This document shows positions 1-64,000 of a stretch of 64,000 nt of DNA, piece by piece. A program made the translations under genes and the position numbers. The stretch is from Endozoicomonas sp. OPT23 (GTDB lineage: Bacteria > Pseudomonadota > Gammaproteobacteria > Pseudomonadales > Endozoicomonadaceae): positions 434,001 through 498,000 of the forward strand of contig NZ_PPFD01000006.1 in the NCBI RefSeq assembly GCF_009653635.1, read 5' to 3'. The stretch's first letter is position 1. The number at the start of each line of letters is the position of its first letter. The notes under the pieces were generated by a model. The model saw only the letters and a list, made by a program, of their open reading frames with translations, was not told the origin of the DNA and did not search any database.

Positions 1-512
1 GGACAGGCACTGGTGGCTGGGGCGGTAATGGTTTCAAGGATCAGGCTGAAACTTACGACTTCAATGTGAAGTACTCCATTGGTCAGGCTTATGTCCGTGC
101 AGGTCTGGGTTACACAAAAGCTGAAAACTACGATGATAAAACGGGTCGTCATTACTACGACTTTGGCAAGTACAGCTACGGCGCATGGAACACCTGGACT
201 AACTCTGGCCTGATTGAAGAATTCTACTGGAACGGAGAAAACGTTGTCGCACTGGGTGCAGGCTACAAGTTCGATAATGGCTTGAGCATTGATTACAAAT
301 TCCGTCATGGTTCAGGAATCGACCTGGCTGTCGGCGGCAAGGCTTCTGAAAATGAACATGGCATCGACATGAAATACAAGTTCAAGTCCGTTAAAGGCTT
401 GAGCACTCGTGTTCGCTACGCAATCTATAACCAGTCCGGTCTGGAATACAAAACGGGTCGCCAGGAAAACGACGAACAGCAAGTACGTGTTTACCTCGAC
501 TACAAATTTTAA
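1..512 (+). CDS. Outer-membrane porin, 3' part only
   Basis: This is the C-terminal 169 residues of a beta-barrel protein whose start lies before the window; the frame is open from base 3. It alternates aromatic and polar residues in strand-like stretches, has Gly/Asp/Asn turns, and ends in YLDYKF. A terminal phenylalanine is the known signal for BAM-dependent insertion of outer-membrane porins. It would passively admit small solutes or ions. A GTG at 66 is in frame but lies inside the barrel and is not the real start. A strong terminator follows. Family (general porin or OprD-like) cannot be fixed from this fragment. Confidence 0.8.
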   Translation, partial: TGTGGWGGNGFKDQAETYDFNVKYSIGQAYVRAGLGYTKAENYDDKTGRHYYDFGKYSYGAWNTWTNSGLIEEFYWNGENVVALGAGYKFDNGLSIDYKFRHGSGIDLAVGGKASENEHGIDMKYKFKSVKGLSTRVRYAIYNQSGLEYKTGRQENDEQQVRVYLDYKF

Positions 513-542
513 TTCTTTTTAGGAATTATGAGTTGAAGTTTT

Positions 543-576
543 AATCCTGTAACGGATAATCCGTTACAGGATTTTT
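543..576 (+). terminator. Rho-independent terminator of the porin gene
   Basis: A perfect 15-bp inverted repeat (543-557 and 559-573, arm AATCCTGTAACGGAT) is followed by a T run. It separates the porin from the nucleotidase gene. Confidence 0.85.
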
Positions 577-611
577 CCAGCACAAACAATCACATAAACG
601 GACGACATTAT

Positions 612-2183
612 ATGTCTACAGTCAATAATGGACTGAAGCTGTTTACCGCAACAGCTCTTGCTATTTCTGTCAGCGCCTGCTCTTTTCTTCAGCAACAACC
701 TGAAGTTACCTACGAGAAAGACAAGGTTTACAAACTGACTGTTCTTCACACTAATGACCATCACGGTCGTTTCTGGCAGGATCGTAAAGGCCGCTGGGGC
801 ATGGCTGCCCGTATGACTCTGGTTAACCAGATTCGTGAAGAGGTTAAAGCGGAAGGCGGTAATGTACTGCTGCTGTCAGGTGGCGATGTAAACACCGGTG
901 TACCTGAGTCTGACCTGCAGGAAGCAGAGCCGGATTTTCTGGGTATGAACATGCTGGGCTACGATGCCATGGCCATCGGCAACCACGAATTTGATAACAC
1001 CCGCGATATCCTGATGCAGCAAAAAGAGTGGGCAAAATTCCCATTCCTGTCTGCTAACATCATCGATGAAGCGACTGGCAAGCCTCTGTTCAATCCTTAC
1101 ACCACTTTCGAGTTTAACGGCCTGAAAGTTGCTGTTATGGGTCTGACAACCACTGATACTCCTGACCAAACCAGCCCTGAAAACGTTAAGGGCCTGGAAT
1201 TCAAATCCCCAGTTGAAGTCGCTTCCAAGCTGGTTCCTCAATTGGAGAAAAAAGCGGATATCATCATCGCTTCTACTCACATGGGTCACTATACAAACGG
1301 CGACTACGGTGTAAACGCTCCTGGTGACGTTACTCTGGCTCGCAGCGTAGACGGCATTGATCTGATTGTTGGCGGCCACTCCCAGGATCCACTGTTCAAG
1401 CCGGACCAGCAGAATGGTACTTACATTGTTCAGGCTCATGAATGGGGCAAGTACGTTGGCCGTGCTGACTTCGAATTCCTGAACGGCGACCTGAAGCTGG
1501 TTGATTACAAGCTGATCGCAGTTAACGGCAAGAAAGGCAAGCCAACCCTCGCTCAGAACGAAGAAATGGTTAAACTGCTGAAGCCTTATAAGGACAAAGC
1601 CTCCAAACTGATCGAAATCAAGGTAGGTGCTCTGGACGAACGTCTGCAGGGTGAGCGCAGCGAAGTTCGCTTTAAGCCTACCAACCTGGCTGTTCTGCTG
1701 AACCGTGCTTTCATCGAAAAAACTGGCGCTGACTTCTCCGTAATGAACGGCGGCGGCATCCGTGCCAGCATGGACGAAGGTGAAATCACCTACAAAGACG
1801 TTCTGACAGTGCTGCCTTTCGGTAACACAGTAACCACGACTGAAATGACTGGTCAGGAAGTTGTTGACTACCTGAACGTTGTTGCTCTGAAGCCAACCAA
1901 CAGTGGTGCATTCGCTCACTTTGAAGGCGCAGATATGACCATTGCTAACGGCAAGGTAAGCGATGTAAAGATCAACGGCGAAGCCATTGACCTGAACAAG
2001 ACTTACAAAATGGCTATCCTGAGTTTCTCTGCGGGTGGTGGTGACAAATACCCTAACCTGAAAGTTAAGCCAGGTTATGTTGATACTGGTTTCGTAGACG
2101 CTGACGTTCTGCGTGAGTACATCGAAAACCACCCACAGCTGAAAGCTGAAGAGTTCGCACCAGAAGGTGTTGTTCGTCTGTAA
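612..2183 (+). CDS. ushA: 5'-nucleotidase / UDP-sugar hydrolase, lipoprotein
   Basis: The enzyme hydrolyses extracytoplasmic nucleotides so the nucleoside can be taken up. At 523 residues it has the normal length for the UshA/NutA family. An N-terminal hydrophobic stretch ends in a lipobox SVSAC (Cys23), so it is a lipoprotein like the Vibrio NutA enzyme rather than free periplasmic UshA. Metallophosphatase motifs follow: TNDHHG (47-52), GGD (90-92), GNHEFD (123-128), STHMGH and VGGH. The C-terminal nucleotide-binding domain carries NGGGIR. It has its own terminator and stands alone. The Shine-Dalgarno is weak, but the signal peptide fixes the start. Confidence 0.93.
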   Translation: MSTVNNGLKLFTATALAISVSACSFLQQQPEVTYEKDKVYKLTVLHTNDHHGRFWQDRKGRWGMAARMTLVNQIREEVKAEGGNVLLLSGGDVNTGVPESDLQEAEPDFLGMNMLGYDAMAIGNHEFDNTRDILMQQKEWAKFPFLSANIIDEATGKPLFNPYTTFEFNGLKVAVMGLTTTDTPDQTSPENVKGLEFKSPVEVASKLVPQLEKKADIIIASTHMGHYTNGDYGVNAPGDVTLARSVDGIDLIVGGHSQDPLFKPDQQNGTYIVQAHEWGKYVGRADFEFLNGDLKLVDYKLIAVNGKKGKPTLAQNEEMVKLLKPYKDKASKLIEIKVGALDERLQGERSEVRFKPTNLAVLLNRAFIEKTGADFSVMNGGGIRASMDEGEITYKDVLTVLPFGNTVTTTEMTGQEVVDYLNVVALKPTNSGAFAHFEGADMTIANGKVSDVKINGEAIDLNKTYKMAILSFSAGGGDKYPNLKVKPGYVDTGFVDADVLREYIENHPQLKAEEFAPEGVVRL

Positions 2184-2215
2184 CAGCTTACTGCTGTAGA
2201 TAGCCTACCGCTATT

Positions 2216-2249
2216 AAGCCCGCCACTTATCATGAGTGTGCGGGCTTTT
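2216..2249 (+). terminator. Terminator of the 5'-nucleotidase gene
   Basis: The stem AGCCCGC-C-ACT / AGTG-T-GCGGGCT is followed by TTTT, 33 bases after the stop codon. Confidence 0.8.
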
Positions 2250-2474
2250 ATGTCCATGGATGGACGGTATGCAGGAGCAACGTCCTGCACCCATTTCGAC
2301 TAAAAAATATCGGCACTAATCCGTTTCAATAGTGACAAACACGATCCCAATGTTGTAGCCTGACAGCCGAGAAGAAGAATAAAAACAACAAAAAACAGAG
2401 AAAATCTTATTCACCAGCCCTGCTGATCTAGCTCTCCTGATGAATATTTCTCGCAGAAAAGAAAGGAGCATGTC

Positions 2475-3086
2475 ATGGATATGACCGAGATTTTCGCCAT
2501 TCTTCTTATTGCTGCAGGCATTTATATGATGATTTCCATTGTCTTCTGGACTCTGGAACTGGGCATCTCTCCCACCCCAACCTCAAACCGCGTTAAACAA
2601 TCCCTGAAACAACTGCTACCCGAAGACGTAGATGGCAAAGTCTATGAGCTGGGTTGCGGCAGCGGCTCACTATTGGAAATGCTCGACAATAAATACCGAA
2701 ACAATCAGGTTGTAGGCCTAGAACGATCGCCACTACCATGGCTCATTGCCAGACTGCGTTTTGGTAACAACCGTGACACATTAATCAGTAAAGAGAACTT
2801 TTTGGGAAGGAATTTAACGGATGCAGGCCTGATCGTTTGCTATCTGTGCCCGTCACTGATGATGGCTTTGGCCAAAAAACTGAAAAGAGACTTACCTGAA
2901 GGCTGCCTGATCATCAGCCACACGTTCAGACTGCCTGGGTGGGAACCTGTGAAAGTACTGCAGGCTGATGATCTCTACAAAACACCTATCTATCTGTATC
3001 GGGCTGGATATTGCAAAGAGGAATTCTCTGGTCAGCCCTCTCAGCCTGCCAGCGATAGATTTCAAGCTGCTCAGGGGCACAACTGA
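2475..3086 (+). CDS. Membrane-anchored class I SAM methyltransferase
   Basis: Residues about 5-27 form one hydrophobic helix, so the protein is anchored in the inner membrane with a cytoplasmic catalytic part. Motif I for S-adenosylmethionine binding is YELGCGSGS (58-66), followed by an acidic end of strand 2 (VGLERS). The substrate is unknown. AAGGAG at 2463-2468 supports the start. The 3' end runs 101 bases into feoC on the other strand, and the last 30 or so residues are polar and low in complexity. It may be an old gene whose tail was extended by readthrough. Family is confident, role is not. Confidence 0.75.
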   Translation: MDMTEIFAILLIAAGIYMMISIVFWTLELGISPTPTSNRVKQSLKQLLPEDVDGKVYELGCGSGSLLEMLDNKYRNNQVVGLERSPLPWLIARLRFGNNRDTLISKENFLGRNLTDAGLIVCYLCPSLMMALAKKLKRDLPEGCLIISHTFRLPGWEPVKVLQADDLYKTPIYLYRAGYCKEEFSGQPSQPASDRFQAAQGHN

Positions 3087-3264
3087 CACAACCCTTCTGA
3101 CAGCCTGATTGCTCGCAGGCAATCAGTCCTTTTCTCAACCAGTGCTGCAGCATGCCTCGAACCGCATCAGGGTCACTGCGGAAATGCTGACTGATCTCAG
3201 CCAGGGAGCAAAGCCCCTGGCTGGCGATATAGTCTTTAAGCCTGACCAACAACATCAATGACAA
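2986..3264 (-). CDS. feoC: FeoC-like winged-helix iron-sulfur protein
   Basis: FeoC is the small third member of feoABC operons; it binds an iron-sulfur cluster and protects or regulates FeoB. Residues 1-48 give a winged-helix pattern (LAEISQHF...VRGMLQHWLRKG). Four cysteines follow at 50, 55, 59 and 62, the typical cluster-binding set. The start overlaps the feoB stop by 10 bases, indicating translational coupling. At 92 residues it is a little longer than the roughly 78-residue enterobacterial form. The extra C-terminus lies in the convergent overlap with the methyltransferase gene. Confidence 0.85.
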   Translation of the reverse strand: MSLMLLVRLKDYIASQGLCSLAEISQHFRSDPDAVRGMLQHWLRKGLIACEQSGCQKGCVSCAPEQLEIYRWQAERADQRIPLCNIQPDTDR

Positions 3265-5585
3265 CCACGGGATTCAGGGAGTGATGACACCGGCACTTCC
3301 GCCATGATCATGCGCTGCCCCGCCTTGCGAATAAACAGGAAGCAAAGCGCCATCACTGCCAGCATTGCAGAAACCCAGCCTGTGGACAGCAGAGGCTGAA
3401 TATTCACTATGGAAAGCTGGTAGTAGATAGTGGCAAAGGAGTAACCGATAAAGAAAGTCCATCCTGCAACAAACAAGGTCCAGCGAATGCCGGACTCTCT
3501 ATAGATAGCACCGAGAGCTGCCACACAAGGCGTATAAAGCAGAATCAACAAAAGATAAGCGATCACAGCAGCATTACTGTCAAACAGCTGTCGCATGACA
3601 CCAAAGGTTGTCATATCAACACCCTGTTCTTCAGCAACGGACTCCGTATCTTCGAGATTACCGACATTCAACCCCAATGGATCCGTTAACGCTGAAGCAA
3701 CACCGGAAAGATTGGCAGGAATACTGGCAAACGCTTCATTGATACCCGCCATAAGACTGAAATCCTCATCACTTTCAGCCGGACTCCCCTGCCGGGCAAT
3801 GGACGTATACATCGCATCCAGTGTACCGACCACGGCTTCCTTCGCCAGAATACCGGTGAAAATACCCACGGCAGCTGGCCAGTTGTCTTCCCGCATTCCC
3901 ATTGGAGCAAAAGCAGGAGTGATTGTCTGACCAATCTGACTCAATACAGAAGACTCGGTATCCTGATTGCCAAAAGAGCCATCCGTACCAATAGAGTTGA
4001 GAGTATTCAGCACCACAACCACCATCACAATCGCTTTACCTGCTCTGAACAGAAATGCTTTAAGACGATCCCAGGTTCTGAGTACGACCTGCTTGGCTGA
4101 GGGCAAATGATAGTTAGGCAACTCCATGACAAACGGAGAAACTTCACCACTGAACATGAATTTCTTCAGAACAAGACCGGTAAAGACCGCTGCAAGAATC
4201 CCTGTAAGATAAAGGCCAAACACGACATTCTGACCAGAAGCTGGAAAGAAGGCCGCGGCAAAAAGCGCATACACGGGCAAGCGAGCACCGCAAGACATAA
4301 AGGGTGCCATCGCGATGGTCAGCATTCTGTCCTGCTGATTCTCCAGTGTACGGGTCGCCATAATGGCCGGAACATTACAACCAAAACCCACCAGCATGGG
4401 AACAAAAGCTTTACCGGGCAACCCCAGGTAACGCATCAATCGATCCATTACAAAAGCGGCTCTGGCCATGTATCCCGAGTCTTCAAGAATCGAAAGAAAC
4501 AAAAACAGAAAAGCAATCACCGGAATAAAGGTCGAAACCGTCTGAATACCACCACCAATACCGTTGGCTAGAATTGCGGTCAGCCAATCCGGAGAGCCTA
4601 TCTGTGATAACCAGTGACCCAGACCATCAACCAGTATTGTGCCGGTAAAAATATCAAAGAAGTCGATAAAGGCGCTGCCAATGTTTATGGAAAACATAAA
4701 CATCAAATACATAATAAAAAAGAATACCGGTAAACCGAGCAGACGATTCAGAACCACACCATCAATTCTATCAGTGAGTTTATGGCTGATACTGCCTTTC
4801 TCTTTTACGGTGTCAGCAATCACTTCGCGAATAGCTTCATAACGCCCATTCGCTACCAGAATATCCACTTCGGCTTGAAACTGCTCTTCCAGTTTTTGGC
4901 GCTCCAGAACAATCTTTCCCTGTTGAGTCTGGCTTAGCTCGACAGCAAGATGATCACCCTCCAGCAGCTTGATGGCATGCCAGCGAAGCAGCTGCTCAGC
5001 TCCATCCTGATTAGTCAGCTCAGCAATCGCTGACTCCATTGCAGATTCATAGCGAATCGGTTCAGCAACTGTCAGACCATTTTCAAAGTAATCATTCAGA
5101 TAGCTTTTCAGCTCATCAATACCCTGCTCTTTACTGGCAACGACACAGTGAACCGGACAGCCAAGGCGAGTGGCCAGAACGCTGGGGTCAACCACCATGC
5201 CTTTTTCTTTGGCAACGTCCATCATATTCAGGACGATCACTACGGGCAGCCCCATGTCCAGTAGTTGTGTCGTCAGATAAAGATTCCGCTCAAGATTGGA
5301 AGCATCAATAACATTAACAATCAGACGTGCATTGCCGGACAAGACAAAATCACGGGCGATTTTTTCGTCCATGGAAACCTGATCATCTACAACATCAAGG
5401 CAGTAAGTGCCCGGCAGGTCGACAACTTCAACAGGCTTTCCCTGATACTGATAAAAGCCACTGCGTCGCTCGACAGTCACACCTGGCCAGTTACCCACTC
5501 GCTGCCGTGCACCAGTCAGGGCATTAAATACTGTCGTTTTTCCGCAATTCGGGTTGCCAACAATGGCAAAGGTGTAATCGTTCAT
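3255..5585 (-). CDS. feoB: Ferrous iron transporter B (GTPase permease)
   Basis: FeoB takes up Fe(II) across the inner membrane. The N-terminal G domain shows G1 GNPNCGKT (10-17), G2 PGVTV (34-38), G3 DLPGTY (from 57) and G4 NMMD (120-123). A helical linker follows to about residue 280, then the membrane part with two Gate-like repeats, including GFGCNVPAIMATRT. Its length of 776 matches E. coli FeoB (773). It overlaps feoA by four bases (ATGA) and feoC by ten, so the three genes are one coupled operon. Confidence 0.97.
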   Translation of the reverse strand: MNDYTFAIVGNPNCGKTTVFNALTGARQRVGNWPGVTVERRSGFYQYQGKPVEVVDLPGTYCLDVVDDQVSMDEKIARDFVLSGNARLIVNVIDASNLERNLYLTTQLLDMGLPVVIVLNMMDVAKEKGMVVDPSVLATRLGCPVHCVVASKEQGIDELKSYLNDYFENGLTVAEPIRYESAMESAIAELTNQDGAEQLLRWHAIKLLEGDHLAVELSQTQQGKIVLERQKLEEQFQAEVDILVANGRYEAIREVIADTVKEKGSISHKLTDRIDGVVLNRLLGLPVFFFIMYLMFMFSINIGSAFIDFFDIFTGTILVDGLGHWLSQIGSPDWLTAILANGIGGGIQTVSTFIPVIAFLFLFLSILEDSGYMARAAFVMDRLMRYLGLPGKAFVPMLVGFGCNVPAIMATRTLENQQDRMLTIAMAPFMSCGARLPVYALFAAAFFPASGQNVVFGLYLTGILAAVFTGLVLKKFMFSGEVSPFVMELPNYHLPSAKQVVLRTWDRLKAFLFRAGKAIVMVVVVLNTLNSIGTDGSFGNQDTESSVLSQIGQTITPAFAPMGMREDNWPAAVGIFTGILAKEAVVGTLDAMYTSIARQGSPAESDEDFSLMAGINEAFASIPANLSGVASALTDPLGLNVGNLEDTESVAEEQGVDMTTFGVMRQLFDSNAAVIAYLLLILLYTPCVAALGAIYRESGIRWTLFVAGWTFFIGYSFATIYYQLSIVNIQPLLSTGWVSAMLAVMALCFLFIRKAGQRMIMAEVPVSSLPESRGCH

Positions 5586-5830
5586 GCTCTGTCTACCTCA
5601 AGCACGTCCACCTCAATCACTGCTGCTTCATGACGTCTCAGGCTTAGCTGGAAACCTCTGACCTGTAACTGAATGGGGTCACCCAAAGGAGCCACTCTTG
5701 CTACGACAAACTGAGTACCGGGAGTTAGGCCCATAGCCAACAATTTACGCCTATAAGCGGCACCTGCTGCTTTGAACGCCAGAACTCTGGCTGACTCTCC
5801 ACTGCGGAGCTCTCCAAGTGTTACCGTCAT
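5582..5830 (-). CDS. feoA: FeoA, SH3-like partner of FeoB
   Basis: FeoA is a small cytoplasmic SH3-fold protein needed for FeoB activity. The 82-residue product starts MTVTLGELRSG and includes MGLTPG and the terminal beta-strands of the family. A longer reading to 5941 is possible. ATG 5830 is preferred because it is preceded by GAGGGAG on the minus strand and gives the family's usual length (about 75-85). It is the first gene of feoABC. Confidence 0.93.
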   Translation of the reverse strand: MTVTLGELRSGESARVLAFKAAGAAYRRKLLAMGLTPGTQFVVARVAPLGDPIQLQVRGFQLSLRRHEAAVIEVDVLEVDRA

Positions 5831-6144
5831 TTTGATCTCCCTCTCACACCACGGTGTATAGGTGTTTGAGTACTCAGTATGACCAGAAATTGCGATCTGC
5901 AACTTTGGCCTGCAAAGCAATAATCGTGACCTGTTAGTCATTTAAAACGCAGTTGGTTGCGGAATAAAACGATTGTGCCAATTATGAAAAATAAAGCGTA
6001 AAACCGAGGTTCAAGAATAGGTTTAAATGAGAATAGTTACAATTTACCAAACATGTAATTAACATGGTAATTACCGAGACATCAGTCCGTGTTAACCAAT
6101 AGGTTCAATGATTTTAGTCAATAGAGAGAAAGTGAGGGCTAATA
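5831..6144. promoter_or_regulatory. feo upstream region with weak FNR-like and Fur-like sites
   Basis: There is no gene in this stretch. On the minus strand, TTGAC-TAAA-ATCAT (6121-6108) matches the FNR/ANR consensus TTGAT-N4-ATCAA at 8 of 10 positions. TGAGAATAGTTACAA (6028-6042) matches a 7-1-7 Fur box at 10 of 14 positions. Both regulators control feo in other Gammaproteobacteria, so the sites are plausible but weak. Confidence 0.3.
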
Positions 6145-6178
6145 AAAAAGGCCTGAAGATAAATCATCAGGCCTTTTT
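6145..6178 (-). terminator. Terminator of the comEA-like gene
   Basis: A perfect 12-bp stem (AAAAAGGCCTGA / TCAGGCCTTTTT) with a 10-base loop has T-rich flanks on both strands. It can stop transcription leaving the comEA-like gene. Confidence 0.85.
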
Positions 6179-6199
6179 GAATACCAAACCAGACGGCTA

Positions 6200-6481
6200 T
6201 TAATCGTAAGTAATTCGTGTTTTATTTTTTTCAATAATACTGGAACCAACAAATTTCACTTTATCCAGGTCATCGGTTGACTGGAAAGGCCCATAAGAAT
6301 CACGATGCTTAACAATCTCTTGAGCAATTCTACGCCCTACACCGCTGAGTTTTTCATCAAGCTCCTGAACACTCGCTTTGTTGATATTTACTTTCTCGGG
6401 TGGAGCAGCTTTCTCGGCTGAGGCCATGGAGGAAAATGCAAGAATGGATGTAACAGCTATAGCGGACAAAAATGACTTCAT
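6200..6481 (-). CDS. ComEA-like helix-hairpin-helix secreted protein
   Basis: A 93-residue protein with a signal peptide (residues 1-22, ending ASA) followed by two helix-hairpin-helix motifs (VNINKAS...LSGVGRRIAQEIVKHR and KVKFVG). ComEA proteins of this small periplasmic type bind double-stranded DNA and ratchet it in during natural transformation. No other competence genes are nearby, so a role in DNA uptake is an inference from the family. AAGGAG precedes the ATG. A terminator lies just downstream. Confidence 0.85.
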   Translation of the reverse strand: MKSFLSAIAVTSILAFSSMASAEKAAPPEKVNINKASVQELDEKLSGVGRRIAQEIVKHRDSYGPFQSTDDLDKVKFVGSSIIEKNKTRITYD

Positions 6482-6588
6482 AGTTAATACTCCTTGAACT
6501 ATGCGACAATAATTAAGGTTGTCGTTCGAAAACCTTATCTAAAGGTTTAGTCAGAGCTACAAGCCTTAGCAAATCCCTTTACTCCGTA

Positions 6589-7764
6589 TTAGCTCCCTTC
6601 TATTCCCTGAACCGGCGTAATCGTCCCCCAGTCGAGACAACGGGGGCAATGCCAATGCATCTCTTTGCCAGAGAAACCGCAACTGTGACATTGGTAGGCT
6701 GCTTTACCTTCAAGCATTTTATCAATCACTTCCTGCAACAGCCGGAGACTGGTCAAGGAACCATCCGCTGGCTTGTACAATTGCAGGTCAATCAATGCAT
6801 TCAAGCCTTTCAGAGATGGGTTTCGACGAAGTTGCTCCGTCAGAAATTCAAGCGCAAAGCCTTCATCACGACTTTTAACAAGAATATTTGTTAAAGCCAG
6901 AACCACCGACGTATCAGGGTGCTCACTGAGACAGCGGCTCAAATACCCGGCATGAGCCCGCTCACTATTACTCCGCCCACTGGCTTTTTCCAGCAAATCC
7001 AGAGATAACGGGATATAACGGTAATTCTGTCGGGAAACCTTCTGCAGGGTACGAATAACCTCACGGTCACGCCCCTCTTCGAACTCAATACGCCCAAGTA
7101 TCAGACTGGCTCTCACACAGTCACGGTCTCTGGAAAAAGCAGTACGAAGGCAGCGACGTGCGCCTGCCCGGTCATTACGATTCAGGCAATCCTCCGCCAG
7201 CTCACAGTACAAGTGAGCCAATCTCGGACCATAATACTCACCTTTGAGCCGGAACAGTGATTCAGTCACCTCAACCGCCTGCTGCCATTCTCTTTCCTGC
7301 TCATAGATTTTCAGTAACTGCTCAGAAGCTTCTGTGCGAAAGGGAGAGTTTTGACGGGACAGGTCAGCCAGCATGGCTTCCGCTCGATCGAGCAGACCAG
7401 CGGTCATATAGTCTTTCGCCAGCTCCAGCTGAACACGAACAGACTGATCAGGGGTCAAGCTGGGTCTTGCCAGAAGATCCTGATGAACACGAATGGATTT
7501 TTCTACTTCACCCCGCCGGCAAAACAGGCTGCCAAGCGCCAGATAGGTGTCGACGGTATCATTATTAAGGTCGAGCGCCTTGATGAAGGTCTCAATAGCC
7601 TCATCCGTTTGCTCATTTAGCAGGTAATTAAGACCCACAAAATACTCTTTGGAAAGAGGGTTTTGCTGGGCCTGCACCAACTGTTTCTTTTTCTCTGCTC
7701 GCCCAAACAGATAGCCAGCAAAGATAGCCACCAGTATCAGAGCCAGCAAGGCAATGTCTGGCAT
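6589..7764 (-). CDS. lapB: LapB, TPR assembly protein for LPS control
   Basis: LapB (YciM) is anchored by one N-terminal helix (about residues 3-20). Its cytoplasmic TPR array links LpxC turnover by FtsH to LPS assembly. The 391-residue sequence shows that helix, many TPR helices, and a C-terminal rubredoxin-like metal site with two CxxC pairs (CHSCGF and CPRCLD). Its ATG shares one base with the stop of lapA, the usual coupled pair. Length and order fit E. coli LapB (389). Confidence 0.95.
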   Translation of the reverse strand: MPDIALLALILVAIFAGYLFGRAEKKKQLVQAQQNPLSKEYFVGLNYLLNEQTDEAIETFIKALDLNNDTVDTYLALGSLFCRRGEVEKSIRVHQDLLARPSLTPDQSVRVQLELAKDYMTAGLLDRAEAMLADLSRQNSPFRTEASEQLLKIYEQEREWQQAVEVTESLFRLKGEYYGPRLAHLYCELAEDCLNRNDRAGARRCLRTAFSRDRDCVRASLILGRIEFEEGRDREVIRTLQKVSRQNYRYIPLSLDLLEKASGRSNSERAHAGYLSRCLSEHPDTSVVLALTNILVKSRDEGFALEFLTEQLRRNPSLKGLNALIDLQLYKPADGSLTSLRLLQEVIDKMLEGKAAYQCHSCGFSGKEMHWHCPRCLDWGTITPVQGIEGS

Positions 7765-8084
7765 CAGCTCAGACCCTTCAGGGTATCGCTTCGCAGTTTA
7801 TGAATTTCTGCATCTCTTCTACCCAGTTTGCGCCGGTAGCTGGCATTAAGCAGCCTCAGCTTGGCTAGAGAAAACATTGACACCAGAAGACCAGCAAGAC
7901 CACCAACAATAAAAGCTATTACAGCGACTGATGACGCCTTGATTTCAGGCATGACACTGCCAGCAAACTGGAACTGAACCATCTGAGGGTTCACCATGAC
8001 AAAATTAACCAGCGCTATCAGGAGTGCGACAACTCCCAGCAACAACAGCATTCTTTTGAGCCATACAGCAACAACAGAGACCAT
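7764..8084 (-). CDS. lapA: LapA (DUF1049) membrane protein
   Basis: LapA is a small inner-membrane partner of LapB. Two transmembrane helices flank a short periplasmic loop, and the cytoplasmic C-terminus is basic (AKLRLLNASYRRKLGRRD). An in-frame reading extends to a TTG at 8114. ATG 8084 is chosen because AGGAT precedes it and it gives 106 residues, close to the 102 of E. coli LapA. Confidence 0.9.
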   Translation of the reverse strand: MVSVVAVWLKRMLLLLGVVALLIALVNFVMVNPQMVQFQFAGSVMPEIKASSVAVIAFIVGGLAGLLVSMFSLAKLRLLNASYRRKLGRRDAEIHKLRSDTLKGLS

Positions 8085-8141
8085 ATCCTGTTCCAGAATT
8101 ATGTAACCAAACAAGTATATTAAGAAAAGATTGAAGCAGGA

Positions 8142-8432
8142 TTATTTGAGCATACTTTTATTCACTCTATCCCGCATTTCCTTACCCGGTTTAAAGTGTG
8201 GAACATATTTCCCACTCAGGGAAACCGATTCCCCCGTTTTAGGGTTTCGCCCTATTCTTGGGGCACGATAGTGCAGCGAAAAGCTGCCGAAGCCGCGAAT
8301 CTCAACCCTGTCACCCATGGCCAGCGATTGAGACATTTGCTCAAGAATAGATTTTATGGCCAATTCGACATCCTTGATGGGCAGTTGTTCCTGCCGGGCT
8401 GCCAAAAATTCTATCAGCTCAGATCGGGTCAT
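8142..8432 (-). CDS. ihfB: Integration host factor beta subunit
   Basis: IhfB pairs with IhfA to bend DNA sharply in recombination, replication and promoter control. The 96 residues show the HU/IHF fold. The DNA-binding arm includes [10 protein letters not shown], and GFGSF and [15 protein letters not shown] are present. AAGGAAG precedes the ATG. Its place between rpsA and lapA is the conserved gammaproteobacterial order. Confidence 0.97.
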
Positions 8433-8800
8433 TATGCTCTTCCTTTCCCTGCACCCTCTGATGATACCTGAGTTTCAGCTATCAGACAGTAATCTCATTG
8501 ATGATTACTGTTACTGCTTGCCATCCCAGGCATTAACGACTTCTGAACAACAGCGGCACAGAGTCATAATAATAAATCATGACAAAGACTCAACCAGCAG
8601 AAGCTTAAACCTCTCTACCCTAGCTAACAAGAATAAAGAAATCAAGCAAGCCCTTGAAAAGACTGGGAAAAGCATTCTCTAGCCAAAGACAAAAAGTAGA
8701 GACGAAAAAAAACCGCAGATGCGCTACCTGAATAGCACTTCTGCGGCTTTTTTTGAAAGCCGAGAACCGGTAAACCGGCTCTCACAAGTCAGTCAGAAAC
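8433..8800. promoter_or_regulatory. rpsA-ihfB spacer with a 9-bp dyad
   Basis: No gene is supported here. ACAGTAATC at 8486-8494 and GATTACTGT at 8503-8511 form a perfect 9-bp inverted repeat with an 8-base centre, 54-79 bases before the ihfB start. It could be an operator or an mRNA leader hairpin. The rpsA terminator lies at the other end of the spacer. Confidence 0.4.
8706..8755 (-). terminator. rpsA terminator
   Basis: On the minus strand CCGCAGA...TCTGCGG (arms 8740-8746 and 8713-8719), with further pairing inside, is followed by eight T. Confidence 0.8.
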
Positions 8801-10480
8801 TTACTTGCCTTCCATCTGTGCCTTGATCAGGTCACCGATGGTGGTTGGGCCAGCAGCTTCATCTTCCTGCTTAGTCTTCAGCTCTTTCATAGCTGCTTTT
8901 TCTTCAGCTACGTCTTTCGCTTTGATAGACAGGGAGATGTTGCGGTTCTTACGATCGATGCTGATGATACGAGCTTCAACTTCTTCGCCTTCTTTCAGGA
9001 CGTTAGTCGCATCTTCAACGCGATCAACACTGATTTCGGACGCTTTCAGAGTAGCCAGTACTTCTTCAGCCAGTTCAACGGTAGCAGCCTTAGCTGTCAC
9101 TTCCTTGATCACACCCTTAACGATGGTGCCTTTTTCGTTCAGACCAGCGAAGGTGTTGAACGGATCTTCGGACAGTTGCTTGATACCCAGGGAGATGCGC
9201 TCACGCTCAGCGTCGATCGCCAGGATAACGGCTTCAACTTCGTCGCCCTTCTTGAAGCTGCGAACGGCTTCTTCGCCAGTTTCGTTCCAGGAGATGTCGG
9301 ACAGGTGAACCAGTCCGTCAATGCCACCGTCCAGACCGATGAAGATACCGAAGTCAGTGATAGACTTGATCTTACCAGCCAGCTTATCGCCCTTGTTAAA
9401 GGAACCGGAGAAGTCTTCCCATGGGTTGATCTTGCACTGCTTGATACCCAGAGAAATACGACGACGCTCTTCGTCGATGTCCAGAACCTGAACTTCAACC
9501 TCATCACCCAGGTTAACAACCTTGGATGGGTGGATGTTCTTGTTGGTCCAGTCCATTTCGGAAACGTGTACCAGGCCTTCAACGCCTTCTTCCAGCTCAA
9601 CAAAGCAGCCGTAGTCAGTCAGGTTAGTTACACGACCAGATACGCGAGTACCTTCTGGGAAGCGGTTAGTGATAGCAACCCATGGATCTTCACCCAGTTG
9701 CTTCAGACCCAGGGATACGCGGTTACGCTCACGGTCAAACTTCAGAACCTTAACGTTGATTTCGTCACCAACATTAACGATTTCGCTAGGATGCTTGATA
9801 CGCTTCCAAGCCATGTCTGTGATGTGCAGCAGGCCGTCAACACCACCCAGATCTACGAACGCGCCGTAGTCGGTCAGGTTCTTAACGATACCCTTAACTT
9901 CCAGACCTTCCTGCAGGGACTCGAGCAGCTGCTCGCGTTCTGCGGAGTTTTCAGCTTCCAGCACGGAACGACGGGAAACAACTACGTTGTTACGCTTCTG
10001 GTCCAGCTTGATAACCTTGAATTCCAGCTCTTTGCCTTCCAGGTGCGCAGTATCGCGAACCGGACGCACGTCAACCAGAGATCCAGGCAGGAATGCACGG
10101 ATGGTCTTAACGTCAACAGTGAAGCCGCCTTTAACCTTGCCAGAGATAATACCCTTAACAATTTCTTCAGCTTCAAATGCTTTCTCAAGCTCACCCCAAG
10201 CTTCCATACGCTTGGCTTTTTCACGGGACAGACGAGTTTCACCGAAACCGTCTTCAACTGCATCAAGAGCAACCTGAACTTCGTCACCGATAGCGATGGT
10301 CAGTTCACCCTGTTCGTTCAGGAACTGGGCTTTAGGGATAACGCCTTCGGACTTCAGGCCTGCGTGAACAGTTACCCAGTCGCTGTCGATATCAATAACC
10401 TGGCCGCTAACGATAGCGCCCGGCTTCATTTCGATATCTTTCAGGCTCTCTTCAAACAGATCAGCAAAGCTTTCGCTCAT
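8801..10480 (-). CDS. rpsA: 30S ribosomal protein S1
   Basis: S1 binds and unfolds mRNA leaders on the 30S subunit. The 559-residue product, starting [13 protein letters not shown], has six S1/OB-fold repeats; four of them show the VxNLTDYGxFV or ITDFGIF signature. E. coli S1 has 557 residues. A longer frame to 10510 exists. ATG 10480 is preferred because AGGAAAT precedes it and it matches the family N-terminus. The leader contains hairpins that may serve the known autoregulation by S1. Confidence 0.98.
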
Positions 10481-10529
10481 GGTATTTCCTGTAAATCGGT
10501 CATTCAGCAAGAAATCTGCTGGATGCCGG

Positions 10530-10606
10530 CCACACCGCCAGTCTGTGTGGGTTGTCAGTAAAGAATCCGCCGGTTGCTGACTGGCTCTCTCGGCCAGCGG
10601 ATTTTT
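10530..10606 (-). promoter_or_regulatory. rpsA leader hairpins
   Basis: Two stem-loops lie between cmk and rpsA: CCACAC/GTGTGG (10530-10550), and AATCCGC/GCGGATT (10564-10603) with a nested CTGGC/GCCAG. Structured leaders upstream of rpsA mediate S1 autoregulation in E. coli. The same role here is inferred. The outer hairpin could instead be a cmk terminator. Confidence 0.4.
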
Positions 10607-10724
10607 CCGGCCTTACCTGATGGCAAAGCCTTAATTAAAACAGACTGTTAAGGCATCCTTTTAACAGGATTCTTACCAGCCTGATGGTAATGCATTGTCG
10701 GCATGGATAATGATTTCTGAGAAA

Positions 10725-11408
10725 TCAGATCATGCCCTGCTGACGCATAGCAGCAATCACCTTATTGAAGACTTCCTGAATGCTCAGCCTGGTACTATCC
10801 AGCACAATGGCATCCTCGGCAGGCTTCAGTGGCGCGACGGTACGATTCGTATCACGATCATCCCGAGCTATTATGTCAGCTAAAAGCTGGTCGAAGTTAG
10901 CATCAATCCCTTTTTGTTGCAACTGGTTTTGACGTCGCTTCGCCCGTTCTTCGGCACTGGCCGTCAGGTACACTTTTACCGGTGCATCCGGGAACACGAC
11001 CGTTCCCATATCACGACCATCTGCAATCAACCCCGGAGCCATTGCAAAGTCATGTTGACGCTTCATCAGAGCTTTGCGAACACCAGGCAACGCTGCGACT
11101 TTTGAAGCCATAGCTCCCACTTCTTCCGTACGCAGGGTGACACCGACTTCCTCACCTTCAAGAATGGTCTTTAAACCATCTTCCGTCGGTTCAAACTGAA
11201 CATCCAGATGCTCAGCCAGCACTTCCAGTGAGGCCTCATCATCAAATGCAACACCATGATTACTAGCTGCCAGTCCAGTCAGGCGATACAGCGCACCACT
11301 GTCCAGAAGATGCCAGTCGAACTCACGAGCCAGCAGACCAGCTACCGTTCCTTTACCGGAACCGCTTGGTCCATCAATGGTCACAACTGGCACTTTCGAG
11401 TTTCTCAC
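10725..11408 (-). CDS. cmk: Cytidylate kinase
   Basis: Phosphorylates CMP and dCMP to the diphosphates. The P-loop GPSGSGKGT lies near the N-terminus, followed by [11 protein letters not shown] (CMP site), [13 protein letters not shown] and a lid with AEERAKRRQ. Its 227 residues match E. coli Cmk (227). The start is a GTG at 11408 with only a modest upstream AAGG. No in-frame ATG exists before the P-loop. It stands directly upstream of rpsA, the conserved arrangement. Confidence 0.96.
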
Positions 11409-11469
11409 TCTTGAATTACCTTCTATCGATTACCAACTTTAAGTGTGCCTGAACACACTTATTCGAAGT

Positions 11470-13701
11470 TTAATTGCCGCTTACTACAAGATTCAAACCG
11501 GCACGGGTCGCCAGTTTAACAAAATTCGGGAATGAGGTAGCTACGTTGGCACAATCCAGAATTCGAATTTCACCTTCACTTCTCAGGGAAGCAACAGCGA
11601 AGGCCATGGCAATACGGTGATCACCGTGACTGTCAACCGTACCAGCACCAAAAGGCTTACCACCTTTGATTAACATACCGTCAGGTTTCGCCTGAGCATC
11701 AATACCCAGCGCCGCCATTCCATCCGCCATGGACTGAATGCGATCACTTTCTTTAACCCGCAGCTCTTCAGCGCCAGTCAACAGGGTTTCACCCTCGGCA
11801 CAGGCCGCAGCCACAAACAGCACCGGAAACTCATCAATCGCCAGCGGCACCAATTCTTCAGGAATATTAATGCCTTTCAGCGGCGCATACTTGATACGGA
11901 TATCCGCGACCGGCTCACCACCAACGGTTTGCAGATTGGACAGCGTGATATCGGCACCCATCAGTTTAAGAATATCGATCACACCGGTACGGGTCGGGTT
12001 AATACCCACATGTTTCAGGGTCAGATCGGAACCTTCCGCGATACTCGCCGCCACCATAAAGAAGGCCGCAGAAGAAATATCCGACGGTACATCAATCGCC
12101 GTTGCGGTCAGCGCACCACCGCCCTGAATAGCTACTCGACTGCCCTCAACCGCAACAGGATACCCGAATCCAGCCAACATACGATTGGTATGATCACGAA
12201 CAATACCCGGAGCAACCGTAGCGGTTTCACCCTCAGCGTACATACCCGCCAACAGCAGACAGGATTGAACCTGAGCCGAAGCCATCGGCATATCGTAATC
12301 AATACCCTTCAGCTTTTGACCACCCTTAATCACTAATGGCGGACGACCTCCTTCAGTGGTTTCAATACTCGCCCCCATATCACGTAACGGATTGACTACA
12401 CGACCCATTGGGCGGCCAGACAGGGAATGATCACCGGTCAGAGTGACATCAAAATCCTGAGCCGACATCAGGCCAGCCATCAGACGCATGGCGGTACCAG
12501 CATTACCCAGATAGAGTGGACCAACAGGCTGCTTCAACCCCTTCATGCCAACACCATGAATGGTGACTTTACCTTCGTGCGGGCCTTCAATATTAACGCC
12601 CATATCACGGAAAGCCTGCAGGGTTGCCAGAGCATCTTCGCCCTCCAGAAAACCTTCAACTTCGGTTACGCCTTCAGCCAGGGCACCCAGCATAATCGAA
12701 CGATGAGAGATGGACTTGTCACCCGGTACTCTCAACTCACCTGTGATACTGCCACCAGGACGAGCGACATAGGTCTGAGACCCATTCTCCAGTTCTTTAG
12801 TCATATAAGCTCTTCTCTCAAGCATGCTGGCAAAATGGTTGCGAGCCGCCCTGGCTCGCTCAAAGGTACCCAGCATGGTTTCACTGTCTTGTTGAATAAT
12901 GGCCTGACGTAGATTTTCTACCCCGGCAGAAAACTGGTCCAGCGCCGTTAATATGGCATCCTTGTTACCCACTGCAACGTCATGCCACATCACAGGATCA
13001 CTGCCGGCAATTCGGGTAAAGTCCCGAAAACCTCCTGCGGCATAACGGAAAATATCCTGATTTTCAGGATTGCCTGCCAGCGTATCCACCAGCGAAAACG
13101 CCAGCAGATGGGGCAGATGACTGGTCAATGCCAGCACTTCATCATGGCGCTGTACATCCATGGCATTCACTTCAGCGCCACAGGCCTGCCAGAGTTTTCT
13201 GACCAGAGAAATAACCTCGGGCTCAGTATCCGGCAGTGGCGTAATAATAACTTTATGACCCTTAAACAGACCTTCTTTGGCCGCAGCAACACCGCTCTTT
13301 TCTGAGCCAGCGATAGGGTGCCCGGGCAAAAGATTGGTTGGTACTCGACCAAAAATACGCTCAGCTGCCCGAACCAGCGACACCTTACAGCTACCAACAT
13401 CGGTAACAACCTTGCCAGTCAGATCAAAGCCGCTCAACTGCTCCAGCACTTTTTCCATGGCCAGCATGGGCACCGAAAGCATCACCACATCTGCTTGAGT
13501 CACGCCTGACTCAAGACTGTCAACACCCTGATCAATAATGCCCTGTTCCAACGCTTCAGCTACAGACTCACTGCTCAGATCAAAGCCTGAAACTTTACAG
13601 GCGAAAGCACTGTTTTTGATGGACAAAGCAAACGAGCCACCAATAAGGCCCAATCCAACCACCAGAATACTCAGCGGCTTATCATTCATCAGCGTTGTCA
13701 C
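11470..13701 (-). CDS. tyrA-aroA: Prephenate dehydrogenase - EPSP synthase fusion
   Basis: One 743-residue protein carries two shikimate-pathway enzymes. Residues 1 to about 295 are an NAD-dependent TyrA domain (GLGLIGG at 16-22) making 4-hydroxyphenylpyruvate. From about Met300 it is AroA, joining PEP and shikimate-3-phosphate (GDKSISHRS, LGNAGTAMRL, RPMGRV, NPTRTG, ELRVKESDR, GDHRIAM). The same fusion is known in Pseudomonas. The AroA motifs resemble class II EPSP synthases, but the active-site loop keeps Gly in GNAGTA. The GTG start overlaps the hisC stop; an ATG four codons later (13689) is an alternative. Coupled to hisC. Confidence 0.95.
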   Translation of the reverse strand: MTTLMNDKPLSILVVGLGLIGGSFALSIKNSAFACKVSGFDLSSESVAEALEQGIIDQGVDSLESGVTQADVVMLSVPMLAMEKVLEQLSGFDLTGKVVTDVGSCKVSLVRAAERIFGRVPTNLLPGHPIAGSEKSGVAAAKEGLFKGHKVIITPLPDTEPEVISLVRKLWQACGAEVNAMDVQRHDEVLALTSHLPHLLAFSLVDTLAGNPENQDIFRYAAGGFRDFTRIAGSDPVMWHDVAVGNKDAILTALDQFSAGVENLRQAIIQQDSETMLGTFERARAARNHFASMLERRAYMTKELENGSQTYVARPGGSITGELRVPGDKSISHRSIMLGALAEGVTEVEGFLEGEDALATLQAFRDMGVNIEGPHEGKVTIHGVGMKGLKQPVGPLYLGNAGTAMRLMAGLMSAQDFDVTLTGDHSLSGRPMGRVVNPLRDMGASIETTEGGRPPLVIKGGQKLKGIDYDMPMASAQVQSCLLLAGMYAEGETATVAPGIVRDHTNRMLAGFGYPVAVEGSRVAIQGGGALTATAIDVPSDISSAAFFMVAASIAEGSDLTLKHVGINPTRTGVIDILKLMGADITLSNLQTVGGEPVADIRIKYAPLKGINIPEELVPLAIDEFPVLFVAAACAEGETLLTGAEELRVKESDRIQSMADGMAALGIDAQAKPDGMLIKGGKPFGAGTVDSHGDHRIAMAFAVASLRSEGEIRILDCANVATSFPNFVKLATRAGLNLVVSGN

Positions 13702-14816
13702 TCAACCACCTGCTCTTTCACTTCAGCCAACGCTTCCAGAAAACGCTCATTCTCTTCTTTCAAACCAATAGAAACCCGCAGGTGATTCGGCATACCGTAA
13801 TTAGCAACAGGCCGCGCTATCACACCTTTTTCCAGCAGTTTCTGATAACAGGCGACACCATCCATGCCAGTATCGAAGGTAATGAAGTTGCCTGACGATG
13901 GAATAAAACGGTAACCCAGCTGAGCCAACCCTTTCTCCAGTAACGCTTTACCCTCGGAATTTACATCACGGGATTGCTGCAGGTATTCATCATCATTAAG
14001 AACGGCCACCGCAGCCGCTTCTGCCAGATTATTCACATTAAACGGCTGACGCAATCGGTTGAGAATACTGGCAATCTCCGGACTGGATACCGAGTACCCC
14101 ACTCTTGCACCAGCCAGGCCATAAGCCTTGGAGAAGGTGCGAGTGATCACCAGATTAGAGTACTGGTTCAACAACTGAACACCGTCCGGATGATCACCAC
14201 CATCGGCGTATTCAAAATAGGCTTCATCAAGTACGACAATCACATCTTCAGACACTTTCGCCATAAAATCTGTGAATTCAGCTGTGCCAAAAGCAGTTCC
14301 GGTTGGGTTGTTCGGATTCGCCAGAAATACCATACGAGTATCCGAACGAATGGCTGCACCAATCGCCTCCAGGTCATGCCCGAAGTCCTTAGCCGGCACA
14401 ACAATACTTTCCGCACCAGAAGCTTGAACAGCAATGGGATACACCACAAAAGCGTACTGTGAAAATACCGCCGAACAACCTTCTTTCAGAAAGCATTCTG
14501 CTAGCAATACTAAGACATCGTTGGAACCATTACCGAAAGTCAGCTGCTCTGGTTTTACAGCCAGTTTTTCTGACAGAGTGACACGCAGGTTATACAGGTT
14601 ACCGTCCGGATATCGAGCCAACTCAGACAACATATGACTAATAGCTGCGGTTGAAGACGCTGCAGGCCCCAAAGGATTCTCATTACTGGCCAGCTTAACA
14701 ATACTTTCTACTGCCAGACCCTGCTCCCGCGCTAATTCATCGACGGGCTTGCCGGGCAGATAAGGGTGAAGTGACTGAACACCGGAAACCGCCAGCTTCA
14801 AGAAATCACAACCCAT
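13698..14816 (-). CDS. hisC: Histidinol-phosphate aminotransferase
   Basis: A PLP fold-type I aminotransferase of 372 residues. It converts imidazole-acetol phosphate in histidine synthesis and, in this gene neighbourhood, probably also acts on aromatic 2-oxo acids as Pseudomonas HisC2 does. Motifs: ANPNNPTGT, VLDEAYFEY, and the PLP lysine in TFSKAYGLAGARVGY. AGGTGA precedes ATG 14816. Its stop overlaps the tyrA-aroA start (GTGA). Confidence 0.95.
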   Translation of the reverse strand: MGCDFLKLAVSGVQSLHPYLPGKPVDELAREQGLAVESIVKLASNENPLGPAASSTAAISHMLSELARYPDGNLYNLRVTLSEKLAVKPEQLTFGNGSNDVLVLLAECFLKEGCSAVFSQYAFVVYPIAVQASGAESIVVPAKDFGHDLEAIGAAIRSDTRMVFLANPNNPTGTAFGTAEFTDFMAKVSEDVIVVLDEAYFEYADGGDHPDGVQLLNQYSNLVITRTFSKAYGLAGARVGYSVSSPEIASILNRLRQPFNVNNLAEAAAVAVLNDDEYLQQSRDVNSEGKALLEKGLAQLGYRFIPSSGNFITFDTGMDGVACYQKLLEKGVIARPVANYGMPNHLRVSIGLKEENERFLEALAEVKEQVVE

Positions 14817-14883
14817 AATTCACCTGTTTTAGTTGTAGTGTTTACTTTGGAAATGCCGCAAAAAAAGACATAACAATTGTGCA

Positions 14884-14919
14884 GAAAAATAAAACATCAG
14901 GCCTGCAGTAGCAGACCTG
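14884..14919 (-). terminator. Terminator-like hairpin between pheA and hisC
   Basis: On the minus strand CAGGTCTGC-TACT-GCAGGCCTG, with one G-U pair, is followed by a T-rich run (atgttttattttt). It would stop or attenuate transcription from pheA before hisC. Confidence 0.6.
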
Positions 14920-14942
14920 AACTTTCTAACAGCTTCTGGCTA

Positions 14943-16028
14943 TCAGAGCACACCCTTTGGATAGGAACCCAGCACTCTCAAATCGCTAACACGATCACCC
15001 AGCTTCTCCAGCACTTTCTTGATGACCAGATCGTCCTTATGACCTTCAAAATCAATGAAGAACACGTAATTCCAGGTACCTGAACGGGAAGGCCGGGTTT
15101 CCACTCGAGTCAGATCCACATCATGGACATGGAACACTTCCAGAATAGAGTGCAGCGCACCCGGCTTGTTTCTCATACTGACAATAATGGACGTTTTGTC
15201 TGCACCACTGGCTGGCACTTCCTGATTACTGATAATAAGGAAACGGGTTGAGTTATCCGGCTGATCTTCAATTTTCTCGGAGATCTTTTCCAAACCATAC
15301 AACTCAGCGGCCATATCACCCGCGATAGCCGCAGAGTTCCACTCACCCTTAATACGCTTGGCCGCTTCAGCATTAGAGCTGACTGCCACTCTTTCTGCCA
15401 TCGGCCAGTGGGCGTCCAGCCACTTACGGCATTGCGCCAGAGACTGTGCATGGGAATAGATACGAGTGATATTATCGCGACGAGTATTTTCTGAGACCAG
15501 CATATGCTGGTGAATACGCAGCACCACCTCACCGCAAATCTGCAGACCGGAATCCATAAAACTGTCGAGGGTATGACTGATAACACCTTCGGTTGAGTTT
15601 TCTACCGGAACTACGCCATAACTGACAGCCCCCGCAGTTACTTCACGGAAAACTTCATCAATAGCTGCCATTGGCACAGTGACTGCCGAATGACCAAAAT
15701 GTTTCATGGCCGCCTGCTGAGTAAAGGTACCTTCCGGCCCCAGGAAAGCAACCTTAACCGGCTCTTCAAGCGCCAGGCAGGCTGACATAATTTCCCGAAA
15801 CAGACGAGCCATTTCCTCGTCATCCAATGGACCACTGTTTCTTTCCATCACCCGGCGCAAAACCTGAGCCTCGCGCTCGGGGCGATAAAACACAGCTGAA
15901 GAGTCTTCGTTTTGTTTTACCTGAGCTACATCCTGAGCGCACTGGGCGCGCTCACTGATCAGGCGCAGGATATCAGTATCCAGCTTATCAATCTTGGTAC
16001 GAAGCCCTTTCAACTTGTCATCAGTCAT
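14943..16028 (-). CDS. pheA: Chorismate mutase / prephenate dehydratase
   Basis: The P-protein of phenylalanine synthesis. Residues 1 to about 90 are an AroQ chorismate mutase (LRTKIDKLDTDILRLISERA). Residues from about 93 are prephenate dehydratase (FLGPEGTFTQQAA, VPVENSTEGVI). The last 80 or so are an ACT domain (GALHSILEVF, ETRPSRSGTWNYVFF) giving feedback inhibition by Phe. At 361 residues it fits the proteobacterial form. It lies between serC and hisC as in Pseudomonas. Confidence 0.97.
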   Translation of the reverse strand: MTDDKLKGLRTKIDKLDTDILRLISERAQCAQDVAQVKQNEDSSAVFYRPEREAQVLRRVMERNSGPLDDEEMARLFREIMSACLALEEPVKVAFLGPEGTFTQQAAMKHFGHSAVTVPMAAIDEVFREVTAGAVSYGVVPVENSTEGVISHTLDSFMDSGLQICGEVVLRIHQHMLVSENTRRDNITRIYSHAQSLAQCRKWLDAHWPMAERVAVSSNAEAAKRIKGEWNSAAIAGDMAAELYGLEKISEKIEDQPDNSTRFLIISNQEVPASGADKTSIIVSMRNKPGALHSILEVFHVHDVDLTRVETRPSRSGTWNYVFFIDFEGHKDDLVIKKVLEKLGDRVSDLRVLGSYPKGVL

Positions 16029-16142
16029 AATCGTCTCTACTAAAACTCGCTACTGTTTGCTGTCGAGTACAACCTGATGGCTGCACATCAATTCTTAGCC
16101 TTATTTTCTTGTGGTTTTCTTATTGCACTGTCGAAGCAGGCA

Positions 16143-17261
16143 TCAACCATACTTCCGTTCAAATTCAGCCATAAAACTGACCAGTGCATCCACATGCTGC
16201 TCAGGAACCGCATTGTAGATACTGGCACGCATACCGCCAACAGCCTTATGCCCTTTAAGATAGAGAAAGCCCGCTTTATCCGCTTCCGCAAGGAAAGTGG
16301 CATCGAGCTCAGGCTTCGCAAGAGTAAATGGCACATTCATCCTGGAACGCCATTCAATGGCTACCGGGTTATGATAGAAGTCGGAGTTATCAATAGCACC
16401 ATAAAGCTTGCCAGATTTACGATCATTCAGAGCATCAATCGCGGCCAGACCGCCCTGCTCCTTCAACCATTTAAAAACCAGACCAGCCAGATACCAGCCA
16501 TAGGTTGGTGGTGTGTTATACATGGAGTCTTTATCCGCCTGAACCCGATAGTCGAGCACTGCAGGGCAGGCTGACTGACCTTGATTCAACAGGTCATCAC
16601 GAACAATCACGACGGTAAGACCCGCAGGCCCGATGTTTTTCTGGGCACCGGCATAGATCAAACCGAACTTGCTGACATCAATGGGTCTGGAGAGAATATT
16701 GGATGACATATCCGCAACCAGTGGCACATCACCACTGTCAGGAATAAAAGGAAATTCCAGACCACCGATGGTTTCGTTAGGGGTGTAATGGAGGTAAGCG
16801 GCATCACCGCTCAAACGCCAGTCACTCTGCTTAGGCATGGTATGAAACGAGGCATTTTTTCCGTCAGCCACAACGTTAATATCCAGATAGCGCTGCGCTT
16901 CTTTAATCGCAGACTGCGCCCAGTGTCCACTGCTCACATAATCAGCTCCGGCCTTATCGCCTTTAAGATTCATGGGAACCGCTGCAAACTGACCACGAGC
17001 ACCACCTTGCAGAAAGAGAACCTTGTAGTTGGAAGGAACAGCCAGCAAGTCACGCAAATCCTGCTCAGCTTCTTCTGCAACCTGCATAAACGATTTACCA
17101 CGGTGGCTGACTTCCATAATGGAGGCGCCCTCGCCACGAAAATCCAGCAACTCATCCCGTGCGCGCTCTAGAACTGCCTGCGGCAATGGAGCCGGACCTG
17201 CTGAAAAGTTATATTTTCGACCTTCCAGTTGGGCCAGTGTTTCTGCTACTACCTGGTTCAT
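16143..17261 (-). CDS. serC: Phosphoserine aminotransferase
   Basis: PLP enzyme that makes 3-phosphoserine for serine, and 4-phosphohydroxythreonine for vitamin B6. It begins with [10 protein letters not shown], and carries a GGARGQF phosphate-binding loop, [13 protein letters not shown] with the PLP lysine, and GGMRASIYN near the end. A longer frame reaches 17312. ATG 17261 is chosen because GGGAG stands nine bases upstream and the 372-residue length then fits the family. Confidence 0.96.
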
Positions 17262-17458
17262 CGTTTTCTCCCAAGACTCCCTGCCAGCTACAGGCGTCGA
17301 CAATACAGCCAACCACCATCACTCAAGAACAGCGAAGCATACAACGTATTGCCCGTAACAGCATCACCCGATTTACCTATAGAAAAGGATTTTTTTGAAC
17401 CTAACTAAGCCAGGCAGGTCTTATCTCTAATTAACAAAACACGCAGGAAAACAACAAA

Positions 17459-18304
17459 ATGAAAAACATACCCCTTAACTGGGTATTCCTTATGCTTTTA
17501 GTCCTTATCCGTACAGCTGTAGCTGATGAAGCCTACAAAACTGAGTCGTCCGAGCCCGAATCCACCGTTTTACTCACCGGCCACCTAGGTGAACAACAAT
17601 ACACTGTTATAAAAAAAATCTACCCTTACATCTACGACTCATTTCCAGAACAAGATGAATTCATAGATGTCATCTTTACTTTTGATTCGAACGAAAAAGC
17701 AAAAAACTTTTTACAAGGTCATACCCGCAATACTATCAGCCCCACCGAAGAGAAACTGGCCAAGCTTTTAAATCTGTTCGATTCAGCCTATAACGACGAT
17801 ACATTCTCATGCCTGGAACAGGCAAAAGAGTCCGGTCGACTATCTACAAGCTTCCAACGGGAAGCAACACCTACAGATTCCCAGCAGGAAACCACTGTCA
17901 TACCAGCCATTGTGCCAGAATGCCAAAATGAACCCCTGCCAACCACTAACTCCTACTATGGAGCTCCAAAACTTTGTAACTTTTATCGCTCAGCCCTAAA
18001 GCGCAAAATAATTGAACCAGATGACCTACGTAATACCGAGATGTCAAAAAAATCTGCTTGCGAGACTGTCCTTGATGATAGCTGGCACCTTGGATGGAAC
18101 GGAATTAATGATGGCACCATCTCCGATGATGAACTGATCGTTTTCTACGACAACAACTCAAGCACACTTGAAGTTGACCAGTTAATCTCAGACCTTCAAG
18201 AACGACTGAGCCCGGAAAACATTGAAGAACTAGATACATTGAGAGACAAACTCAAAGACCATCTGACAGCGATAAAGCAAGAACAAGAATATAAGAGCAG
18301 ATAA
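17459..18304 (+). CDS. Secreted protein of unknown family
   Basis: I do not recognise this 281-residue protein. Residues 1-22 are a signal peptide (hydrophobic VFLMLLVLIRTAV, then ADEA). The mature part is polar, rich in Asp, Glu, Ser and Thr, with four to five cysteines (SCLEQ, PECQNE, LCNFY, SACE) that could form disulfides, and a charged helical C-terminus. AGGA precedes the ATG. It lies alone on the plus strand between serC and gyrA, where related bacteria have no gene, and is more A+T-rich than its neighbours. This suggests a lineage-specific insertion. Confidence 0.7.
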   Translation: MKNIPLNWVFLMLLVLIRTAVADEAYKTESSEPESTVLLTGHLGEQQYTVIKKIYPYIYDSFPEQDEFIDVIFTFDSNEKAKNFLQGHTRNTISPTEEKLAKLLNLFDSAYNDDTFSCLEQAKESGRLSTSFQREATPTDSQQETTVIPAIVPECQNEPLPTTNSYYGAPKLCNFYRSALKRKIIEPDDLRNTEMSKKSACETVLDDSWHLGWNGINDGTISDDELIVFYDNNSSTLEVDQLISDLQERLSPENIEELDTLRDKLKDHLTAIKQEQEYKSR

Positions 18305-18330
18305 TTATTTATTAACTTAATCAACCAACA

Positions 18331-18366
18331 AAAAAAAACGCCAGCATAAAAGCCGGCGTTTTTTTC
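18331..18366. terminator. Bidirectional terminator between gyrA and the orphan gene
   Basis: AACGCCAGC / GCCGGCGTT (one mismatch) is flanked by A9 on one side and T8 on the other. It serves the convergent stops at 18304 (+) and 18390 (-). Confidence 0.85.
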
Positions 18367-18389
18367 AGAGTTAAGACTGAATTAAGTAA

Positions 18390-21029
18390 TCAGTCTTCCT
18401 GAGACTCTTCAGAATCATCTTTTGCTTCTGCAGGGGCTTCATTCGAAGCCTGGGTTTCACCTTCAGAATCAGATTCTTCATCATCAAACTCAGGCTGTTC
18501 CTCAGGCTCTTCAACTCGAGCTACACCGACCAATTTCTCACCTTCCTGAACCTTGATCAGAGTCACACCCTGAGTATTACGGCTCATGACGGAGATCTCG
18601 TCGATACGGGTACGAACCAGAGTACCCTGATCAGAAATCAGCATGACTTCTTCGCCATCCTGCACCTGAATAGAGCCGACCAGATCACCGTTACGTTCAG
18701 TACACTGCATGGAGATCACACCCTGACCACCACGACCGGTGATACGGAAATCATCAACATTGGTGCGCTTACCAAAGCCGTGTTCACTGACGGTAAGAAT
18801 CGTCGCTTCATCTTCAGGAATGATCAGCGAGATTACCTGCTGACCTTCGTGCAGCCTCATACCACGAACACCGCGTGCGGTACGGCCCATGGCACGAACA
18901 TCACCCTCTTCAAAGCGAATTGCCTTACCGGCATTGGACAACAGCATTACCTGCTCGTCACCCTTGGTAATCGCAGCACCGACCAGCTGATCACCCTCAT
19001 CCAGACCCAGTGCGATCAAGCCGCTACTGCGCGGACGGGAGAACTGCTCCAGAGGTGTTTTCTTCACAGTACCCTTCTGGGTCGCCATGAAGACAAAGTG
19101 ACCTTCGGTGTACTCTTCTACCGGCAACATGGCCGTAATACTCTCATCTTCTTCCAACGGCAGAATATTAACAATCGGTCGGCCACGGGATGTACGGCCC
19201 GCTACTGGAATCTGGTAAACCTTCAACCAGTAAACCTTACCGCGACTGGAGAACAACAGAATTTGGGTATGGGTATTAGCCACCAGCATGTGTTCAACAT
19301 AATCTTCATCTTTTACCGACGCGGCAGACTTACCACGACCACCACGACGCTGAGCCTGATAAGTATCAAGCGTTGTTGTCTTGGCATAACCACCATGAGA
19401 CAAGGTGACTACCATGTCCTCTTCGGTAATCAAATCTTCAACGGTCAAATCAAGACGGGAGCTGATGATTTCAGTACGGCGCTCATCGCCGTATTCCTCA
19501 ACCACACTTTCAAGCTCTTCACGGATGATTTCAAGCAACCGCTCGGAACTGGCAAGGATATGCAACAACTCAGCAATTCTCTCGATCAATTCGCGATATT
19601 CGCTGAGCAGCTTGTCGTGCTCAAGACCCGTCAAACGATGCAGACGCATCTCCAGAATGGCCTGAGCCTGAGCGGGTGACAGATAGTACTTACCATCACG
19701 CAGACCATATTCTTCAGGTAACTCGTCAGGGCGACAGGCATCAGCACCGGCACGCTCAGCCATATCCATTACATAGCCCGGCTCCCAGCCCTGCGCCATC
19801 AGTTTTTCTTTGGCTTCAGTAGGCGATGGAGAAGCCTTGATCAAAGTAATAACAGGATCAATATTGGAGAGCGCTACAGCCAAGCCTTCCAACAAGTGGC
19901 CACGCTCACGAGCTTTACGCAGCTCATAAACGGTTCTGCGTGTGACCACTTCACGGCGATGACGAATAAAGGCTTCCAGCATTTCTTTCAGATTGAAAAG
20001 CTTGGGCTGGCCATCCAGCAGTGCCACATTATTAATACCAAACACGGTTTGCAATTGTGTCTGGGCATACAGGTTGTTCAGAACAACATCAGCAACCTCA
20101 CCACGACGGAGCTCGATCACCACTCGCATGCCATCCTTGTCGGACTCATCACGAAGCTCAGTGATACCCTCAATCTTCTTATCCTTAACCAGCTCGGCAA
20201 TCTTTTCGATCAAGCGCGCCTTGTTTACCTGGTAAGGTAATTCATGGATAAGAATGGTGCTCTTGTTTTTCTTATCGTCGTGCTCAATTTCTACACGAGC
20301 ACGAACATATATACGACCACGACCTGTGCGGTAAGCCTGCAATATTCCAGCACGGCCATTAATAATGCCCGCTGTCGGAAAGTCCGGACCCGGAATGTAT
20401 TCCATCAGATCATCGATGGTCAGATTTTCATCATCAATGAGCGCCAGACAGCCTTTCACGACTTCAGTCAGGTTATGCGGAGGTATGTTTGTCGCCATAC
20501 CTACGGCAATACCAGCCGCACCATTCACCAGCAAATTGGGAACACGAGTCGGCATAACCGCCGGAATTTGTTCGGTACCGTCGTAGTTTGGAACGTAGTC
20601 AACGGTTTCCTTATCCAGATCAGCCATAATATCGTGACTGATTTTGCGCATACGGATCTCCGTATAACGCATGGCCGCTGCAGAGTCACCATCCACAGAA
20701 CCAAAGTTACCCTGACCATCGACCAGCATATATCTCAGGGAGAAAGGTTGCGCCATACGTACGATAGTGTCGTATACAGCGGAGTCACCGTGAGGGTGGT
20801 ATTTACCAATGACATCACCGACAACACGTGCCGATTTTTTGTAAGGCTTGTTCCAGTCATTATTCAGAACATTCATGGCAAAGAGCACACGCCGGTGCAC
20901 CGGCTTGAGCCCGTCGCGAACATCGGGCAGTGCCCGCCCGACAATGACGCTCATTGCGTAGTCCAGATAGGACTGCTTGAGTTCGTCCTCAATATTTACC
21001 GGGAGAATTTCTTTGGCGATATCAGTCAT
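18390..21029 (-). CDS. gyrA: DNA gyrase subunit A
   Basis: Subunit A cuts and rejoins DNA and wraps it for negative supercoiling. The catalytic Tyr122 lies in [10 protein letters not shown]. The quinolone region has Ser83 and Asp87 ([12 protein letters not shown]), the drug-susceptible residues in E. coli numbering. The GyrA box QRRGGRGKS is present in the C-terminal beta-pinwheel. The last 50 or so residues are strongly acidic. Its 879 residues are normal. AAGGA stands about 12 bases before the start. Confidence 0.98.
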
Positions 21030-21521
21030 GTAAACCCAGTTGTCCTTTAGCTTGCGCCTGCCGAATCCCTGTCAACAGATCAGGGAAATTCGAAAAGGCC
21101 GGAAATCTGAATGCTAAAAATATAGAACCATCGTCTTAAAAGATCAGGTTCAAATTGCTGTTAGCAAACGCTCTGCACTCTCATGTCCAGAGTAGAGCTC
21201 AGAAACCGGCAGCCACCCCGACATCCGGCGGTTGATCCGCAGCCAGCTGGCCGGCAACAATTCAAATTCAATAAGGGAGAAATAATACCACAGTAAGGAC
21301 AGACACTGCGAGTAACTCAAGCCTTGAAAAGAACAAAGACTGACCAGTATCAGAAACTCTCTATCAACAGCCTTAAAATGACAAAAAACACCCGCACATA
21401 ATCGGGTTATTAACCGTGCAATACTGCATGTCACTACGGCAATGGGTATAATTCCGGGAATATGACAGGGCGGCTTGATTTTTACCGTCCGGGACTCACC
21501 ATCTTTGAGAACAGAGACTCT
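21030..21521. promoter_or_regulatory. Divergent gyrA / ubiG promoter region
   Basis: No gene is supported in these 492 bases. On the plus strand a perfect -10 TATAAT lies at 21447-21452, with only a poor -35. It predicts a start near 21459, so ubiG translation should begin at 21522 rather than at the in-frame ATG 21462. I see no strong gyrA promoter by eye. Confidence 0.4.
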
Positions 21522-22259
21522 ATGACCTCCCAACCGGAATCCGAAAAAACGGTTCATAACGTTGATCCGGCGGAAATCGCCAAGTTCGAAGAACTCGCCA
21601 GCAAGTGGTGGGATCGTGACGGTGAATTCAAACCTCTGCATGAAATCAACCCGCTGCGCCTGAACTTTATTGATGAGCGCGTGGGACTTGCAGGCAAGAA
21701 AGTTCTTGATGTTGGCTGCGGCGGCGGCATTCTCAGCGAATCCATGGCACTGCGCGGTGCTGATGTTACTGGCATCGATATGGGTGAAGCTCCGCTCTCT
21801 GTTGCCCGCCTGCACAGTCTGGAAAGTGAAGTAGAAGTAAACTACCGTCGTATTCCGGTAGAAGAGCTGGCGGAAGAAATGCCAGGCCAGTTTGATGTGG
21901 TGACCTGCCTGGAAATGCTGGAGCACGTCCCTGACCCGGAGTCCGTAGTTCGCGCCTGCAACAAGCTTCTGAAACCCGGCGGCCAGATTTTCTTCGCCAC
22001 CATTAACCGCAACAAAAAGTCCTGGCTGTTTGCCATCGTTGGCGCAGAGTACGTGCTGAAAATGCTGCCAAAAGGCACCCACGACCACAGCAAGTTCATT
22101 AAACCAAGTGAACTCTGCAACTGGATGCGCAAATCCGAACTGGCAGTACACGACATGACCGGCATGGTGTTTAACCCTCTGACCGGCGTCTATAAACTCA
22201 ACAAGAATGACACTGACGTTAACTATCTGATTTACGGCAGCAAGCCGGAACAGGCATGA
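21522..22259 (+). CDS. ubiG: Ubiquinone O-methyltransferase
   Basis: UbiG performs both O-methylations in ubiquinone synthesis. The 245-residue sequence shows [21 protein letters not shown], typical of UbiG, and SAM motif [10 protein letters not shown], then [12 protein letters not shown]. An in-frame ATG at 21462 is rejected because it nearly coincides with the predicted transcript start. The stop overlaps the next start (ATGA, 22256-22259), so ubiG is coupled to the phosphatase gene as in Pseudomonas. Confidence 0.96.
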
Positions 22260-22990
22260 GCCAAACCATGAGTCAAAAGATGCAGAATATCGAAGCGGTA
22301 TTTTTCGATCTTGACGGCACCCTGATGGATACCGCCAGTGACTTTATTAATGTCATGCATCAAATGCAGACCCTTGACCAGAAACCACTGATTGATCCCG
22401 AGATCATTTATAAACATGTTTCTGAAGGCTCACGCAAAATGGTTGAGCTCGCTTATCAACTAGCCCCCGGTACACAAGAACTGGAAGAAAAGCGGAACAT
22501 TTTTCTGGACTGTTATGACCGACACATCAAGAGAGTGGATCGCGCATCACCGGCAATGCTTTACCCGGGTATCAGCAAGCTTCTGAAAAACCTGGAAGAA
22601 AAGAATATTGTCTGGGGAGTTATCACCAACAAGCCAGCAGACTACGCATCTCTTCTGATTGAGCAGAATGGCTTAAAGGAGCGATCTCAAACCCTGATCT
22701 GCCCTGATCATGTCAGCCGCAACAAGCCTGACCCGGAGTCATTACTGCTAGCCTGCCAGCAGACTGGAACCTCGCCTGAAAACTGTCTTTATGTAGGTGA
22801 CCACTTTCGTGACATCGAGGCAGGAAGAGCGGCAGGCATGACCACTATTGCGGCACTCTACGGCTACATAACAGACGACGATAACCCTGCATCCTGGCAG
22901 GCTGATCATTATATTAATCAAGCCAGCGAGATTCTGCCTCTGCTGGAAAGCATGGAGTGGCAACTGCCACGGAGAAACCCTGATGTTTGA
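22256..22990 (+). CDS. mupP: HAD phosphatase, MupP/Gph type
   Basis: A 244-residue HAD hydrolase with motif [11 protein letters not shown] (nucleophile Asp18), motif II TNKPADY, and motif [16 protein letters not shown]. The order ubiG-phosphatase-yciK is that of Pseudomonas, where the enzyme (MupP) dephosphorylates N-acetylmuramic acid 6-phosphate in peptidoglycan recycling. Assignment to MupP rather than phosphoglycolate phosphatase rests on this context. It overlaps both neighbours (4 and 8 bases). Confidence 0.8.
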
Positions 22991-23741
22991 ATACTCAGCA
23001 CCAGCCAGCCTATTGGAAGGCAAAATCATTCTGGTAACAGGCGCTGGTAGCGGCATTGGCCGAACAGCGGCACTGACTTACGCCAAACACGGCGCCACCG
23101 TTATTCTGCTGGGTAGAACCACCAGCAAACTGGAAACAGTCTACGACGAGATTGAAGCCAACGGCTGGCCGCAGGCGGCGATTTATCCAATGAACCTGAC
23201 AGGTGCCAGTGAAGAGGATTATGCCAACCTTGCCGCCACTCTGGAAAAAGAGTTTGGCCGTCTCGATGGCCTGCTGCACAACGCTGGTCTGCTGGGCGAA
23301 CTGAAAGCCATTGCTCAGTACGACTACGATAAGTGGCAGGAAATCATGCAGGTCAATCTGAATGCACCTTTCCTGATGACCCGTGAATTACTACCACTTT
23401 TACGGGAGTCAGAAGCAGGCTCCATTATCTTCACCTCATCCGGCGTTGGCCATAAGGCTCGTGCTCACTGGGGCGCTTATAGCGTATCCAAGTTTGCCAC
23501 CGAAGGCTTGATGCAACTGGTTGCCGACGAAGAAGATGGCATTTCCAACGTTCGTGCCAACAGCCTGAATCCAGGTGGCACCCGCACCACCATGCGCGCA
23601 GCCGCTTTTCCTGGTGAAGATCCGGAAACCCGCCCGACTCCGGAAGATGTTATGCCACTCTACCTTTACCTTATGGGACAGGACAGCAAGGACAGTAACG
23701 GCAGAGCTTTCCATGCCCAGAAAAGCAGCGACGAACAGTAA
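22983..23741 (+). CDS. yciK: YciK-like short-chain dehydrogenase
   Basis: A 252-residue Rossmann-fold oxidoreductase with the cofactor motif VTGAGSGIG, the structural LHNAG, and catalytic Ser plus YSVSK. In enterobacteria and Pseudomonas this gene follows or neighbours the same genes; its substrate is unknown. It begins inside the end of the phosphatase gene (8-base overlap), so the three-gene operon ends here. Confidence 0.9.
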   Translation: MFEYSAPASLLEGKIILVTGAGSGIGRTAALTYAKHGATVILLGRTTSKLETVYDEIEANGWPQAAIYPMNLTGASEEDYANLAATLEKEFGRLDGLLHNAGLLGELKAIAQYDYDKWQEIMQVNLNAPFLMTRELLPLLRESEAGSIIFTSSGVGHKARAHWGAYSVSKFATEGLMQLVADEEDGISNVRANSLNPGGTRTTMRAAAFPGEDPETRPTPEDVMPLYLYLMGQDSKDSNGRAFHAQKSSDEQ

Positions 23742-23789
23742 AAGCAGATTCAACTATAAACCTGAATAAAAAAAATCATATATAAAGGA

Positions 23790-23842
23790 ACTCCCGGCAG
23801 AATCAGGCATCCAATAATGCTTTAAATCTCTTTGCCGGGGGT
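23790..23842 (+). promoter_or_regulatory. Leader stem that buries the Shine-Dalgarno
   Basis: ACTCCCGGCA (23790-23799) pairs over 10 bp, with one G-U, with TGCCGGGGGT (23833-23842), which contains the GGGGG ribosome site for the ATG at 23848. The 33-base loop holds a second stem AGGCAT/ATGCTT. The arrangement resembles a translational switch such as an RNA thermometer. Confidence 0.5.
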
Positions 23843-23847
23843 GCTTT

Positions 23848-25482
23848 ATGCAGAAACCTTTCCAACTTCTTTTCTGGCTGCTTTTGCCAGCTTTTGCCAG
23901 CGCTCAATCAAGCCATCAACCGAGCTACCAGTCGAACTACACCCAGAAGGATCAGAATGAAGAGCGGGTCATAGCATCACTCTGGCAACAGCAGAGCCCT
24001 GAATTTACAGCACTGGTGTATCAAACCTACAATTTTGCCAGCGACTCGCTTCCAGAATTACTGCAGGGTGTACCTAAAAATAAAAAGCCCGCCATCGTTA
24101 TTGATATTGATGACACGGTATTAAGAAGCGCTGATTACTTCTCCAACCTGATCGACACAAATGATAATAAAAATATTCATCGCTCCATGGCCTGGTGGTC
24201 AAACAGAACCATGCCCGCACTGCCGGGAGCCAAAAACTTCCTTCAGCAAGCTCATAATGCCGGAGTGGAGATCTTCTACATTAGCGGCCGCTTTAATCAG
24301 GTTAAAAAAGCTACATTAAAAAACCTTAAAGCCATGGGGTTTCCCGACAGCAACGAAGACCATCTTCTTTTTCAAAGCGCTGAAAATGACACCCTCAGCA
24401 AAGAAGGCAAAAGAGCTAGCATTCGTGATAAAGGCTTTCATATTGTCATGCTGATTGGCGACCAACTGGAAGACCTGGGCCCTGCAACCAACTCCAGCCT
24501 GCCACAAAAAAGACACTGGCTGTATAACAACCAGAACCACCTCGGCAAGAACTGGTTTTATATTCCTAATCTGATTTACGGCTCATGGGAAACCACAGTT
24601 AACGGCAACCTGACCAGACCAACACGAGAAGAACAACACTCTGCACGCCTTGCCGCTCTCAACAACAGCTACTACCCAGACATTAGAGAATCTTTATACG
24701 CACAACAAAGCACTTCGGCTTTTTTATGGCAGCACGCATCAGCAGAAGCAGACGCATCAGCCCTGCAAACTTTTAATAAAGTGGATCAGGTGACCAGCAA
24801 GGTCGACAGAACACAAGTTAGCAACCCCGCAATCACAATCACCTTAAATGGCAGCGTACTGGAATACATGCCCGCAACACCCAGCCCTGACGACAACCCT
24901 GACGATCACTATCAGTGGTTCAGCCGACTCTTTGATAACAGCAACTTAATTGCTGGCGCCTATGAAGCCCTCACTAACGCCAAAAATCAGGGCTATGATA
25001 TTTTCTATATCGCTGATGAAACACTGTCTTCTATGGGCGGAAGTGATGCAAAGGAAAAACGCCAACTGCTTGCAGAAAAACTGGAAGAACTTGGTCTTCC
25101 CGACCACGACGACCGACATATTTTTCTGGCCAGTGATCACTGTCCGAGTGGAAAGGAAACATGCCCTGTCGAATACAAAACCAAAACACTGTCGTCTGGG
25201 GAACACGATGCAAAAAAATACACTCTGGTACTTCAGATCGGCAATCTACTGAAAGACTTTGAACTGTCATTAGATGATGAAAACAACAAAATCGTCGACA
25301 GCCAAAAAGAACTATTTGGAAGACAACTCTTTCTTATCCCCTGCCCTCTTCATCATGACAGCTTATATCAGGCAGCAGGGCAGAAATTATCAAATACAGA
25401 CCGAAAAAAGCTATCAACACCGGAATTTAAAAAGTCACAGGCAAAGCTAAGAAGGGAGATTGCGAAAGGTTCCGACAACTGA
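23848..25482 (+). CDS. Secreted HAD acid phosphatase with a degenerate second copy
   Basis: A 544-residue exported protein (signal peptide 1-20). Residues about 80-250 are an acid phosphatase of the class B / lipoprotein e(P4) type, with motif I DIDDT (86-90), FYISGR and GDQLEDL (204-210). Residues about 326-520 repeat the same fold: FYIADE aligns with FYISGR, LEELGLPDHDD with LKAMGFPDSNE, and IGNLLKDFE with IGDQLEDLG. In the second copy motif I reads ITLNGS (331-336), so the nucleophile and general acid are lost. It probably dephosphorylates nucleotides or other esters in the periplasm; the second domain may bind or stabilise. Confidence 0.85.
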   Translation: MQKPFQLLFWLLLPAFASAQSSHQPSYQSNYTQKDQNEERVIASLWQQQSPEFTALVYQTYNFASDSLPELLQGVPKNKKPAIVIDIDDTVLRSADYFSNLIDTNDNKNIHRSMAWWSNRTMPALPGAKNFLQQAHNAGVEIFYISGRFNQVKKATLKNLKAMGFPDSNEDHLLFQSAENDTLSKEGKRASIRDKGFHIVMLIGDQLEDLGPATNSSLPQKRHWLYNNQNHLGKNWFYIPNLIYGSWETTVNGNLTRPTREEQHSARLAALNNSYYPDIRESLYAQQSTSAFLWQHASAEADASALQTFNKVDQVTSKVDRTQVSNPAITITLNGSVLEYMPATPSPDDNPDDHYQWFSRLFDNSNLIAGAYEALTNAKNQGYDIFYIADETLSSMGGSDAKEKRQLLAEKLEELGLPDHDDRHIFLASDHCPSGKETCPVEYKTKTLSSGEHDAKKYTLVLQIGNLLKDFELSLDDENNKIVDSQKELFGRQLFLIPCPLHHDSLYQAAGQKLSNTDRKKLSTPEFKKSQAKLRREIAKGSDN

Positions 25483-25516
25483 CTCAACGCTAACAATAAA
25501 ACTAACGTATTAAACG

Positions 25517-25551
25517 AAAAAAGCCGATTCTGAAAACAGAATCGGCTTTTT
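25517..25551. terminator. Bidirectional terminator (phosphatase / tRNA-Arg)
   Basis: A 15-bp perfect stem (AAAAAGCCGATTCTG and its complement) with loop AAAA. It lies after the phosphatase gene and, on the minus strand, five bases beyond the encoded CCA of the tRNA. Confidence 0.9.
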
Positions 25552-25556
25552 AAATA

Positions 25557-25633
25557 TGGCGCGCTCGGGAGGATTCGAACCTCCGACCGCCTGGTTCGTA
25601 GCCAGGTACTCTATCCAGCTGAGCTACGAGCGC
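25557..25633 (-). tRNA. tRNA-Arg (anticodon ACG)
   Basis: A complete 77-base cloverleaf on the minus strand: acceptor GCGCTCG/CGAGCGC, D arm GCTCAGCTGGATAGAGT, anticodon stem CCTGG/CCAGG around CTACGAA, and T arm with GGTTCGAATCC. CCA is encoded (25557-25559 on the plus strand as TGG). The ACG anticodon is read as ICG for CGU/CGC/CGA codons. Confidence 0.97.
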
Positions 25634-25696
25634 GTCGCAATGAGGGTGCAACTATAGGGACTGATATCTGAAGAGTCAACCCCCTGAATACAAAGA

Positions 25697-26167
25697 CTAT
25701 TTCATTGCCGCGACAGCAGCCTTCGCACATTCCTGATCATGCTCAACATAACCACCCGCAACACCAATAGCACCCATCAACTTACCGGATTTTGAAAACA
25801 ACGGCTCACCACCACCAACGGTCAACAGACCTGGAAACGCCTTGAATTCAGGCTTCTTGTTGGTGATATTGGCGATATCACCGCTCGGCATCCCCCACGA
25901 GAGAGAGGAGCCTGCCTTCAAAGTTGCGCCAGTGTATGCCGCTGGTAACGCTTCATCCATTCTAAATGAAGCCACAACATCATCACCACGATCAACAATG
26001 ACCATGGCCATATTCCAGCCTTTGCTGGCAGCCAGTGTCTGGCAGGCCTGAATACCTTTCAGAGCATTGGCAGAAGTCAGATATGGACGCGTTTCTTCTG
26101 CTTGTGCAGCAGAAGCAGCAAGAACAGACAGAACCAGCGAACCACAGAGTGCTGTTATTTTTTTCAT
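25697..26167 (-). CDS. GlcG/HbpS-type heme-binding domain protein (DUF336), exported
   Basis: A 156-residue protein with a signal peptide (1-23, ending AQA) and one GlcG/HbpS domain: MVIVDRGDDVVASFRMD, TLKAGSSL and FPGLLTVGGGEPL, GAIGVAGGYVEHD. Members of this fold bind heme or accompany glycolate and other oxidation systems. The substrate here is unknown. It is divergent from the NhaC gene and followed at 63 bases by tRNA-Arg. Confidence 0.85.
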   Translation of the reverse strand: MKKITALCGSLVLSVLAASAAQAEETRPYLTSANALKGIQACQTLAASKGWNMAMVIVDRGDDVVASFRMDEALPAAYTGATLKAGSSLSWGMPSGDIANITNKKPEFKAFPGLLTVGGGEPLFSKSGKLMGAIGVAGGYVEHDQECAKAAVAAMK

Positions 26168-26368
26168 TAATGTCTCTCGTAAAAATGTCAGGTGATAAGT
26201 GGGTGCTTGCTCATACTAACCAAGTCACTTCAGCAAAAGAACATCTGTTGCAAAAATATACAACCATTCACATTTACCCCTAAAGACAGTAACTATTAAG
26301 GGCTTCAGCTCTACCCGCTTGATGCAGGTCATTTTTTTAACCGATTCGACTGCTCGCAGAATCAAAAA

Positions 26369-26410
26369 TTGATCTGCATCAATCGCTTATGAAGAATCAC
26401 TCCATAGGAT
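26369..26410 (+). promoter_or_regulatory. FNR/ANR-dependent class II promoter of the NhaC gene
   Basis: TTGAT-CTGC-ATCAA (26369-26382) is a perfect FNR/ANR box. With its centre at -41.5, the -10 hexamer should fall at 26405-26410, where TAGGAT is found (4 of 6). A weaker half-matching site TTGAT-GCAG-GTCAT lies at 26319-26332. The rest of the 285-base gap holds no gene. Confidence 0.65.
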
Positions 26411-26452
26411 GACAGCACTAAACGCTTTTTCATCTATTTGGAGTACTACACA

Positions 26453-27883
26453 ATGGAACGGAAACTTCCCCTCCCGTCCATGTTCCAGGTTTTCCTGGTA
26501 TTGGGCACGTTTCTACTATTAGCGTTCTCATTTACCGCTGAATTTAATCTGCCGATTCAGCTGGCACTCTGTGTTGGCTGGTTTCTGGCCATGGGCCTTG
26601 GCTTAAAACTCGGTCACAAATACAAAGATCTCGAAGCCGCTGCCGGCGAAGGCATCTATAAAGGTATGGGTGCCATTCTTATTCTGTTAGCCGTTGGCGC
26701 ACTGGTCGGTACCTGGATTGCTGGCGGCATAGTGCCGAGCATTATCTACTTCGGCCTGCAAACCATTCACCCTTCCATCTTCCTGTTGGCAACACTGATC
26801 ATCTGCTCCATGACCGCACTGGCAACAGGCACCTCCTGGGGCGCTGCCGGCACCGCCGGTATTGCCATGATGGGTATCGGTCAGGGCCTGGGCGTACCTA
26901 TGCCTGTGACGGCTGGCGCCATTCTGTCCGGCGTATACTTTGGCGACAAACTGTCACCACTGTCCGACAGTGTTATTCTGGCGTCGTCCATGTCTGAGGT
27001 GGAAATCGTTGACCATATTAAAGGCATGCTACCTATCAGCCTGACCGCCTACATTCTTACCGCTATTGCTTTCACCGCTTACGGCCTGCAGTTTGGCGGT
27101 AACGCTGATATGGCTCAGGTAGAAGCAGTAATGCAGGTGATGGACAGCAACTTCAACATCTCCCTGATGGCCTTTATTCCGGTTATTGCCGTACTTCTCA
27201 TGCTGTCAAAGAAGCTGCCTTCTTATCCGGTTATCATGTTTGGTTCTGCTCTGGGTATTGTCTGGGCCGTCCTGTTTCAGGATCGCGCACCAGTTGAGGC
27301 CATTAGCAGTATCTGGGCACCTTTATCCATGGAGTCCGGTAACGCCTTTATCGACAACATCCTGAACCGTGGTGGTATGTCTAACATGCTGGGGTCTGTC
27401 GCTGTTATCATCTTTGGCCTGGGCTTTGGTGGCCTGCTGGATAAGGTTGGTATTCTTGAGACTGTCGCTAAACAGTATGAAAACAAGATCACCAACGAAG
27501 GTAATCTGACGGTTTACACCGTTCTAACCGCATTCTTTGCCAACGTATTCGGCAGCGCTATGTACGTTTCCCTGATCTTGACTCCAAAGATCATGTCCGG
27601 CAGCTATGATCGCATGAATGTCGACCGTCGCATGCTGTCCCGCAGCGCCGAGTTTGGCGGAACGCTGACTTCCGGTATGGTACCATGGAGTGATAACGGC
27701 ATCTTTATGGCCGGCCTGCTGGGCGTGTCCACCGTTGCTTACGTACCTTATATGTGGATGAGCTTTATCAGCATTGGTCTGGTGATTGCCTTTGCTTATC
27801 TGGGCAAGTTCCGCCCTGTTGATCAGCGTTACGTTAAATCCAGCGACAAGTCTTTGTATCAGGCTGAAATGGCCAGTGCCTGA
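26453..27883 (+). CDS. nhaC: NhaC-family Na+/H+ (or carboxylate) antiporter
   Basis: A 476-residue polytopic inner-membrane protein with about 12 helices. Family marks are TALATGTSWGAAGTAG and GVYFGDKLSPLSDSVILAS, the conserved ion-site region of NhaC. Members exchange Na+ for H+, and some exchange malate for lactate. Start ATG 26453 is supported by GGAG nine bases upstream; a TTG at 26438 lies within that region. The promoter has an FNR box, so expression is likely anaerobic. ansA follows after a terminator. Confidence 0.85.
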   Translation: MERKLPLPSMFQVFLVLGTFLLLAFSFTAEFNLPIQLALCVGWFLAMGLGLKLGHKYKDLEAAAGEGIYKGMGAILILLAVGALVGTWIAGGIVPSIIYFGLQTIHPSIFLLATLIICSMTALATGTSWGAAGTAGIAMMGIGQGLGVPMPVTAGAILSGVYFGDKLSPLSDSVILASSMSEVEIVDHIKGMLPISLTAYILTAIAFTAYGLQFGGNADMAQVEAVMQVMDSNFNISLMAFIPVIAVLLMLSKKLPSYPVIMFGSALGIVWAVLFQDRAPVEAISSIWAPLSMESGNAFIDNILNRGGMSNMLGSVAVIIFGLGFGGLLDKVGILETVAKQYENKITNEGNLTVYTVLTAFFANVFGSAMYVSLILTPKIMSGSYDRMNVDRRMLSRSAEFGGTLTSGMVPWSDNGIFMAGLLGVSTVAYVPYMWMSFISIGLVIAFAYLGKFRPVDQRYVKSSDKSLYQAEMASA

Positions 27884-27911
27884 TTAACCGACCTTTAAAA
27901 TTTGTTTAATA

Positions 27912-27952
27912 ACACCCCGTTAAGCCATAGACTGGTCTAACGGGGTTTCTTG
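27912..27952 (+). terminator. Terminator after nhaC
   Basis: CCCCGTTA (27915-27922) and TAACGGGG (27938-27945), with extra inner pairing, are followed by TTTCTTGTTT. Confidence 0.75.
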
Positions 27953-27985
27953 TTTATAAGAGCACGTTTATTTGAGAGCACATTG

Positions 27986-28999
27986 ATGACGAAGAAAATC
28001 TACGTTATTTACACCGGTGGCACTATTGGTATGCGCCCGACCGACTCCGGCTACGCTCCTTCCGGAAATATGATGGCACTACTGGAAGAAAAACTGCCAG
28101 AGCATGTACAGGCCGAGTTACCTGACTTTGATCTGGTTGAATATGAGCAACTGATTGACTCCAGTAACATTCGACCGGACAACTGGAAACAGATTGCCAC
28201 TGACATTGCTGATCACTATGACCAGTATGATGGTTTTGTCGTCCTTCACGGCACCGACACCATGGCCTATTCCAGCTCCATGATCTCCTTCATGCTGAGA
28301 AACCTGGATAAACCCGTTATTTTTACCGGCTCCCAGATTCCCCTGTGCGAAGCTCGTACCGATGGTCTTGAAAACTTTGTTGGTGCACTGACACTGGCGG
28401 CCGACGAACGCATTAAGGAAGTCTGTCTCTATTTTAATGGCCGACTGATGCGCGGCAACCGTGCCCGTAAACAGAACGCTTATCTGTTTGACGCCTTCGA
28501 TTCACCAAACTTCCCATGGCTGGGTCGAGCCGATATCAATATCGAGCTGAGCGAGTATCTGCTGCTGAAACCGTCACAAAAGCCGGAATTTATGCTGGAC
28601 TGCGACTCCAACAGCAATGTTGCTATCCTTCAGCTCTTCCCCGGCATCACCGCTGATTTTGTCGAAGCGACACTAAACCAACCATTTAAAGCCTTTATCA
28701 TGAGAACCTACGGCACAGGCAATGGCCCGGACGGTGATCAGGCCCTTCTGGACGCACTGAAGAAAGCCACAGATTCCGGCAAAATCATTGTCAATCTGAC
28801 CCAATGCCATCGCGGCACAGTTCATCAGGGCAGCTATGCGGCTGGCTCTGCTTTAGCCAATGCCGGTGTTATTGGCGGGCTGGATACCACCACAGAAGCC
28901 ATGTTCTGCAAGCTTCATCATTTACTGTCATGCGGTAAAACACCTGAGCAGGTCACAGCACAGATCAGCATTGACCTTGCTGGTGAAATATCTCTCTGA
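27986..28999 (+). CDS. ansA: L-asparaginase I
   Basis: Cytoplasmic enzyme cleaving asparagine to aspartate and ammonia. The 337-residue protein starts MTKKIYVIYTGGTIGM (first catalytic Thr in TGGTIG) and carries VLHGTDTMAYSSSM with the second Thr and the Asp of the active site. E. coli AnsA has 338 residues. A frame extension to 27950 overlaps the preceding terminator and is rejected. GAGAG lies before the ATG. No signal peptide, so it is type I and not the periplasmic AnsB. Confidence 0.95.
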   Translation: MTKKIYVIYTGGTIGMRPTDSGYAPSGNMMALLEEKLPEHVQAELPDFDLVEYEQLIDSSNIRPDNWKQIATDIADHYDQYDGFVVLHGTDTMAYSSSMISFMLRNLDKPVIFTGSQIPLCEARTDGLENFVGALTLAADERIKEVCLYFNGRLMRGNRARKQNAYLFDAFDSPNFPWLGRADINIELSEYLLLKPSQKPEFMLDCDSNSNVAILQLFPGITADFVEATLNQPFKAFIMRTYGTGNGPDGDQALLDALKKATDSGKIIVNLTQCHRGTVHQGSYAAGSALANAGVIGGLDTTTEAMFCKLHHLLSCGKTPEQVTAQISIDLAGEISL

Positions 29000-29012
29000 A
29001 TAGACAATCCGC

Positions 29013-29054
29013 CCTGTATATCAGTACACTCGTGAGCAGTAATTGATATACAGG
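29013..29054 (+). terminator. Stem-loop after ansA, no T tract
   Basis: CCTGTATATCA and TGATATACAGG form a perfect 11-bp stem with a 20-base loop, 13 bases after the ansA stop. Without a T run it may be an mRNA 3' stabilising structure or an operator rather than an intrinsic terminator. Confidence 0.4.
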
Positions 29055-29188
29055 AACCCTGTCTTTTACTCTCATTAAAAGAACACACGACATTACGACT
29101 TTATCGACTAGGCTTGAACCAGCTTCGATTCTGAAGCATGCGAATAACCTTCTCTCGTAATCACCTATTCACTGTCGTGGAGTTGCCA

Positions 29189-29743
29189 ATGAGAGCTTTA
29201 GTCATTGTTTTATCTACCCTGCTGCTTAGTGCCTGTAACTCAATGCAAACCAGCTGGGATTTCAACCCTGTCGTCGATTTCAGCAAATATCACACCTACG
29301 CATGGGTCAACAAGCGAACGGTTAATAAAGCAGAAGCATTCGAAAGCCTCTCTTCTGGTAGAGTTCATTCCACTGTAGACACAAACCTCACCGAAAAGGG
29401 GTTAAAGATTACCTCAAAAAAATCAGCACAACTGCTGGTTAATTACCTGACTGAAACAGATAAAAAGCTGGATATTGAAACTTTCAACACCGGTTTTGGT
29501 TACGCTCCCTATCTGGGGCCTGACTGGTGGTGGAATGAACCCCAGACAACCACCAGCGTACATGAATACAAAGAACGCATTTTTATTCTGGATTTGATTG
29601 ATGCCAAAACAAAAAAAATAGTTTGGCGTGGCACATTAAAAGAACCTCGAAAAGAAGGACAAACACCGGAACAGCGTTGGGCGGATATTGAAAAGGAAGT
29701 AAAAGAACTTTTAAAAGACTACCCTCCAAAACCTAAGAACTAA
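29189..29743 (+). CDS. DUF4136-like lipoprotein
   Basis: A 184-residue lipoprotein: signal MRALVIVLSTLLLSAC with lipobox LLSAC. The start of the mature domain is DFNPVVDFSKYHTYAWV, a hallmark of DUF4136. A later YKERIFILDLIDAKTKKIVWRG strand pattern, a basic stretch and a C-terminal helix follow. The function of the family is unknown. ATG 29189 has GGAG at 29179-29182; an in-frame ATG at 29138 would add residues before the signal peptide and is rejected. Confidence 0.85.
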   Translation: MRALVIVLSTLLLSACNSMQTSWDFNPVVDFSKYHTYAWVNKRTVNKAEAFESLSSGRVHSTVDTNLTEKGLKITSKKSAQLLVNYLTETDKKLDIETFNTGFGYAPYLGPDWWWNEPQTTTSVHEYKERIFILDLIDAKTKKIVWRGTLKEPRKEGQTPEQRWADIEKEVKELLKDYPPKPKN

Positions 29744-29760
29744 TCACTGCAAACCCTAAA

Positions 29761-29787
29761 AGAGAAGAGCTCGCTCTCTTCTCTTTT
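29761..29787 (+). terminator. Terminator of the DUF4136 gene
   Basis: AGAGAAGAG / CTCTTCTCT with a six-base loop followed by TTTT. Confidence 0.75.
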
Positions 29788-29853
29788 ATTAAAACAATAA
29801 AATTTTTTAAAATACCGACTTCGTTAACTTCAAGGCTTTAACCATCCCTGACT

Positions 29854-29872
29854 TTAACCTGATTCAGGTTAA
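29854..29872. promoter_or_regulatory. 19-bp perfect palindrome before collagen-like gene 1
   Basis: TTAACCTGA-T-TCAGGTTAA is fully symmetric around one base. It ends 93 bases before the start codon and just before an A+T-rich stretch (TATATAAAA). This is the form of a dimeric repressor or activator site; the regulator is unknown. Confidence 0.5.
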
Positions 29873-29965
29873 TTGCACTTTATATAAAAAACTGCAAACA
29901 AATACATATTCACATTTACATCTATACTGCTTTTCTTCCTTTTAATTATTTGATTTGGAGAGAAA

Positions 29966-31804
29966 ATGAAAAGCAGGAGTAAGCTGCTGTCCGCTGCAGC
30001 TATTGCCGCCTATTTACAGGCATCGTTTGTTTTCGCCGTGTTTACAAAAATAGCCGACCCAAATAAGCCACTCGGGGAGTATCACATATCAACGCAAGGC
30101 CAACATACTATAACAGGCACAGAGCACACCCTGAATCAGGTAGTTGTGGTTGAGAGTAGTGATGCCATTCTTTTTAATGGTATTCACATCACTCTTGATC
30201 AATTACTAACCATCAACGAGCCTCAAGATCAAGCGACCGCCGCACCAGAACAGTTCATCATCACGCACGATCAGCTGATTACCTTTCACAATCATCATGC
30301 TCAAGGGCCTACTCAACAAATAGCAGCACTTACCCCTCCACCTCCAGTAATACCAATTCCATCCCCACCCGCAGGTACACCTACCCAACAACAGGCTCCA
30401 CTTAATAATCCGCTACATCAGACGCTCACCGACCACCTGGGTCAAACAATCACTGAAGATTTGATACAAACAGTACTAGAACCATTTGGAAACAATGCAT
30501 ACATTGGAATGTCGACCGGTTCTGGTGGTTATTTTTCTGCTCCAATCAGGCTAGTAACCTATCAAGGCCCTCCTGGCAAAAACGGAGCTCCAGGCGTGGC
30601 AGGTCCGCAAGGTCAACCAGGCAGGGAAGGTCAGCGAGGCAATTCAGGCCCTAAAGGTGATAAAGGTGATAAAGGCGATCAAGGCTCCAAAGGTGGGCAG
30701 GGCAAACAAGGTCCTAAAGGCGACCAGGGTCTTAAAGGTGATCAAGGCAGGCAAGGTGATAAAGGCTATCAAGGCGACAAAGGTGATACAGGCGATAAAG
30801 GTGATACAGGCGATAAAGGTGATAAAGGCAGAAAAGGCGATACAGGTGCTCAAGGATTACAAGGTATTCCCGGCAAGTCGGCTGGATGGCTGACCGGCTA
30901 TATACCACCTATTATCACAGTCACCGCATACCATTTCCGAAATGAAATCGCAGGCAATGCACAAGACTTTTACGACCAGAAAATTATGCCACTAGTCGGC
31001 TGGTTGTTTCCCCCTAAAGGCGAAGAAACAGATGAAAAATCAGGCAGCTCGGAATGCCGACAGCTTCAGCATGAAGCGCTTTCGGAAGCCTGCCTTGAGC
31101 TAAGAAGACAAGACAAAATAACATCCGACCTGTATCAGTTCATATCAGATATAGACAGCGTTGAAGAGTCTCAACTATTCCTATCGCTGTTCAATCTGGA
31201 AGAATTAATCGAAACAGAAGAGGCTGAAAAATGGCAGGTTGTTGATATGGCAGCCCTGAACACCACTGCAATGAATTCTCAGTCGTTTAGATTGACTACA
31301 AAACAGCCTCCAACAAGCTTTGACTCCATAGGAGCGCGCTTACTCTCTTTCATTATCTTACAAGCCTATGACCGCTCAATCCTTATAAGCACCCTTGGCA
31401 CCTACATACCCTCTGAAGCTGAAACAAGCTGGGTTCACAGCACTCGCTGGCAACTCTTGTCTTTTGCTCTGTATTGGATAAATATGGATGAGAATGACAA
31501 AAACATATTGAACGCTCAGTTCCAGAAAGATTCCCCCTCTCAACCTCTTGACATACTCTGGCAGAAAAAAGTTATTGAGCATTTTTACGAGCCCAAATGC
31601 AAAAAATCGTCTTCAGTTGCAATTTATCTCGACGAAAACAAGCACCCCGACTGCATACCGGACCAGGAAGAAGATCATACAGGCCAAGATACTGAACAGC
31701 GTGATGGTGAGGAAGATGAAACAGTCCTGGATTCAAATGAACGACAGAATAATAATCTGAACGAGCCTCCAGAGGAGCAACAAACCGATAATACTGCCGC
31801 TTAA
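29966..31804 (+). CDS. Secreted collagen-like protein 1
   Basis: A 612-residue exported protein with a signal peptide (about 1-24). Residues 25-95 form a beta-rich domain shared with the next gene (PLGEYHIS...LDQLLTINEPQDQ). Residues 100-200 are Pro/Gln-rich. Residues 201-304 are 34 Gly-X-Y triplets plus a partial one, mostly GDK, GDT, GPK and GDQ, able to form a charged triple helix. The C-terminal domain (305 to about 560) carries GWLF, a C-x11-C pair and a second cysteine pair ending HPDC, then an acidic tail. Bacterial collagen-like proteins act in adhesion, biofilm or host contact; the role here is unknown. GGAGAG precedes the ATG. Confidence 0.85.
   Translation: MKSRSKLLSAAAIAAYLQASFVFAVFTKIADPNKPLGEYHISTQGQHTITGTEHTLNQVVVVESSDAILFNGIHITLDQLLTINEPQDQATAAPEQFIITHDQLITFHNHHAQGPTQQIAALTPPPPVIPIPSPPAGTPTQQQAPLNNPLHQTLTDHLGQTITEDLIQTVLEPFGNNAYIGMSTGSGGYFSAPIRLVTYQGPPGKNGAPGVAGPQGQPGREGQRGNSGPKGDKGDKGDQGSKGGQGKQGPKGDQGLKGDQGRQGDKGYQGDKGDTGDKGDTGDKGDKGRKGDTGAQGLQGIPGKSAGWLTGYIPPIITVTAYHFRNEIAGNAQDFYDQKIMPLVGWLFPPKGEETDEKSGSSECRQLQHEALSEACLELRRQDKITSDLYQFISDIDSVEESQLFLSLFNLEELIETEEAEKWQVVDMAALNTTAMNSQSFRLTTKQPPTSFDSIGARLLSFIILQAYDRSILISTLGTYIPSEAETSWVHSTRWQLLSFALYWINMDENDKNILNAQFQKDSPSQPLDILWQKKVIEHFYEPKCKKSSSVAIYLDENKHPDCIPDQEEDHTGQDTEQRDGEEDETVLDSNERQNNNLNEPPEEQQTDNTAA
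30566..30877 (+). repeat. Gly-X-Y coding repeat of collagen-like gene 1
   Basis: A 312-base tract built from 9- and 18-base units (GGTGATAAA, GGCGATAAAGGTGATACA). Near-identical units make it prone to slippage and length change. Confidence 0.9.
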
Positions 31805-31822
31805 GAATACCTTCGCTCTCGA

Positions 31823-31862
31823 CTGTCATGATCTTTCTTCAGGATCGGTCATGACAGCTTTC
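31823..31862 (+). terminator. Stem-loop after collagen-like gene 1
   Basis: CTGTCATGA (31823-31831) and TCATGACAG (31849-31857) pair perfectly, with an inner GATC/GATC pairing, followed by CTTTCCC. A weak intrinsic terminator. Confidence 0.55.
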
Positions 31863-32151
31863 CCACCTGATCGTAAATGTAAATACTCAAAAAAAACATT
31901 AAAATATTTTTCACTACTTATTTTATTTCATACATTAATAAAATCTCAACGTAATGCATTCATATTCACAATCACCATTAAGAGATCGTTACTTTACCCA
32001 TTAAATCCTACTAATTGCCTGTAACTTCCTTATTTTAAATTGACAAGCCATTCCGAATTCAGATTTCAATACATGTATTAGTGAATCACCATTCATATAA
32101 ATAGAACCTATACTCGTGGCCTGTCAAAAATGAATCATTGAGGAGTAGTCA
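31863..32151 (+). promoter_or_regulatory. A+T-rich leader of collagen-like gene 2
   Basis: No gene is seen. A consensus -35 TTGACA is at 32040-32045 with no good -10 at 17 bases; TATAAA is at 32096-32101 with no good -35. The palindrome ATACATGTAT lies at 32069-32078. The promoter is probably activator-dependent. The palindrome found before gene 1 is absent. Confidence 0.35.
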
Positions 32152-34230
32152 ATGAAAACATCCTTGAGATGGCTTTCTTTTCTTGCCTGTTTCTATATTG
32201 GGTCTTCAGTAGCAGACATCACGCTAAAGAAGGATGAAAACGTGCCTATAGGCTCTATAAGAGTCAGTAAAATGGAGAACACCGTATACGCGCATCCCGA
32301 CTCACTGACGCACGTGGAAATTTCTCAGGAAAATACTGAAGCTGTAACTATAGGAACACACAATTTTTCTATTCAGGATTTAATCTCCATTGCCAACCCG
32401 CAAGATCAAACTTCAAACCTTATAAATGAAGCCGTCATCGAAATTATCAGCATAACTCCTCAAGCACTCGAGACTGCTACAGCCTCACAACCACCTCACC
32501 TTAATTTACCACCAGCCAGCACAAGACCTCTTGACTCCATAGCTGGCTCACAGGGTGGAGCACTAAACCCTGTCCCCGGACCAGCAGGAGCAAAAGGTGA
32601 GCGTGGAGATAAAGGTGAGCCAGGAGATAGGGGGCGAGAGGGCAAAAGGGGCCAGCCGGGACATGAGGGTCAGAAAGGCGCTCAAGGAGAAAGAGGTAAG
32701 AGAGGCACAACCGGATCTGAAGGTGACCCTGGAGCCACGGGGGAAAGAGGGGACAAAGGACCTCAGGGAGACCAAGGCGACCCTGGAAAACGCGGCCCTA
32801 CAGGAAACCCCGGACCTGATGGGAAGAAGGGTTTGCCAGGTGATAAAGGCACAGAGGGTGGCATTGGCCCTGACGGCCCTCAAGGCCCTCCTGGCACACA
32901 GGGCGCTGAAGGTGATGTCGGAAAACCCGGAGAACAAGGCGAACCTGGCGACAGAGGCCAACCCGGAGAACAGGGTGAACCTGGAGACAAAGGCCAGCCC
33001 GGAGAGCAAGGTCAACCTGGAGACAAAGGCCAGCCCGGAGAGCAAGGTCAACCTGGAGACAAAGGCCAGCCCGGAGAGCAAGGCCAATCTGGAGACAAAG
33101 GCCAGCCCGGAGAGCAAGGCCAATCTGGAGACAAAGGTGAGCCCGGAGAACAAGGTCAACCTGGAGACAAAGGTGAGCTTGGGGACAAAGGCCCTCAAGG
33201 CGACCAGGGAAACCCTCTCTATACCTACAGTAAAATTGCCGGAATGGTGGCAGTTACTGAAGCCATCATTCACTCACCCTCTTACTGGGATTCTGTTAAA
33301 AGTCATTTCAACCGTGCGAAAGGCTGGCTTTTCGGTGATGGAAAAACAACTGAAAAAAGCCATGAATTAGACACTCTATGCCCCAACTCACTGTCTGAAA
33401 AATTTCTACACGCTTGCCATTCAATAGCACAATCCCCGAACATTACTGATATAGATTTAGCTATTGAAATCCTATACAGACTTCAGGTTTTTTCTGGTCA
33501 TTACTCTCTGGAAATTCCAGTACTGACCCTACAAGTAATGCTTGACTCCGATGAACTTGAGGATAGCTGGAAAACCTTAGAAGCCAGTCAGTTTGACTGG
33601 CTTAATGAAAGCTATGTCACAGGTGCAAGACTGATTCAAAGTTCAACCTTTAAACTTGATGAACTGGACGCCAATCAACTCTCAGCCGCGTTGCTTGATG
33701 TCGCAGCAATAACTAATTCCGATGCAAATTTAATGAGAGCATTTACTGAGAAAAAATCCAACAATTGGCTTAAGAGCCCCGATTACCAACTGCTTGGCTT
33801 TAACAGGTTCTGGAAAGCGTTATCCGAGCTTCAACAAGCCCAACTCAATGCTGCGCTCTCACCAGGCGAAGCCATGCTGTTTCAAAAGTCCCTTCAACAA
33901 CTCACTGGTCAGATACTCTGCCCTGACAATACAGCAGACATGATGGACAGCATTTTCAGTATTGATTTACTGAGCTCACCACCTGATTGTGCATTCCAGG
34001 AACAGCCAGAAGAGGCACTATATACAGAAGAACATACAGAAAAACCGAGTGAAGACGAACCGGAAGTGAGAACCAAAGAAAAGTCTGATGATTCAGAACA
34101 TCCGACGCCAACCCTGGAGACAAAAGAAATCGATACAGCAAGCAACTCTACTGCAACTTCAGAGCCAACTGCAGAGACAGAGCTTGTAGGCAATACCACC
34201 AATAGCTCCGAAGCCACTAAACCGGAATAG
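32152..34230 (+). CDS. Secreted collagen-like protein 2
   Basis: A 692-residue paralogue of the preceding protein. Signal peptide 1-21; N-terminal domain with PIGSIRVS...IQDLISIANPQDQ, alignable with protein 1. Residues 143-355 are 71 uninterrupted Gly-X-Y triplets, starting GPAGAKGER and ending GDQGNP, including seven 12-residue units of the type GEQGQPGDKGQP. The C-terminal domain repeats GWLF, a C-x11-C pair (LCPNSL...HAC), a YQLLGFNRFW segment like YQLLSF-type WQLLSFALYW in protein 1, and a last pair ending PPDC. A Glu/Thr/Ser-rich tail follows. AGGAG precedes the ATG. Probably a surface or secreted trimer. Confidence 0.87.
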   Translation: MKTSLRWLSFLACFYIGSSVADITLKKDENVPIGSIRVSKMENTVYAHPDSLTHVEISQENTEAVTIGTHNFSIQDLISIANPQDQTSNLINEAVIEIISITPQALETATASQPPHLNLPPASTRPLDSIAGSQGGALNPVPGPAGAKGERGDKGEPGDRGREGKRGQPGHEGQKGAQGERGKRGTTGSEGDPGATGERGDKGPQGDQGDPGKRGPTGNPGPDGKKGLPGDKGTEGGIGPDGPQGPPGTQGAEGDVGKPGEQGEPGDRGQPGEQGEPGDKGQPGEQGQPGDKGQPGEQGQPGDKGQPGEQGQSGDKGQPGEQGQSGDKGEPGEQGQPGDKGELGDKGPQGDQGNPLYTYSKIAGMVAVTEAIIHSPSYWDSVKSHFNRAKGWLFGDGKTTEKSHELDTLCPNSLSEKFLHACHSIAQSPNITDIDLAIEILYRLQVFSGHYSLEIPVLTLQVMLDSDELEDSWKTLEASQFDWLNESYVTGARLIQSSTFKLDELDANQLSAALLDVAAITNSDANLMRAFTEKKSNNWLKSPDYQLLGFNRFWKALSELQQAQLNAALSPGEAMLFQKSLQQLTGQILCPDNTADMMDSIFSIDLLSSPPDCAFQEQPEEALYTEEHTEKPSEDEPEVRTKEKSDDSEHPTPTLETKEIDTASNSTATSEPTAETELVGNTTNSSEATKPE
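32929..33180 (+). repeat. Seven 36-bp tandem repeats in collagen-like gene 2
   Basis: Seven in-frame 36-base units encode GEQG-xx-GD-x-G-xx. The middle copies differ by one or two bases, indicating recent unit duplication or conversion. Confidence 0.9.
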
Positions 34231-34247
34231 TCAACATAACACCGGAA

Positions 34248-34280
34248 AAAGGAAAAGCTCTAATCAGCTTTTCCTTTCTT
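34248..34280. terminator. Bidirectional terminator (collagen-like gene 2 / ung)
   Basis: AAAGGAAAAGCT and AGCTTTTCCTTT form a perfect 12-bp stem with a six-base loop, between convergent stops at 34230 and 34286. Confidence 0.8.
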
Positions 34281-34285
34281 ACCGG

Positions 34286-34975
34286 CTAACTTTCTATTTC
34301 AGGCAGTTGCCAATCAATAGGTGCAAGACCTCGAGACTCTAAATAGTGATTTGTTTGAGAAAAAGGCTTACTACCAAAAAAACCACGATGCGCCGACAGA
34401 GGAGAAGGGTGAACTGCTTTCAAGACCAAGTGTCGTGTATGATCGATAAAACTGCCTTTTCGTTGTGCATAACTGCCCCAGAGAATAAACACTAGCCCTT
34501 CCCGCTTGGCGTTCAACTCATGAATCACCTTATCGGTGAACTGCTCCCAACCTCTTTTCTGGTGAGATGCGGCTTGCTTATGCTCCACTGTCAAAACACT
34601 GTTCAATAACAGCACTCCCTGTTTCGCCCAGCTTTCCAGACAACCGTGACTGGCCGGAGGAATACCCAGATCTGCATTCAACTCCTTATACATATTGACC
34701 AGTGAAGGTGGTGTGCGAACATCCGGCCTGACTGAAAAGCAGAGACCATGAGCCTGACCCGGCCCATGGTAAGGGTCCTGCCCCAGAACAACCACCTTCA
34801 CCTGATCAAAGGGTGTCAGCTCCATCGCCCGAAAATACTCTGAACCTTTCGGATAAATAACCTTCCCGGCCTCTCTCTCATTTAACAGAAAGGCTCGCAG
34901 ATTCTGCATGTACTCTTTATTAAACTCTTCCTGAAGGTGAGATTTCCAGGAAGGCTCCAAACGAACATCAGGCAT
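34286..34975 (-). CDS. ung: Uracil-DNA glycosylase
   Basis: Removes uracil from DNA to start base-excision repair. The 229 residues hold the water-activating loop [36 protein letters not shown], and the leucine loop [11 protein letters not shown]. Length matches E. coli Ung (229). A single gene facing the collagen-like gene. Confidence 0.97.
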
Positions 34976-35296
34976 AAATGATTACTCAAAAAAAACAGAT
35001 AAATTATACACAGAAATGCAAAGAGCCAATCAGATCTCCGAATTCGGAGAACTCTTGCCACACAACCCTTCCCATTAAAACTGTGTAGACAAACGCAATA
35101 GCATTTTAATGTCTGACCACCTTCGCCGGGCAAAACAACTTATACATTCGTGAACCTGGGTACTTCACAATCAGAAAGGAGAGATATTAATAAATAAGAA
35201 ATAACAGAGGAAGGTACTTTGAGAATAGAGAAAAAGGCCGTTTAAAAATAGAAAGAAGGCAGGCCATAGAATATGACCTACCCCTTCTTCAAACAA
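34976..35296. promoter_or_regulatory. Spacer upstream of ung with a 16-bp palindrome
   Basis: No gene is seen in these 321 bases. TCTCCGAATTCGGAGA (35035-35050) is a perfect palindrome without a loop, 60-75 bases before the ung start. It could be an operator for ung. I see no clear terminator for the tetR gene. Confidence 0.4.
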
Positions 35297-36076
35297 TCAG
35301 TATGAACGGATCATATGCTCAATCTGACGTTTAAGACGTTGACGGATAGGTGCCAGGTTAATAGCACCTTCCCCCTGAACCATCCCTTCGTATTCCACTT
35401 CAACCATCACTGCCATAAACAGTTTGGCATCACTCTGCGGGTCACTGGAACCGACACGCTTAAACAGAGCTTCAAGACTGGAAATCAGATAAGCCTGATG
35501 CTGAAAGGCAACCGGTCTCAGGTTTTCATTGCGCAGACATTCCAGCTGGAAAGCACGCTCTGCCTGAAGGTATGGACGGTGGTCACGCAGCTGTGTGACT
35601 ACATAATCAACCGCCAGATCAGTCATCTTGTTGCCAAAGATCGTTTTGGAGTATTCAGTACCGTCCAGAACTGACAGTGCCTGCTGAAGCCTGCCTTCAG
35701 ACTCCTGCCAGAATGCCTTGAATTTTTCCGCACCCATTTCCACAAACAGGGTAAAGGTGTCGGTAATCAGGTCATTAATGTCTTTAAAGTAGTAGGTAGT
35801 AGCAGACAGAGGTACTTCTGCTTCTCTGGCCACAGCACGGTGACGAACACCACGGACACCATCTCTTACAACAATACGCAATGCTGCCTCAAGAATGGTT
35901 CGACGACGCTGCTCGCTGTTCGCCCTGCTGGTTTTACGCCCCTGGTATTTCAATGCTCCCTTGACCTGTGACATTCCTTCGTTATGGGGCATCTGCTGAA
36001 TTGATTCGCTGTTAGGTACTTCCATCTGGTTTTGCCTTGCAGTTGCCGGTTTATCATTAAGCGTCGAGCTGTTCAT
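35297..36076 (-). CDS. TetR-family transcription regulator
   Basis: A 259-residue repressor-type protein. The first 50 residues are polar and probably disordered. The helix-turn-helix follows (RRTILEAALRIVVRDGVRGVRHRAVAREAEVPLSATTYYFKD in outline, residues about 58-100). The C-terminal ligand-binding domain has a signature seen in TetR regulators of lipid metabolism, but the ligand is unknown. A TGTCATGACA palindrome 8-17 bases before the start codon suggests autoregulation. Its neighbours (ung, lysS) give no clue to the regulon. Confidence 0.85.
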   Translation of the reverse strand: MNSSTLNDKPATARQNQMEVPNSESIQQMPHNEGMSQVKGALKYQGRKTSRANSEQRRRTILEAALRIVVRDGVRGVRHRAVAREAEVPLSATTYYFKDINDLITDTFTLFVEMGAEKFKAFWQESEGRLQQALSVLDGTEYSKTIFGNKMTDLAVDYVVTQLRDHRPYLQAERAFQLECLRNENLRPVAFQHQAYLISSLEALFKRVGSSDPQSDAKLFMAVMVEVEYEGMVQGEGAINLAPIRQRLKRQIEHMIRSY

Positions 36077-36083
36077 AACAGCT

Positions 36084-36093
36084 TGTCATGACA
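36084..36093. promoter_or_regulatory. Candidate tetR operator
   Basis: The perfect palindrome TGTCATGACA sits next to the tetR start codon, flanked on both sides by the direct repeat TCATAACAG (36073-36081 and 36099-36107). Autoregulatory sites of TetR proteins are usually placed like this. Confidence 0.4.
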
Positions 36094-36158
36094 GAGAGTC
36101 ATAACAGATTCGTCGCACTTTATTGTGACGTTTCTGCTCAAGACACGGCATTGCCAGC

Positions 36159-36186
36159 CTGCAGACAGGAAACACCCTGTCTGCAG
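36159..36186 (-). terminator. Stem-loop after lysS, no T tract
   Basis: CTGCAGACAGG and CCTGTCTGCAG form a perfect 11-bp stem with a six-base loop, 10 bases beyond the lysS stop. There is no T run, so it may protect the mRNA end or depend on Rho. Confidence 0.5.
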
Positions 36187-36196
36187 TATCGGAAGG

Positions 36197-37699
36197 TTAC
36201 AGCTGTGGTCGCATGTGCGGGAACAGCAATACATCCCGAATGGAAGGTGCATCGGTAAACAGCATCACCAAACGGTCGATGCCAATACCCTCACCCGCAG
36301 TCGGCGGCAGGCCATACTCAAGAGCATTGATGTAGTCTGCATCATAGTGCATAGCTTCATCATCGCCAGCGTCTTTCTCTGCTACCTGCTGACGGAAACG
36401 CTCTGCCTGGTCTTCAGCATCATTCAACTCCGAGAAGCCGTTTGCCAGTTCACGACCGCCGACAAAGAATTCAAAGCGGTCAGTGATAAATGGATTGTCG
36501 TCATTACGACGAGCCAGAGGGGATACCTCTGTTGGATACTCGGTAATGAACGTCGGATCCATCAGGCGATGCTCTACTGTCTCTTCAAAAATCTCGATCT
36601 GGATCTTGCCCAATCCCCAGGAATCCTTAATCTGAACGCCCAGTTTCTTGGCAACTTCAGTAGCAGACTCGATATTATCGATATCAGCTGCGTCCAAATC
36701 GGAATTGAAGTGCAGTATAGAATCGAATACGGACATACGCACAAACGGCTTGCCGAAGTCGATTTCATTGCCCTGATACACCACTTTGGTATCACCGCCG
36801 GTAACGGTTTCAGTGATACGCTTCAACATGGCTTCGGTGTGGTCCATCATATCGATGTAGTCAGCGTAAGCCTGGTAGAATTCGATCATGGTGAATTCAG
36901 GGTTATGACGTGTAGACAAGCCTTCGTTACGGAAGTTCCGGTTAATTTCGAACACACGTTCAAAACCACCAACAACCAGGCGCTTCAAATACAGCTCTGG
37001 AGCGATACGCAGGTACATATCGATGTCGAGTGCATTATGGTGAGTCTTGAACGGACGAGCCGTCGCACCACCCGGAATCACCTGCAACATCGGTGTTTCA
37101 ACTTCCATAAAGTCCTGCTCATGGAAGTAATCACGAATACCCTGAACGATTTGGGAACGGATACGGAAGGTGTTGCGGGACGCATCGTTAGTGATCAGAT
37201 CTACATAACGCTGACGATAACGCTGCTCGGTATCGGTCAGGCCTTTATGCTTTTCAGGCAATGGACGCAGGGACTTGGTCAGCAACTCAACGTGCTGCAT
37301 ATCCACATACAGGTCACCCTTACCGGAACGCTGGACAGTACCTTCAGCGCCGATGATGTCGCCCATGTCCCAGCCTTTGGCTTCCTTCAGAATCGCCTTG
37401 TCCAGAACCTTACGGTTAACGTAAACCTGGATACGACCGGACATATCCTGAATTTCCATAAAAGCACCACGGTTCAGCATGATGCGACCGGCTACCTTTA
37501 CTTTATTGGTGTCACCGGCTTCCAGCAGCTCTTCCTTGCTGGCGTCCTTGAACTGCTCCTGCAGATCGGCAGCCAGGGAATCACGGCGGAATTTGTTAGG
37601 AAAAGCAATACGATCGGCGCGGATTGCGTTCAGCTTTTCACGGCGCAGAGCCACCAGCTTGTTTTCTTCCTGCGCGTCTGTCATCTGTTCTTCAGACAT
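36197..37699 (-). CDS. lysS: Lysyl-tRNA synthetase, class II
   Basis: Charges tRNA-Lys. A 500-residue class IIb synthetase. The N-terminal OB fold binds the anticodon ([22 protein letters not shown]). Motif 2 is [20 protein letters not shown], and motif 3 is [13 protein letters not shown] near the end. GGAGAG precedes ATG 37699. The gene is 22 bases after prfB, as in the E. coli prfB-lysS operon. Confidence 0.98.
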
Positions 37700-37721
37700 A
37701 ATCTCTCCGGGAAAAAGGGGG

Positions 37722-38820
37722 TTACAGGCCTTTCTTCAGACTGGCTTCAATAAACTTGTCCAGATCACCGTCCAGAACCTGCTGGGTGTTGCGGGTTTCA
37801 ACACTGGTACGAAGGTCCTTAATTCTGGAATCATCCAGAACGTATGAACGAATCTGGCTGCCCCAGCCAATGTCAGACTTAGTGTCTTCCAGCGCTTGGG
37901 CACTTTCGTTACGCTTCTGCATTTCCTGCTCATACAGCTTGGCTTTCAGCTGCTGCATAGCTTTGTCCTTGTTCTGGTGTTGAGAACGCTGGTTCTGACA
38001 CTGAACAACGATACCGGATGGTTCGTGGGTAATACGCACCGCAGAGTCTGTGGTGTTTACGTGCTGACCACCGGCACCACTGGAACGATACGTATCGATT
38101 CGCAGATCGGACGGGTTGATTTCGATCTCGACATTATCGTCAATTTCCGGAGAAACAAACACGGAAGAGAAAGAGGTATGACGACGGTTACCGGAATCGA
38201 ATGGAGACTTACGTACCAGGCGGTGTACACCGGTTTCCGTACGCAACCAGCCAAAGGCATACTCACCGCTGAACTGAACAGTTGCCGATTTAATACCCGC
38301 AACTTCACCGGCAGACAATTCAATGATCTCGGTCTTGAAGCCTTTCGCTTCACCCCAGCGCAGGTACATACGCAACATCATGTTGGCCCAGTCCTGGGCT
38401 TCTGTACCGCCGGAACCGGATTGAATGTCGAGGTACGCGTTGTTTGGGTCCATCTCGCCAGAGAACATGCGACGGAACTCGAGCAGCTCGAGCTTTTCAC
38501 TCAGCTCGTCCAGCTCTTCGACAACACTGTCAACACCGTCTTCATCCTGCTCTTCAACGGACATGTCGAGCAGGTCAACAGCGTCTTCCAGACCTGAATT
38601 CAGATCGTCAATGGTGGAGACAATACCTTCAAGGATGGAACGTTCTTTACCCAGTGCCTGGGCCCGTTCAGGCTCGTTCCAGACATTTGGATCTTCCAGT
38701 TCCCGCTCTACTTCCTGCAGCCGCTCACTCTTGTGAGCGTAGTCAAAGGTACCCCCTAAGCACGTCCGTACGCGCTGACAGGTCTTTGATACGTTCCTTG
38801 ATAGGGTTTACTTCAAGCAT
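37722..38820 (-). CDS. prfB: Peptide chain release factor 2, with programmed +1 frameshift
   Basis: RF2 reads UGA and UAA. Translation starts at ATG 38820 ([20 protein letters not shown]) and runs 25 codons to an in-frame TGA at 38745-38743. A +1 shift then continues DYAHKSERL to the stop at 37722, for a total of 365 residues, exactly the E. coli length. Functional motifs are SPF (stop recognition) and GGQ in [10 protein letters not shown]. The shift makes RF2 synthesis self-limiting. A simple frame search sees only 37722-38744 or less, so the N-terminus is easily missed. lysS follows. Confidence 0.97.
38742..38757 (-). promoter_or_regulatory. RF2 programmed frameshift signal
   Basis: On the minus strand an internal Shine-Dalgarno AGGGGG is followed after three bases by CTT-TGA-C, the canonical prfB slippery codon, early stop and 3' context. 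Confidence 0.97.
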
Positions 38821-39110
38821 GGCTCTCGCTCAGTGATGTACGCACTCACCCGGCGACCGGGTTTCGATCGTGGGTAAGTGATTGTTGAATAATCAAATAA
38901 AGGAAAAAATCAGCCGGGTATTGTAACTGATCGCCTCTGCCGTTGGAATGTCTGTCGAGCAACCCGCATCACTGATTATCAGCAGGGTTCAGGCATGAAG
39001 AGTTCACTAAGACTTAATGGAACTCTTGAGCAACAGACTGGTCAGAGCTTTCATAATCTAGTGCGACCTGCAGAGCACGCTATATAAGAAAAACCAAGAG
39101 GTGATTACCT

Positions 39111-39344
39111 GTGAAAAGGAAACTACTAATAGCCCTGTCTTTGATATCAACGTTGCAACTTTGTAGCCAGATTACTCTGGCTGATGATCAGGAGTTCTCA
39201 CTACCCAGTGAGGATTTCGAACACACCACATACCCTGATAACAAACAGTATCAGGCCTATGACGATGAATCAGAAGAAGATCAAACTGAAAGTGATGACG
39301 AGCTTCCTTCAAGTGATTATCAGTTTGATATCACTGAAAATTGA
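39111..39344 (+). CDS. Small acidic secreted protein
   Basis: A 77-residue product of unknown family. It has a signal peptide (MKRKLLIALSLISTLQLCSQ, cleavage probably after TLA at about 24). The mature part is very acidic (DDESEEDQTESDDE) with no basic patch or cysteine. It starts at GTG 39111 with AGAGGTG upstream. It precedes another secreted protein gene by about 190 bases and may be transcribed with it. A real but unassigned gene is likely; the short length keeps confidence moderate. Confidence 0.55.
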   Translation: MKRKLLIALSLISTLQLCSQITLADDQEFSLPSEDFEHTTYPDNKQYQAYDDESEEDQTESDDELPSSDYQFDITEN

Positions 39345-39535
39345 TATCATTCTGCAACAACAATTTCGTGCCTAAAGTCTTATCGGTCAGGGTGAATCAG
39401 TCACAACTGATAGACTCCAAACTGATTCAAACTAATTTTCACTTATTTCTGGCAATTACACATTCGTCTGCCAAACTTTTTCTGCTCTCACAAGGTTATT
39501 TTTCATTCACCTTTAAACAGCAGTTTACTCATATC

Positions 39536-40561
39536 ATGTCTTTTTTCAGACCACGTATTTGCTCTATCGCCCTACTTCTGATCACTCAAATCCTTCAGGC
39601 AAATGAGATTTTATGCCCAGCAAAGGTTGCATACGATGACTCTGGCGATTTCAGAACATTCTCCGCTGACCTCACCCCAAACATGCCACCGTCATGGCAA
39701 AAACTGTCAGGTAAAGTTGATATTCAGTCAAAAATAGACCTCTCTTCTGTTGAATTTTCATCGGCAACCCTGAACACGTTCAATCATCACTTTGAGTGCA
39801 GTTATACCCTTATCGATCCTGTCAGCAGCGAAACAGTTACCCTGACCCTTACGCCATTCATCCCAGACGTAAACAATCGACCCAATCTCAACTACCCACT
39901 ACAAATAACTGGAAACCACTGGCAACAGAAAAAAATTCTTACCAAACCGAACATTGAAATTATTGGTGAAGGTGCCTCTATTAGTGGGGGAGAATATTTA
40001 AGACCCGTACCAGATACCCAAACCTGCCTTTCTGATCGCTTAGAATGCAAAGTTACCATCCCAACGATTAGCTTGTATTCGAGCTTCAGAGTAAGACAAA
40101 CACAGACATCCGGGTCTGATGATACGAGCAATCCCAGAATATGGTTAAACAACCTGAACTCCATAACGGAAGATCCGCATCACATCACGGCCAGCGGTGA
40201 GGGCTACACCTTTATTCATGACGACTCCACAGCAACGATCACTCCAGTGACATCTCTTCTATTAGATATTCCCGGCCAAGGCGATCGAAACCTGTTCAAT
40301 TACACTGTTGAAGAAAGAACGACCCACTTCCATCTGATTCACGATATAGACAGTGGCGTTTTTTCTCTGACAACAGGAAAACGGGGGGAATTTTACTGTT
40401 CTGACGAAAACATCAGAAGAATATCTACACAATCACAGTACACAGTTATTGAAGTATTTCTTGAGACTCCGCTACAGGACGGACTGGTCTATTGCTCAGT
40501 GTTTGGCGACCAATCTTCACCTATCGCCAGTCAACAAGTCGAACCGAAAGATGAACTTTAG
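39536..40561 (+). CDS. Secreted beta-rich protein of unknown function
   Basis: A 341-residue protein I cannot place in a family. Signal peptide at about 1-22 (RICSIALLLITQILQANE). The mature start ILCPAKVAYDDSGDF followed by a W and alternating strands slightly resembles DUF3757 proteins, but this is only an impression. Several cysteines (LCP, ECSY, TCLSDRLEC, YCSDE, VYCSV) suggest disulfides. A longer frame runs back to 39341. ATG 39536 is chosen because it places the signal peptide at the N-terminus, though no good ribosome site is visible. Confidence 0.65.
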   Translation: MSFFRPRICSIALLLITQILQANEILCPAKVAYDDSGDFRTFSADLTPNMPPSWQKLSGKVDIQSKIDLSSVEFSSATLNTFNHHFECSYTLIDPVSSETVTLTLTPFIPDVNNRPNLNYPLQITGNHWQQKKILTKPNIEIIGEGASISGGEYLRPVPDTQTCLSDRLECKVTIPTISLYSSFRVRQTQTSGSDDTSNPRIWLNNLNSITEDPHHITASGEGYTFIHDDSTATITPVTSLLLDIPGQGDRNLFNYTVEERTTHFHLIHDIDSGVFSLTTGKRGEFYCSDENIRRISTQSQYTVIEVFLETPLQDGLVYCSVFGDQSSPIASQQVEPKDEL

Positions 40562-40568
40562 GCGCTTT

Positions 40569-40609
40569 AGCCTCCCCCACCAGAATAGGCAGAGGAGGCT
40601 TGATCTTTA
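40569..40609. terminator. Convergent terminator (secreted protein / dinG)
   Basis: AGCCTCC (40569-40575) and GGAGGCT (40594-40600), followed by a TGATCTTT run on the plus strand. Confidence 0.55.
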
Positions 40610-40619
40610 AAACAACCTA

Positions 40620-42797
40620 CTACAAAACAGCGTACTCAATATTACGTCGAAACGGCGGCAGGGAATCAAGAATCATACGACCGTAGCGAGCCGTTACGAC
40701 TCTTCTGTCCAGTAACGTTATTTTACCTATGTCCTGCTCGGTACGAAGCAGACGACCACAGGCCTGCACCAGTTTAATCGCAGCATCTGGCACGGTAATT
40801 TCCATAAACGGATTTCGCCCCTGAGCTTCCAGCCAATCCGACAAGGCTGATTCCACAGGATCATCCGGTACCGAGAAAGGAATTTTAGCGATGACTACAT
40901 GCTCACAATATTCACCCGGTAAATCGATACCTTCTGCCAGACTGGCAAGACCAAACAACACACTGACTTTGCCGTCATCAATGTTCTTCTTATGAAGTTT
41001 CAATAGCTCTTGACGGGAGTAGTCATCCTGTAGAAGAACCTTTTTACGCCAACTGTTATCAAGTCCATAAAAGACATCGTTCATCTGCTTACGGGAAGAG
41101 AACAAAACCAGTGTTCCCCGCTGACTTTCCATCAGCCCCGGCATAATTTCGATCAACTCTTCCGTATGCTCTTCACTCTGCCTGGGTTCAGATAACATAT
41201 CCGGCACCACCAACTGTGCCGCCAACTGATGCTGAAACGGGCTTGGCACAACAATGGTTTTTGACTCGGATGGCACACCGGAGCGCATTCGGAAACGGTT
41301 AAAACTGCCAAGAGCCGTTAACGTTGCCGAAGTCACAATAGAGGCATAGCCGGGATTCCAGAGAGTCTGCCACAAGGTAGAAGACGACAGTATGGGACTA
41401 CTGAACACTTCCAGCTCTTCACCAAAAGGACCTTCCGACCACTTCAGCCAGCGAGCGCTGGGCGGCTCACCTTCCGGGTCAGGGTGCGTATACGTCAGCC
41501 AGAGCTGAAACTGGTTTTCCAGCCGCATCTGCATGGCGCCGATTTCCGGATAGAGTTGTTCTGCCTGCCAGCGATCAATACCGGGGACACCTCCATCCAT
41601 GGCATCGTTTAACTCTTTAGCCACCTTTTCCAGCATGCCACTGCTTTTACTGAAGCCTGCTTTCAGGATTTCAGCTTGCTGCCGCACTTCGTCAGGCACT
41701 ATGCCTTCAGGGAAACGATGAACCGCCACCTGCATATCACCCTGCATTCGAGGCTCAAAAGTAGCGAGGGAATGTAGCATGGTGCGGGTATGACCCAGAT
41801 GATTAACCAGATCATCAAACTCCGGCATCAGCTTTTCCAACTGCTCACCCAGATCACCCGGCAAGGCATTCTGTCCCAGGGTTTTCTGAAGATATTTACT
41901 GCCCTTCTCCAGCCAGCTGGCCGTACCTTTTAGACGACCATGACAGGCAAAGTGATCTATCGCTTTATCAGGAAGGTGATGACCTTCGTCAAAGACAAAA
42001 ATACAGTCTTTAGGGTCGGGAAGAATAGCGCCACCACCCAGGGCCAGGTCAGCCAGCACTAGATCGTGATTGGTGACAATCACATCCGCGCTTTCCAGAT
42101 CGCCACGGGCTTTATAGAAAGGACACTGACTGAAATAGCCACAACGGCGACCACTGCATTGAGCATGATCGGTTGTAATCATTCGCCACTGTTGATCTTC
42201 CAGCGCATCGGGCCAGCTGTCTCGATCACCTTTCCATTTAGAAGATGCAAAATCTTCCAGCATAGTCTGATAAAGCTTGAGCGACGATTCGTCCTGCTCA
42301 AGGGAATAACCTTCAGCAGCAAACATATCCATCAACGACGCGGTTGACTGTTCTTCCTGCAGCACTCTGTCCAGCTTGCTGACACAGGCATAACGTCCTC
42401 TGCCTTTGGCAAGAGTAAAAGAGAACTTTAAGCCGGATTTCAGAATCACATCGGGCAGATCCTTACTGATGATCTGTTCCTGCAAGGTTACCGTGGCCGT
42501 TGAAATGACCAGACGTTTTTTCGACGCCTGCGCCATCACCACCGCAGGGATGACATAGCCTACGGTTTTGCCGGTACCGGTACCGGCTTCGATCACTGAC
42601 ACAGCTGGGTCGGATATGCGCCGGCCTTCACCGTCAGCCTTGATCTCACCCAGAGCACGGGCAATTTCGGCAATCATCTGCTTCTGGCCAGGTCGGGCTT
42701 TCAGCTTTTTACTGGTCAGAAAGGTGCTGTACGCTTTCTGAATCGCTTTCTTTTGTGGCTCTTCAAGCACGCTTGTTATTACCTGATTGGTTACCAC
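40620..42797 (-). CDS. dinG: ATP-dependent DNA helicase DinG
   Basis: A 5'-3' iron-sulfur superfamily 2 helicase that removes R-loops and helps replication past transcription. Walker A is EAGTGTGKT. Four cysteines of the cluster lie in GRYACVSK, CSGRRC and SQCPF. The DEAH box appears as FDEGHHL. The later motif ACGRLLRTEQD is present. The 725-residue reading begins at GTG 42797 and overlaps the DUF1145 gene by 35 bases. GTG 42770 (VLEEPQKK) would reduce the overlap to 8 bases and fit the E. coli N-terminus better. No LexA box is seen. Confidence 0.95.
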   Translation of the reverse strand: MVTNQVITSVLEEPQKKAIQKAYSTFLTSKKLKARPGQKQMIAEIARALGEIKADGEGRRISDPAVSVIEAGTGTGKTVGYVIPAVVMAQASKKRLVISTATVTLQEQIISKDLPDVILKSGLKFSFTLAKGRGRYACVSKLDRVLQEEQSTASLMDMFAAEGYSLEQDESSLKLYQTMLEDFASSKWKGDRDSWPDALEDQQWRMITTDHAQCSGRRCGYFSQCPFYKARGDLESADVIVTNHDLVLADLALGGGAILPDPKDCIFVFDEGHHLPDKAIDHFACHGRLKGTASWLEKGSKYLQKTLGQNALPGDLGEQLEKLMPEFDDLVNHLGHTRTMLHSLATFEPRMQGDMQVAVHRFPEGIVPDEVRQQAEILKAGFSKSSGMLEKVAKELNDAMDGGVPGIDRWQAEQLYPEIGAMQMRLENQFQLWLTYTHPDPEGEPPSARWLKWSEGPFGEELEVFSSPILSSSTLWQTLWNPGYASIVTSATLTALGSFNRFRMRSGVPSESKTIVVPSPFQHQLAAQLVVPDMLSEPRQSEEHTEELIEIMPGLMESQRGTLVLFSSRKQMNDVFYGLDNSWRKKVLLQDDYSRQELLKLHKKNIDDGKVSVLFGLASLAEGIDLPGEYCEHVVIAKIPFSVPDDPVESALSDWLEAQGRNPFMEITVPDAAIKLVQACGRLLRTEQDIGKITLLDRRVVTARYGRMILDSLPPFRRNIEYAVL

Positions 42798-43059
42798 TGT
42801 TCAGTTCAGGGATCTGCTTCATTAGTTTCATCAGATGAAAACCACCGAATACGATCACCATCCATTTGTCACTGCTCGACAGAGGCTTACCCATAGCCGT
42901 AAAACGGCGATTAAAGAAAAAGCACTCCAGAGCATGCATCACCAACATAGCAGGTGCAGCTATATGCAGCACACGCCCCATAGGTTCAGCCAGCGGTGCA
43001 AACAGGTTGAAAATGGCGGTTACCCAGAACACAATGACAACTAACTTGCCGATCCCCAT
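42763..43059 (-). CDS. DUF1145 small membrane protein
   Basis: A 98-residue protein with three hydrophobic helices (KLVVIVFWVTAIFNLFAPL, VLHIAAPAMLVMHALECFFF, WMVIVFGGFHLM), matching the DUF1145 type. Function unknown. The polar C-terminus overlaps the dinG start, so the two genes are coupled. Confidence 0.75.
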   Translation of the reverse strand: MGIGKLVVIVFWVTAIFNLFAPLAEPMGRVLHIAAPAMLVMHALECFFFNRRFTAMGKPLSSSDKWMVIVFGGFHLMKLMKQIPELNSGNQSGNNKRA

Positions 43060-43132
43060 GAATTCATTCTCACAAATAAGTAAACTTGAAAGATGCTAGT
43101 TTATCGAATCCTGCTTTTGACTGCTCAAAAAA

Positions 43133-43630
43133 ATGACTATTGATACTTTATCTTTTGAAAAGACTTCCTCCTGTCCCTGTGGCTCTGGTAACACCTATAT
43201 AGACTGTTGCGATCGATACCATAATCAGGGTTTACTGCCCGAGACTGCCGAGCAGCTGATGCGCTCGCGTTTTTGTGCGTATTATCTGAAGAACAACGAC
43301 TACCTGATTGAAACCACCTGGCCACGACAGCATGAGGCGATGAGACAGGAAAGGCTCCATCAGCAGGAAGACAATACCCGCTGGTCGAAACTCGACATTT
43401 TGTCGACAGTTGCCGGTAAAGAGGGCGACACCAAGGGCAAGGTTGAATTTAAAGCCTGGTTTATCAACCCTGCCAGCGGCAATGAAGAACCTTATCACGA
43501 GAACTCTGACTTTATTCGTGAGAGTGGGAGCTGGTATTTCATCTATCCAAACCTGGCAGCAAAACCACCTGCCCGTAATGATCCATGCCTTTGCGGCAGT
43601 GGTAAGAAATTTAAAAAGTGTTGTATATAA
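43133..43630 (+). CDS. ychJ: YchJ-family protein with two SEC-C metal motifs
   Basis: A 165-residue protein. The N-terminal SEC-C motif CPCGSGNTYIDCC (about 14-26) and C-terminal motif CLCGSGKKFKKCC each bind a zinc ion. Between them lies the NTF2-like YchJ domain (TAEQLMRSRFCAYYLKNNDYL...TWPR). SEC-C motifs are also found at the SecA end, where they contact SecB and ribosomes; the job of YchJ is not known. The start is set by the conserved N-terminal motif; the ribosome site is poor. Confidence 0.9.
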   Translation: MTIDTLSFEKTSSCPCGSGNTYIDCCDRYHNQGLLPETAEQLMRSRFCAYYLKNNDYLIETTWPRQHEAMRQERLHQQEDNTRWSKLDILSTVAGKEGDTKGKVEFKAWFINPASGNEEPYHENSDFIRESGSWYFIYPNLAAKPPARNDPCLCGSGKKFKKCCI

Positions 43631-43819
43631 ATGTAGATGCGGGGTCAGTGTTGGCCTTGCTTTACCCGAACCTGAAAATCATAAAACAGGACTACTGTCA
43701 CAAATATCGTTATTGACTGGAAAAGCCCCTTAAACTCCCAATTTCCTCCTGTAGACTTTCTGCATGATCAGTGGCCTTTAAGATAAGCAGCAAGGCCTGG
43801 AGCTTAAGGAAAAACAATA

Positions 43820-46603
43820 ATGAAAGCAGTAACACTTGCTCTTGCCATATCCGCCCTGGCTTCAATAACCCATGCCTCCAATAACATTATCCCACCCTAC
43901 CCCGGTGCGTTTCCTGCTTATGTAGACGGCAAGTTAACCTTTGCCAATATTCAAATAGATCCAGGTAGAAATAAACTCTGGAGCGCGCCGGCATATTCAG
44001 CTCAAGATACTTTCAAACTTCACAGCCGGCCGGGCGCTAAACAGGTTATTTTCCTTGATTTCGATGGCCATATCGAAACACTCGGCGGGCAACATGCGAA
44101 CAACGGAAATAACCAGAATAAGGTAAAAGGACCTATTATCTCGACTGCTCTGGATCTGGATAACAATCCAGCCTCATTCAATACTCAGGAGCATATAGTC
44201 GTTCAGCAGCTTTGGTTATCGATTGCCGGTGTTTATGCTGCGTACGACATTGATATCACCACTGAAGACCCAGGTGAAGATAGTCTGGGTCGATTCAGTG
44301 TTAATGACCAGACTTATGGCTCCCGTATAGTATTTGGCAAGATTCCAAGTTTTATAGCCGCCTCTGGAGGCACTGACTTTGAGAACGTTCTGACTCGACG
44401 ATCAAACGGGGTCAAGGCTGTTCCGACTCCTACCTACTCTGGTCGTATAGTTAAACCATCATTGGGAACAAAAGGACTCCCTCTTCATGAAGTTGGTCAC
44501 ACACTGTCTATGTGGCACCCACCTCAAACACCAGATGTTATTGATGGCCATAAAATTATCACTTCAGCCACAGGGAAAGACAGTGAAGTAAGCTGGCGCT
44601 CAGTTATGGGTGGAGGAACCGTTCCACCGCTCGCTCATTTTCTGCTTCCTGATTTGGCTGGCCTGTATAAACGTTCCGTTAAACAACGGGCAGATGATCA
44701 TGGTGACAAGTTTGCTTCAGCAAGCTCTCTTCACTCACTTAAGAATGGCGCTGAACTTTCTGGTTTTGGTGTCATTGAGTCCAACGTCGATCTTGATCTG
44801 TTTCATTTTCAACTGGATAAAAACGAGAACGTCAACATTCATGTTCAGCCCGCTATCTGGGCCTATTCTTTGGATGCCCTCACCATTCTCTTTGACAAAG
44901 ACGGTAAAGAAATTGCCCGATCAAACCCATTAAACCATTTGGATAACTGGTTAAACCTGACGCTTGAGTCTGGAAAATACTTTATTGCTGTACGCGGCAC
45001 GGGGCGAAAACCAACACCCGGCTATCACAACGGTTATCTCGATTTTGGCAGCACCGGGGCATACACCCTAGCAGTAAAAAAACAAGATAATGACTTTAAT
45101 GCCCCACAGTTGAATGATGATTTTTATATCGTTCAAGAGACCAGTTCAGGGGGCAATGATGGCATGTATACACTGAATGTATTGGCTAACGATACCGCTT
45201 CATCCGGCAATTTAAATATTGTCAGTTTTACACGACCATCAGCTGATATACCAATTAATCCAGGTCATACCAATACCGAGTATTTCAATCTTGAAAACAA
45301 TCAGTTCAAGTACAAGCTGAGATACTCCGCATTTCTTGGGGAAGATCAGTTCACGTATACTGCCGTTGATTCCTCAGGTAAGGCTCGAACCGCAACTGTT
45401 ACCATACATGTTCAGGGACAGGACAAAATTCATACCATCGCTGACTTGTTAAAAACCAGCATTGATGAGGCCGCTACCCTGAATCTTCTGAGTAATGATG
45501 TAGTTGCTTCAGGTACAGCCAGCATTACTGCAATCACTCAACCCAAGCATGGTGCCGTCACTTATACGTCTCAAGGTGAAGCTACTTACACGCCTGAAGA
45601 CAATTATACCGGTTATGACAGCTTCACCTACACTGCTGAGGCCAATGGGGAATCCCAGCAGGGCACAGTCACTGTTCAGGTATTTCCTGCCAGTGAGATG
45701 CTGATTAAGGATGATTCCCGCACAACATCAGAAGACATCCCTGTACCCCTTCATGTTCTAGCTAACGATGCCAGCCTGAATAGAGCACTCCGTGTCGTCG
45801 GTGTCAGTGACCCTCTTAAGGGAAGTGTTCATATAGCGGTGGATCACTCCATTGTGTATACGCCTGACCTTAACACTTCCGGACAAGATCAGTTTACCTA
45901 TGAGGTGACGGATCGTGTCAGCCTGACTACAGCAACTGCCACAGTTAATGTTAGAGCTTACAACGATAATCCGGTTGGCGTTGCTGACAAGGTGAAAGCG
46001 CATGTCAACAAGCCTATTCAGTTTACGGTGCTGGATAATGACTTTGATGTAGACAGTGGTATATCACTCAGATATTTTGGCCTGCCCCAATACGGAAAGC
46101 TGTCACTAAACAACAATACCCGTACCTTTACATATACTCCTGAAGCAGGTTTTTGCGGAAGCGATAAATTTTCCTATACGACGACAGACAATAATCTTGG
46201 TCGTGGCGCAGGGGATGTCACAATTACTGTCACCGGAACTGTAGATGAATGTACTCGCTCTGAGACAGATGAGCCAGCACCTACACCTGAACAACCAGCC
46301 CCCACACCTCAACAACCAGCACCAAGCCCTTCACAGCCCGCACCTTCACCTGACCCGGAACAACCACCTTCTGGATCTAAAAAACCAGTTGTACCTGCCC
46401 CAGTACAACCTACTGAAGGCAATACACCCAAGCCAACACCTTCAGGCAACGACACCACACCAAATACAACACCTAGCCCGGCACCAAGCAGTGGCAGTGA
46501 TAGCAACAGTGGCGGTGGCGGCTCCATGAGCTGGAATATTCTGGCCTTGCTGGGAATGCTAATTATTAGCAGGAGAACCAGAAGAAAAAACACTGGCCAA
46601 TAA
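43820..46603 (+). CDS. Secreted zinc metalloprotease-like protein with cadherin-like repeats and GlyGly-CTERM
   Basis: A 927-residue exported protein. Signal peptide 1-19. A metalloprotease-like domain holds HEVGHTLSMWH (His223, Glu224, His227, His233) and a candidate Met-turn at Met263 (SVMGGG), a metzincin pattern with Ser in place of the usual Gly. Residues about 295-420 resemble a pre-peptidase C-terminal beta domain. Four cadherin/Ig-like repeats follow (LNVLAND, LNLLSND, LHVLAND, FTVLDND, each ending in FTYTA-like strands). Then come a Pro/Thr/Ser linker and a last 30-residue tail GGGGSMSW - hydrophobic helix - RRTRRK, a GlyGly-CTERM sorting signal. Such proteins are usually type II secretion substrates cut by rhombosortase and held at the surface. 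Confidence 0.85.
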   Translation: MKAVTLALAISALASITHASNNIIPPYPGAFPAYVDGKLTFANIQIDPGRNKLWSAPAYSAQDTFKLHSRPGAKQVIFLDFDGHIETLGGQHANNGNNQNKVKGPIISTALDLDNNPASFNTQEHIVVQQLWLSIAGVYAAYDIDITTEDPGEDSLGRFSVNDQTYGSRIVFGKIPSFIAASGGTDFENVLTRRSNGVKAVPTPTYSGRIVKPSLGTKGLPLHEVGHTLSMWHPPQTPDVIDGHKIITSATGKDSEVSWRSVMGGGTVPPLAHFLLPDLAGLYKRSVKQRADDHGDKFASASSLHSLKNGAELSGFGVIESNVDLDLFHFQLDKNENVNIHVQPAIWAYSLDALTILFDKDGKEIARSNPLNHLDNWLNLTLESGKYFIAVRGTGRKPTPGYHNGYLDFGSTGAYTLAVKKQDNDFNAPQLNDDFYIVQETSSGGNDGMYTLNVLANDTASSGNLNIVSFTRPSADIPINPGHTNTEYFNLENNQFKYKLRYSAFLGEDQFTYTAVDSSGKARTATVTIHVQGQDKIHTIADLLKTSIDEAATLNLLSNDVVASGTASITAITQPKHGAVTYTSQGEATYTPEDNYTGYDSFTYTAEANGESQQGTVTVQVFPASEMLIKDDSRTTSEDIPVPLHVLANDASLNRALRVVGVSDPLKGSVHIAVDHSIVYTPDLNTSGQDQFTYEVTDRVSLTTATATVNVRAYNDNPVGVADKVKAHVNKPIQFTVLDNDFDVDSGISLRYFGLPQYGKLSLNNNTRTFTYTPEAGFCGSDKFSYTTTDNNLGRGAGDVTITVTGTVDECTRSETDEPAPTPEQPAPTPQQPAPSPSQPAPSPDPEQPPSGSKKPVVPAPVQPTEGNTPKPTPSGNDTTPNTTPSPAPSSGSDSNSGGGGSMSWNILALLGMLIISRRTRRKNTGQ

Positions 46604-46619
46604 TAAATAAAACCAGAGC

Positions 46620-46653
46620 ACGGGGTTAACCGCTGTTCTGCTGCTAACCCCGT
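46620..46653 (+). terminator. Stem-loop after the metalloprotease gene
   Basis: ACGGGGTTA and TAACCCCGT form a perfect 9-bp stem with a 16-base loop, 17 bases after the stop; there is no T tract. Confidence 0.5.
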
Positions 46654-47272
46654 AGCACATAGCACAACCCTCTACACTTTAAATGAATTGAACACACCAT
46701 TTATTATTGGCATCATCATGAACTGTTTACAGCTCATCCAGACCCCGAATAAACTGATATAAAAATTTGGAAAGAGTAACCAAATACCTAATCAAAACGG
46801 CTATAAAACAACTCAACTTTTAAACCATTTTTTTTGTTTTTAAACTGAAATCATCTCCATACATTAAATAATGTCCTGGCTCTATTTCTCCCATCCCTTC
46901 CCCTAATTCTAAAATCAAAAAATGATTGAGGAAGATATACAGGGACTGTTTTCAACATCTGTTTACAGCTTGCAAGAGTAGAAAAAAAATCTCAGCAACC
47001 CCCTATTTACAAGATTATTTCCTGATAGCTAGTAATTTACCGCAGCCGCTATTGATATCCATCAATCATCCACTGTATAAATACTGTAATAATTAAAAGG
47101 AATTAGTGGTTTACACATCAAAACCATCCAGTATATGACCATTGTCATATATCAGGACTGATACCTAAGCTCCGAGTTGTACAGAGAGCAATCAAAATAG
47201 CCAGCAGAACCCGGGCATGGAGTCGCAGAGGAGCTGAACTGGCAGAGCAATTAACCATAAAGGGGACATTAA
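46654..47272 (+). promoter_or_regulatory. Long leader with FNR/ANR class II promoter of the TRAP genes
   Basis: There is no gene in these 619 A+T-rich bases. TTGAT-ATCC-ATCAA (47052-47065) is a perfect FNR/ANR box. For a centre at -41.5 the -10 hexamer should be 47088-47093, which reads AATAAT (5 of 6). The predicted start at about 47100 leaves a 173-base leader ending in AAGGGGA before the ATG. Confidence 0.65.
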
Positions 47273-48253
47273 ATGTCGGTTTTTAAAAAACTGGGTATGA
47301 CTATTGCCGGCGCAAGCCTGGCTGTTGCTGCATCTACCGCTGGCGCGGCTACACAGCAATTCGTAACCATTGGTACCGGTGGTGTTACCGGTGTTTATTA
47401 CCCTACTGGCGGCGCTATCTGTAAGCTGGTGAACAAATCCCGTAAAGAACACGGCATCCGTTGCTCTGTAGAAAGCACCGGTGGTTCTGTTTACAACCTG
47501 AACACCATCCGTGGCGGTGAGCTGGACATGGGTATTGTTCAGTCTGACTGGCAGTTCCACGCTGTAAACGGCACCAGCAAGTTTGAAAATCAGGGCGCTA
47601 ACAAAAACCTGCGCGCAGTATTCTCTGTGCACCCTGAAGCCTTCACTGTTCTGGCTCGTAAAGATTCCGGCATCAAAAACTTTGCTGACCTGAAAGGCAA
47701 GCGCGTCAACATCGGTAACCCTGGTTCCGGTCAGCGTGGCACTATGGAAGACCTGATGGCTGCTTACGGCTGGGACAAGAAGTCTTTCTCCCTGACTTCC
47801 GAACTGAAGTCCGCTGAACAAGCAAAAGCTCTGTGTGACAACAAGATTGATGCCTTCGTATTCACTGCCGGCCACCCAAGCGGCTCCCTGAAAGAAGCAA
47901 CTTCTTCCTGTGACACCACTCTGGTTAACGTAACCGGCCCGATTGTTGAGAAGCTGATTAACGACACGCCTTACTACCGCTCCGCTACCATTCCTGGTGG
48001 CATGTACACAGGTAACAAGGCTGATACCACCACCTTCGGTGTTGCGGCTACTTTCGTATCCTCTTCCGAGATCAGCGACAAAGCTGTGTACGAAATCACC
48101 AAGTCTGTATTTGAAAATCTGAACACCTTCAAGAAGCTGCACCCTGCGTTCGGCACCCTGAAGAAAGAAGAGATGATTGCTGACGGTCTGTCTGCTCCTC
48201 TGCACGAAGGCGCCAAGAAGTACTACCTCGAAGCCGGCCTTCTGGCTAAGTAA
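47273..48253 (+). CDS. TAXI-family TRAP transporter solute-binding protein
   Basis: Periplasmic receptor of 326 residues with a signal peptide (1-25, ending AGA). It shows [19 protein letters not shown], the TAXI binding-site signature, and [16 protein letters not shown] and [14 protein letters not shown]. It delivers a solute, often glutamate or another carboxylate, to the fused permease encoded next. Codon use is strongly biased toward frequent codons, suggesting high expression. AAGGGGA precedes the ATG, and the promoter has an FNR box. Confidence 0.93.
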
Positions 48254-48305
48254 GCACGATCCTGCCCAAGGCGATGCGGGGTACCTCATCGCCACAAGCA
48301 TGAAG

Positions 48306-48337
48306 GTATCACAGCCAGTCTACTGACTGGTTTGTGA
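48306..48337 (+). promoter_or_regulatory. Intergenic stem between receptor and permease
   Basis: CCAGTC-TACT-GACTGG, with flanking CACA/TGTG, forms a stable hairpin between the two TRAP genes. It may protect the receptor mRNA or attenuate the permease, giving the usual excess of receptor. Confidence 0.4.
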
Positions 48338-48391
48338 CACTCTACTGGTTACTCCCCCGCATCTTTTCTATTCATTTCAACAGGAAGCACT

Positions 48392-50962
48392 ATGGAAGCA
48401 ACCTCTTCTAAACTCCAGGAGGCTCAGGACATTGTTCAGTCCTCTGACCAGGGCGCTCGCAACCCTGTAGGACTTGCCGGCCGTATTCTGATCTCCGTGA
48501 CACTTTGCTGGTCACTGTTTCAACTGTGGTATGCATCACCACTGCCGTTTACATTTAACTTCGGTATTTTCAACGACACACAGGCAAGGTCTATTCACCT
48601 GGCTTTTGCGCTGTTTTTAACATTTCTGGTATTCCCGGCTCGTAAACTGTCACCAAGAGACCGGATACCTCTGCTCGACTGGGTACTCGCCGCCGGCGGT
48701 GCTGCCAGTGCCTCTTACCTTTACATGTTCAGCGATGAAATTGCCGGACGTATGGGAGCCCCGACAACGGCTGACCTGATCACCGCAGGCGCAGGCATGC
48801 TTTTGCTGCTGGAAGCAACCCGTCGTGCATTAGGTCCACCATTGATGATTGTGGCACTGGTTTTTCTGACCTATGCCTTTGCCGGCCCTTATATGCCCGA
48901 CGTTATTGCCCATAAAGGCGCCAGCCTGAACAAGGCACTTTCGCACTTCTGGATTACTACCGAAGGCGTATTCGGTGTTGCCATTGGCGTCTCCACCAAC
49001 TTTGTCTTCCTGTTTGTACTCTTCGGTGCCATGCTGGAACGTGCCGGTGCCGGCAACTATTTTATTCAGGTTGCCTTCTCACTGCTGGGTCATTTGAAGG
49101 GCGGACCCGCAAAAGCAGCGGTCGTTTCTTCTGGCCTGAGTGGTGTTGTTTCCGGTTCCTCCATTGCTAACGTGGTAACCACTGGTACTTTTACCATTCC
49201 GCTGATGAAGCGTGTTGGCTTTCCTGCTTATAAAGCCGGTGCGATTGAAGTGGCTGCGTCTACTAATGGCCAGCTGACACCACCTATCATGGGGGCTGCT
49301 GCTTTCCTGATGGTGGAGTATGTCGGCATTTCCTACCTTGAAGTGATTCGTGCCGCCCTGCTGCCTGCGCTGATTTCCTACATTGCACTCTTCTATATTG
49401 TGCATCTGGAAGCGGTTAAATCCGGCATGGAAGGCCTGCCACGTCGTGTAGCGCGCACCAAACTACAGAGCCTTCTGTCGTTTACTGGCTCCTTTACCCT
49501 GATGTGCGTTCTTGGCGCTGTCGTTTATTACGGCATCGGCTGGACCAAAGCCTATATGGGTGATGCTGCTCTCTGGATTATCGGCGCGGTACTGATTGCC
49601 AGCTACATTGGCCTGCTGAAAGTTGCTGCTAACCAACCGGATTTGCCGGAAGATTCTGAAGAGACGCTGACTCACTCTCCTGAGCCAGGCCCGACTCTGA
49701 AACGCGGCCTCTACTTCCTGCTGCCACTGGTGGTACTGCTCTGGTGCCTGACCGTTGAACGTTTCTCACCGGGGCTGTCAGCGTTTTACTCCACCGTGAT
49801 CATGATCGCTATCACTCTTACTCATAAACCTGTGATCAGCTGGTTTCGCAAACATGACAACATCAATTTAAAAGAAGGTATTGATGATCTGTTTGATGGT
49901 CTGATCACCGGTGCCCGTAATATGATCGGCATTGGTATCGCTACGGGTACTGCCGGTATCGTTGTTGGCGCAGTTACTCTGACAGGTATTGGTCTGGTTA
50001 TGACCGAGTTTGTTGAGTGGGTGTCTGGCGGTAATATCATCATCATGCTGATTTTTACCGCTTTAATCTGTTTGATTCTTGGTATGGGTCTGCCAACTAC
50101 GGCCAATTATATCGTAGTGTCCACACTGATGGCTCCGGTTATTGTCACGCTGGGTGCTCAGTCCGGTTTGATCGTACCGCTGATTGCTGTACACCTGTTT
50201 GTGTTCTACTTCGGGATATTAGCAGATGACACACCTCCGGTGGGTCTGGCCGCTTTTGCAGCGGCAGCCATCGCTCAGTCGGATCCGATTAAGACCGGTA
50301 TTCAGGGCTTTACCTATGATATTCGTACAGCGGTGCTGCCGTTTATGTTTATCTTCAATACCGAGCTGCTACTGATAGGCGTTCACAGTCCACTGGAACT
50401 GACACTGGTTGTCATCAGTGCCATTATCGCCATGCTGGTCTTTGCTACCGCTACTCAAGGACACTGGATCACCAAGAGCCGCTGGTATGAAAGTGCCCTG
50501 CTGCTGGTTGTTGCTTTTGCCCTGTTCCGCCCTGGCTTCTTCTGGGACAAGGTATACGACCCGTATGAAACCTACGAAGGTACAGCCATTGTTCAGGCAG
50601 TCGAAAAACTGCCGGTTGATGGTGAAGCCAGACTCTGGGTATCTGGCGAGAATCTGGATGGCAACCAGGTCAGCAAACTGGCCATTCTGAATGCCGGCGA
50701 ACTGTCTGAAGGATCTGCTCGATTGAGTGCCATGGGACTGGATGTCATTGAAAACGACGGCAAGCTGGTCGTTGATATGGTTGGTTTTAGCAGCCCTGCG
50801 GAAAAGGCCGGTATCGATTTTGACTGGCAGATTAACCGTCTGGAAGTGACTGCCGACCGTCCTCACCGTGAATGGGTCTGGATACCGGCACTGCTACTTC
50901 TGGCTGGCGTATTCTTTAATCAGAGAAGACGCAAGAATCAGTTGGCTCTGGCTACTGCCTGA
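48392..50962 (+). CDS. TRAP transporter fused permease (4TM/12TM, TAXI type)
   Basis: An 856-residue inner-membrane protein joining the small DctQ-like and large DctM-like subunits, as TAXI systems do. The N-terminal third has about four to six helices. The DctM part has GLSGVVSGSSIANVVTTG, NGQLTPPIMGAAAFLM, ILGMGLPTTANYIVVST and LADDTPPVGLAAFAAA. It uses an ion gradient to import the receptor-bound solute. AGGAAG precedes the ATG. The last 200 residues include a soluble segment with a PDZ-like PAEKAGIDFDWQI and a final helix. Confidence 0.93.
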   Translation: MEATSSKLQEAQDIVQSSDQGARNPVGLAGRILISVTLCWSLFQLWYASPLPFTFNFGIFNDTQARSIHLAFALFLTFLVFPARKLSPRDRIPLLDWVLAAGGAASASYLYMFSDEIAGRMGAPTTADLITAGAGMLLLLEATRRALGPPLMIVALVFLTYAFAGPYMPDVIAHKGASLNKALSHFWITTEGVFGVAIGVSTNFVFLFVLFGAMLERAGAGNYFIQVAFSLLGHLKGGPAKAAVVSSGLSGVVSGSSIANVVTTGTFTIPLMKRVGFPAYKAGAIEVAASTNGQLTPPIMGAAAFLMVEYVGISYLEVIRAALLPALISYIALFYIVHLEAVKSGMEGLPRRVARTKLQSLLSFTGSFTLMCVLGAVVYYGIGWTKAYMGDAALWIIGAVLIASYIGLLKVAANQPDLPEDSEETLTHSPEPGPTLKRGLYFLLPLVVLLWCLTVERFSPGLSAFYSTVIMIAITLTHKPVISWFRKHDNINLKEGIDDLFDGLITGARNMIGIGIATGTAGIVVGAVTLTGIGLVMTEFVEWVSGGNIIIMLIFTALICLILGMGLPTTANYIVVSTLMAPVIVTLGAQSGLIVPLIAVHLFVFYFGILADDTPPVGLAAFAAAAIAQSDPIKTGIQGFTYDIRTAVLPFMFIFNTELLLIGVHSPLELTLVVISAIIAMLVFATATQGHWITKSRWYESALLLVVAFALFRPGFFWDKVYDPYETYEGTAIVQAVEKLPVDGEARLWVSGENLDGNQVSKLAILNAGELSEGSARLSAMGLDVIENDGKLVVDMVGFSSPAEKAGIDFDWQINRLEVTADRPHREWVWIPALLLLAGVFFNQRRRKNQLALATA

Positions 50963-50981
50963 TTTAATCGACGCGTAACCT

Positions 50982-51009
50982 TCCTGTCAGCTCAAGAGCT
51001 GGCAGGAAA
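50982..51009 (+). terminator. Stem-loop after the TRAP permease gene
   Basis: TTCCTGTCAGCTC and GAGCTGGCAGGAA pair over 13 bp, with one T-G, around a two-base loop. There is no T run. Confidence 0.5.
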
Positions 51010-51089
51010 CCCACCATGCAACCGCTTTGATTTATCCTTCAAAAAAAACAGCTTTTAATAATTACCTTTCCCGTTAAAATACCGCCGCT

Positions 51090-51118
51090 TTGTTAGAACG
51101 TATGTTCTGGCCTATAAT
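51090..51118 (+). promoter_or_regulatory. yhhQ promoter with an operator-like dyad in the spacer
   Basis: -35 TTGTTA (51090-51095), a 17-base spacer, and a perfect -10 TATAAT (51113-51118). The spacer holds AGAAC-GTAT-GTTCT (51095-51108), a symmetric site well placed to block RNA polymerase. Confidence 0.65.
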
Positions 51119-51195
51119 CCTGACAGCGTTGAATCAGCTCATCATAGCTGCACCAATGCCTGAGTTCCCTTACCTCTATCTAAAAAGGAATGACT

Positions 51196-51897
51196 GTGTC
51201 TGCACAGAACTCTTTATTGAACGCTTCACCTAACGTTTCACAAGCCCCTCTACAAAAGCAGTCTCTGAATCTTCTTCTGATTCTTTCCCTGTTTCATATT
51301 GCCACCATTACCGCCAGTAATTATCTGGTACAGATCCCCTTTGAACTGTTTGGATTTCATACCACCTGGGGCGCCTTTACTTTTCCGTTTATCTTTCTGG
51401 CGACGGATTTGACTGTCCGTATTTATGGATCAGAACAGGCACGAAAGATTATCTTTATGGCCATGTTCCCGGCACTTCTGATCTCTTATGTCGTTTCGGT
51501 TTTGTTTGTTGATGGTCAGTTTACTGGTCTGGGTTCACTGGCAGAATTCAATCTGTTCGTTGCCCGTATCGCTATGGCGAGTTTTGCGGCTTACCTTATT
51601 GGTCAGCTGATGGACATCACCGTATTCAATAAACTGCGTCAGAATGCTATCTGGTGGGTAGCTCCAGCTTGCTCCACCCTGTTTGGTAATGCCATTGATA
51701 CTCTGAGCTTCTTCGGCCTGGCCTTTGCCGGTTCTGCAGATCCGTTTATGGCTGAGCACTGGATGGAAATTGCTCTAGCTGACTATGGTTATAAGCTGGC
51801 CATCAGCATGCTGCTGTTCCTGCCTATGTATGGCGTGTTACTGAATTATGTTATGGGTAAGCTGAAAGCTGAGACTGTGACCGCTCAAGCCGCATAG
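51196..51897 (+). CDS. yhhQ: Queuosine precursor transporter YhhQ
   Basis: A membrane protein of 233 residues with six to seven helices (for example LLLILSLFHIATITASNYL and GAFTFPFIFLATDLTVRIYG), matching the YhhQ/VUT-1 family that imports preQ0 and preQ1 for queuosine in tRNA. The ribosome site AAGGA (51185-51189) touches ATG 51190 but lies six bases before GTG 51196, so GTG is preferred; ATG would add two residues. No known preQ1 riboswitch is evident in the leader. Confidence 0.9.
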   Translation: MSAQNSLLNASPNVSQAPLQKQSLNLLLILSLFHIATITASNYLVQIPFELFGFHTTWGAFTFPFIFLATDLTVRIYGSEQARKIIFMAMFPALLISYVVSVLFVDGQFTGLGSLAEFNLFVARIAMASFAAYLIGQLMDITVFNKLRQNAIWWVAPACSTLFGNAIDTLSFFGLAFAGSADPFMAEHWMEIALADYGYKLAISMLLFLPMYGVLLNYVMGKLKAETVTAQAA

Positions 51898-51940
51898 CTT
51901 CTAAATAGTTTCTAGACAGCTACTACATAACTCCTGTTTT

Positions 51941-51974
51941 AAAAGGGCTGAAAGCTATCAGCCCTCCCCCTTTT
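51941..51974 (+). terminator. yhhQ terminator
   Basis: GGGCTGA-AAGCTA-TCAGCCC is flanked by AAAA on the left and CCCCCTTTT on the right. Confidence 0.7.
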
Positions 51975-52031
51975 ACCGTTTTTTTTACCTTCTTTATTAC
52001 CTTTCCAGCCGCCTAGATAGTATAAATCCTC

Positions 52032-52070
52032 TTGCAATTCGCCCGACCAAATATATGATAATCATTCTCA
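52032..52070 (+). promoter_or_regulatory. Fur-controlled promoter of the SIP gene
   Basis: -35 TTGCAA (52032-52037) is followed after 16 bases by -10 TATGAT (52054-52059). TGATAATCATTCTCA (52056-52070) overlaps the -10 and matches the 7-1-7 Fur box at 13 of 14 defined positions. Confidence 0.8.
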
Positions 52071-52120
52071 TCAAAACTTATTCAATAGTGACCGGCTAAC
52101 CGGGAGACTACGGAGTACCC

Positions 52121-52897
52121 ATGGCAAAACCCGCTCCAAGAGCAGTTACCGTCCAGTCCATAGAACAACTGACAACCAACATGAAAAGGCTGATTTTTAC
52201 TGGTGAGTCATTGTCAGACTTTCCGGAAAATCAGGCATCAGCTTATGTGAAGATGGTTTTTGAAGTACCCGGCAGCCCCAAGCCTATAATGCGCAGTATG
52301 ACCGTTGTCGACTCCAGCCAGAAACGTAAAGAGCTGACCATCGACATCGTAGTACACAATAAACATCAGCCTGAAAAGCAGGGACCTGCTGGTCGCTGGC
52401 TCGCCAAGGCCAAGGCAGGCGACCCCGCCCTTATTGCCGGACCGGGTGATACCAAGCTGGTTGACCTTGATGCGGACTGGTTTTTTATTGCCGGTGATAT
52501 GACCGCACTGCCCGCCATTCGTGCCAACCTGCAGTTAATGCCTGAGAGTGCCAAGGGCTACATCGTGCTGGAAGTGCCCGACAAGGATGACCAGCGTGCA
52601 CTGGAAATTTCGGAACAACAGATTCCTGACGGTATTGATATCCACTGGGTGATTAACTCTGAGTCAGGCTGTAACCCTGAACAAATCAAAGACACTCTGA
52701 CCCAACTTGAATGGCTCCCTGGCACTCCCTACATATGGGCTGCGGGTGAGTTGAAGGCTGTGCTTGAGCTACGTAATCACCTGAACCAGACCATGCCCAA
52801 GCCCCGTCCAGCTCGATATATCAGCAGCTACTGGCAGAAAGGCCTAAACGACGAACAACATAAGCTTGAGAAAAAACGACAGTTGACCGAAATCTAA
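52121..52897 (+). CDS. Siderophore-interacting protein (NAD(P)H ferric-chelate reductase)
   Basis: A 258-residue cytoplasmic flavoprotein of the SIP / ViuB / YqjH family. It reduces iron in imported siderophore complexes. The FAD-binding barrel shows MRSMTVVD (the RxYT-like flavin motif) and GPAGRWLAKAKAGD. The NAD(P)H domain has IAGDMTALPAI and YIWAAGE, and the C-terminus is RPARYISSYWQKGLND. The overlapping Fur site shows iron repression. No siderophore synthesis or receptor genes lie nearby. Confidence 0.92.
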   Translation: MAKPAPRAVTVQSIEQLTTNMKRLIFTGESLSDFPENQASAYVKMVFEVPGSPKPIMRSMTVVDSSQKRKELTIDIVVHNKHQPEKQGPAGRWLAKAKAGDPALIAGPGDTKLVDLDADWFFIAGDMTALPAIRANLQLMPESAKGYIVLEVPDKDDQRALEISEQQIPDGIDIHWVINSESGCNPEQIKDTLTQLEWLPGTPYIWAAGELKAVLELRNHLNQTMPKPRPARYISSYWQKGLNDEQHKLEKKRQLTEI

Positions 52898-52999
52898 GCA
52901 AACACCGAAAACTAAAATCAATGATACTTTGGTCTAGACATTCGTCATGGTGTTTTCCCTGTAAAATTTGCTACAGGGCATAACACCAGCGGGCAAGCA

Positions 53000-54790
53000 A
53001 TGGATTTTCAGGGACGGTTTGAGCAAGCACCTTTCGATCAGTTAACCGACGATCAGCAACAGCGGCTTATAAAAGCTGCCAGCCTGACTTGGTATAAACC
53101 CGGTGAGAAACTGATTAGAGCTGGCAGTGATCCCGAATCCCTGATGGTGGTTCAGAAAGGTGTCATCGAAGAGCGGGACGCCAAAGACATCAAAAAAATC
53201 TACGCTCACTACGCTGAAGATGACCTGTTTGATGTTCGCGCCCTTCTTAACAATCAGGCCAAGCACGAATATATCTGCCTTGAAGAAGCTCTGATTCAGG
53301 AAATCCCCGCACAACTGTTTCGAGATACCTGTGACCAGAATCCTGATTTCCTCGCCGCACTTAATGCCGACCTGAGTGAAAAATACGAACAGATTAGCAG
53401 TAACGACCGCCCTGGCATGGCGGATTTTTTACTAAGACGCATTGAAGAAAGTCATTGTCGTTCAGCCAAGATACTCAAGCCGGAACAAAGCTTCAGCGAA
53501 GCCGCCCTGATTCTTGATAACGAGCACCTTGATGCAGTACTGGTTGAACTGGAAGCCGGTTACGGAATGGTTACCCGTACCGACCTGTTAAATGCTATTG
53601 CCATTCAGCAGCTACCTTTGACAACTGCGACATCAGACATCGCTATTTTCCCTCTGATCACTATCAACACGGGCGAGTATCTGTTCGATGCGTTGCTAAA
53701 AATGACCAGCAAAAAGATAGAACGTCTTGTGGTGATGGAAGACGATAAACTGATTGGTCTGCTTGACCTCAACCGTATCCTCGCCTTGGCTTCCAGTCAC
53801 TCTCACCTGCTGGCGGTAAGAATCGCCCGAGCCACCAGTATCAATGAACTGGTTGAACTGTCACCGGAAATCGAAAGTCAGGCCAGAAGCCTGTTTGCTA
53901 ACGGTGTTCGAACAGGCTCGGTAATGAATCTGGTTTCCACACTTAACGATCAATTGCTGGCCCGGTTATTCGAATTGCATTTTCCGAAAAGCATTCAGGA
54001 AAACATCTGCCTGATGTCGTTAGGCAGTGAAGGTCGGGGAGAACAGGTGTTGAAAACAGATCAGGATAACGCCCTGATTATTGCCGACGGTTTCGACAAG
54101 CCACCACAGGAGCTACTTAACGGCTTTACCCAACTGTTGATTCAGTGTGGCTGGCCACCCTGCGATGGCAATGTCATGGTATCCAACCCGCATTGGGTGC
54201 TGACTCTTTCCGAATGGAAACAACGCGCTGCTCGCTGGATCGACAGAACGACACCGGAAAACATGATGGAAATGGCCATGATGGTCGATGCTCGAGCTGT
54301 GGCTGGTCGAAAAGGATTGCTGCGGGCTTTTGAAATTGAACTGGCACAGAAGCTTGGAGGGCGTGAAGCCTTTCTTGCCGCTTTTGTCTCCCCTGCCCTG
54401 CAGTTTGATTCTCAGCTGACCTTCTTCGGTCGGTTGAAAGAAGGTAAAGACCAGAAAATGGATATTAAGAAAGCCGGCATTTTTCCACTGGTTCACGGTA
54501 TTCGTACATTGGCGCTTGAACAGAGAGTGAGAGCACTGTCCACAACTGAACGACTGGAGACGCTAAAGGCACGAAACAAGATTGACCTGGAAAGAGTGTC
54601 AAAACTGGAAGAAGCATTTCTGGTATTGAACCGTCTGCGACTGGAGCAACAGATTGCCGGTGTCTGCAATGGCAACGAACTGGATCTGAGTGCGCTGGAT
54701 TATCGCCGACGGGATATGCTCCGACATTGCTTGCACACCGCAAAGAAGTTCCGGCAGCATCTTCGCCATCACTTTCACATTGATGGATAG
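53000..54790 (+). CDS. DUF294 nucleotidyltransferase with cNMP-binding and CBS domains
   Basis: A 596-residue cytoplasmic protein. Residues about 10-130 are a cyclic-nucleotide-binding-like domain, about 150-275 a CBS pair, and about 340-460 the DUF294 nucleotidyltransferase with GSEGRGEQVLKTDQDNALI (the GS and DxD type catalytic signature). The C-terminal 120 residues form a helical DUF294 output domain. Related proteins resemble GlnD uridylyltransferase, but the target is unknown. It is followed 11 bases later by a DnaQ-like exonuclease gene with its own GGGAG. A CCCTGTA/TACAGGG hairpin lies in its leader. The ribosome site is weak. Confidence 0.9.
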   Translation: MDFQGRFEQAPFDQLTDDQQQRLIKAASLTWYKPGEKLIRAGSDPESLMVVQKGVIEERDAKDIKKIYAHYAEDDLFDVRALLNNQAKHEYICLEEALIQEIPAQLFRDTCDQNPDFLAALNADLSEKYEQISSNDRPGMADFLLRRIEESHCRSAKILKPEQSFSEAALILDNEHLDAVLVELEAGYGMVTRTDLLNAIAIQQLPLTTATSDIAIFPLITINTGEYLFDALLKMTSKKIERLVVMEDDKLIGLLDLNRILALASSHSHLLAVRIARATSINELVELSPEIESQARSLFANGVRTGSVMNLVSTLNDQLLARLFELHFPKSIQENICLMSLGSEGRGEQVLKTDQDNALIIADGFDKPPQELLNGFTQLLIQCGWPPCDGNVMVSNPHWVLTLSEWKQRAARWIDRTTPENMMEMAMMVDARAVAGRKGLLRAFEIELAQKLGGREAFLAAFVSPALQFDSQLTFFGRLKEGKDQKMDIKKAGIFPLVHGIRTLALEQRVRALSTTERLETLKARNKIDLERVSKLEEAFLVLNRLRLEQQIAGVCNGNELDLSALDYRRRDMLRHCLHTAKKFRQHLRHHFHIDG

Positions 54791-54801
54791 GGAGTAGCAG
54801 A

Positions 54802-55419
54802 ATGATTGAGCACTTACTTCCATCACAATTACGCTCACGATGGCTGACCTATCGCATTCAAAAACGTCACCGTGATTTTGCCGATGTTTTTGTTAAACCT
54901 CCAGTAGACGAATTGATCAGCCTTGATCTGGAAACCAGCAGCATTAACCCGCAATCCGCCGAGATTCTGGAAATTGCCGCCATGCCAATTCGTGGAGAAA
55001 AGGTTTTCCCGGGTGAATCACTGGTGCTCAGGGTCAAGCCATCCGGTGAACTGAACCCTGATTCAGTGCCTATTCACCAGATCAGAGAAAAAGATCTTGA
55101 AAATGCTCTAGAGCCGGAAGAAGCGCTCCGCCAGCTTTTGCATTTTATGGGCGGTCGCCCCATGGTTGGTTATAACATCAAGTTTGACCAGGTGATCATC
55201 AGTCGTTTCTGTCAGCAGTACTTTGGCTTTCAACTACCCAATCAGATTAAAGAGCTGTCGCATCGCTATTACTGGAAAAAACTGCATCAACAGCCTGAAG
55301 GTGTCACAGATATGCGACTGGAAAAGATCTGCGAAGAGTTGGATATTCCACTCCTTGACCGACATACCGCCAAGGGTGATGCCCTTACAGTAGCCCTGGC
55401 CTGGCTGAAACTTTCTTAA
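54802..55419 (+). CDS. DnaQ-like 3'-5' exonuclease
   Basis: A 205-residue DEDDh exonuclease: Exo I SLDLETSS, Exo II around VGYNIKFDQVII, and Exo III HTAKGDALTVALA. It resembles the epsilon proofreading subunit but lacks a polymerase-binding tail and carries a basic N-terminal extension (SRWLTYRIQKRHRDF). It probably trims DNA or RNA. Tandem placement with a DUF294/CBS nucleotidyltransferase recurs in many Gammaproteobacteria. Its stop overlaps the convergent DUF885 gene by four bases. Confidence 0.9.
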   Translation: MIEHLLPSQLRSRWLTYRIQKRHRDFADVFVKPPVDELISLDLETSSINPQSAEILEIAAMPIRGEKVFPGESLVLRVKPSGELNPDSVPIHQIREKDLENALEPEEALRQLLHFMGGRPMVGYNIKFDQVIISRFCQQYFGFQLPNQIKELSHRYYWKKLHQQPEGVTDMRLEKICEELDIPLLDRHTAKGDALTVALAWLKLS

Positions 55420-57095
55420 CCTTTTTCGGCCTTAACACTCTCTACCCAGTTAGTGATATGTTGATCCAGCAGGTTCAGAGTCACCGGCCCACAAATCATC
55501 AACTGACGATGAAACTCTCGCAAACAAAAACGTTCTCCCAAATCTGTTTCACTCTTTTCTCTTAACTGTTGAATACATATATCACCCATTTTGTACGACA
55601 GAGCCTGAGCAGGCATGCCAATATAACGATCTACCTCTGCAGCAATGGTTGCTTCGGAAAGAGAAAGATAGGTTTGCATATACTTATTGGCCCGCTCACG
55701 ACTCCAGCCGTAGAAATGAATACCGGTATCCACCACCAGCCGTGTTGCTCGCCACATTTCCATCTGCAGCTGTCCGAAATGGTCAATAGGCTCATCATAT
55801 AACCCCATATCGTGCCCCAGCCGCTCACAATACAAAGCCCAGCCTTCGATATAAGCGTTATATTCCAGAGGGCGATAGAGCTGAAACTCGGGAATGCCTT
55901 CAAGCTCCTGTAGAATGGCAATATGCATCAAATGACCGGGCCAGGCTTCATGAAGTGCCAGTGGTGTATGCATATAGGATGGACACTTATCCGGTAATGA
56001 AGTCAGCCAGTGAACACCTGCCCGCGAATTATTGGCTGGGTTTGGCTGGGCAAAAGCCGGAGGCATGGAGGCTGAAGTTTCCGAATCAATACTCTTTATG
56101 CCATAGCTGATACGGGGAATCAGATTGAAATACTCCGGAATCATACCGTCGATCTTTTTCGATAAAATCGAAACTGTGTCATTCAGAGCCTGTGCAGATT
56201 CGGACAGATAATCGGCATTACCAGCAAGATGCTCTTTGAGTTCATCAGCACCCTGGGTAAAACCGGCCTTTCTTGCGACACACTCCATCTCTGTTTGAAT
56301 GTGAGCCACTTCCTGTAAACCTATCTGATGAATCTCTTCTGCACTGTGTAAGCAGAGAGTTTCTTTCTCAACCAGATAGCGATAGTAGTCTGGATCTGAC
56401 TCTGAAAGACTGTTTTTTCCTGTTGTATATTGTCCCAGTTGTTTTTCAACAAACTGACTCCAATTCGCCAATGCCGAGTATATTTCTTCGCTAATAATCA
56501 GCTCTGCTTTTTCTACCAGATCTGAGTACCTGCTGGCCATACTACCCACCAGCGGTTTAAAGAAACCACTCTTTCTGACAGGCTGACGACTTTGCTCCAG
56601 TGGTGAGTTAATAACCGGCTGCAGATGTATCGCAGGAATCCTGTAGTCCTTGTTACAACCTTCTAAAACCCGCTGCTCAATATCCTGAAACAGTGCAGGA
56701 ATGGATCTCAACCTTTGAAGATAGTCCTCAACATCCTGACGACTGAGCAGAGAGGTATCATTGAGATAAAGTACTGCACGAAAATCAGGCGTAAAGGGAA
56801 AGAACTCATGGCGAAGGTGTCGTTCAAACTCAAACTCTTGAACGGTATTACTCAGTTCCCGTTGCAGCAGGTGATAGCTTCTGGATTCGTTTTCGGTCAA
56901 TTCTGACGGAGGTATTGTCAGCAGCCTTTTTTTAAAACTCTGAGCTGCTTCATAGCACGACTGAAAGTCACTGAGACTTTCTTTGCACAGCAAATGGGTC
57001 AGCCGGCCATCACCCACTGAACGACCTATGGCCGGATCTGTGTCCAACAAGTGCTGCCAATAATCATCACAAAGTTTGGAAAAGTCGGCATGCAT
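55416..57095 (-). CDS. DUF885 putative metallopeptidase
   Basis: A 559-residue protein of the DUF885 family. The zinc-binding motif is LHEAWPGHLMH (HExxPGH), with further family segments YNAYIEGWALYCERLG and YIGMPAQALSYKMGD. No signal peptide, so it is probably cytoplasmic, unlike some exported relatives. The substrate is unknown, probably peptides. ATG 57095 is preferred over ATG 57137 because GGGG lies upstream at the right distance. Confidence 0.88.
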   Translation of the reverse strand: MHADFSKLCDDYWQHLLDTDPAIGRSVGDGRLTHLLCKESLSDFQSCYEAAQSFKKRLLTIPPSELTENESRSYHLLQRELSNTVQEFEFERHLRHEFFPFTPDFRAVLYLNDTSLLSRQDVEDYLQRLRSIPALFQDIEQRVLEGCNKDYRIPAIHLQPVINSPLEQSRQPVRKSGFFKPLVGSMASRYSDLVEKAELIISEEIYSALANWSQFVEKQLGQYTTGKNSLSESDPDYYRYLVEKETLCLHSAEEIHQIGLQEVAHIQTEMECVARKAGFTQGADELKEHLAGNADYLSESAQALNDTVSILSKKIDGMIPEYFNLIPRISYGIKSIDSETSASMPPAFAQPNPANNSRAGVHWLTSLPDKCPSYMHTPLALHEAWPGHLMHIAILQELEGIPEFQLYRPLEYNAYIEGWALYCERLGHDMGLYDEPIDHFGQLQMEMWRATRLVVDTGIHFYGWSRERANKYMQTYLSLSEATIAAEVDRYIGMPAQALSYKMGDICIQQLREKSETDLGERFCLREFHRQLMICGPVTLNLLDQHITNWVESVKAEKG

Positions 57096-57178
57096 TGAAA
57101 TGACCCCGAATAATGAATATCTACTTAGAATAGACATACCAGCATTCGGGGCAGTAAAGAAAGAGTCAGTAGTGGTGG

Positions 57179-57418
57179 TTAATCATGATCAACCGCTTCA
57201 TCAACCGGAGCAGCCTCAAGATAGTCATCAATCAATTTACGGGCTGTACCAGCATCAATATCTTCAACGTAGAGGCCTAACAGGCCATTGGCAGGCAACT
57301 CTCCAATAGCACCTGCCAGATAGCTGCCACCGACATGGCAGTTAATACTGTGAGACTCCAGCATATCTTTCAGGCACTGAGCCTCCATGAGGTTATCCGG
57401 ATTATATATCCTGATCAT
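57179..57418 (-). CDS. DUF2007 small protein
   Basis: A 79-residue protein with the ferredoxin-like DUF2007 pattern: YNPDNLMEAQCLKDMLESHSI, then GGSYLAGAIGELP and a strand LYVEDIDAGTARKLI. The family is thought to bind or signal, possibly sensing PII-like ligands; no function is established. AGGAG lies before the ATG. Confidence 0.85.
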   Translation of the reverse strand: MIRIYNPDNLMEAQCLKDMLESHSINCHVGGSYLAGAIGELPANGLLGLYVEDIDAGTARKLIDDYLEAAPVDEAVDHD

Positions 57419-57450
57419 GACATCAACTCCTGAAACTCATTTCACTCAAA

Positions 57451-58032
57451 TCAATGCAGGTATAGATCTTTAATTTGCAAAGCCAGTTCATTAGCCTTCT
57501 TCAATTGCTCAGGATTCAACTGTGCAGCCAGGTTCTTCTTCTGTTCCATAGCCTGCTGAGCAAAATTGTCATTGGCACCCGCCAGACTTACCGTTGTCCA
57601 CATGTAGGCAGCAATCAGATTTCTGTCAGTACCTGACCCCATGTAGTAGGACTTGCCCAGTTCATATTGAGCCTCAGGCAGCTTACCTTTCTTACCCGCG
57701 GCATCTTCCAGCAGCTTGAAACTCTTTTTCTTATCTTTGCCAACACCCGCCAGACCTGATCTGTAAGCCTTGGCCAGCAGCAGTTGAGCTTCAGCATTAC
57801 CTTTCTGCGCCAATGGTTCCAGAAGGTCTACCATTTGATCAGGAACGACCTGATCGAGCTTGCCCGTAAGCATTTGCTTGCCTGCCATCAGCGATGATTC
57901 AACATCACCGCCTGATGCTTTTTTCAGCAAGTCGTTAAACTCACCCGCCTGCCCTGCAATAGACGTCGTCACCAAAACAGTTGCCAGGACACCCTGCAAT
58001 AAACGCTTGCTTACCTTCCCTTGGAATCCCAT
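57451..58032 (-). CDS. Exported Sel1/TPR-like repeat protein
   Basis: A 193-residue protein with a signal-like N-terminus (VSKRLLQGVLATVLVTTSIAGQAGE). The two to three Sel1-type repeats (GNAEAQLLLAKAYRSG...KKKSFKLLEDAAGKKGKLPEA and YELGKSYYMGSG...AAYMWTTVSLAGA) form helical pairs for protein contact. ATG 58032 has AGAGGT upstream; an extension to 58080 would bury the signal peptide. Partner unknown. Confidence 0.85.
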   Translation of the reverse strand: MGFQGKVSKRLLQGVLATVLVTTSIAGQAGEFNDLLKKASGGDVESSLMAGKQMLTGKLDQVVPDQMVDLLEPLAQKGNAEAQLLLAKAYRSGLAGVGKDKKKSFKLLEDAAGKKGKLPEAQYELGKSYYMGSGTDRNLIAAYMWTTVSLAGANDNFAQQAMEQKKNLAAQLNPEQLKKANELALQIKDLYLH

Positions 58033-58321
58033 TTCATACCTCTGAAAAATAGCGGATTTCAGGGGTGAACAACGCAGCATGACGCCTTCCGCCCCCAGTC
58101 AAATATTGGTCGCTTAGTCTACTCCCATCAAACGCAAAACAGAATCCCGAGGCGCGGGGAAAATCACAGGTAAACCACCGCCGAAAGCGGTATACTTTTG
58201 CCGTTGCCAAACCTTCGAAGAATAATAGCTGGTTACAAAGTGCCACAACCTTGCAACAGAACAATCAAATCACCGTCGATATAATGCATTTTTCGCTTTA
58301 CTGAGTGGCTAATTACCCCGA

Positions 58322-59488
58322 ATGGAACGCTTTGACGATATCAGGCCCTACAATGATCAGGAAGTTCGTCCTGTACTGAACCGCTTACTTCAGGACCAGG
58401 ATTTGATCAGTGTGCTCAGCCAGCACCAGCTCCCGCGTCTGAATGACTCTCTGCCCGGAGTTGCCCGCTGGCTCATCCGCCTTGGACTGAAAAACAAAAC
58501 CAAAGGCGTGAACGATATCGAAGATTTCCAGCACATCGTTGAGCCTTACCTCACCGGTGTTATTGAGTCGACTGCAAGCGCTATCAGCTTCTCTGGTCTG
58601 GAAAATCTGGATCCGTCAAAAGCCTACACTTTTCTCTCCAACCACCGTGATATCGCGATGGACCCGGCATTAGTCAATCTGGCGCTGCATCGCGCAAAAC
58701 GTACGACAGTACGAATTGCCATTGGCGACAATCTGCTGCAGAAGCCATTTGTCAGTGACATTATGCGTCTGAACAAAAGCTTTATCGTTAAGCGTTCTGT
58801 TGCAGGGAGAAGAGAAAAACTGAGAGCCTTTCAGGAGTTGTCCGCCTATATCCATGACTCTATTGATACCGGACATCCGATCTGGATTGCCCAGAGTGAA
58901 GGTCGGGCAAAAGACGGCAATGACCGTACAGACTCGGCCATCATCAAAATGTTCCATATGAGTCGAAAGGATTCCAGCACCACGTTTGCCGACAGCATCT
59001 GCTCCATGAATATCGTGCCTGTTTCCATCTCTTACGAGCTTGACCCCTGCGATCAGGCTAAAGCCAGAGAGCTGTATGAAACGGAACAGCTGGGCAGCTA
59101 TCAAAAGGAACAGGGCGAAGACCTGAAGAGTATCGTTGCCGGTATCGAAGGCAGCAAAGGTCATATTCATGTTGCTTTTGGTCAGCCACTGACTGATGAG
59201 TACGCCAATGCCAACGAGGTTGTTGCCGAAGTGGATCGTCAGATTTATCAGGAATATCGTTTAACCGGTATTAACCTGGCAGCATTCTCCCGAATGGATC
59301 GAGGCCGACTGCAGGGGTTGCCGGAAATAGAAACAGACGAACTGTTCAGCACTCTGGCACCTGATGAAAAGATGGCTGAAGCCCAGGCCGCATTTGATCA
59401 ACGTCTGTCAGAGTGTCCTGCTGAATACCACCAGCACCTGATTATGATGTACGCTTACCCGGTGATTAACCGACTCAGTATTCGCTGA
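58322..59488 (+). CDS. PlsC-superfamily acyltransferase
   Basis: A 388-residue protein with no clear membrane helix. Motif 1 is SNHRDIAMDPA, where His and Asp are five residues apart instead of the usual four (NHX4D). Motif 3 is replaced by EGRAKDGNDRTD. It likely transfers acyl chains to a glycerolipid or related acceptor, but the exact reaction is open. The start has a poor ribosome site. It precedes the YqfO-like gene by 46 bases. Confidence 0.85.
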   Translation: MERFDDIRPYNDQEVRPVLNRLLQDQDLISVLSQHQLPRLNDSLPGVARWLIRLGLKNKTKGVNDIEDFQHIVEPYLTGVIESTASAISFSGLENLDPSKAYTFLSNHRDIAMDPALVNLALHRAKRTTVRIAIGDNLLQKPFVSDIMRLNKSFIVKRSVAGRREKLRAFQELSAYIHDSIDTGHPIWIAQSEGRAKDGNDRTDSAIIKMFHMSRKDSSTTFADSICSMNIVPVSISYELDPCDQAKARELYETEQLGSYQKEQGEDLKSIVAGIEGSKGHIHVAFGQPLTDEYANANEVVAEVDRQIYQEYRLTGINLAAFSRMDRGRLQGLPEIETDELFSTLAPDEKMAEAQAAFDQRLSECPAEYHQHLIMMYAYPVINRLSIR

Positions 59489-59534
59489 AAATTTTCTCTG
59501 GAGAGAACAAACCAGCAGATTCAGGAAAGGAACT

Positions 59535-59852
59535 ATGTACAGCCTCGTTTTTTATGTACCTGCAAGTCATATAGAGACGGTAAAAGAGGCTGTTTTTGCA
59601 GCAGGGGCTGGTCACTATGGTAATTATGACCAATGCTGCTGGCAAGTTTCCGGACAGAACCAATTTCGACCACTGGATGATAGCCAGCCTTTTATTGGCC
59701 AGCAAGGTACGACTGAAGCGGTCGAAGAGTTTCGGGTTGAAATGATCTGTCAGAAAGCCTCGATCAGAGCAGCGATTGACGCCATGATTCAAGCACACCC
59801 TTATGAAGAACCTGCTTATTCATACTGGCCCATCAATCCTGCCCTACCCTAA
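59535..59852 (+). CDS. YqfO / NIF3 insert-like protein
   Basis: A 105-residue protein resembling the CutA-like insert of NIF3/YqfO proteins, here stand-alone: LVFYVPASHIETVKEAVFAAGAGHYGNYDQC at the start and AHPYEEPAYSYWP at the end. It probably forms trimers; function unknown. AGGAAAGGA precedes the ATG. Confidence 0.88.
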   Translation: MYSLVFYVPASHIETVKEAVFAAGAGHYGNYDQCCWQVSGQNQFRPLDDSQPFIGQQGTTEAVEEFRVEMICQKASIRAAIDAMIQAHPYEEPAYSYWPINPALP

Positions 59853-59894
59853 TAAACTGTTTGAATACTGACAATAAACGACAACTTAATACAA

Positions 59895-60452
59895 CTACTG
59901 AGCCACCTTTTTTACTTGTTGAACCACCTGAATATCTTCTATCTTCTGCTCAAAATTACCCGACTGACGGTCGACAAAATAGTGCCGCAGTGTTTTCCTA
60001 ATGGTATTAAAGGCTAACTCATCCCAGGGAATTTCATCTTCACTGAACAACCTTACTTCTGATGACTCTTCGCCTGCAAAGAAGTCTGGTTCAGGCAGTT
60101 TGGCCAGAAAGAAAACAGACAACTGCCCAACATGAACGATATTAAACAGAGTGTAGAGCGACTCGATATTAACTCTTGCCCCTGCCTCTTCCCAGGTTTC
60201 TCTGAGCGCCCCCTGCTCAAGGGTTTCACCCAGCTCCATAAAACCACCAGGCAACGTCCAGTAACCCTTTCGAGGCTCAATAGCTCGCTTGCACAGTAGA
60301 ACCTTATCTTTATAAACAGGTAGAGTACCTGCCACAATCAGCGGGTTTTGATAGTGAATAATCCCACAGCTGTCACACACATCCCTGACCCGGTTATCAC
60401 CTTCCGGTGTCCGCCTGCTCACCTTTGCCCCACAGTCACTGCAGTAATTCAC
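59895..60452 (-). CDS. Nudix hydrolase with N-terminal zinc ribbon
   Basis: A 185-residue enzyme. YCSDCG...CDSCG is a zinc ribbon as in NudC; the Nudix box is GGFMELGETLEQGALRETWEEAG with Mg-binding glutamates. The substrate may be NADH-like or another nucleoside diphosphate. A TTG at 60485 extends the frame. GTG 60452 is chosen because homologous zinc ribbons begin almost at the N-terminus and GGGG lies upstream. Confidence 0.88.
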   Translation of the reverse strand: MNYCSDCGAKVSRRTPEGDNRVRDVCDSCGIIHYQNPLIVAGTLPVYKDKVLLCKRAIEPRKGYWTLPGGFMELGETLEQGALRETWEEAGARVNIESLYTLFNIVHVGQLSVFFLAKLPEPDFFAGEESSEVRLFSEDEIPWDELAFNTIRKTLRHYFVDRQSGNFEQKIEDIQVVQQVKKVAQ

Positions 60453-60596
60453 CCTGTTCTTACCCCGCTTTAATTGCTCTTCCAACCTTAAAGGGTAGAA
60501 ATCCCCCTTGTCCAGAACTGATAATATTTCTTTACGAATCAGAACTAACCAACTGAATTTTCTGTGTTAATATCAAATAACAGTGATAAAAAATAA

Positions 60597-60639
60597 TTGA
60601 CATTAAATCTGAGTCAGTTTTATTGATCACCTGTGATCA
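60597..60639 (+). promoter_or_regulatory. nudL promoter with a palindrome over the -10 region
   Basis: A consensus -35 TTGACA lies at 60597-60602. TGATCAC-CT-GTGATCA (60624-60639) is a perfect 7-2-7 inverted repeat covering the start-site region, which suggests repression. Confidence 0.5.
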
Positions 60640-60679
60640 GTTACCAATACTCATACTGACCCAGAAAACTCGGCACTTT

Positions 60680-61303
60680 ATGCAACTAACTGATATTGAG
60701 AACAAGCTGCAACAACACACTCCCAGAGTTATTGATCTTTCTCTGCCTGAAGCTGCTGTCCTATTGCCACTGGCAACCAATCCTCAAGGCAAGGTAACCG
60801 ACGTTATTTTCACCCGTCGCGCTTCACATATGAACAAGCACAGTGGCGAAGTGGCCTTTCCTGGCGGAAAACGAGACGATACTGACCCGGATTTAATGTA
60901 TACCGCTTTGCGAGAGTCCAAAGAAGAGATCAGCCTGGCACCCAGCTCTGTTAATGTCATTGGAGAATTGGGACCAGTAGTGTCTCGTTTTGGTATCAAG
61001 GTAACACCCTTTATTGGCGCTGTTCCGGGTAATGTCGAACTGCAGGGAAACCCTGACGAGCTCGACAGAATCTTTTCTGTGCCACTGGATTATCTAACTG
61101 ATATCGATAACGTGCGTTTCGATCAATGGAGTATGACCAGTCAGAATTATGCCATGCCGTCCTACCAGTTTGGTGAATACCTGATCTGGGGATTAACGGC
61201 GATTATGCTGGTAGAGTTTCTGAACATTACGACGGGGACCGATATCCCTCTGGATGCGCCGCACTTCAGACCAAGCCACAGTATCCTCCCTGATGCCAGC
61301 TGA
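60680..61303 (+). CDS. nudL: CoA pyrophosphatase (Nudix)
   Basis: A 207-residue Nudix enzyme of the UPF0035 / NudL type that cleaves CoA. The signature FTRRASHMNKHSGEVAFPGG is followed directly by the Nudix box with RESKEEISL. An in-frame ATG at 60623 lies within the promoter and palindrome, so ATG 60680 is preferred although its ribosome site is weak. Confidence 0.9.
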   Translation: MQLTDIENKLQQHTPRVIDLSLPEAAVLLPLATNPQGKVTDVIFTRRASHMNKHSGEVAFPGGKRDDTDPDLMYTALRESKEEISLAPSSVNVIGELGPVVSRFGIKVTPFIGAVPGNVELQGNPDELDRIFSVPLDYLTDIDNVRFDQWSMTSQNYAMPSYQFGEYLIWGLTAIMLVEFLNITTGTDIPLDAPHFRPSHSILPDAS

Positions 61304-61335
61304 GAAGCTGTTTTTATTCAACTAAAAACAGCTTC
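61304..61335. terminator. Convergent terminator (nudL / CNNM gene)
   Basis: A perfect 13-bp stem, GAAGCTGTTTTTA and TAAAAACAGCTTC, with a six-base loop, starting at the nudL stop. Confidence 0.8.
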
Positions 61336-61345
61336 TGATGACTGT

Positions 61346-62638
61346 TCACTTCTTTTTTGCTTTGCGGATTTTCTTCCACTGATCAGCCGTAAACATTCTT
61401 ACCGACTTCACTCGGTTATCCTGCATCTGCATGATTTCCAGACGATAGATGCCTACTTTCAGACAAACACTGGATTCAGGAATGAACTCCATCTGTTCGG
61501 TAATCAAGCCGTTAATGGTACGGGCATCCTCGGTAGGCAGAGACCAACCCAGAATTTTATTAATGTCTCTTACTGAAGCCGAGCCATCAATAATATAGGT
61601 ACCATCTTCCTGAGGTGTAATATCCTGACTTGAATCTGAAACGTCGGTAGTAAAGTCACCGACAATTTCTTCAAGGATATCTTCAAGGGTCACCAGCCCC
61701 ATAACATCGCCGTATTCGTCTACCACCAGAGCAACACGCTCTTTGGTTTTCTGGAAATTAAACAGCTGGGTATGAAGTGGTGTACTTTCCGGCACATAGT
61801 AGGGCTCTGTCGTTTCCTGCAGCAACATGGCTTTATTGACTTCTTCTTCACTGAGAAGTCTCGCCACCTTTCTCATATGCAGCATACCGACAAGATTGTT
61901 CACATCCCCTTTAAAAACAGGCACACGTGTATGCTGGCAATCACGGAGCTGATCAAGGATATCCTTGATATCGTCTTCAATATCGATGCCGAGCACTTCG
62001 TTACGCGGCACCATTATGTCATCAACCCGAACCTTTTCAAGATCCAGGATACCCAGCAACATGCCTCTACGCTTTTGGGGCAATAGCATGCCAGGGTCGG
62101 TCACTATGGTGCGCAGCTCTTCTGCATTCAATTGATCCTGAACTGCTTCTCCCGGACGAATACCAAACGGCTTCAGCAGCAGACCACAAATCCAGTTCAG
62201 GGCAACAACCATTGGGTAAAGCAGCTTCAACAACGGGAACAGAACCAGCGATGCAGGAAAAGCCACCTTCTCCGGAAACATAGCGGCAACTGTCTTGGGT
62301 GTTACTTCACCAAAGATCAGCACAAACACAGTAAGGCCCAATGTCGCTATGGCAATACCACTGTCTTCACCCCACAACCTCACAGCAATAATCGTTGCCA
62401 GCGCAGAAGCCAGAATATTAACGAAGTTGTTGCCGATCAGAATAACGCCAATCAAACGATCAGGACGGTCAAGAAGATTACTGGTTCGCAGAGCGGCCTT
62501 ATGCCCTTTCTTGACCAGATGCCGCAAACGATAGCGGTTGATCGCCATCATTCCGGTTTCGGAGCTGGAGAAAAATGCCGACAGCAACAGCAGGAAAAAA
62601 AGTACGGTCGTTAAAAGACTCGTGGATGCTTCACTCAA
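61346..62638 (-). CDS. CNNM/CorC-family membrane protein (DUF21-CBS-CorC_HlyC)
   Basis: A 430-residue protein: DUF21 membrane domain with three to four helices (residues 1 to about 190, FFSSSETGMMAINRYRLRHL), a CBS pair (about 205-330, VPRNEVLGID and VVDEYGDVMGLVTLEDILEEIVGDF), and the small C-terminal CorC_HlyC domain. Relatives (YfjD/CorB, CorC, CNNM) are linked to magnesium and cobalt export. The start is a TTG at 62638 with a poor ribosome site, but no later start leaves the first helix whole. Confidence 0.9.
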   Translation of the reverse strand: MSEASTSLLTTVLFFLLLLSAFFSSSETGMMAINRYRLRHLVKKGHKAALRTSNLLDRPDRLIGVILIGNNFVNILASALATIIAVRLWGEDSGIAIATLGLTVFVLIFGEVTPKTVAAMFPEKVAFPASLVLFPLLKLLYPMVVALNWICGLLLKPFGIRPGEAVQDQLNAEELRTIVTDPGMLLPQKRRGMLLGILDLEKVRVDDIMVPRNEVLGIDIEDDIKDILDQLRDCQHTRVPVFKGDVNNLVGMLHMRKVARLLSEEEVNKAMLLQETTEPYYVPESTPLHTQLFNFQKTKERVALVVDEYGDVMGLVTLEDILEEIVGDFTTDVSDSSQDITPQEDGTYIIDGSASVRDINKILGWSLPTEDARTINGLITEQMEFIPESSVCLKVGIYRLEIMQMQDNRVKSVRMFTADQWKKIRKAKKK

Positions 62639-62767
62639 GACTGGAATCGCCTGTTATATTCGATCATTATAAAAGTCTGATTCTACCTGCTGCCTGAAGG
62701 TTTACCAATCCCCTTGTTAAATATGCTGCCAGCTGGCAAACATGTTTTCAGTCTAAAAAAGTCAGGA

Positions 62768-63070
62768 TTACAGCTTATCGAACACTACCGGTTGATAGTG
62801 CTCGACTTTTGGAAATGGTTCATAAAAATGATGCAGCAGATCTTTCCACTGTTGGTACTCAGCTGACTGCCTGAAGTCTTCTGTATGATTTTCAAGCGTC
62901 TGCCAGTTTATCAGCAACATATAACGGTCAGATTTTTCAATGCATTTCTGAAGCTCATGTGAGACATAACCTTCCATGGATGAAATAATTCGAGACGCTT
63001 TATAAAACGATCGTTCAAAATTAGCTTTCTGCCCATTCTTCACATCCAGTACCGCAACTTCCAGAATCAC
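62768..63070 (-). CDS. Antibiotic biosynthesis monooxygenase-fold protein
   Basis: A 100-residue ABM/YgiN-type ferredoxin-like protein: ILEVAVLDVKNGQKANFERSF, then EGYVSHELQKC and YMLLINWQTLENH. Such proteins are cofactor-free monooxygenases or heme- and quinone-related enzymes. The reaction is unknown. It starts at GTG 63070 with GGGGG upstream. The dyad AGAACAAATGTTC lies 55-67 bases before the start. Confidence 0.85.
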   Translation of the reverse strand: MILEVAVLDVKNGQKANFERSFYKASRIISSMEGYVSHELQKCIEKSDRYMLLINWQTLENHTEDFRQSAEYQQWKDLLHHFYEPFPKVEHYQPVVFDKL

Positions 63071-63249
63071 AACTTACCCCCTGTTTAACCGACTCTATTT
63101 TCAAAATCTATTTCAAAATTACTTAGAACAAATGTTCAGTTTTAAGTCCACCTATGCACCTGTAAAACGGCACAAGAAAGTGAGGTGAACTTTCTCAACC
63201 CCTTCCTGTCTCTATTTCATCAATAAAAATTTAATAAACAGGATTAAAT

Positions 63250-64000
63250 ATGAATATAAGCTCATTTAAGCTATCACATAAGTCGATCATTACAGGCTTT
63301 GCTTTGATCTGCCTTGGTTTTTGCAACATTTCATACAGCAACGAATCACAAGCTGGGTATCTCTACATTGAATGTCCGGAAAGCATTCCAAAAGATGAAC
63401 TTCTTAATCCCAGTCAGTACTGGGTAAGCCCCTTTAGCGATACAACTATGGAATACAGATCAAACCCGTATTTCTCTCTTTTCTCATTCTATGAGAAACG
63501 CCCTGATCTTTTAGATGATGATACTCCGCTTAAATTGCACTCAGAATGGCACCATCAATCTGAGACAGGGGAAAGCAAATTAATATGTTTATACGACGAA
63601 CTGGCTATTAACGAAGTAAATATATTGGGTATGCAAACCCATACTCGTACTATCTTCTTTGACGTTACTCTTACGCTAAATAAACAGCACGCCTTTAAAC
63701 GGATCAGAACAGCTGACCATATTGCCAACCATTCTAATTATGGTTGTGCCACCTTGTCTGGTGAAAATATACAACAACACCATTGGGGAAGGTGTCGGCT
63801 AATACCTGATTTCAGCATCGTCAGCTACACAAATGAGCAAGAGTATAATGACTCGGATTCCAGATTGATCGTTCACCATAGTGACGAAAGTCATCATCCT
63901 GATTTTAAGCCATTGAAAGGCAACAGTGAATTACTGAGCGGCCAGTTTACAATGGTCCCTCAGGATAGTTTCGTGCGGATTTTTGCAGCCAGCAACAACT
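63250..64000 (+). CDS. Secreted protein of unknown family, 5' part
   Basis: An open frame from ATG 63250 (AGGA upstream) runs to the window end without a stop, so at least 250 residues are encoded. Residues 1-31 are a signal peptide (IITGFALICLGFCNISYSNES). The mature part starts AGYLYIECPES and holds further cysteines (LICLYDE, YGCATL, GRCRL) and many His and Ser residues. I do not recognise it. The beta-rich, Cys-containing exported style is similar to the product at 39536-40561, but I see no clear homology. Confidence 0.7.
   Translation, partial: MNISSFKLSHKSIITGFALICLGFCNISYSNESQAGYLYIECPESIPKDELLNPSQYWVSPFSDTTMEYRSNPYFSLFSFYEKRPDLLDDDTPLKLHSEWHHQSETGESKLICLYDELAINEVNILGMQTHTRTIFFDVTLTLNKQHAFKRIRTADHIANHSNYGCATLSGENIQQHHWGRCRLIPDFSIVSYTNEQEYNDSDSRLIVHHSDESHHPDFKPLKGNSELLSGQFTMVPQDSFVRIFAASNN

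Follow-up and report, generated by a model that had tools for sequence, protein, structure and literature searches.

The 64,000-nucleotide stretch of Endozoicomonas sp. OPT23 analysed here (contig NZ_PPFD01000006.1, positions 434,001 to 498,000; the window) contains two intact neighbouring ORFs in tandem, which encode the collagen-like proteins CLP-A and CLP-B (612 and 692 aa). A first-pass annotation had placed two adjacent collagen-like genes at these positions, and both were found there. The two proteins share one layout: by eye a signal peptide, then an N-domain and a Gly-X-Y tract, followed by a C-domain with four cysteines and an acidic tail. The features are listed in Table 1.

Table 1. 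Features of the CLP locus and its flanks (window coordinates)
Feature	Position	Strand	Remarks
ansA, asparaginase gene	27986..28999	+	Outer left anchor of the ansA–ung interval seen in the genus
DUF4136 gene, left flank	29138..29743	+	Lipoprotein-like by eye; Pfam
Putatively replaced core	29639..34352		From breakpoint at DUF4136 3′ end to breakpoint at ung 3′ end
CLP-A gene	29966..31804	+	612 aa
CLP-A signal peptide	29966–30037	+	By eye
CLP-A N-domain and Pro-rich linker	30038–30565	+	
CLP-A Gly-X-Y tract	30566–30880	+	35 triplets, 9 K-G-D
CLP-A four-Cys C-domain	30881–31660	+	Helical in poor model
CLP-A acidic tail	31661–31801	+	
Upstream region, RBS and signal-peptide codons of CLP-B	32096..32207	+	112 bp, 86.6% identical to Hp36 allele
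CLP-B gene	32152..34230	+	692 aa
CLP-B signal peptide	32152–32214	+	By eye
CLP-B N-domain and linker	32215–32577	+	
CLP-B Gly-X-Y tract	32578–33216	+	71 triplets
36-bp tandem repeat in CLP-B tract	32926..33173	+	6.9 copies, 92% matches; 12-aa collagen unit
CLP-B four-Cys C-domain	33217–33996	+	Helical in poor model
CLP-B acidic tail	33997–34227	+	
ung, uracil-DNA glycosylase, right flank	34286..34975	-	

The Gly-X-Y runs are uninterrupted at residues 201–305 of CLP-A and 143–355 of CLP-B. The 71 triplets of CLP-B agree with the earlier count, whereas CLP-A has 35 triplets and had been credited with 34. The longest other Gly-X-Y run in the six frames of the window was 3 triplets. The collagen model PF01391 (Pfam cut-off 27.2 bits) matched CLP-A with 59 bits (3.9e-16) and CLP-B with 121.8 bits (9.8e-36). 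The length of the 36-bp repeat array in CLP-B could vary between strains. The N-domain comprises about 90 residues and is beta-rich. Both C-domains carry the GWLF motif and the C-x11-C pair that had been reported for them, followed by the later cysteine pair (C-x17-C in CLP-A and C-x22-C in CLP-B). Asp and Glu make up 27–36% of the acidic tails.

Judged by their sequences, CLP-A and CLP-B are apparently exported. In CLP-B the signal peptide has a modest hydrophobic core (KD 1.42). Past residue 35, neither protein has a 17-residue stretch with a mean KD above 1.36, and neither has an LPXTG or lipobox-like motif. Structure models of the C-domain were poor (block pLDDT ≤50) and helical throughout, and in a Foldseek search with the CLP-A model nothing matched at E ≤0.001 (best 0.52). 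Promoter and terminator scans fell below the shuffle means (3 vs. 5.7 promoters, 4 vs. 5.3 terminators).

The one clear relative found was a single gene at the same locus in the sponge isolate Hp36. Its product lacks the GWLF motif and has a fifth cysteine. CLP-A and CLP-B are about 26% identical overall. A profile of CLP-B and the Hp36 relative, with collagen and tail removed, was scored on CLP-A, on 2000 shuffles, and on 123 other ORFs of the window. CLP-A scored 11.0 bits for the N-domain and 21.1 bits for the C-domain, and each score was matched by 0/2000 shuffles; the best of the 123 ORFs reached 2.5 and 5.3 bits, respectively. Pairwise, the N-domains of CLP-A and CLP-B gave z 6.0 (reached by 1/500 shuffles) and z 5.3 (0/300), and CLP-A against Hp36 gave z 1.1 only (42/300). 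On these scores both flanking domains are homologous between CLP-A and CLP-B, the N-domain being the weaker case. The reading as tandem paralogues with related flanking domains, for which absence of homology was a possible outcome of the collagen-free profile, was thus borne out for both domains.

The family had also been called uncharacterised, in line with our searches: outside the collagen tract, no Pfam or NCBIfam model exceeded its curated cut-off in CLP-A or CLP-B (PDB sequences were searched as well). By the searches run, only two genomes, OPT23 and Hp36, have members of the family. Protein D of another genome (G023, L061:1848-3770, complement; 640 aa) was rejected as a member; its layout is alike, and homology was not established. 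Its four-cysteine gaps (15, 173, 21) resemble those of the CLPs with a chance of about 0.0009, for a range chosen post hoc. With the profile of CLP-A, CLP-B and Hp36, its N score was reached by 2/2000 shuffles and its C score by 221/2000; with the profile of CLP-B and Hp36, these were 97/2000 and 39/2000. When protein D was added to the N profile, the 390 genomes of the order gave, besides its own genome, one match (E 0.001) that was zinc-finger-like by eye, which shows that weak scores for the N-domain are misleading. The C-domain of protein D had no relative in the other 36 genomes of the family. Matches of the CLP-A C-domain in genome G026 (L008-L010, E 1.1e-4 to 2.8e-3) were also discarded, as stops are present and low complexity is likely; L008, the one of the three inspected, holds repetitive ORFs.

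PHROG tail-fibre families match the CLP tract, and, by eye, relatives in the bacterial family have genes resembling collagen tail fibres in surroundings that look phage-like (L058, L060), as would be expected if the collagen tract were a remnant of a prophage tail fibre. This origin is most improbable. The best PHROG stretches (25 of 40 families for CLP-A, 25 of 34 for CLP-B) all overlap the Gly-X-Y tract, signal peptides are present by eye, and the neighbours are chromosomal genes. The C-domain, used alone as query, matched nothing in viral contigs, plasmids, or phages.

The flanks of the locus are similar to those of Hp36. The DUF4136 gene is 96% identical in amino acids and 92% (0.917) at fourfold sites, and ung is 98% and 96% (0.959) identical. 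Across 36 genes, hand-picked from 61 window ORFs with CLP-B left out and ansA given a later start, the median fourfold-site identity between OPT23 and Hp36 was 0.479, and ung ranked first and DUF4136 second. Two of an initial 37 ORFs, with high fourfold and low protein identity (21150-22151 and 47192-48301), were judged to be on the wrong strand, and the opposite-strand ORFs with Pfam matches were used. The fourfold identity of ung is low across the genus (0.337–0.410 against 8 other genomes). Among 173 bins of 300 bp, the median identity to Hp36 was 81.0%, and all three bins above 97% lie within or overlap the DUF4136 gene or ung. Other similarity peaks in the window reached 96.7% at 48900 and 96.0% at 9600, and other fourfold peaks 0.788 at 8801-10510 and 0.737 at 18390-21029. 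The left flank is a mosaic and not a single clean block: mismatches were 8/300 at 28400-28700 and 29/200 at 28700-28900, with few again from 29100, and the fourfold identity was 0.609 at 600–1000 bp and 0.873 at 1000–1500 bp.

Between these flanks the divergence of the CLP genes is old. CLP-B and its Hp36 counterpart are 44% identical in the N-domain and 37% in the C-domain; dS is saturated in the N-domain and 1.36 in the C-domain, compared with 0.126 for DUF4136 and 0.073 for ung. The region upstream of CLP-B and its signal peptide are alike in both genomes, and the similarity fades about where the mature protein begins. The change in similarity is sharp in windows that were chosen after a coarser fourfold profile had been seen: mismatches rise from 7/500 to 20/100 on the left (p 1.6e-11), crowded in the last ~105 bp of the DUF4136 gene, and from 13/799 to 12/97 on the right (p 2e-6), crowded in the last ~66 bp of ung. 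The Hp36 locus lacks CLP-A, which means that gain or loss does occur here. An IS66-like insert lies about 56 bp upstream of the Hp36 CLP start, so the Hp36 allele may be poorly expressed.

The pattern suggests, from two genomes only, that within a segment shared recently the CLP core was swapped for a divergent allele. Two flank conversions that end at a divergent core would give a like pattern, and the only two genomes that have the locus would fit more than one number and order of events. Such an exchange lies beyond what the first-pass annotation had observed. We rejected hypermutation of the CLPs, since saturation or old divergence extends to their synonymous sites. The same sites speak against fast protein change alone, in which one orthologue would have diverged quickly with no recombinational replacement of alleles. 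The other route without such replacement is hidden paralogy with differential loss, in which CLP-B and its Hp36 counterpart might descend from separate ancient paralogues. We think these routes distinctly unlikely, because they leave unexplained both the fourfold identity of the flanks (92–96% vs. a median of 48%) and the sharp breakpoints within two unrelated genes. The C-domain dN/dS is below 1 (0.59/1.36) and gives no sign of positive selection on codons.

On balance, we regard CLP-A and CLP-B as probably exported collagen-stalk adhesins or antigens, surface-bound or secreted, encoded as an exchangeable allele through recombination in the flanks and kept under diversifying or frequency-dependent selection. 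For the export and its route, the trimer, the surface location, the ligand, and the selection, we infer the following course. The chains would be exported by Sec, and the disulfides of the C-domain would form in the periplasm. Three chains would then zip into a rod of ~30 nm (CLP-A) or ~61 nm (CLP-B), held by ion pairs and proline. A type II secretion system (T2SS) may release the rods, and each rod would hold out its N- and C-domains for contact with a sponge ligand or with other cells. The T2SS secretin, the only T2SS part looked for, exceeded its model cut-off at 3 places in the genome; in control genomes the model gave a signal in 6/14 and exceeded the cut-off in 2. Homologous recombination in the flanking genes would replace the CLP core by a divergent version, and such replacement between shared flanks suggests that selection on the mature protein is diversifying or frequency-dependent.

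The rods might instead join bacterial cells together or tie them to matrix polysaccharide, as a scaffold for biofilm or self-aggregation, with diversification serving kin recognition and not host binding. The acidic tails would suit divalent-cation bridging, and, according to PMC11162425, the Legionella protein Lcl also stimulates aggregation. We consider this scaffold unlikely, and the data here do not separate it from host adhesion. Allele replacement, together with presence/absence variation, is as compatible with pressure from phages as with pressure from hosts; on that view the CLPs would be phage receptors or decoys. This seems quite improbable; a Pfam scan of the neighbours recognised neither phage nor defence genes.

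Symbionts of the genus Endozoicomonas are widespread among marine invertebrates, and to our knowledge their host-recognition molecules are largely unsettled. The OPT23 bacterium is probably sponge-dwelling. Recently shared flanks around an old divergent core point to a surface molecule kept variable by selection, which would make CLP-A and CLP-B a two-protein shortlist in the search for what sets host specificity among sponge symbionts. To judge by the two genomes, an allele has apparently been exchanged between related species. The OPT23 paper points to ankyrin, TPR, and Sel1 repeat proteins as probable attachment factors. We speculate, as a rather doubtful extension, that Endozoicomonas relatives living with sponges exchange collagen-stalk alleles through homologous recombination, with ung and the DUF4136 gene as anchors, and that the allele sets which sponge, tissue, or immune receptor is engaged. 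If true, this would be a specificity locus on the symbiont side, giving a mutualist or commensal an equivalent of Pcl7 matching in Pasteuria.

The closest known systems by analogy appear to be Lcl of Legionella pneumophila and Pcl7 of Pasteuria ramosa. Lcl likewise has a signal sequence, a collagen rod (with a strain-variable repeat number), a C-terminal domain without wide sequence relatives, and a Gram-negative producer with a T2SS secretin. The Lcl profile NF046116 gave the CLPs 69.1 and 86.1 bits on the collagen part, below its cut-off of 500. According to PMC11162425, Lcl-CTD contains DUF1566 and has no disulfides; DUF1566 was absent from the CLPs among Pfam families at E up to 1, and their C-domain has four cysteines and is all-helical in poor models. 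The N-terminus of Lcl is a helix, in contrast to the beta-rich domain of the CLPs. Streptococcal Scl1 and Scl2 also carry a collagen rod on a bacterial surface protein, but they are LPXTG-anchored. The models NF038330 and NF038329, with cut-offs of 400 and 325, gave the CLPs 63.8–102.5 bits on the collagen part, the highest scores being 102.5 and 97.3 bits.

According to PMC10987987 and PMC13233619 on P. ramosa, adjacent CLP genes show presence/absence variation, with transposases among the structural variants; the CLPs are proposed to diverge under host coevolution, and the C-terminus of Pcl7 confers host-genotype-specific attachment. The CLP locus resembles this by description in its adjacent genes and presence/absence variation. 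P. ramosa differs from the source of the CLPs as a parasite of the Bacillota that attaches by spores. Its genomes hold 36–45 CLP genes each, with duplication as the main process (PMC13233619), whereas OPT23 has two CLP genes with the sign of allele replacement between species.

The tandem genes CLP-A and CLP-B of Endozoicomonas sp. OPT23 are co-directional and 347 bp apart. CLP-A encodes 612 aa with 35 Gly-X-Y triplets and CLP-B encodes 692 aa with 71; the first-pass annotation had counted 34 and 71, which is confirmed for CLP-B and corrected for CLP-A. Runs of more than three triplets were not found elsewhere in the window in any of the six frames. The CLP-A tract contains nine K-G-D and 11% proline in both the X and Y positions, and the CLP-B tract has 28% proline in Y. 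A 36-bp repeat is present in CLP-B in 6.9 copies. Collagen rises 0.286 nm per residue, and the predicted rods would be approximately 30 nm (CLP-A) and 61 nm (CLP-B) long. The signal peptides, identified by eye, had hydrophobic maxima of KD 1.89 (CLP-A) and 1.42 (CLP-B). No 17-residue stretch with KD > 1.36 past residue 35, and no LPXTG or lipobox-like motif, was detected in either protein. Among the 18 genes measured, the GC3 of CLP-B (0.391) was the lowest and that of CLP-A (0.395) the third lowest.

Coordinates of the features (window positions unless a fetched locus is named)
Feature	Locus	Coordinates	Strand
ansA	window	27986-28999	+
DUF4136 gene	window	29138-29743	+
CLP-A	window	29966-31804	+
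CLP-B	window	32152-34230	+
ung	window	34286-34975	-
406-aa ORF	window	39341-40561	
Stretch around 406-aa ORF, no alignment to Hp36	window	38954-40621	
927-aa ORF	window	43820-46603	
Stretch around 927-aa ORF, no alignment to Hp36	window	43630-47035	
IS66-like insert of Hp36	L021	14246-14877	
903-aa protein	L022	2539-5250	
212-aa protein	L026	3558-4196	
644-aa collagen-like protein	L056	2208-4142	
670-aa collagen-like protein	L057	2536-4548	
Tail-fibre-like protein	L058	2180-3295	
Tail-fibre-like protein	L060	2495-3418	
D (genome G023)	L061	1848-3770	complement

A profile was built from CLP-B and its relative in the Oceanospirillales bacterium Hp36, with collagen and tail cut away, and was tested on CLP-A against 2000 shuffles. 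The CLP-A N-domain scored 11.0 bits (E = 2.4e-5 for one sequence) and the C-domain 21.1 bits (E = 8.9e-9 for one sequence), and 0/2000 shuffles reached either score. This bears out the earlier proposal that the flanking domains of the two proteins are related. The best of the 123 other window ORFs reached 2.5 bits (N) and 5.3 bits (C). Pairwise comparison of the C-domain agreed with the profile (z = 8.5–11.1 for CLP-A against CLP-B, 7.9 against Hp36); for the N-domain, z was 6.0 and 5.3 against CLP-B and only 1.1 against Hp36. Overall, CLP-A and CLP-B are 26% identical. AlphaFold2 models built on a three-row alignment predicted beta-rich N-domains with a nearly identical order of elements (blocks mostly pLDDT 54–84) and helical C-domains (block means pLDDT ≤ 50 in both proteins). 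The agreement of the models is not independent, because each alignment holds the same rows.

The CLP-B C-domain search and the N-domain profile each matched 2 of the 37 Endozoicomonadaceae genomes, OPT23 itself and Hp36. The CLP-A C-domain search also matched two, OPT23 itself and G026; the G026 matches were not accepted as relatives. A contig-collection scan with two short peptide patterns, which divergent relatives can escape, found one relative, Hp36. Among 390 genomes sampled from the order and 369 from the class, the C-domain profile matched OPT23 alone; we infer that Hp36 is missing there because its genome was not drawn into those samples. The C-domain had no match in viral contigs, plasmids, phages or PDB sequences, and the single PDB match of the N-domain (E = 0.97) is meaningless.

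PF01391 was present in 14/37 family genomes. Outside the CLP loci of OPT23 and Hp36, the matches were spread over 19 contigs, and ORFs were read on 16 of them (all but G030:C40, G033:C138 and G033:C151). These carry tail-fibre-like proteins, signal-peptide-less proteins, simple repeats and protein D. D is a 640-aa orphan with a signal peptide (by eye), a collagen tract and similar four-Cys spacing; it shares the layout of the CLPs and is at most a putative homologue. The L056 and L057 proteins, from another genus of the family, have no N-terminal signal peptide, and hydrophobic stretches flank their collagen part on both sides (by eye). The collagen-like, tail-fibre-like proteins of L058 and L060, from two relatives, are surrounded by phage-like genes (by eye).

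The median fourfold-site identity between OPT23 and Hp36 was 0.479 over 36 window genes, among which the genes adjoining the CLPs ranked first (ung, 0.959) and second (DUF4136, 0.917). Further out, it dropped to 0.73 in ansA and to 0.67 and 0.65. ung is not conserved at fourfold sites in the genus, since its identity to 8 other genus genomes was only 0.337–0.410. The 300-bp bins (n = 173) had a median identity of 81.0%; the three above 97% were all inside or overlapping ung or the DUF4136 gene, and the next-best were the bins at 48900 (96.7%), 9600 and 29400 (both 96.0%). CLP-B and the Hp36 protein are 37% identical in the C-domain and 44% in the N-domain. The dS was 1.36 in the C-domain, saturated in the N-domain, 0.073 in ung and 0.126 in the DUF4136 gene. 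The similarity change is sharp at both breakpoints: in windows chosen after a coarser profile had been seen, mismatches went from 7/500 to 20/100 towards the CLPs on the left, and from 13/799 to 12/97 on the right. The CLP-B upstream region and signal peptide matched Hp36 at 86.6% over 112 bp, and similarity was lost beyond.

From these sequences, the simplest account would be core replacement inside a segment of about 6 kb that was recently shared and in which the core was swapped for a divergent allele by crossovers probably near the 3′-ends of the DUF4136 gene and ung. Alternatively, the flanks may have been converted separately, each conversion halting at the non-homologous core; further out, the left flank alternates between similar and dissimilar patches, a mosaic that suggests more than one event. 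Under both accounts, the recent flanks and old core fit what variable surface-molecule loci can show.

ansA lies near ung in 9/9 genus neighbourhoods fetched. CLP genes and the closely similar DUF4136 gene occupy the interval only in OPT23 and, among these nine, Hp36; DUF4136 matches from the 8 remaining genus genomes were at best 30–33% identical. The Hp36 locus has no CLP-A. Inverted ends and a target duplication of 8 bp mark its 632-bp IS66-like insert (by eye), which lies approximately 56 bp upstream of the CLP start and perhaps alters CLP expression; the transposase fragment in the insert scores 22.9 bits, just under the Pfam cut-off of 23.1. Other relatives have different genes in the interval: one encodes 903 aa matching DUF6895 and APH (L022), and another encodes 212 aa whose match to Peptidase_C58 is weak and below the cut-off (E = 0.003; L026). 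The slot therefore looks variable across the genus.

The T2SS search used the secretin model alone, and 3 genomic sites scored above the cut-off of that model. Based on this, the signal peptide, the rod and the cysteine pattern, we read CLP-A and CLP-B as collagen-stalk surface or secreted adhesins, with ligand and selection presumed. Against a replaced adhesin allele stand the C-domain dN/dS < 1, the occurrence in two genomes only and the further similarity peaks in the window. The nearest systems in working are Lcl of Legionella pneumophila and Pcl7 of Pasteuria ramosa. Lcl is described as a T2SS-dependent, surface-located, GAG-binding trimer (PMC11162425) and Pcl7 as giving host-genotype-specific attachment via its C-terminus (PMC10987987). 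In membership tests, CLP-A and CLP-B fell outside both Lcl and the streptococcal Scl proteins.

According to the OPT23 paper, whose main text lacks the word "collagen", OPT23 was hosted by the sponge Ophlitaspongia papilla and Hp36 came from the sponge Halichondria (PMC6955870). In a literature search of partial coverage, Endozoicomonas paired with collagen-like proteins or the collagen triple helix gave only the Alvinella genome paper, and collagen-like with sponge and symbiont genome gave none.

Elsewhere in the window, no Pfam family matched the 406-aa ORF at E ≤ 1. The 927-aa ORF has four bacterial-Ig/cadherin-like repeats and a low GC3 of 0.394, and is a candidate second adhesin of the window.
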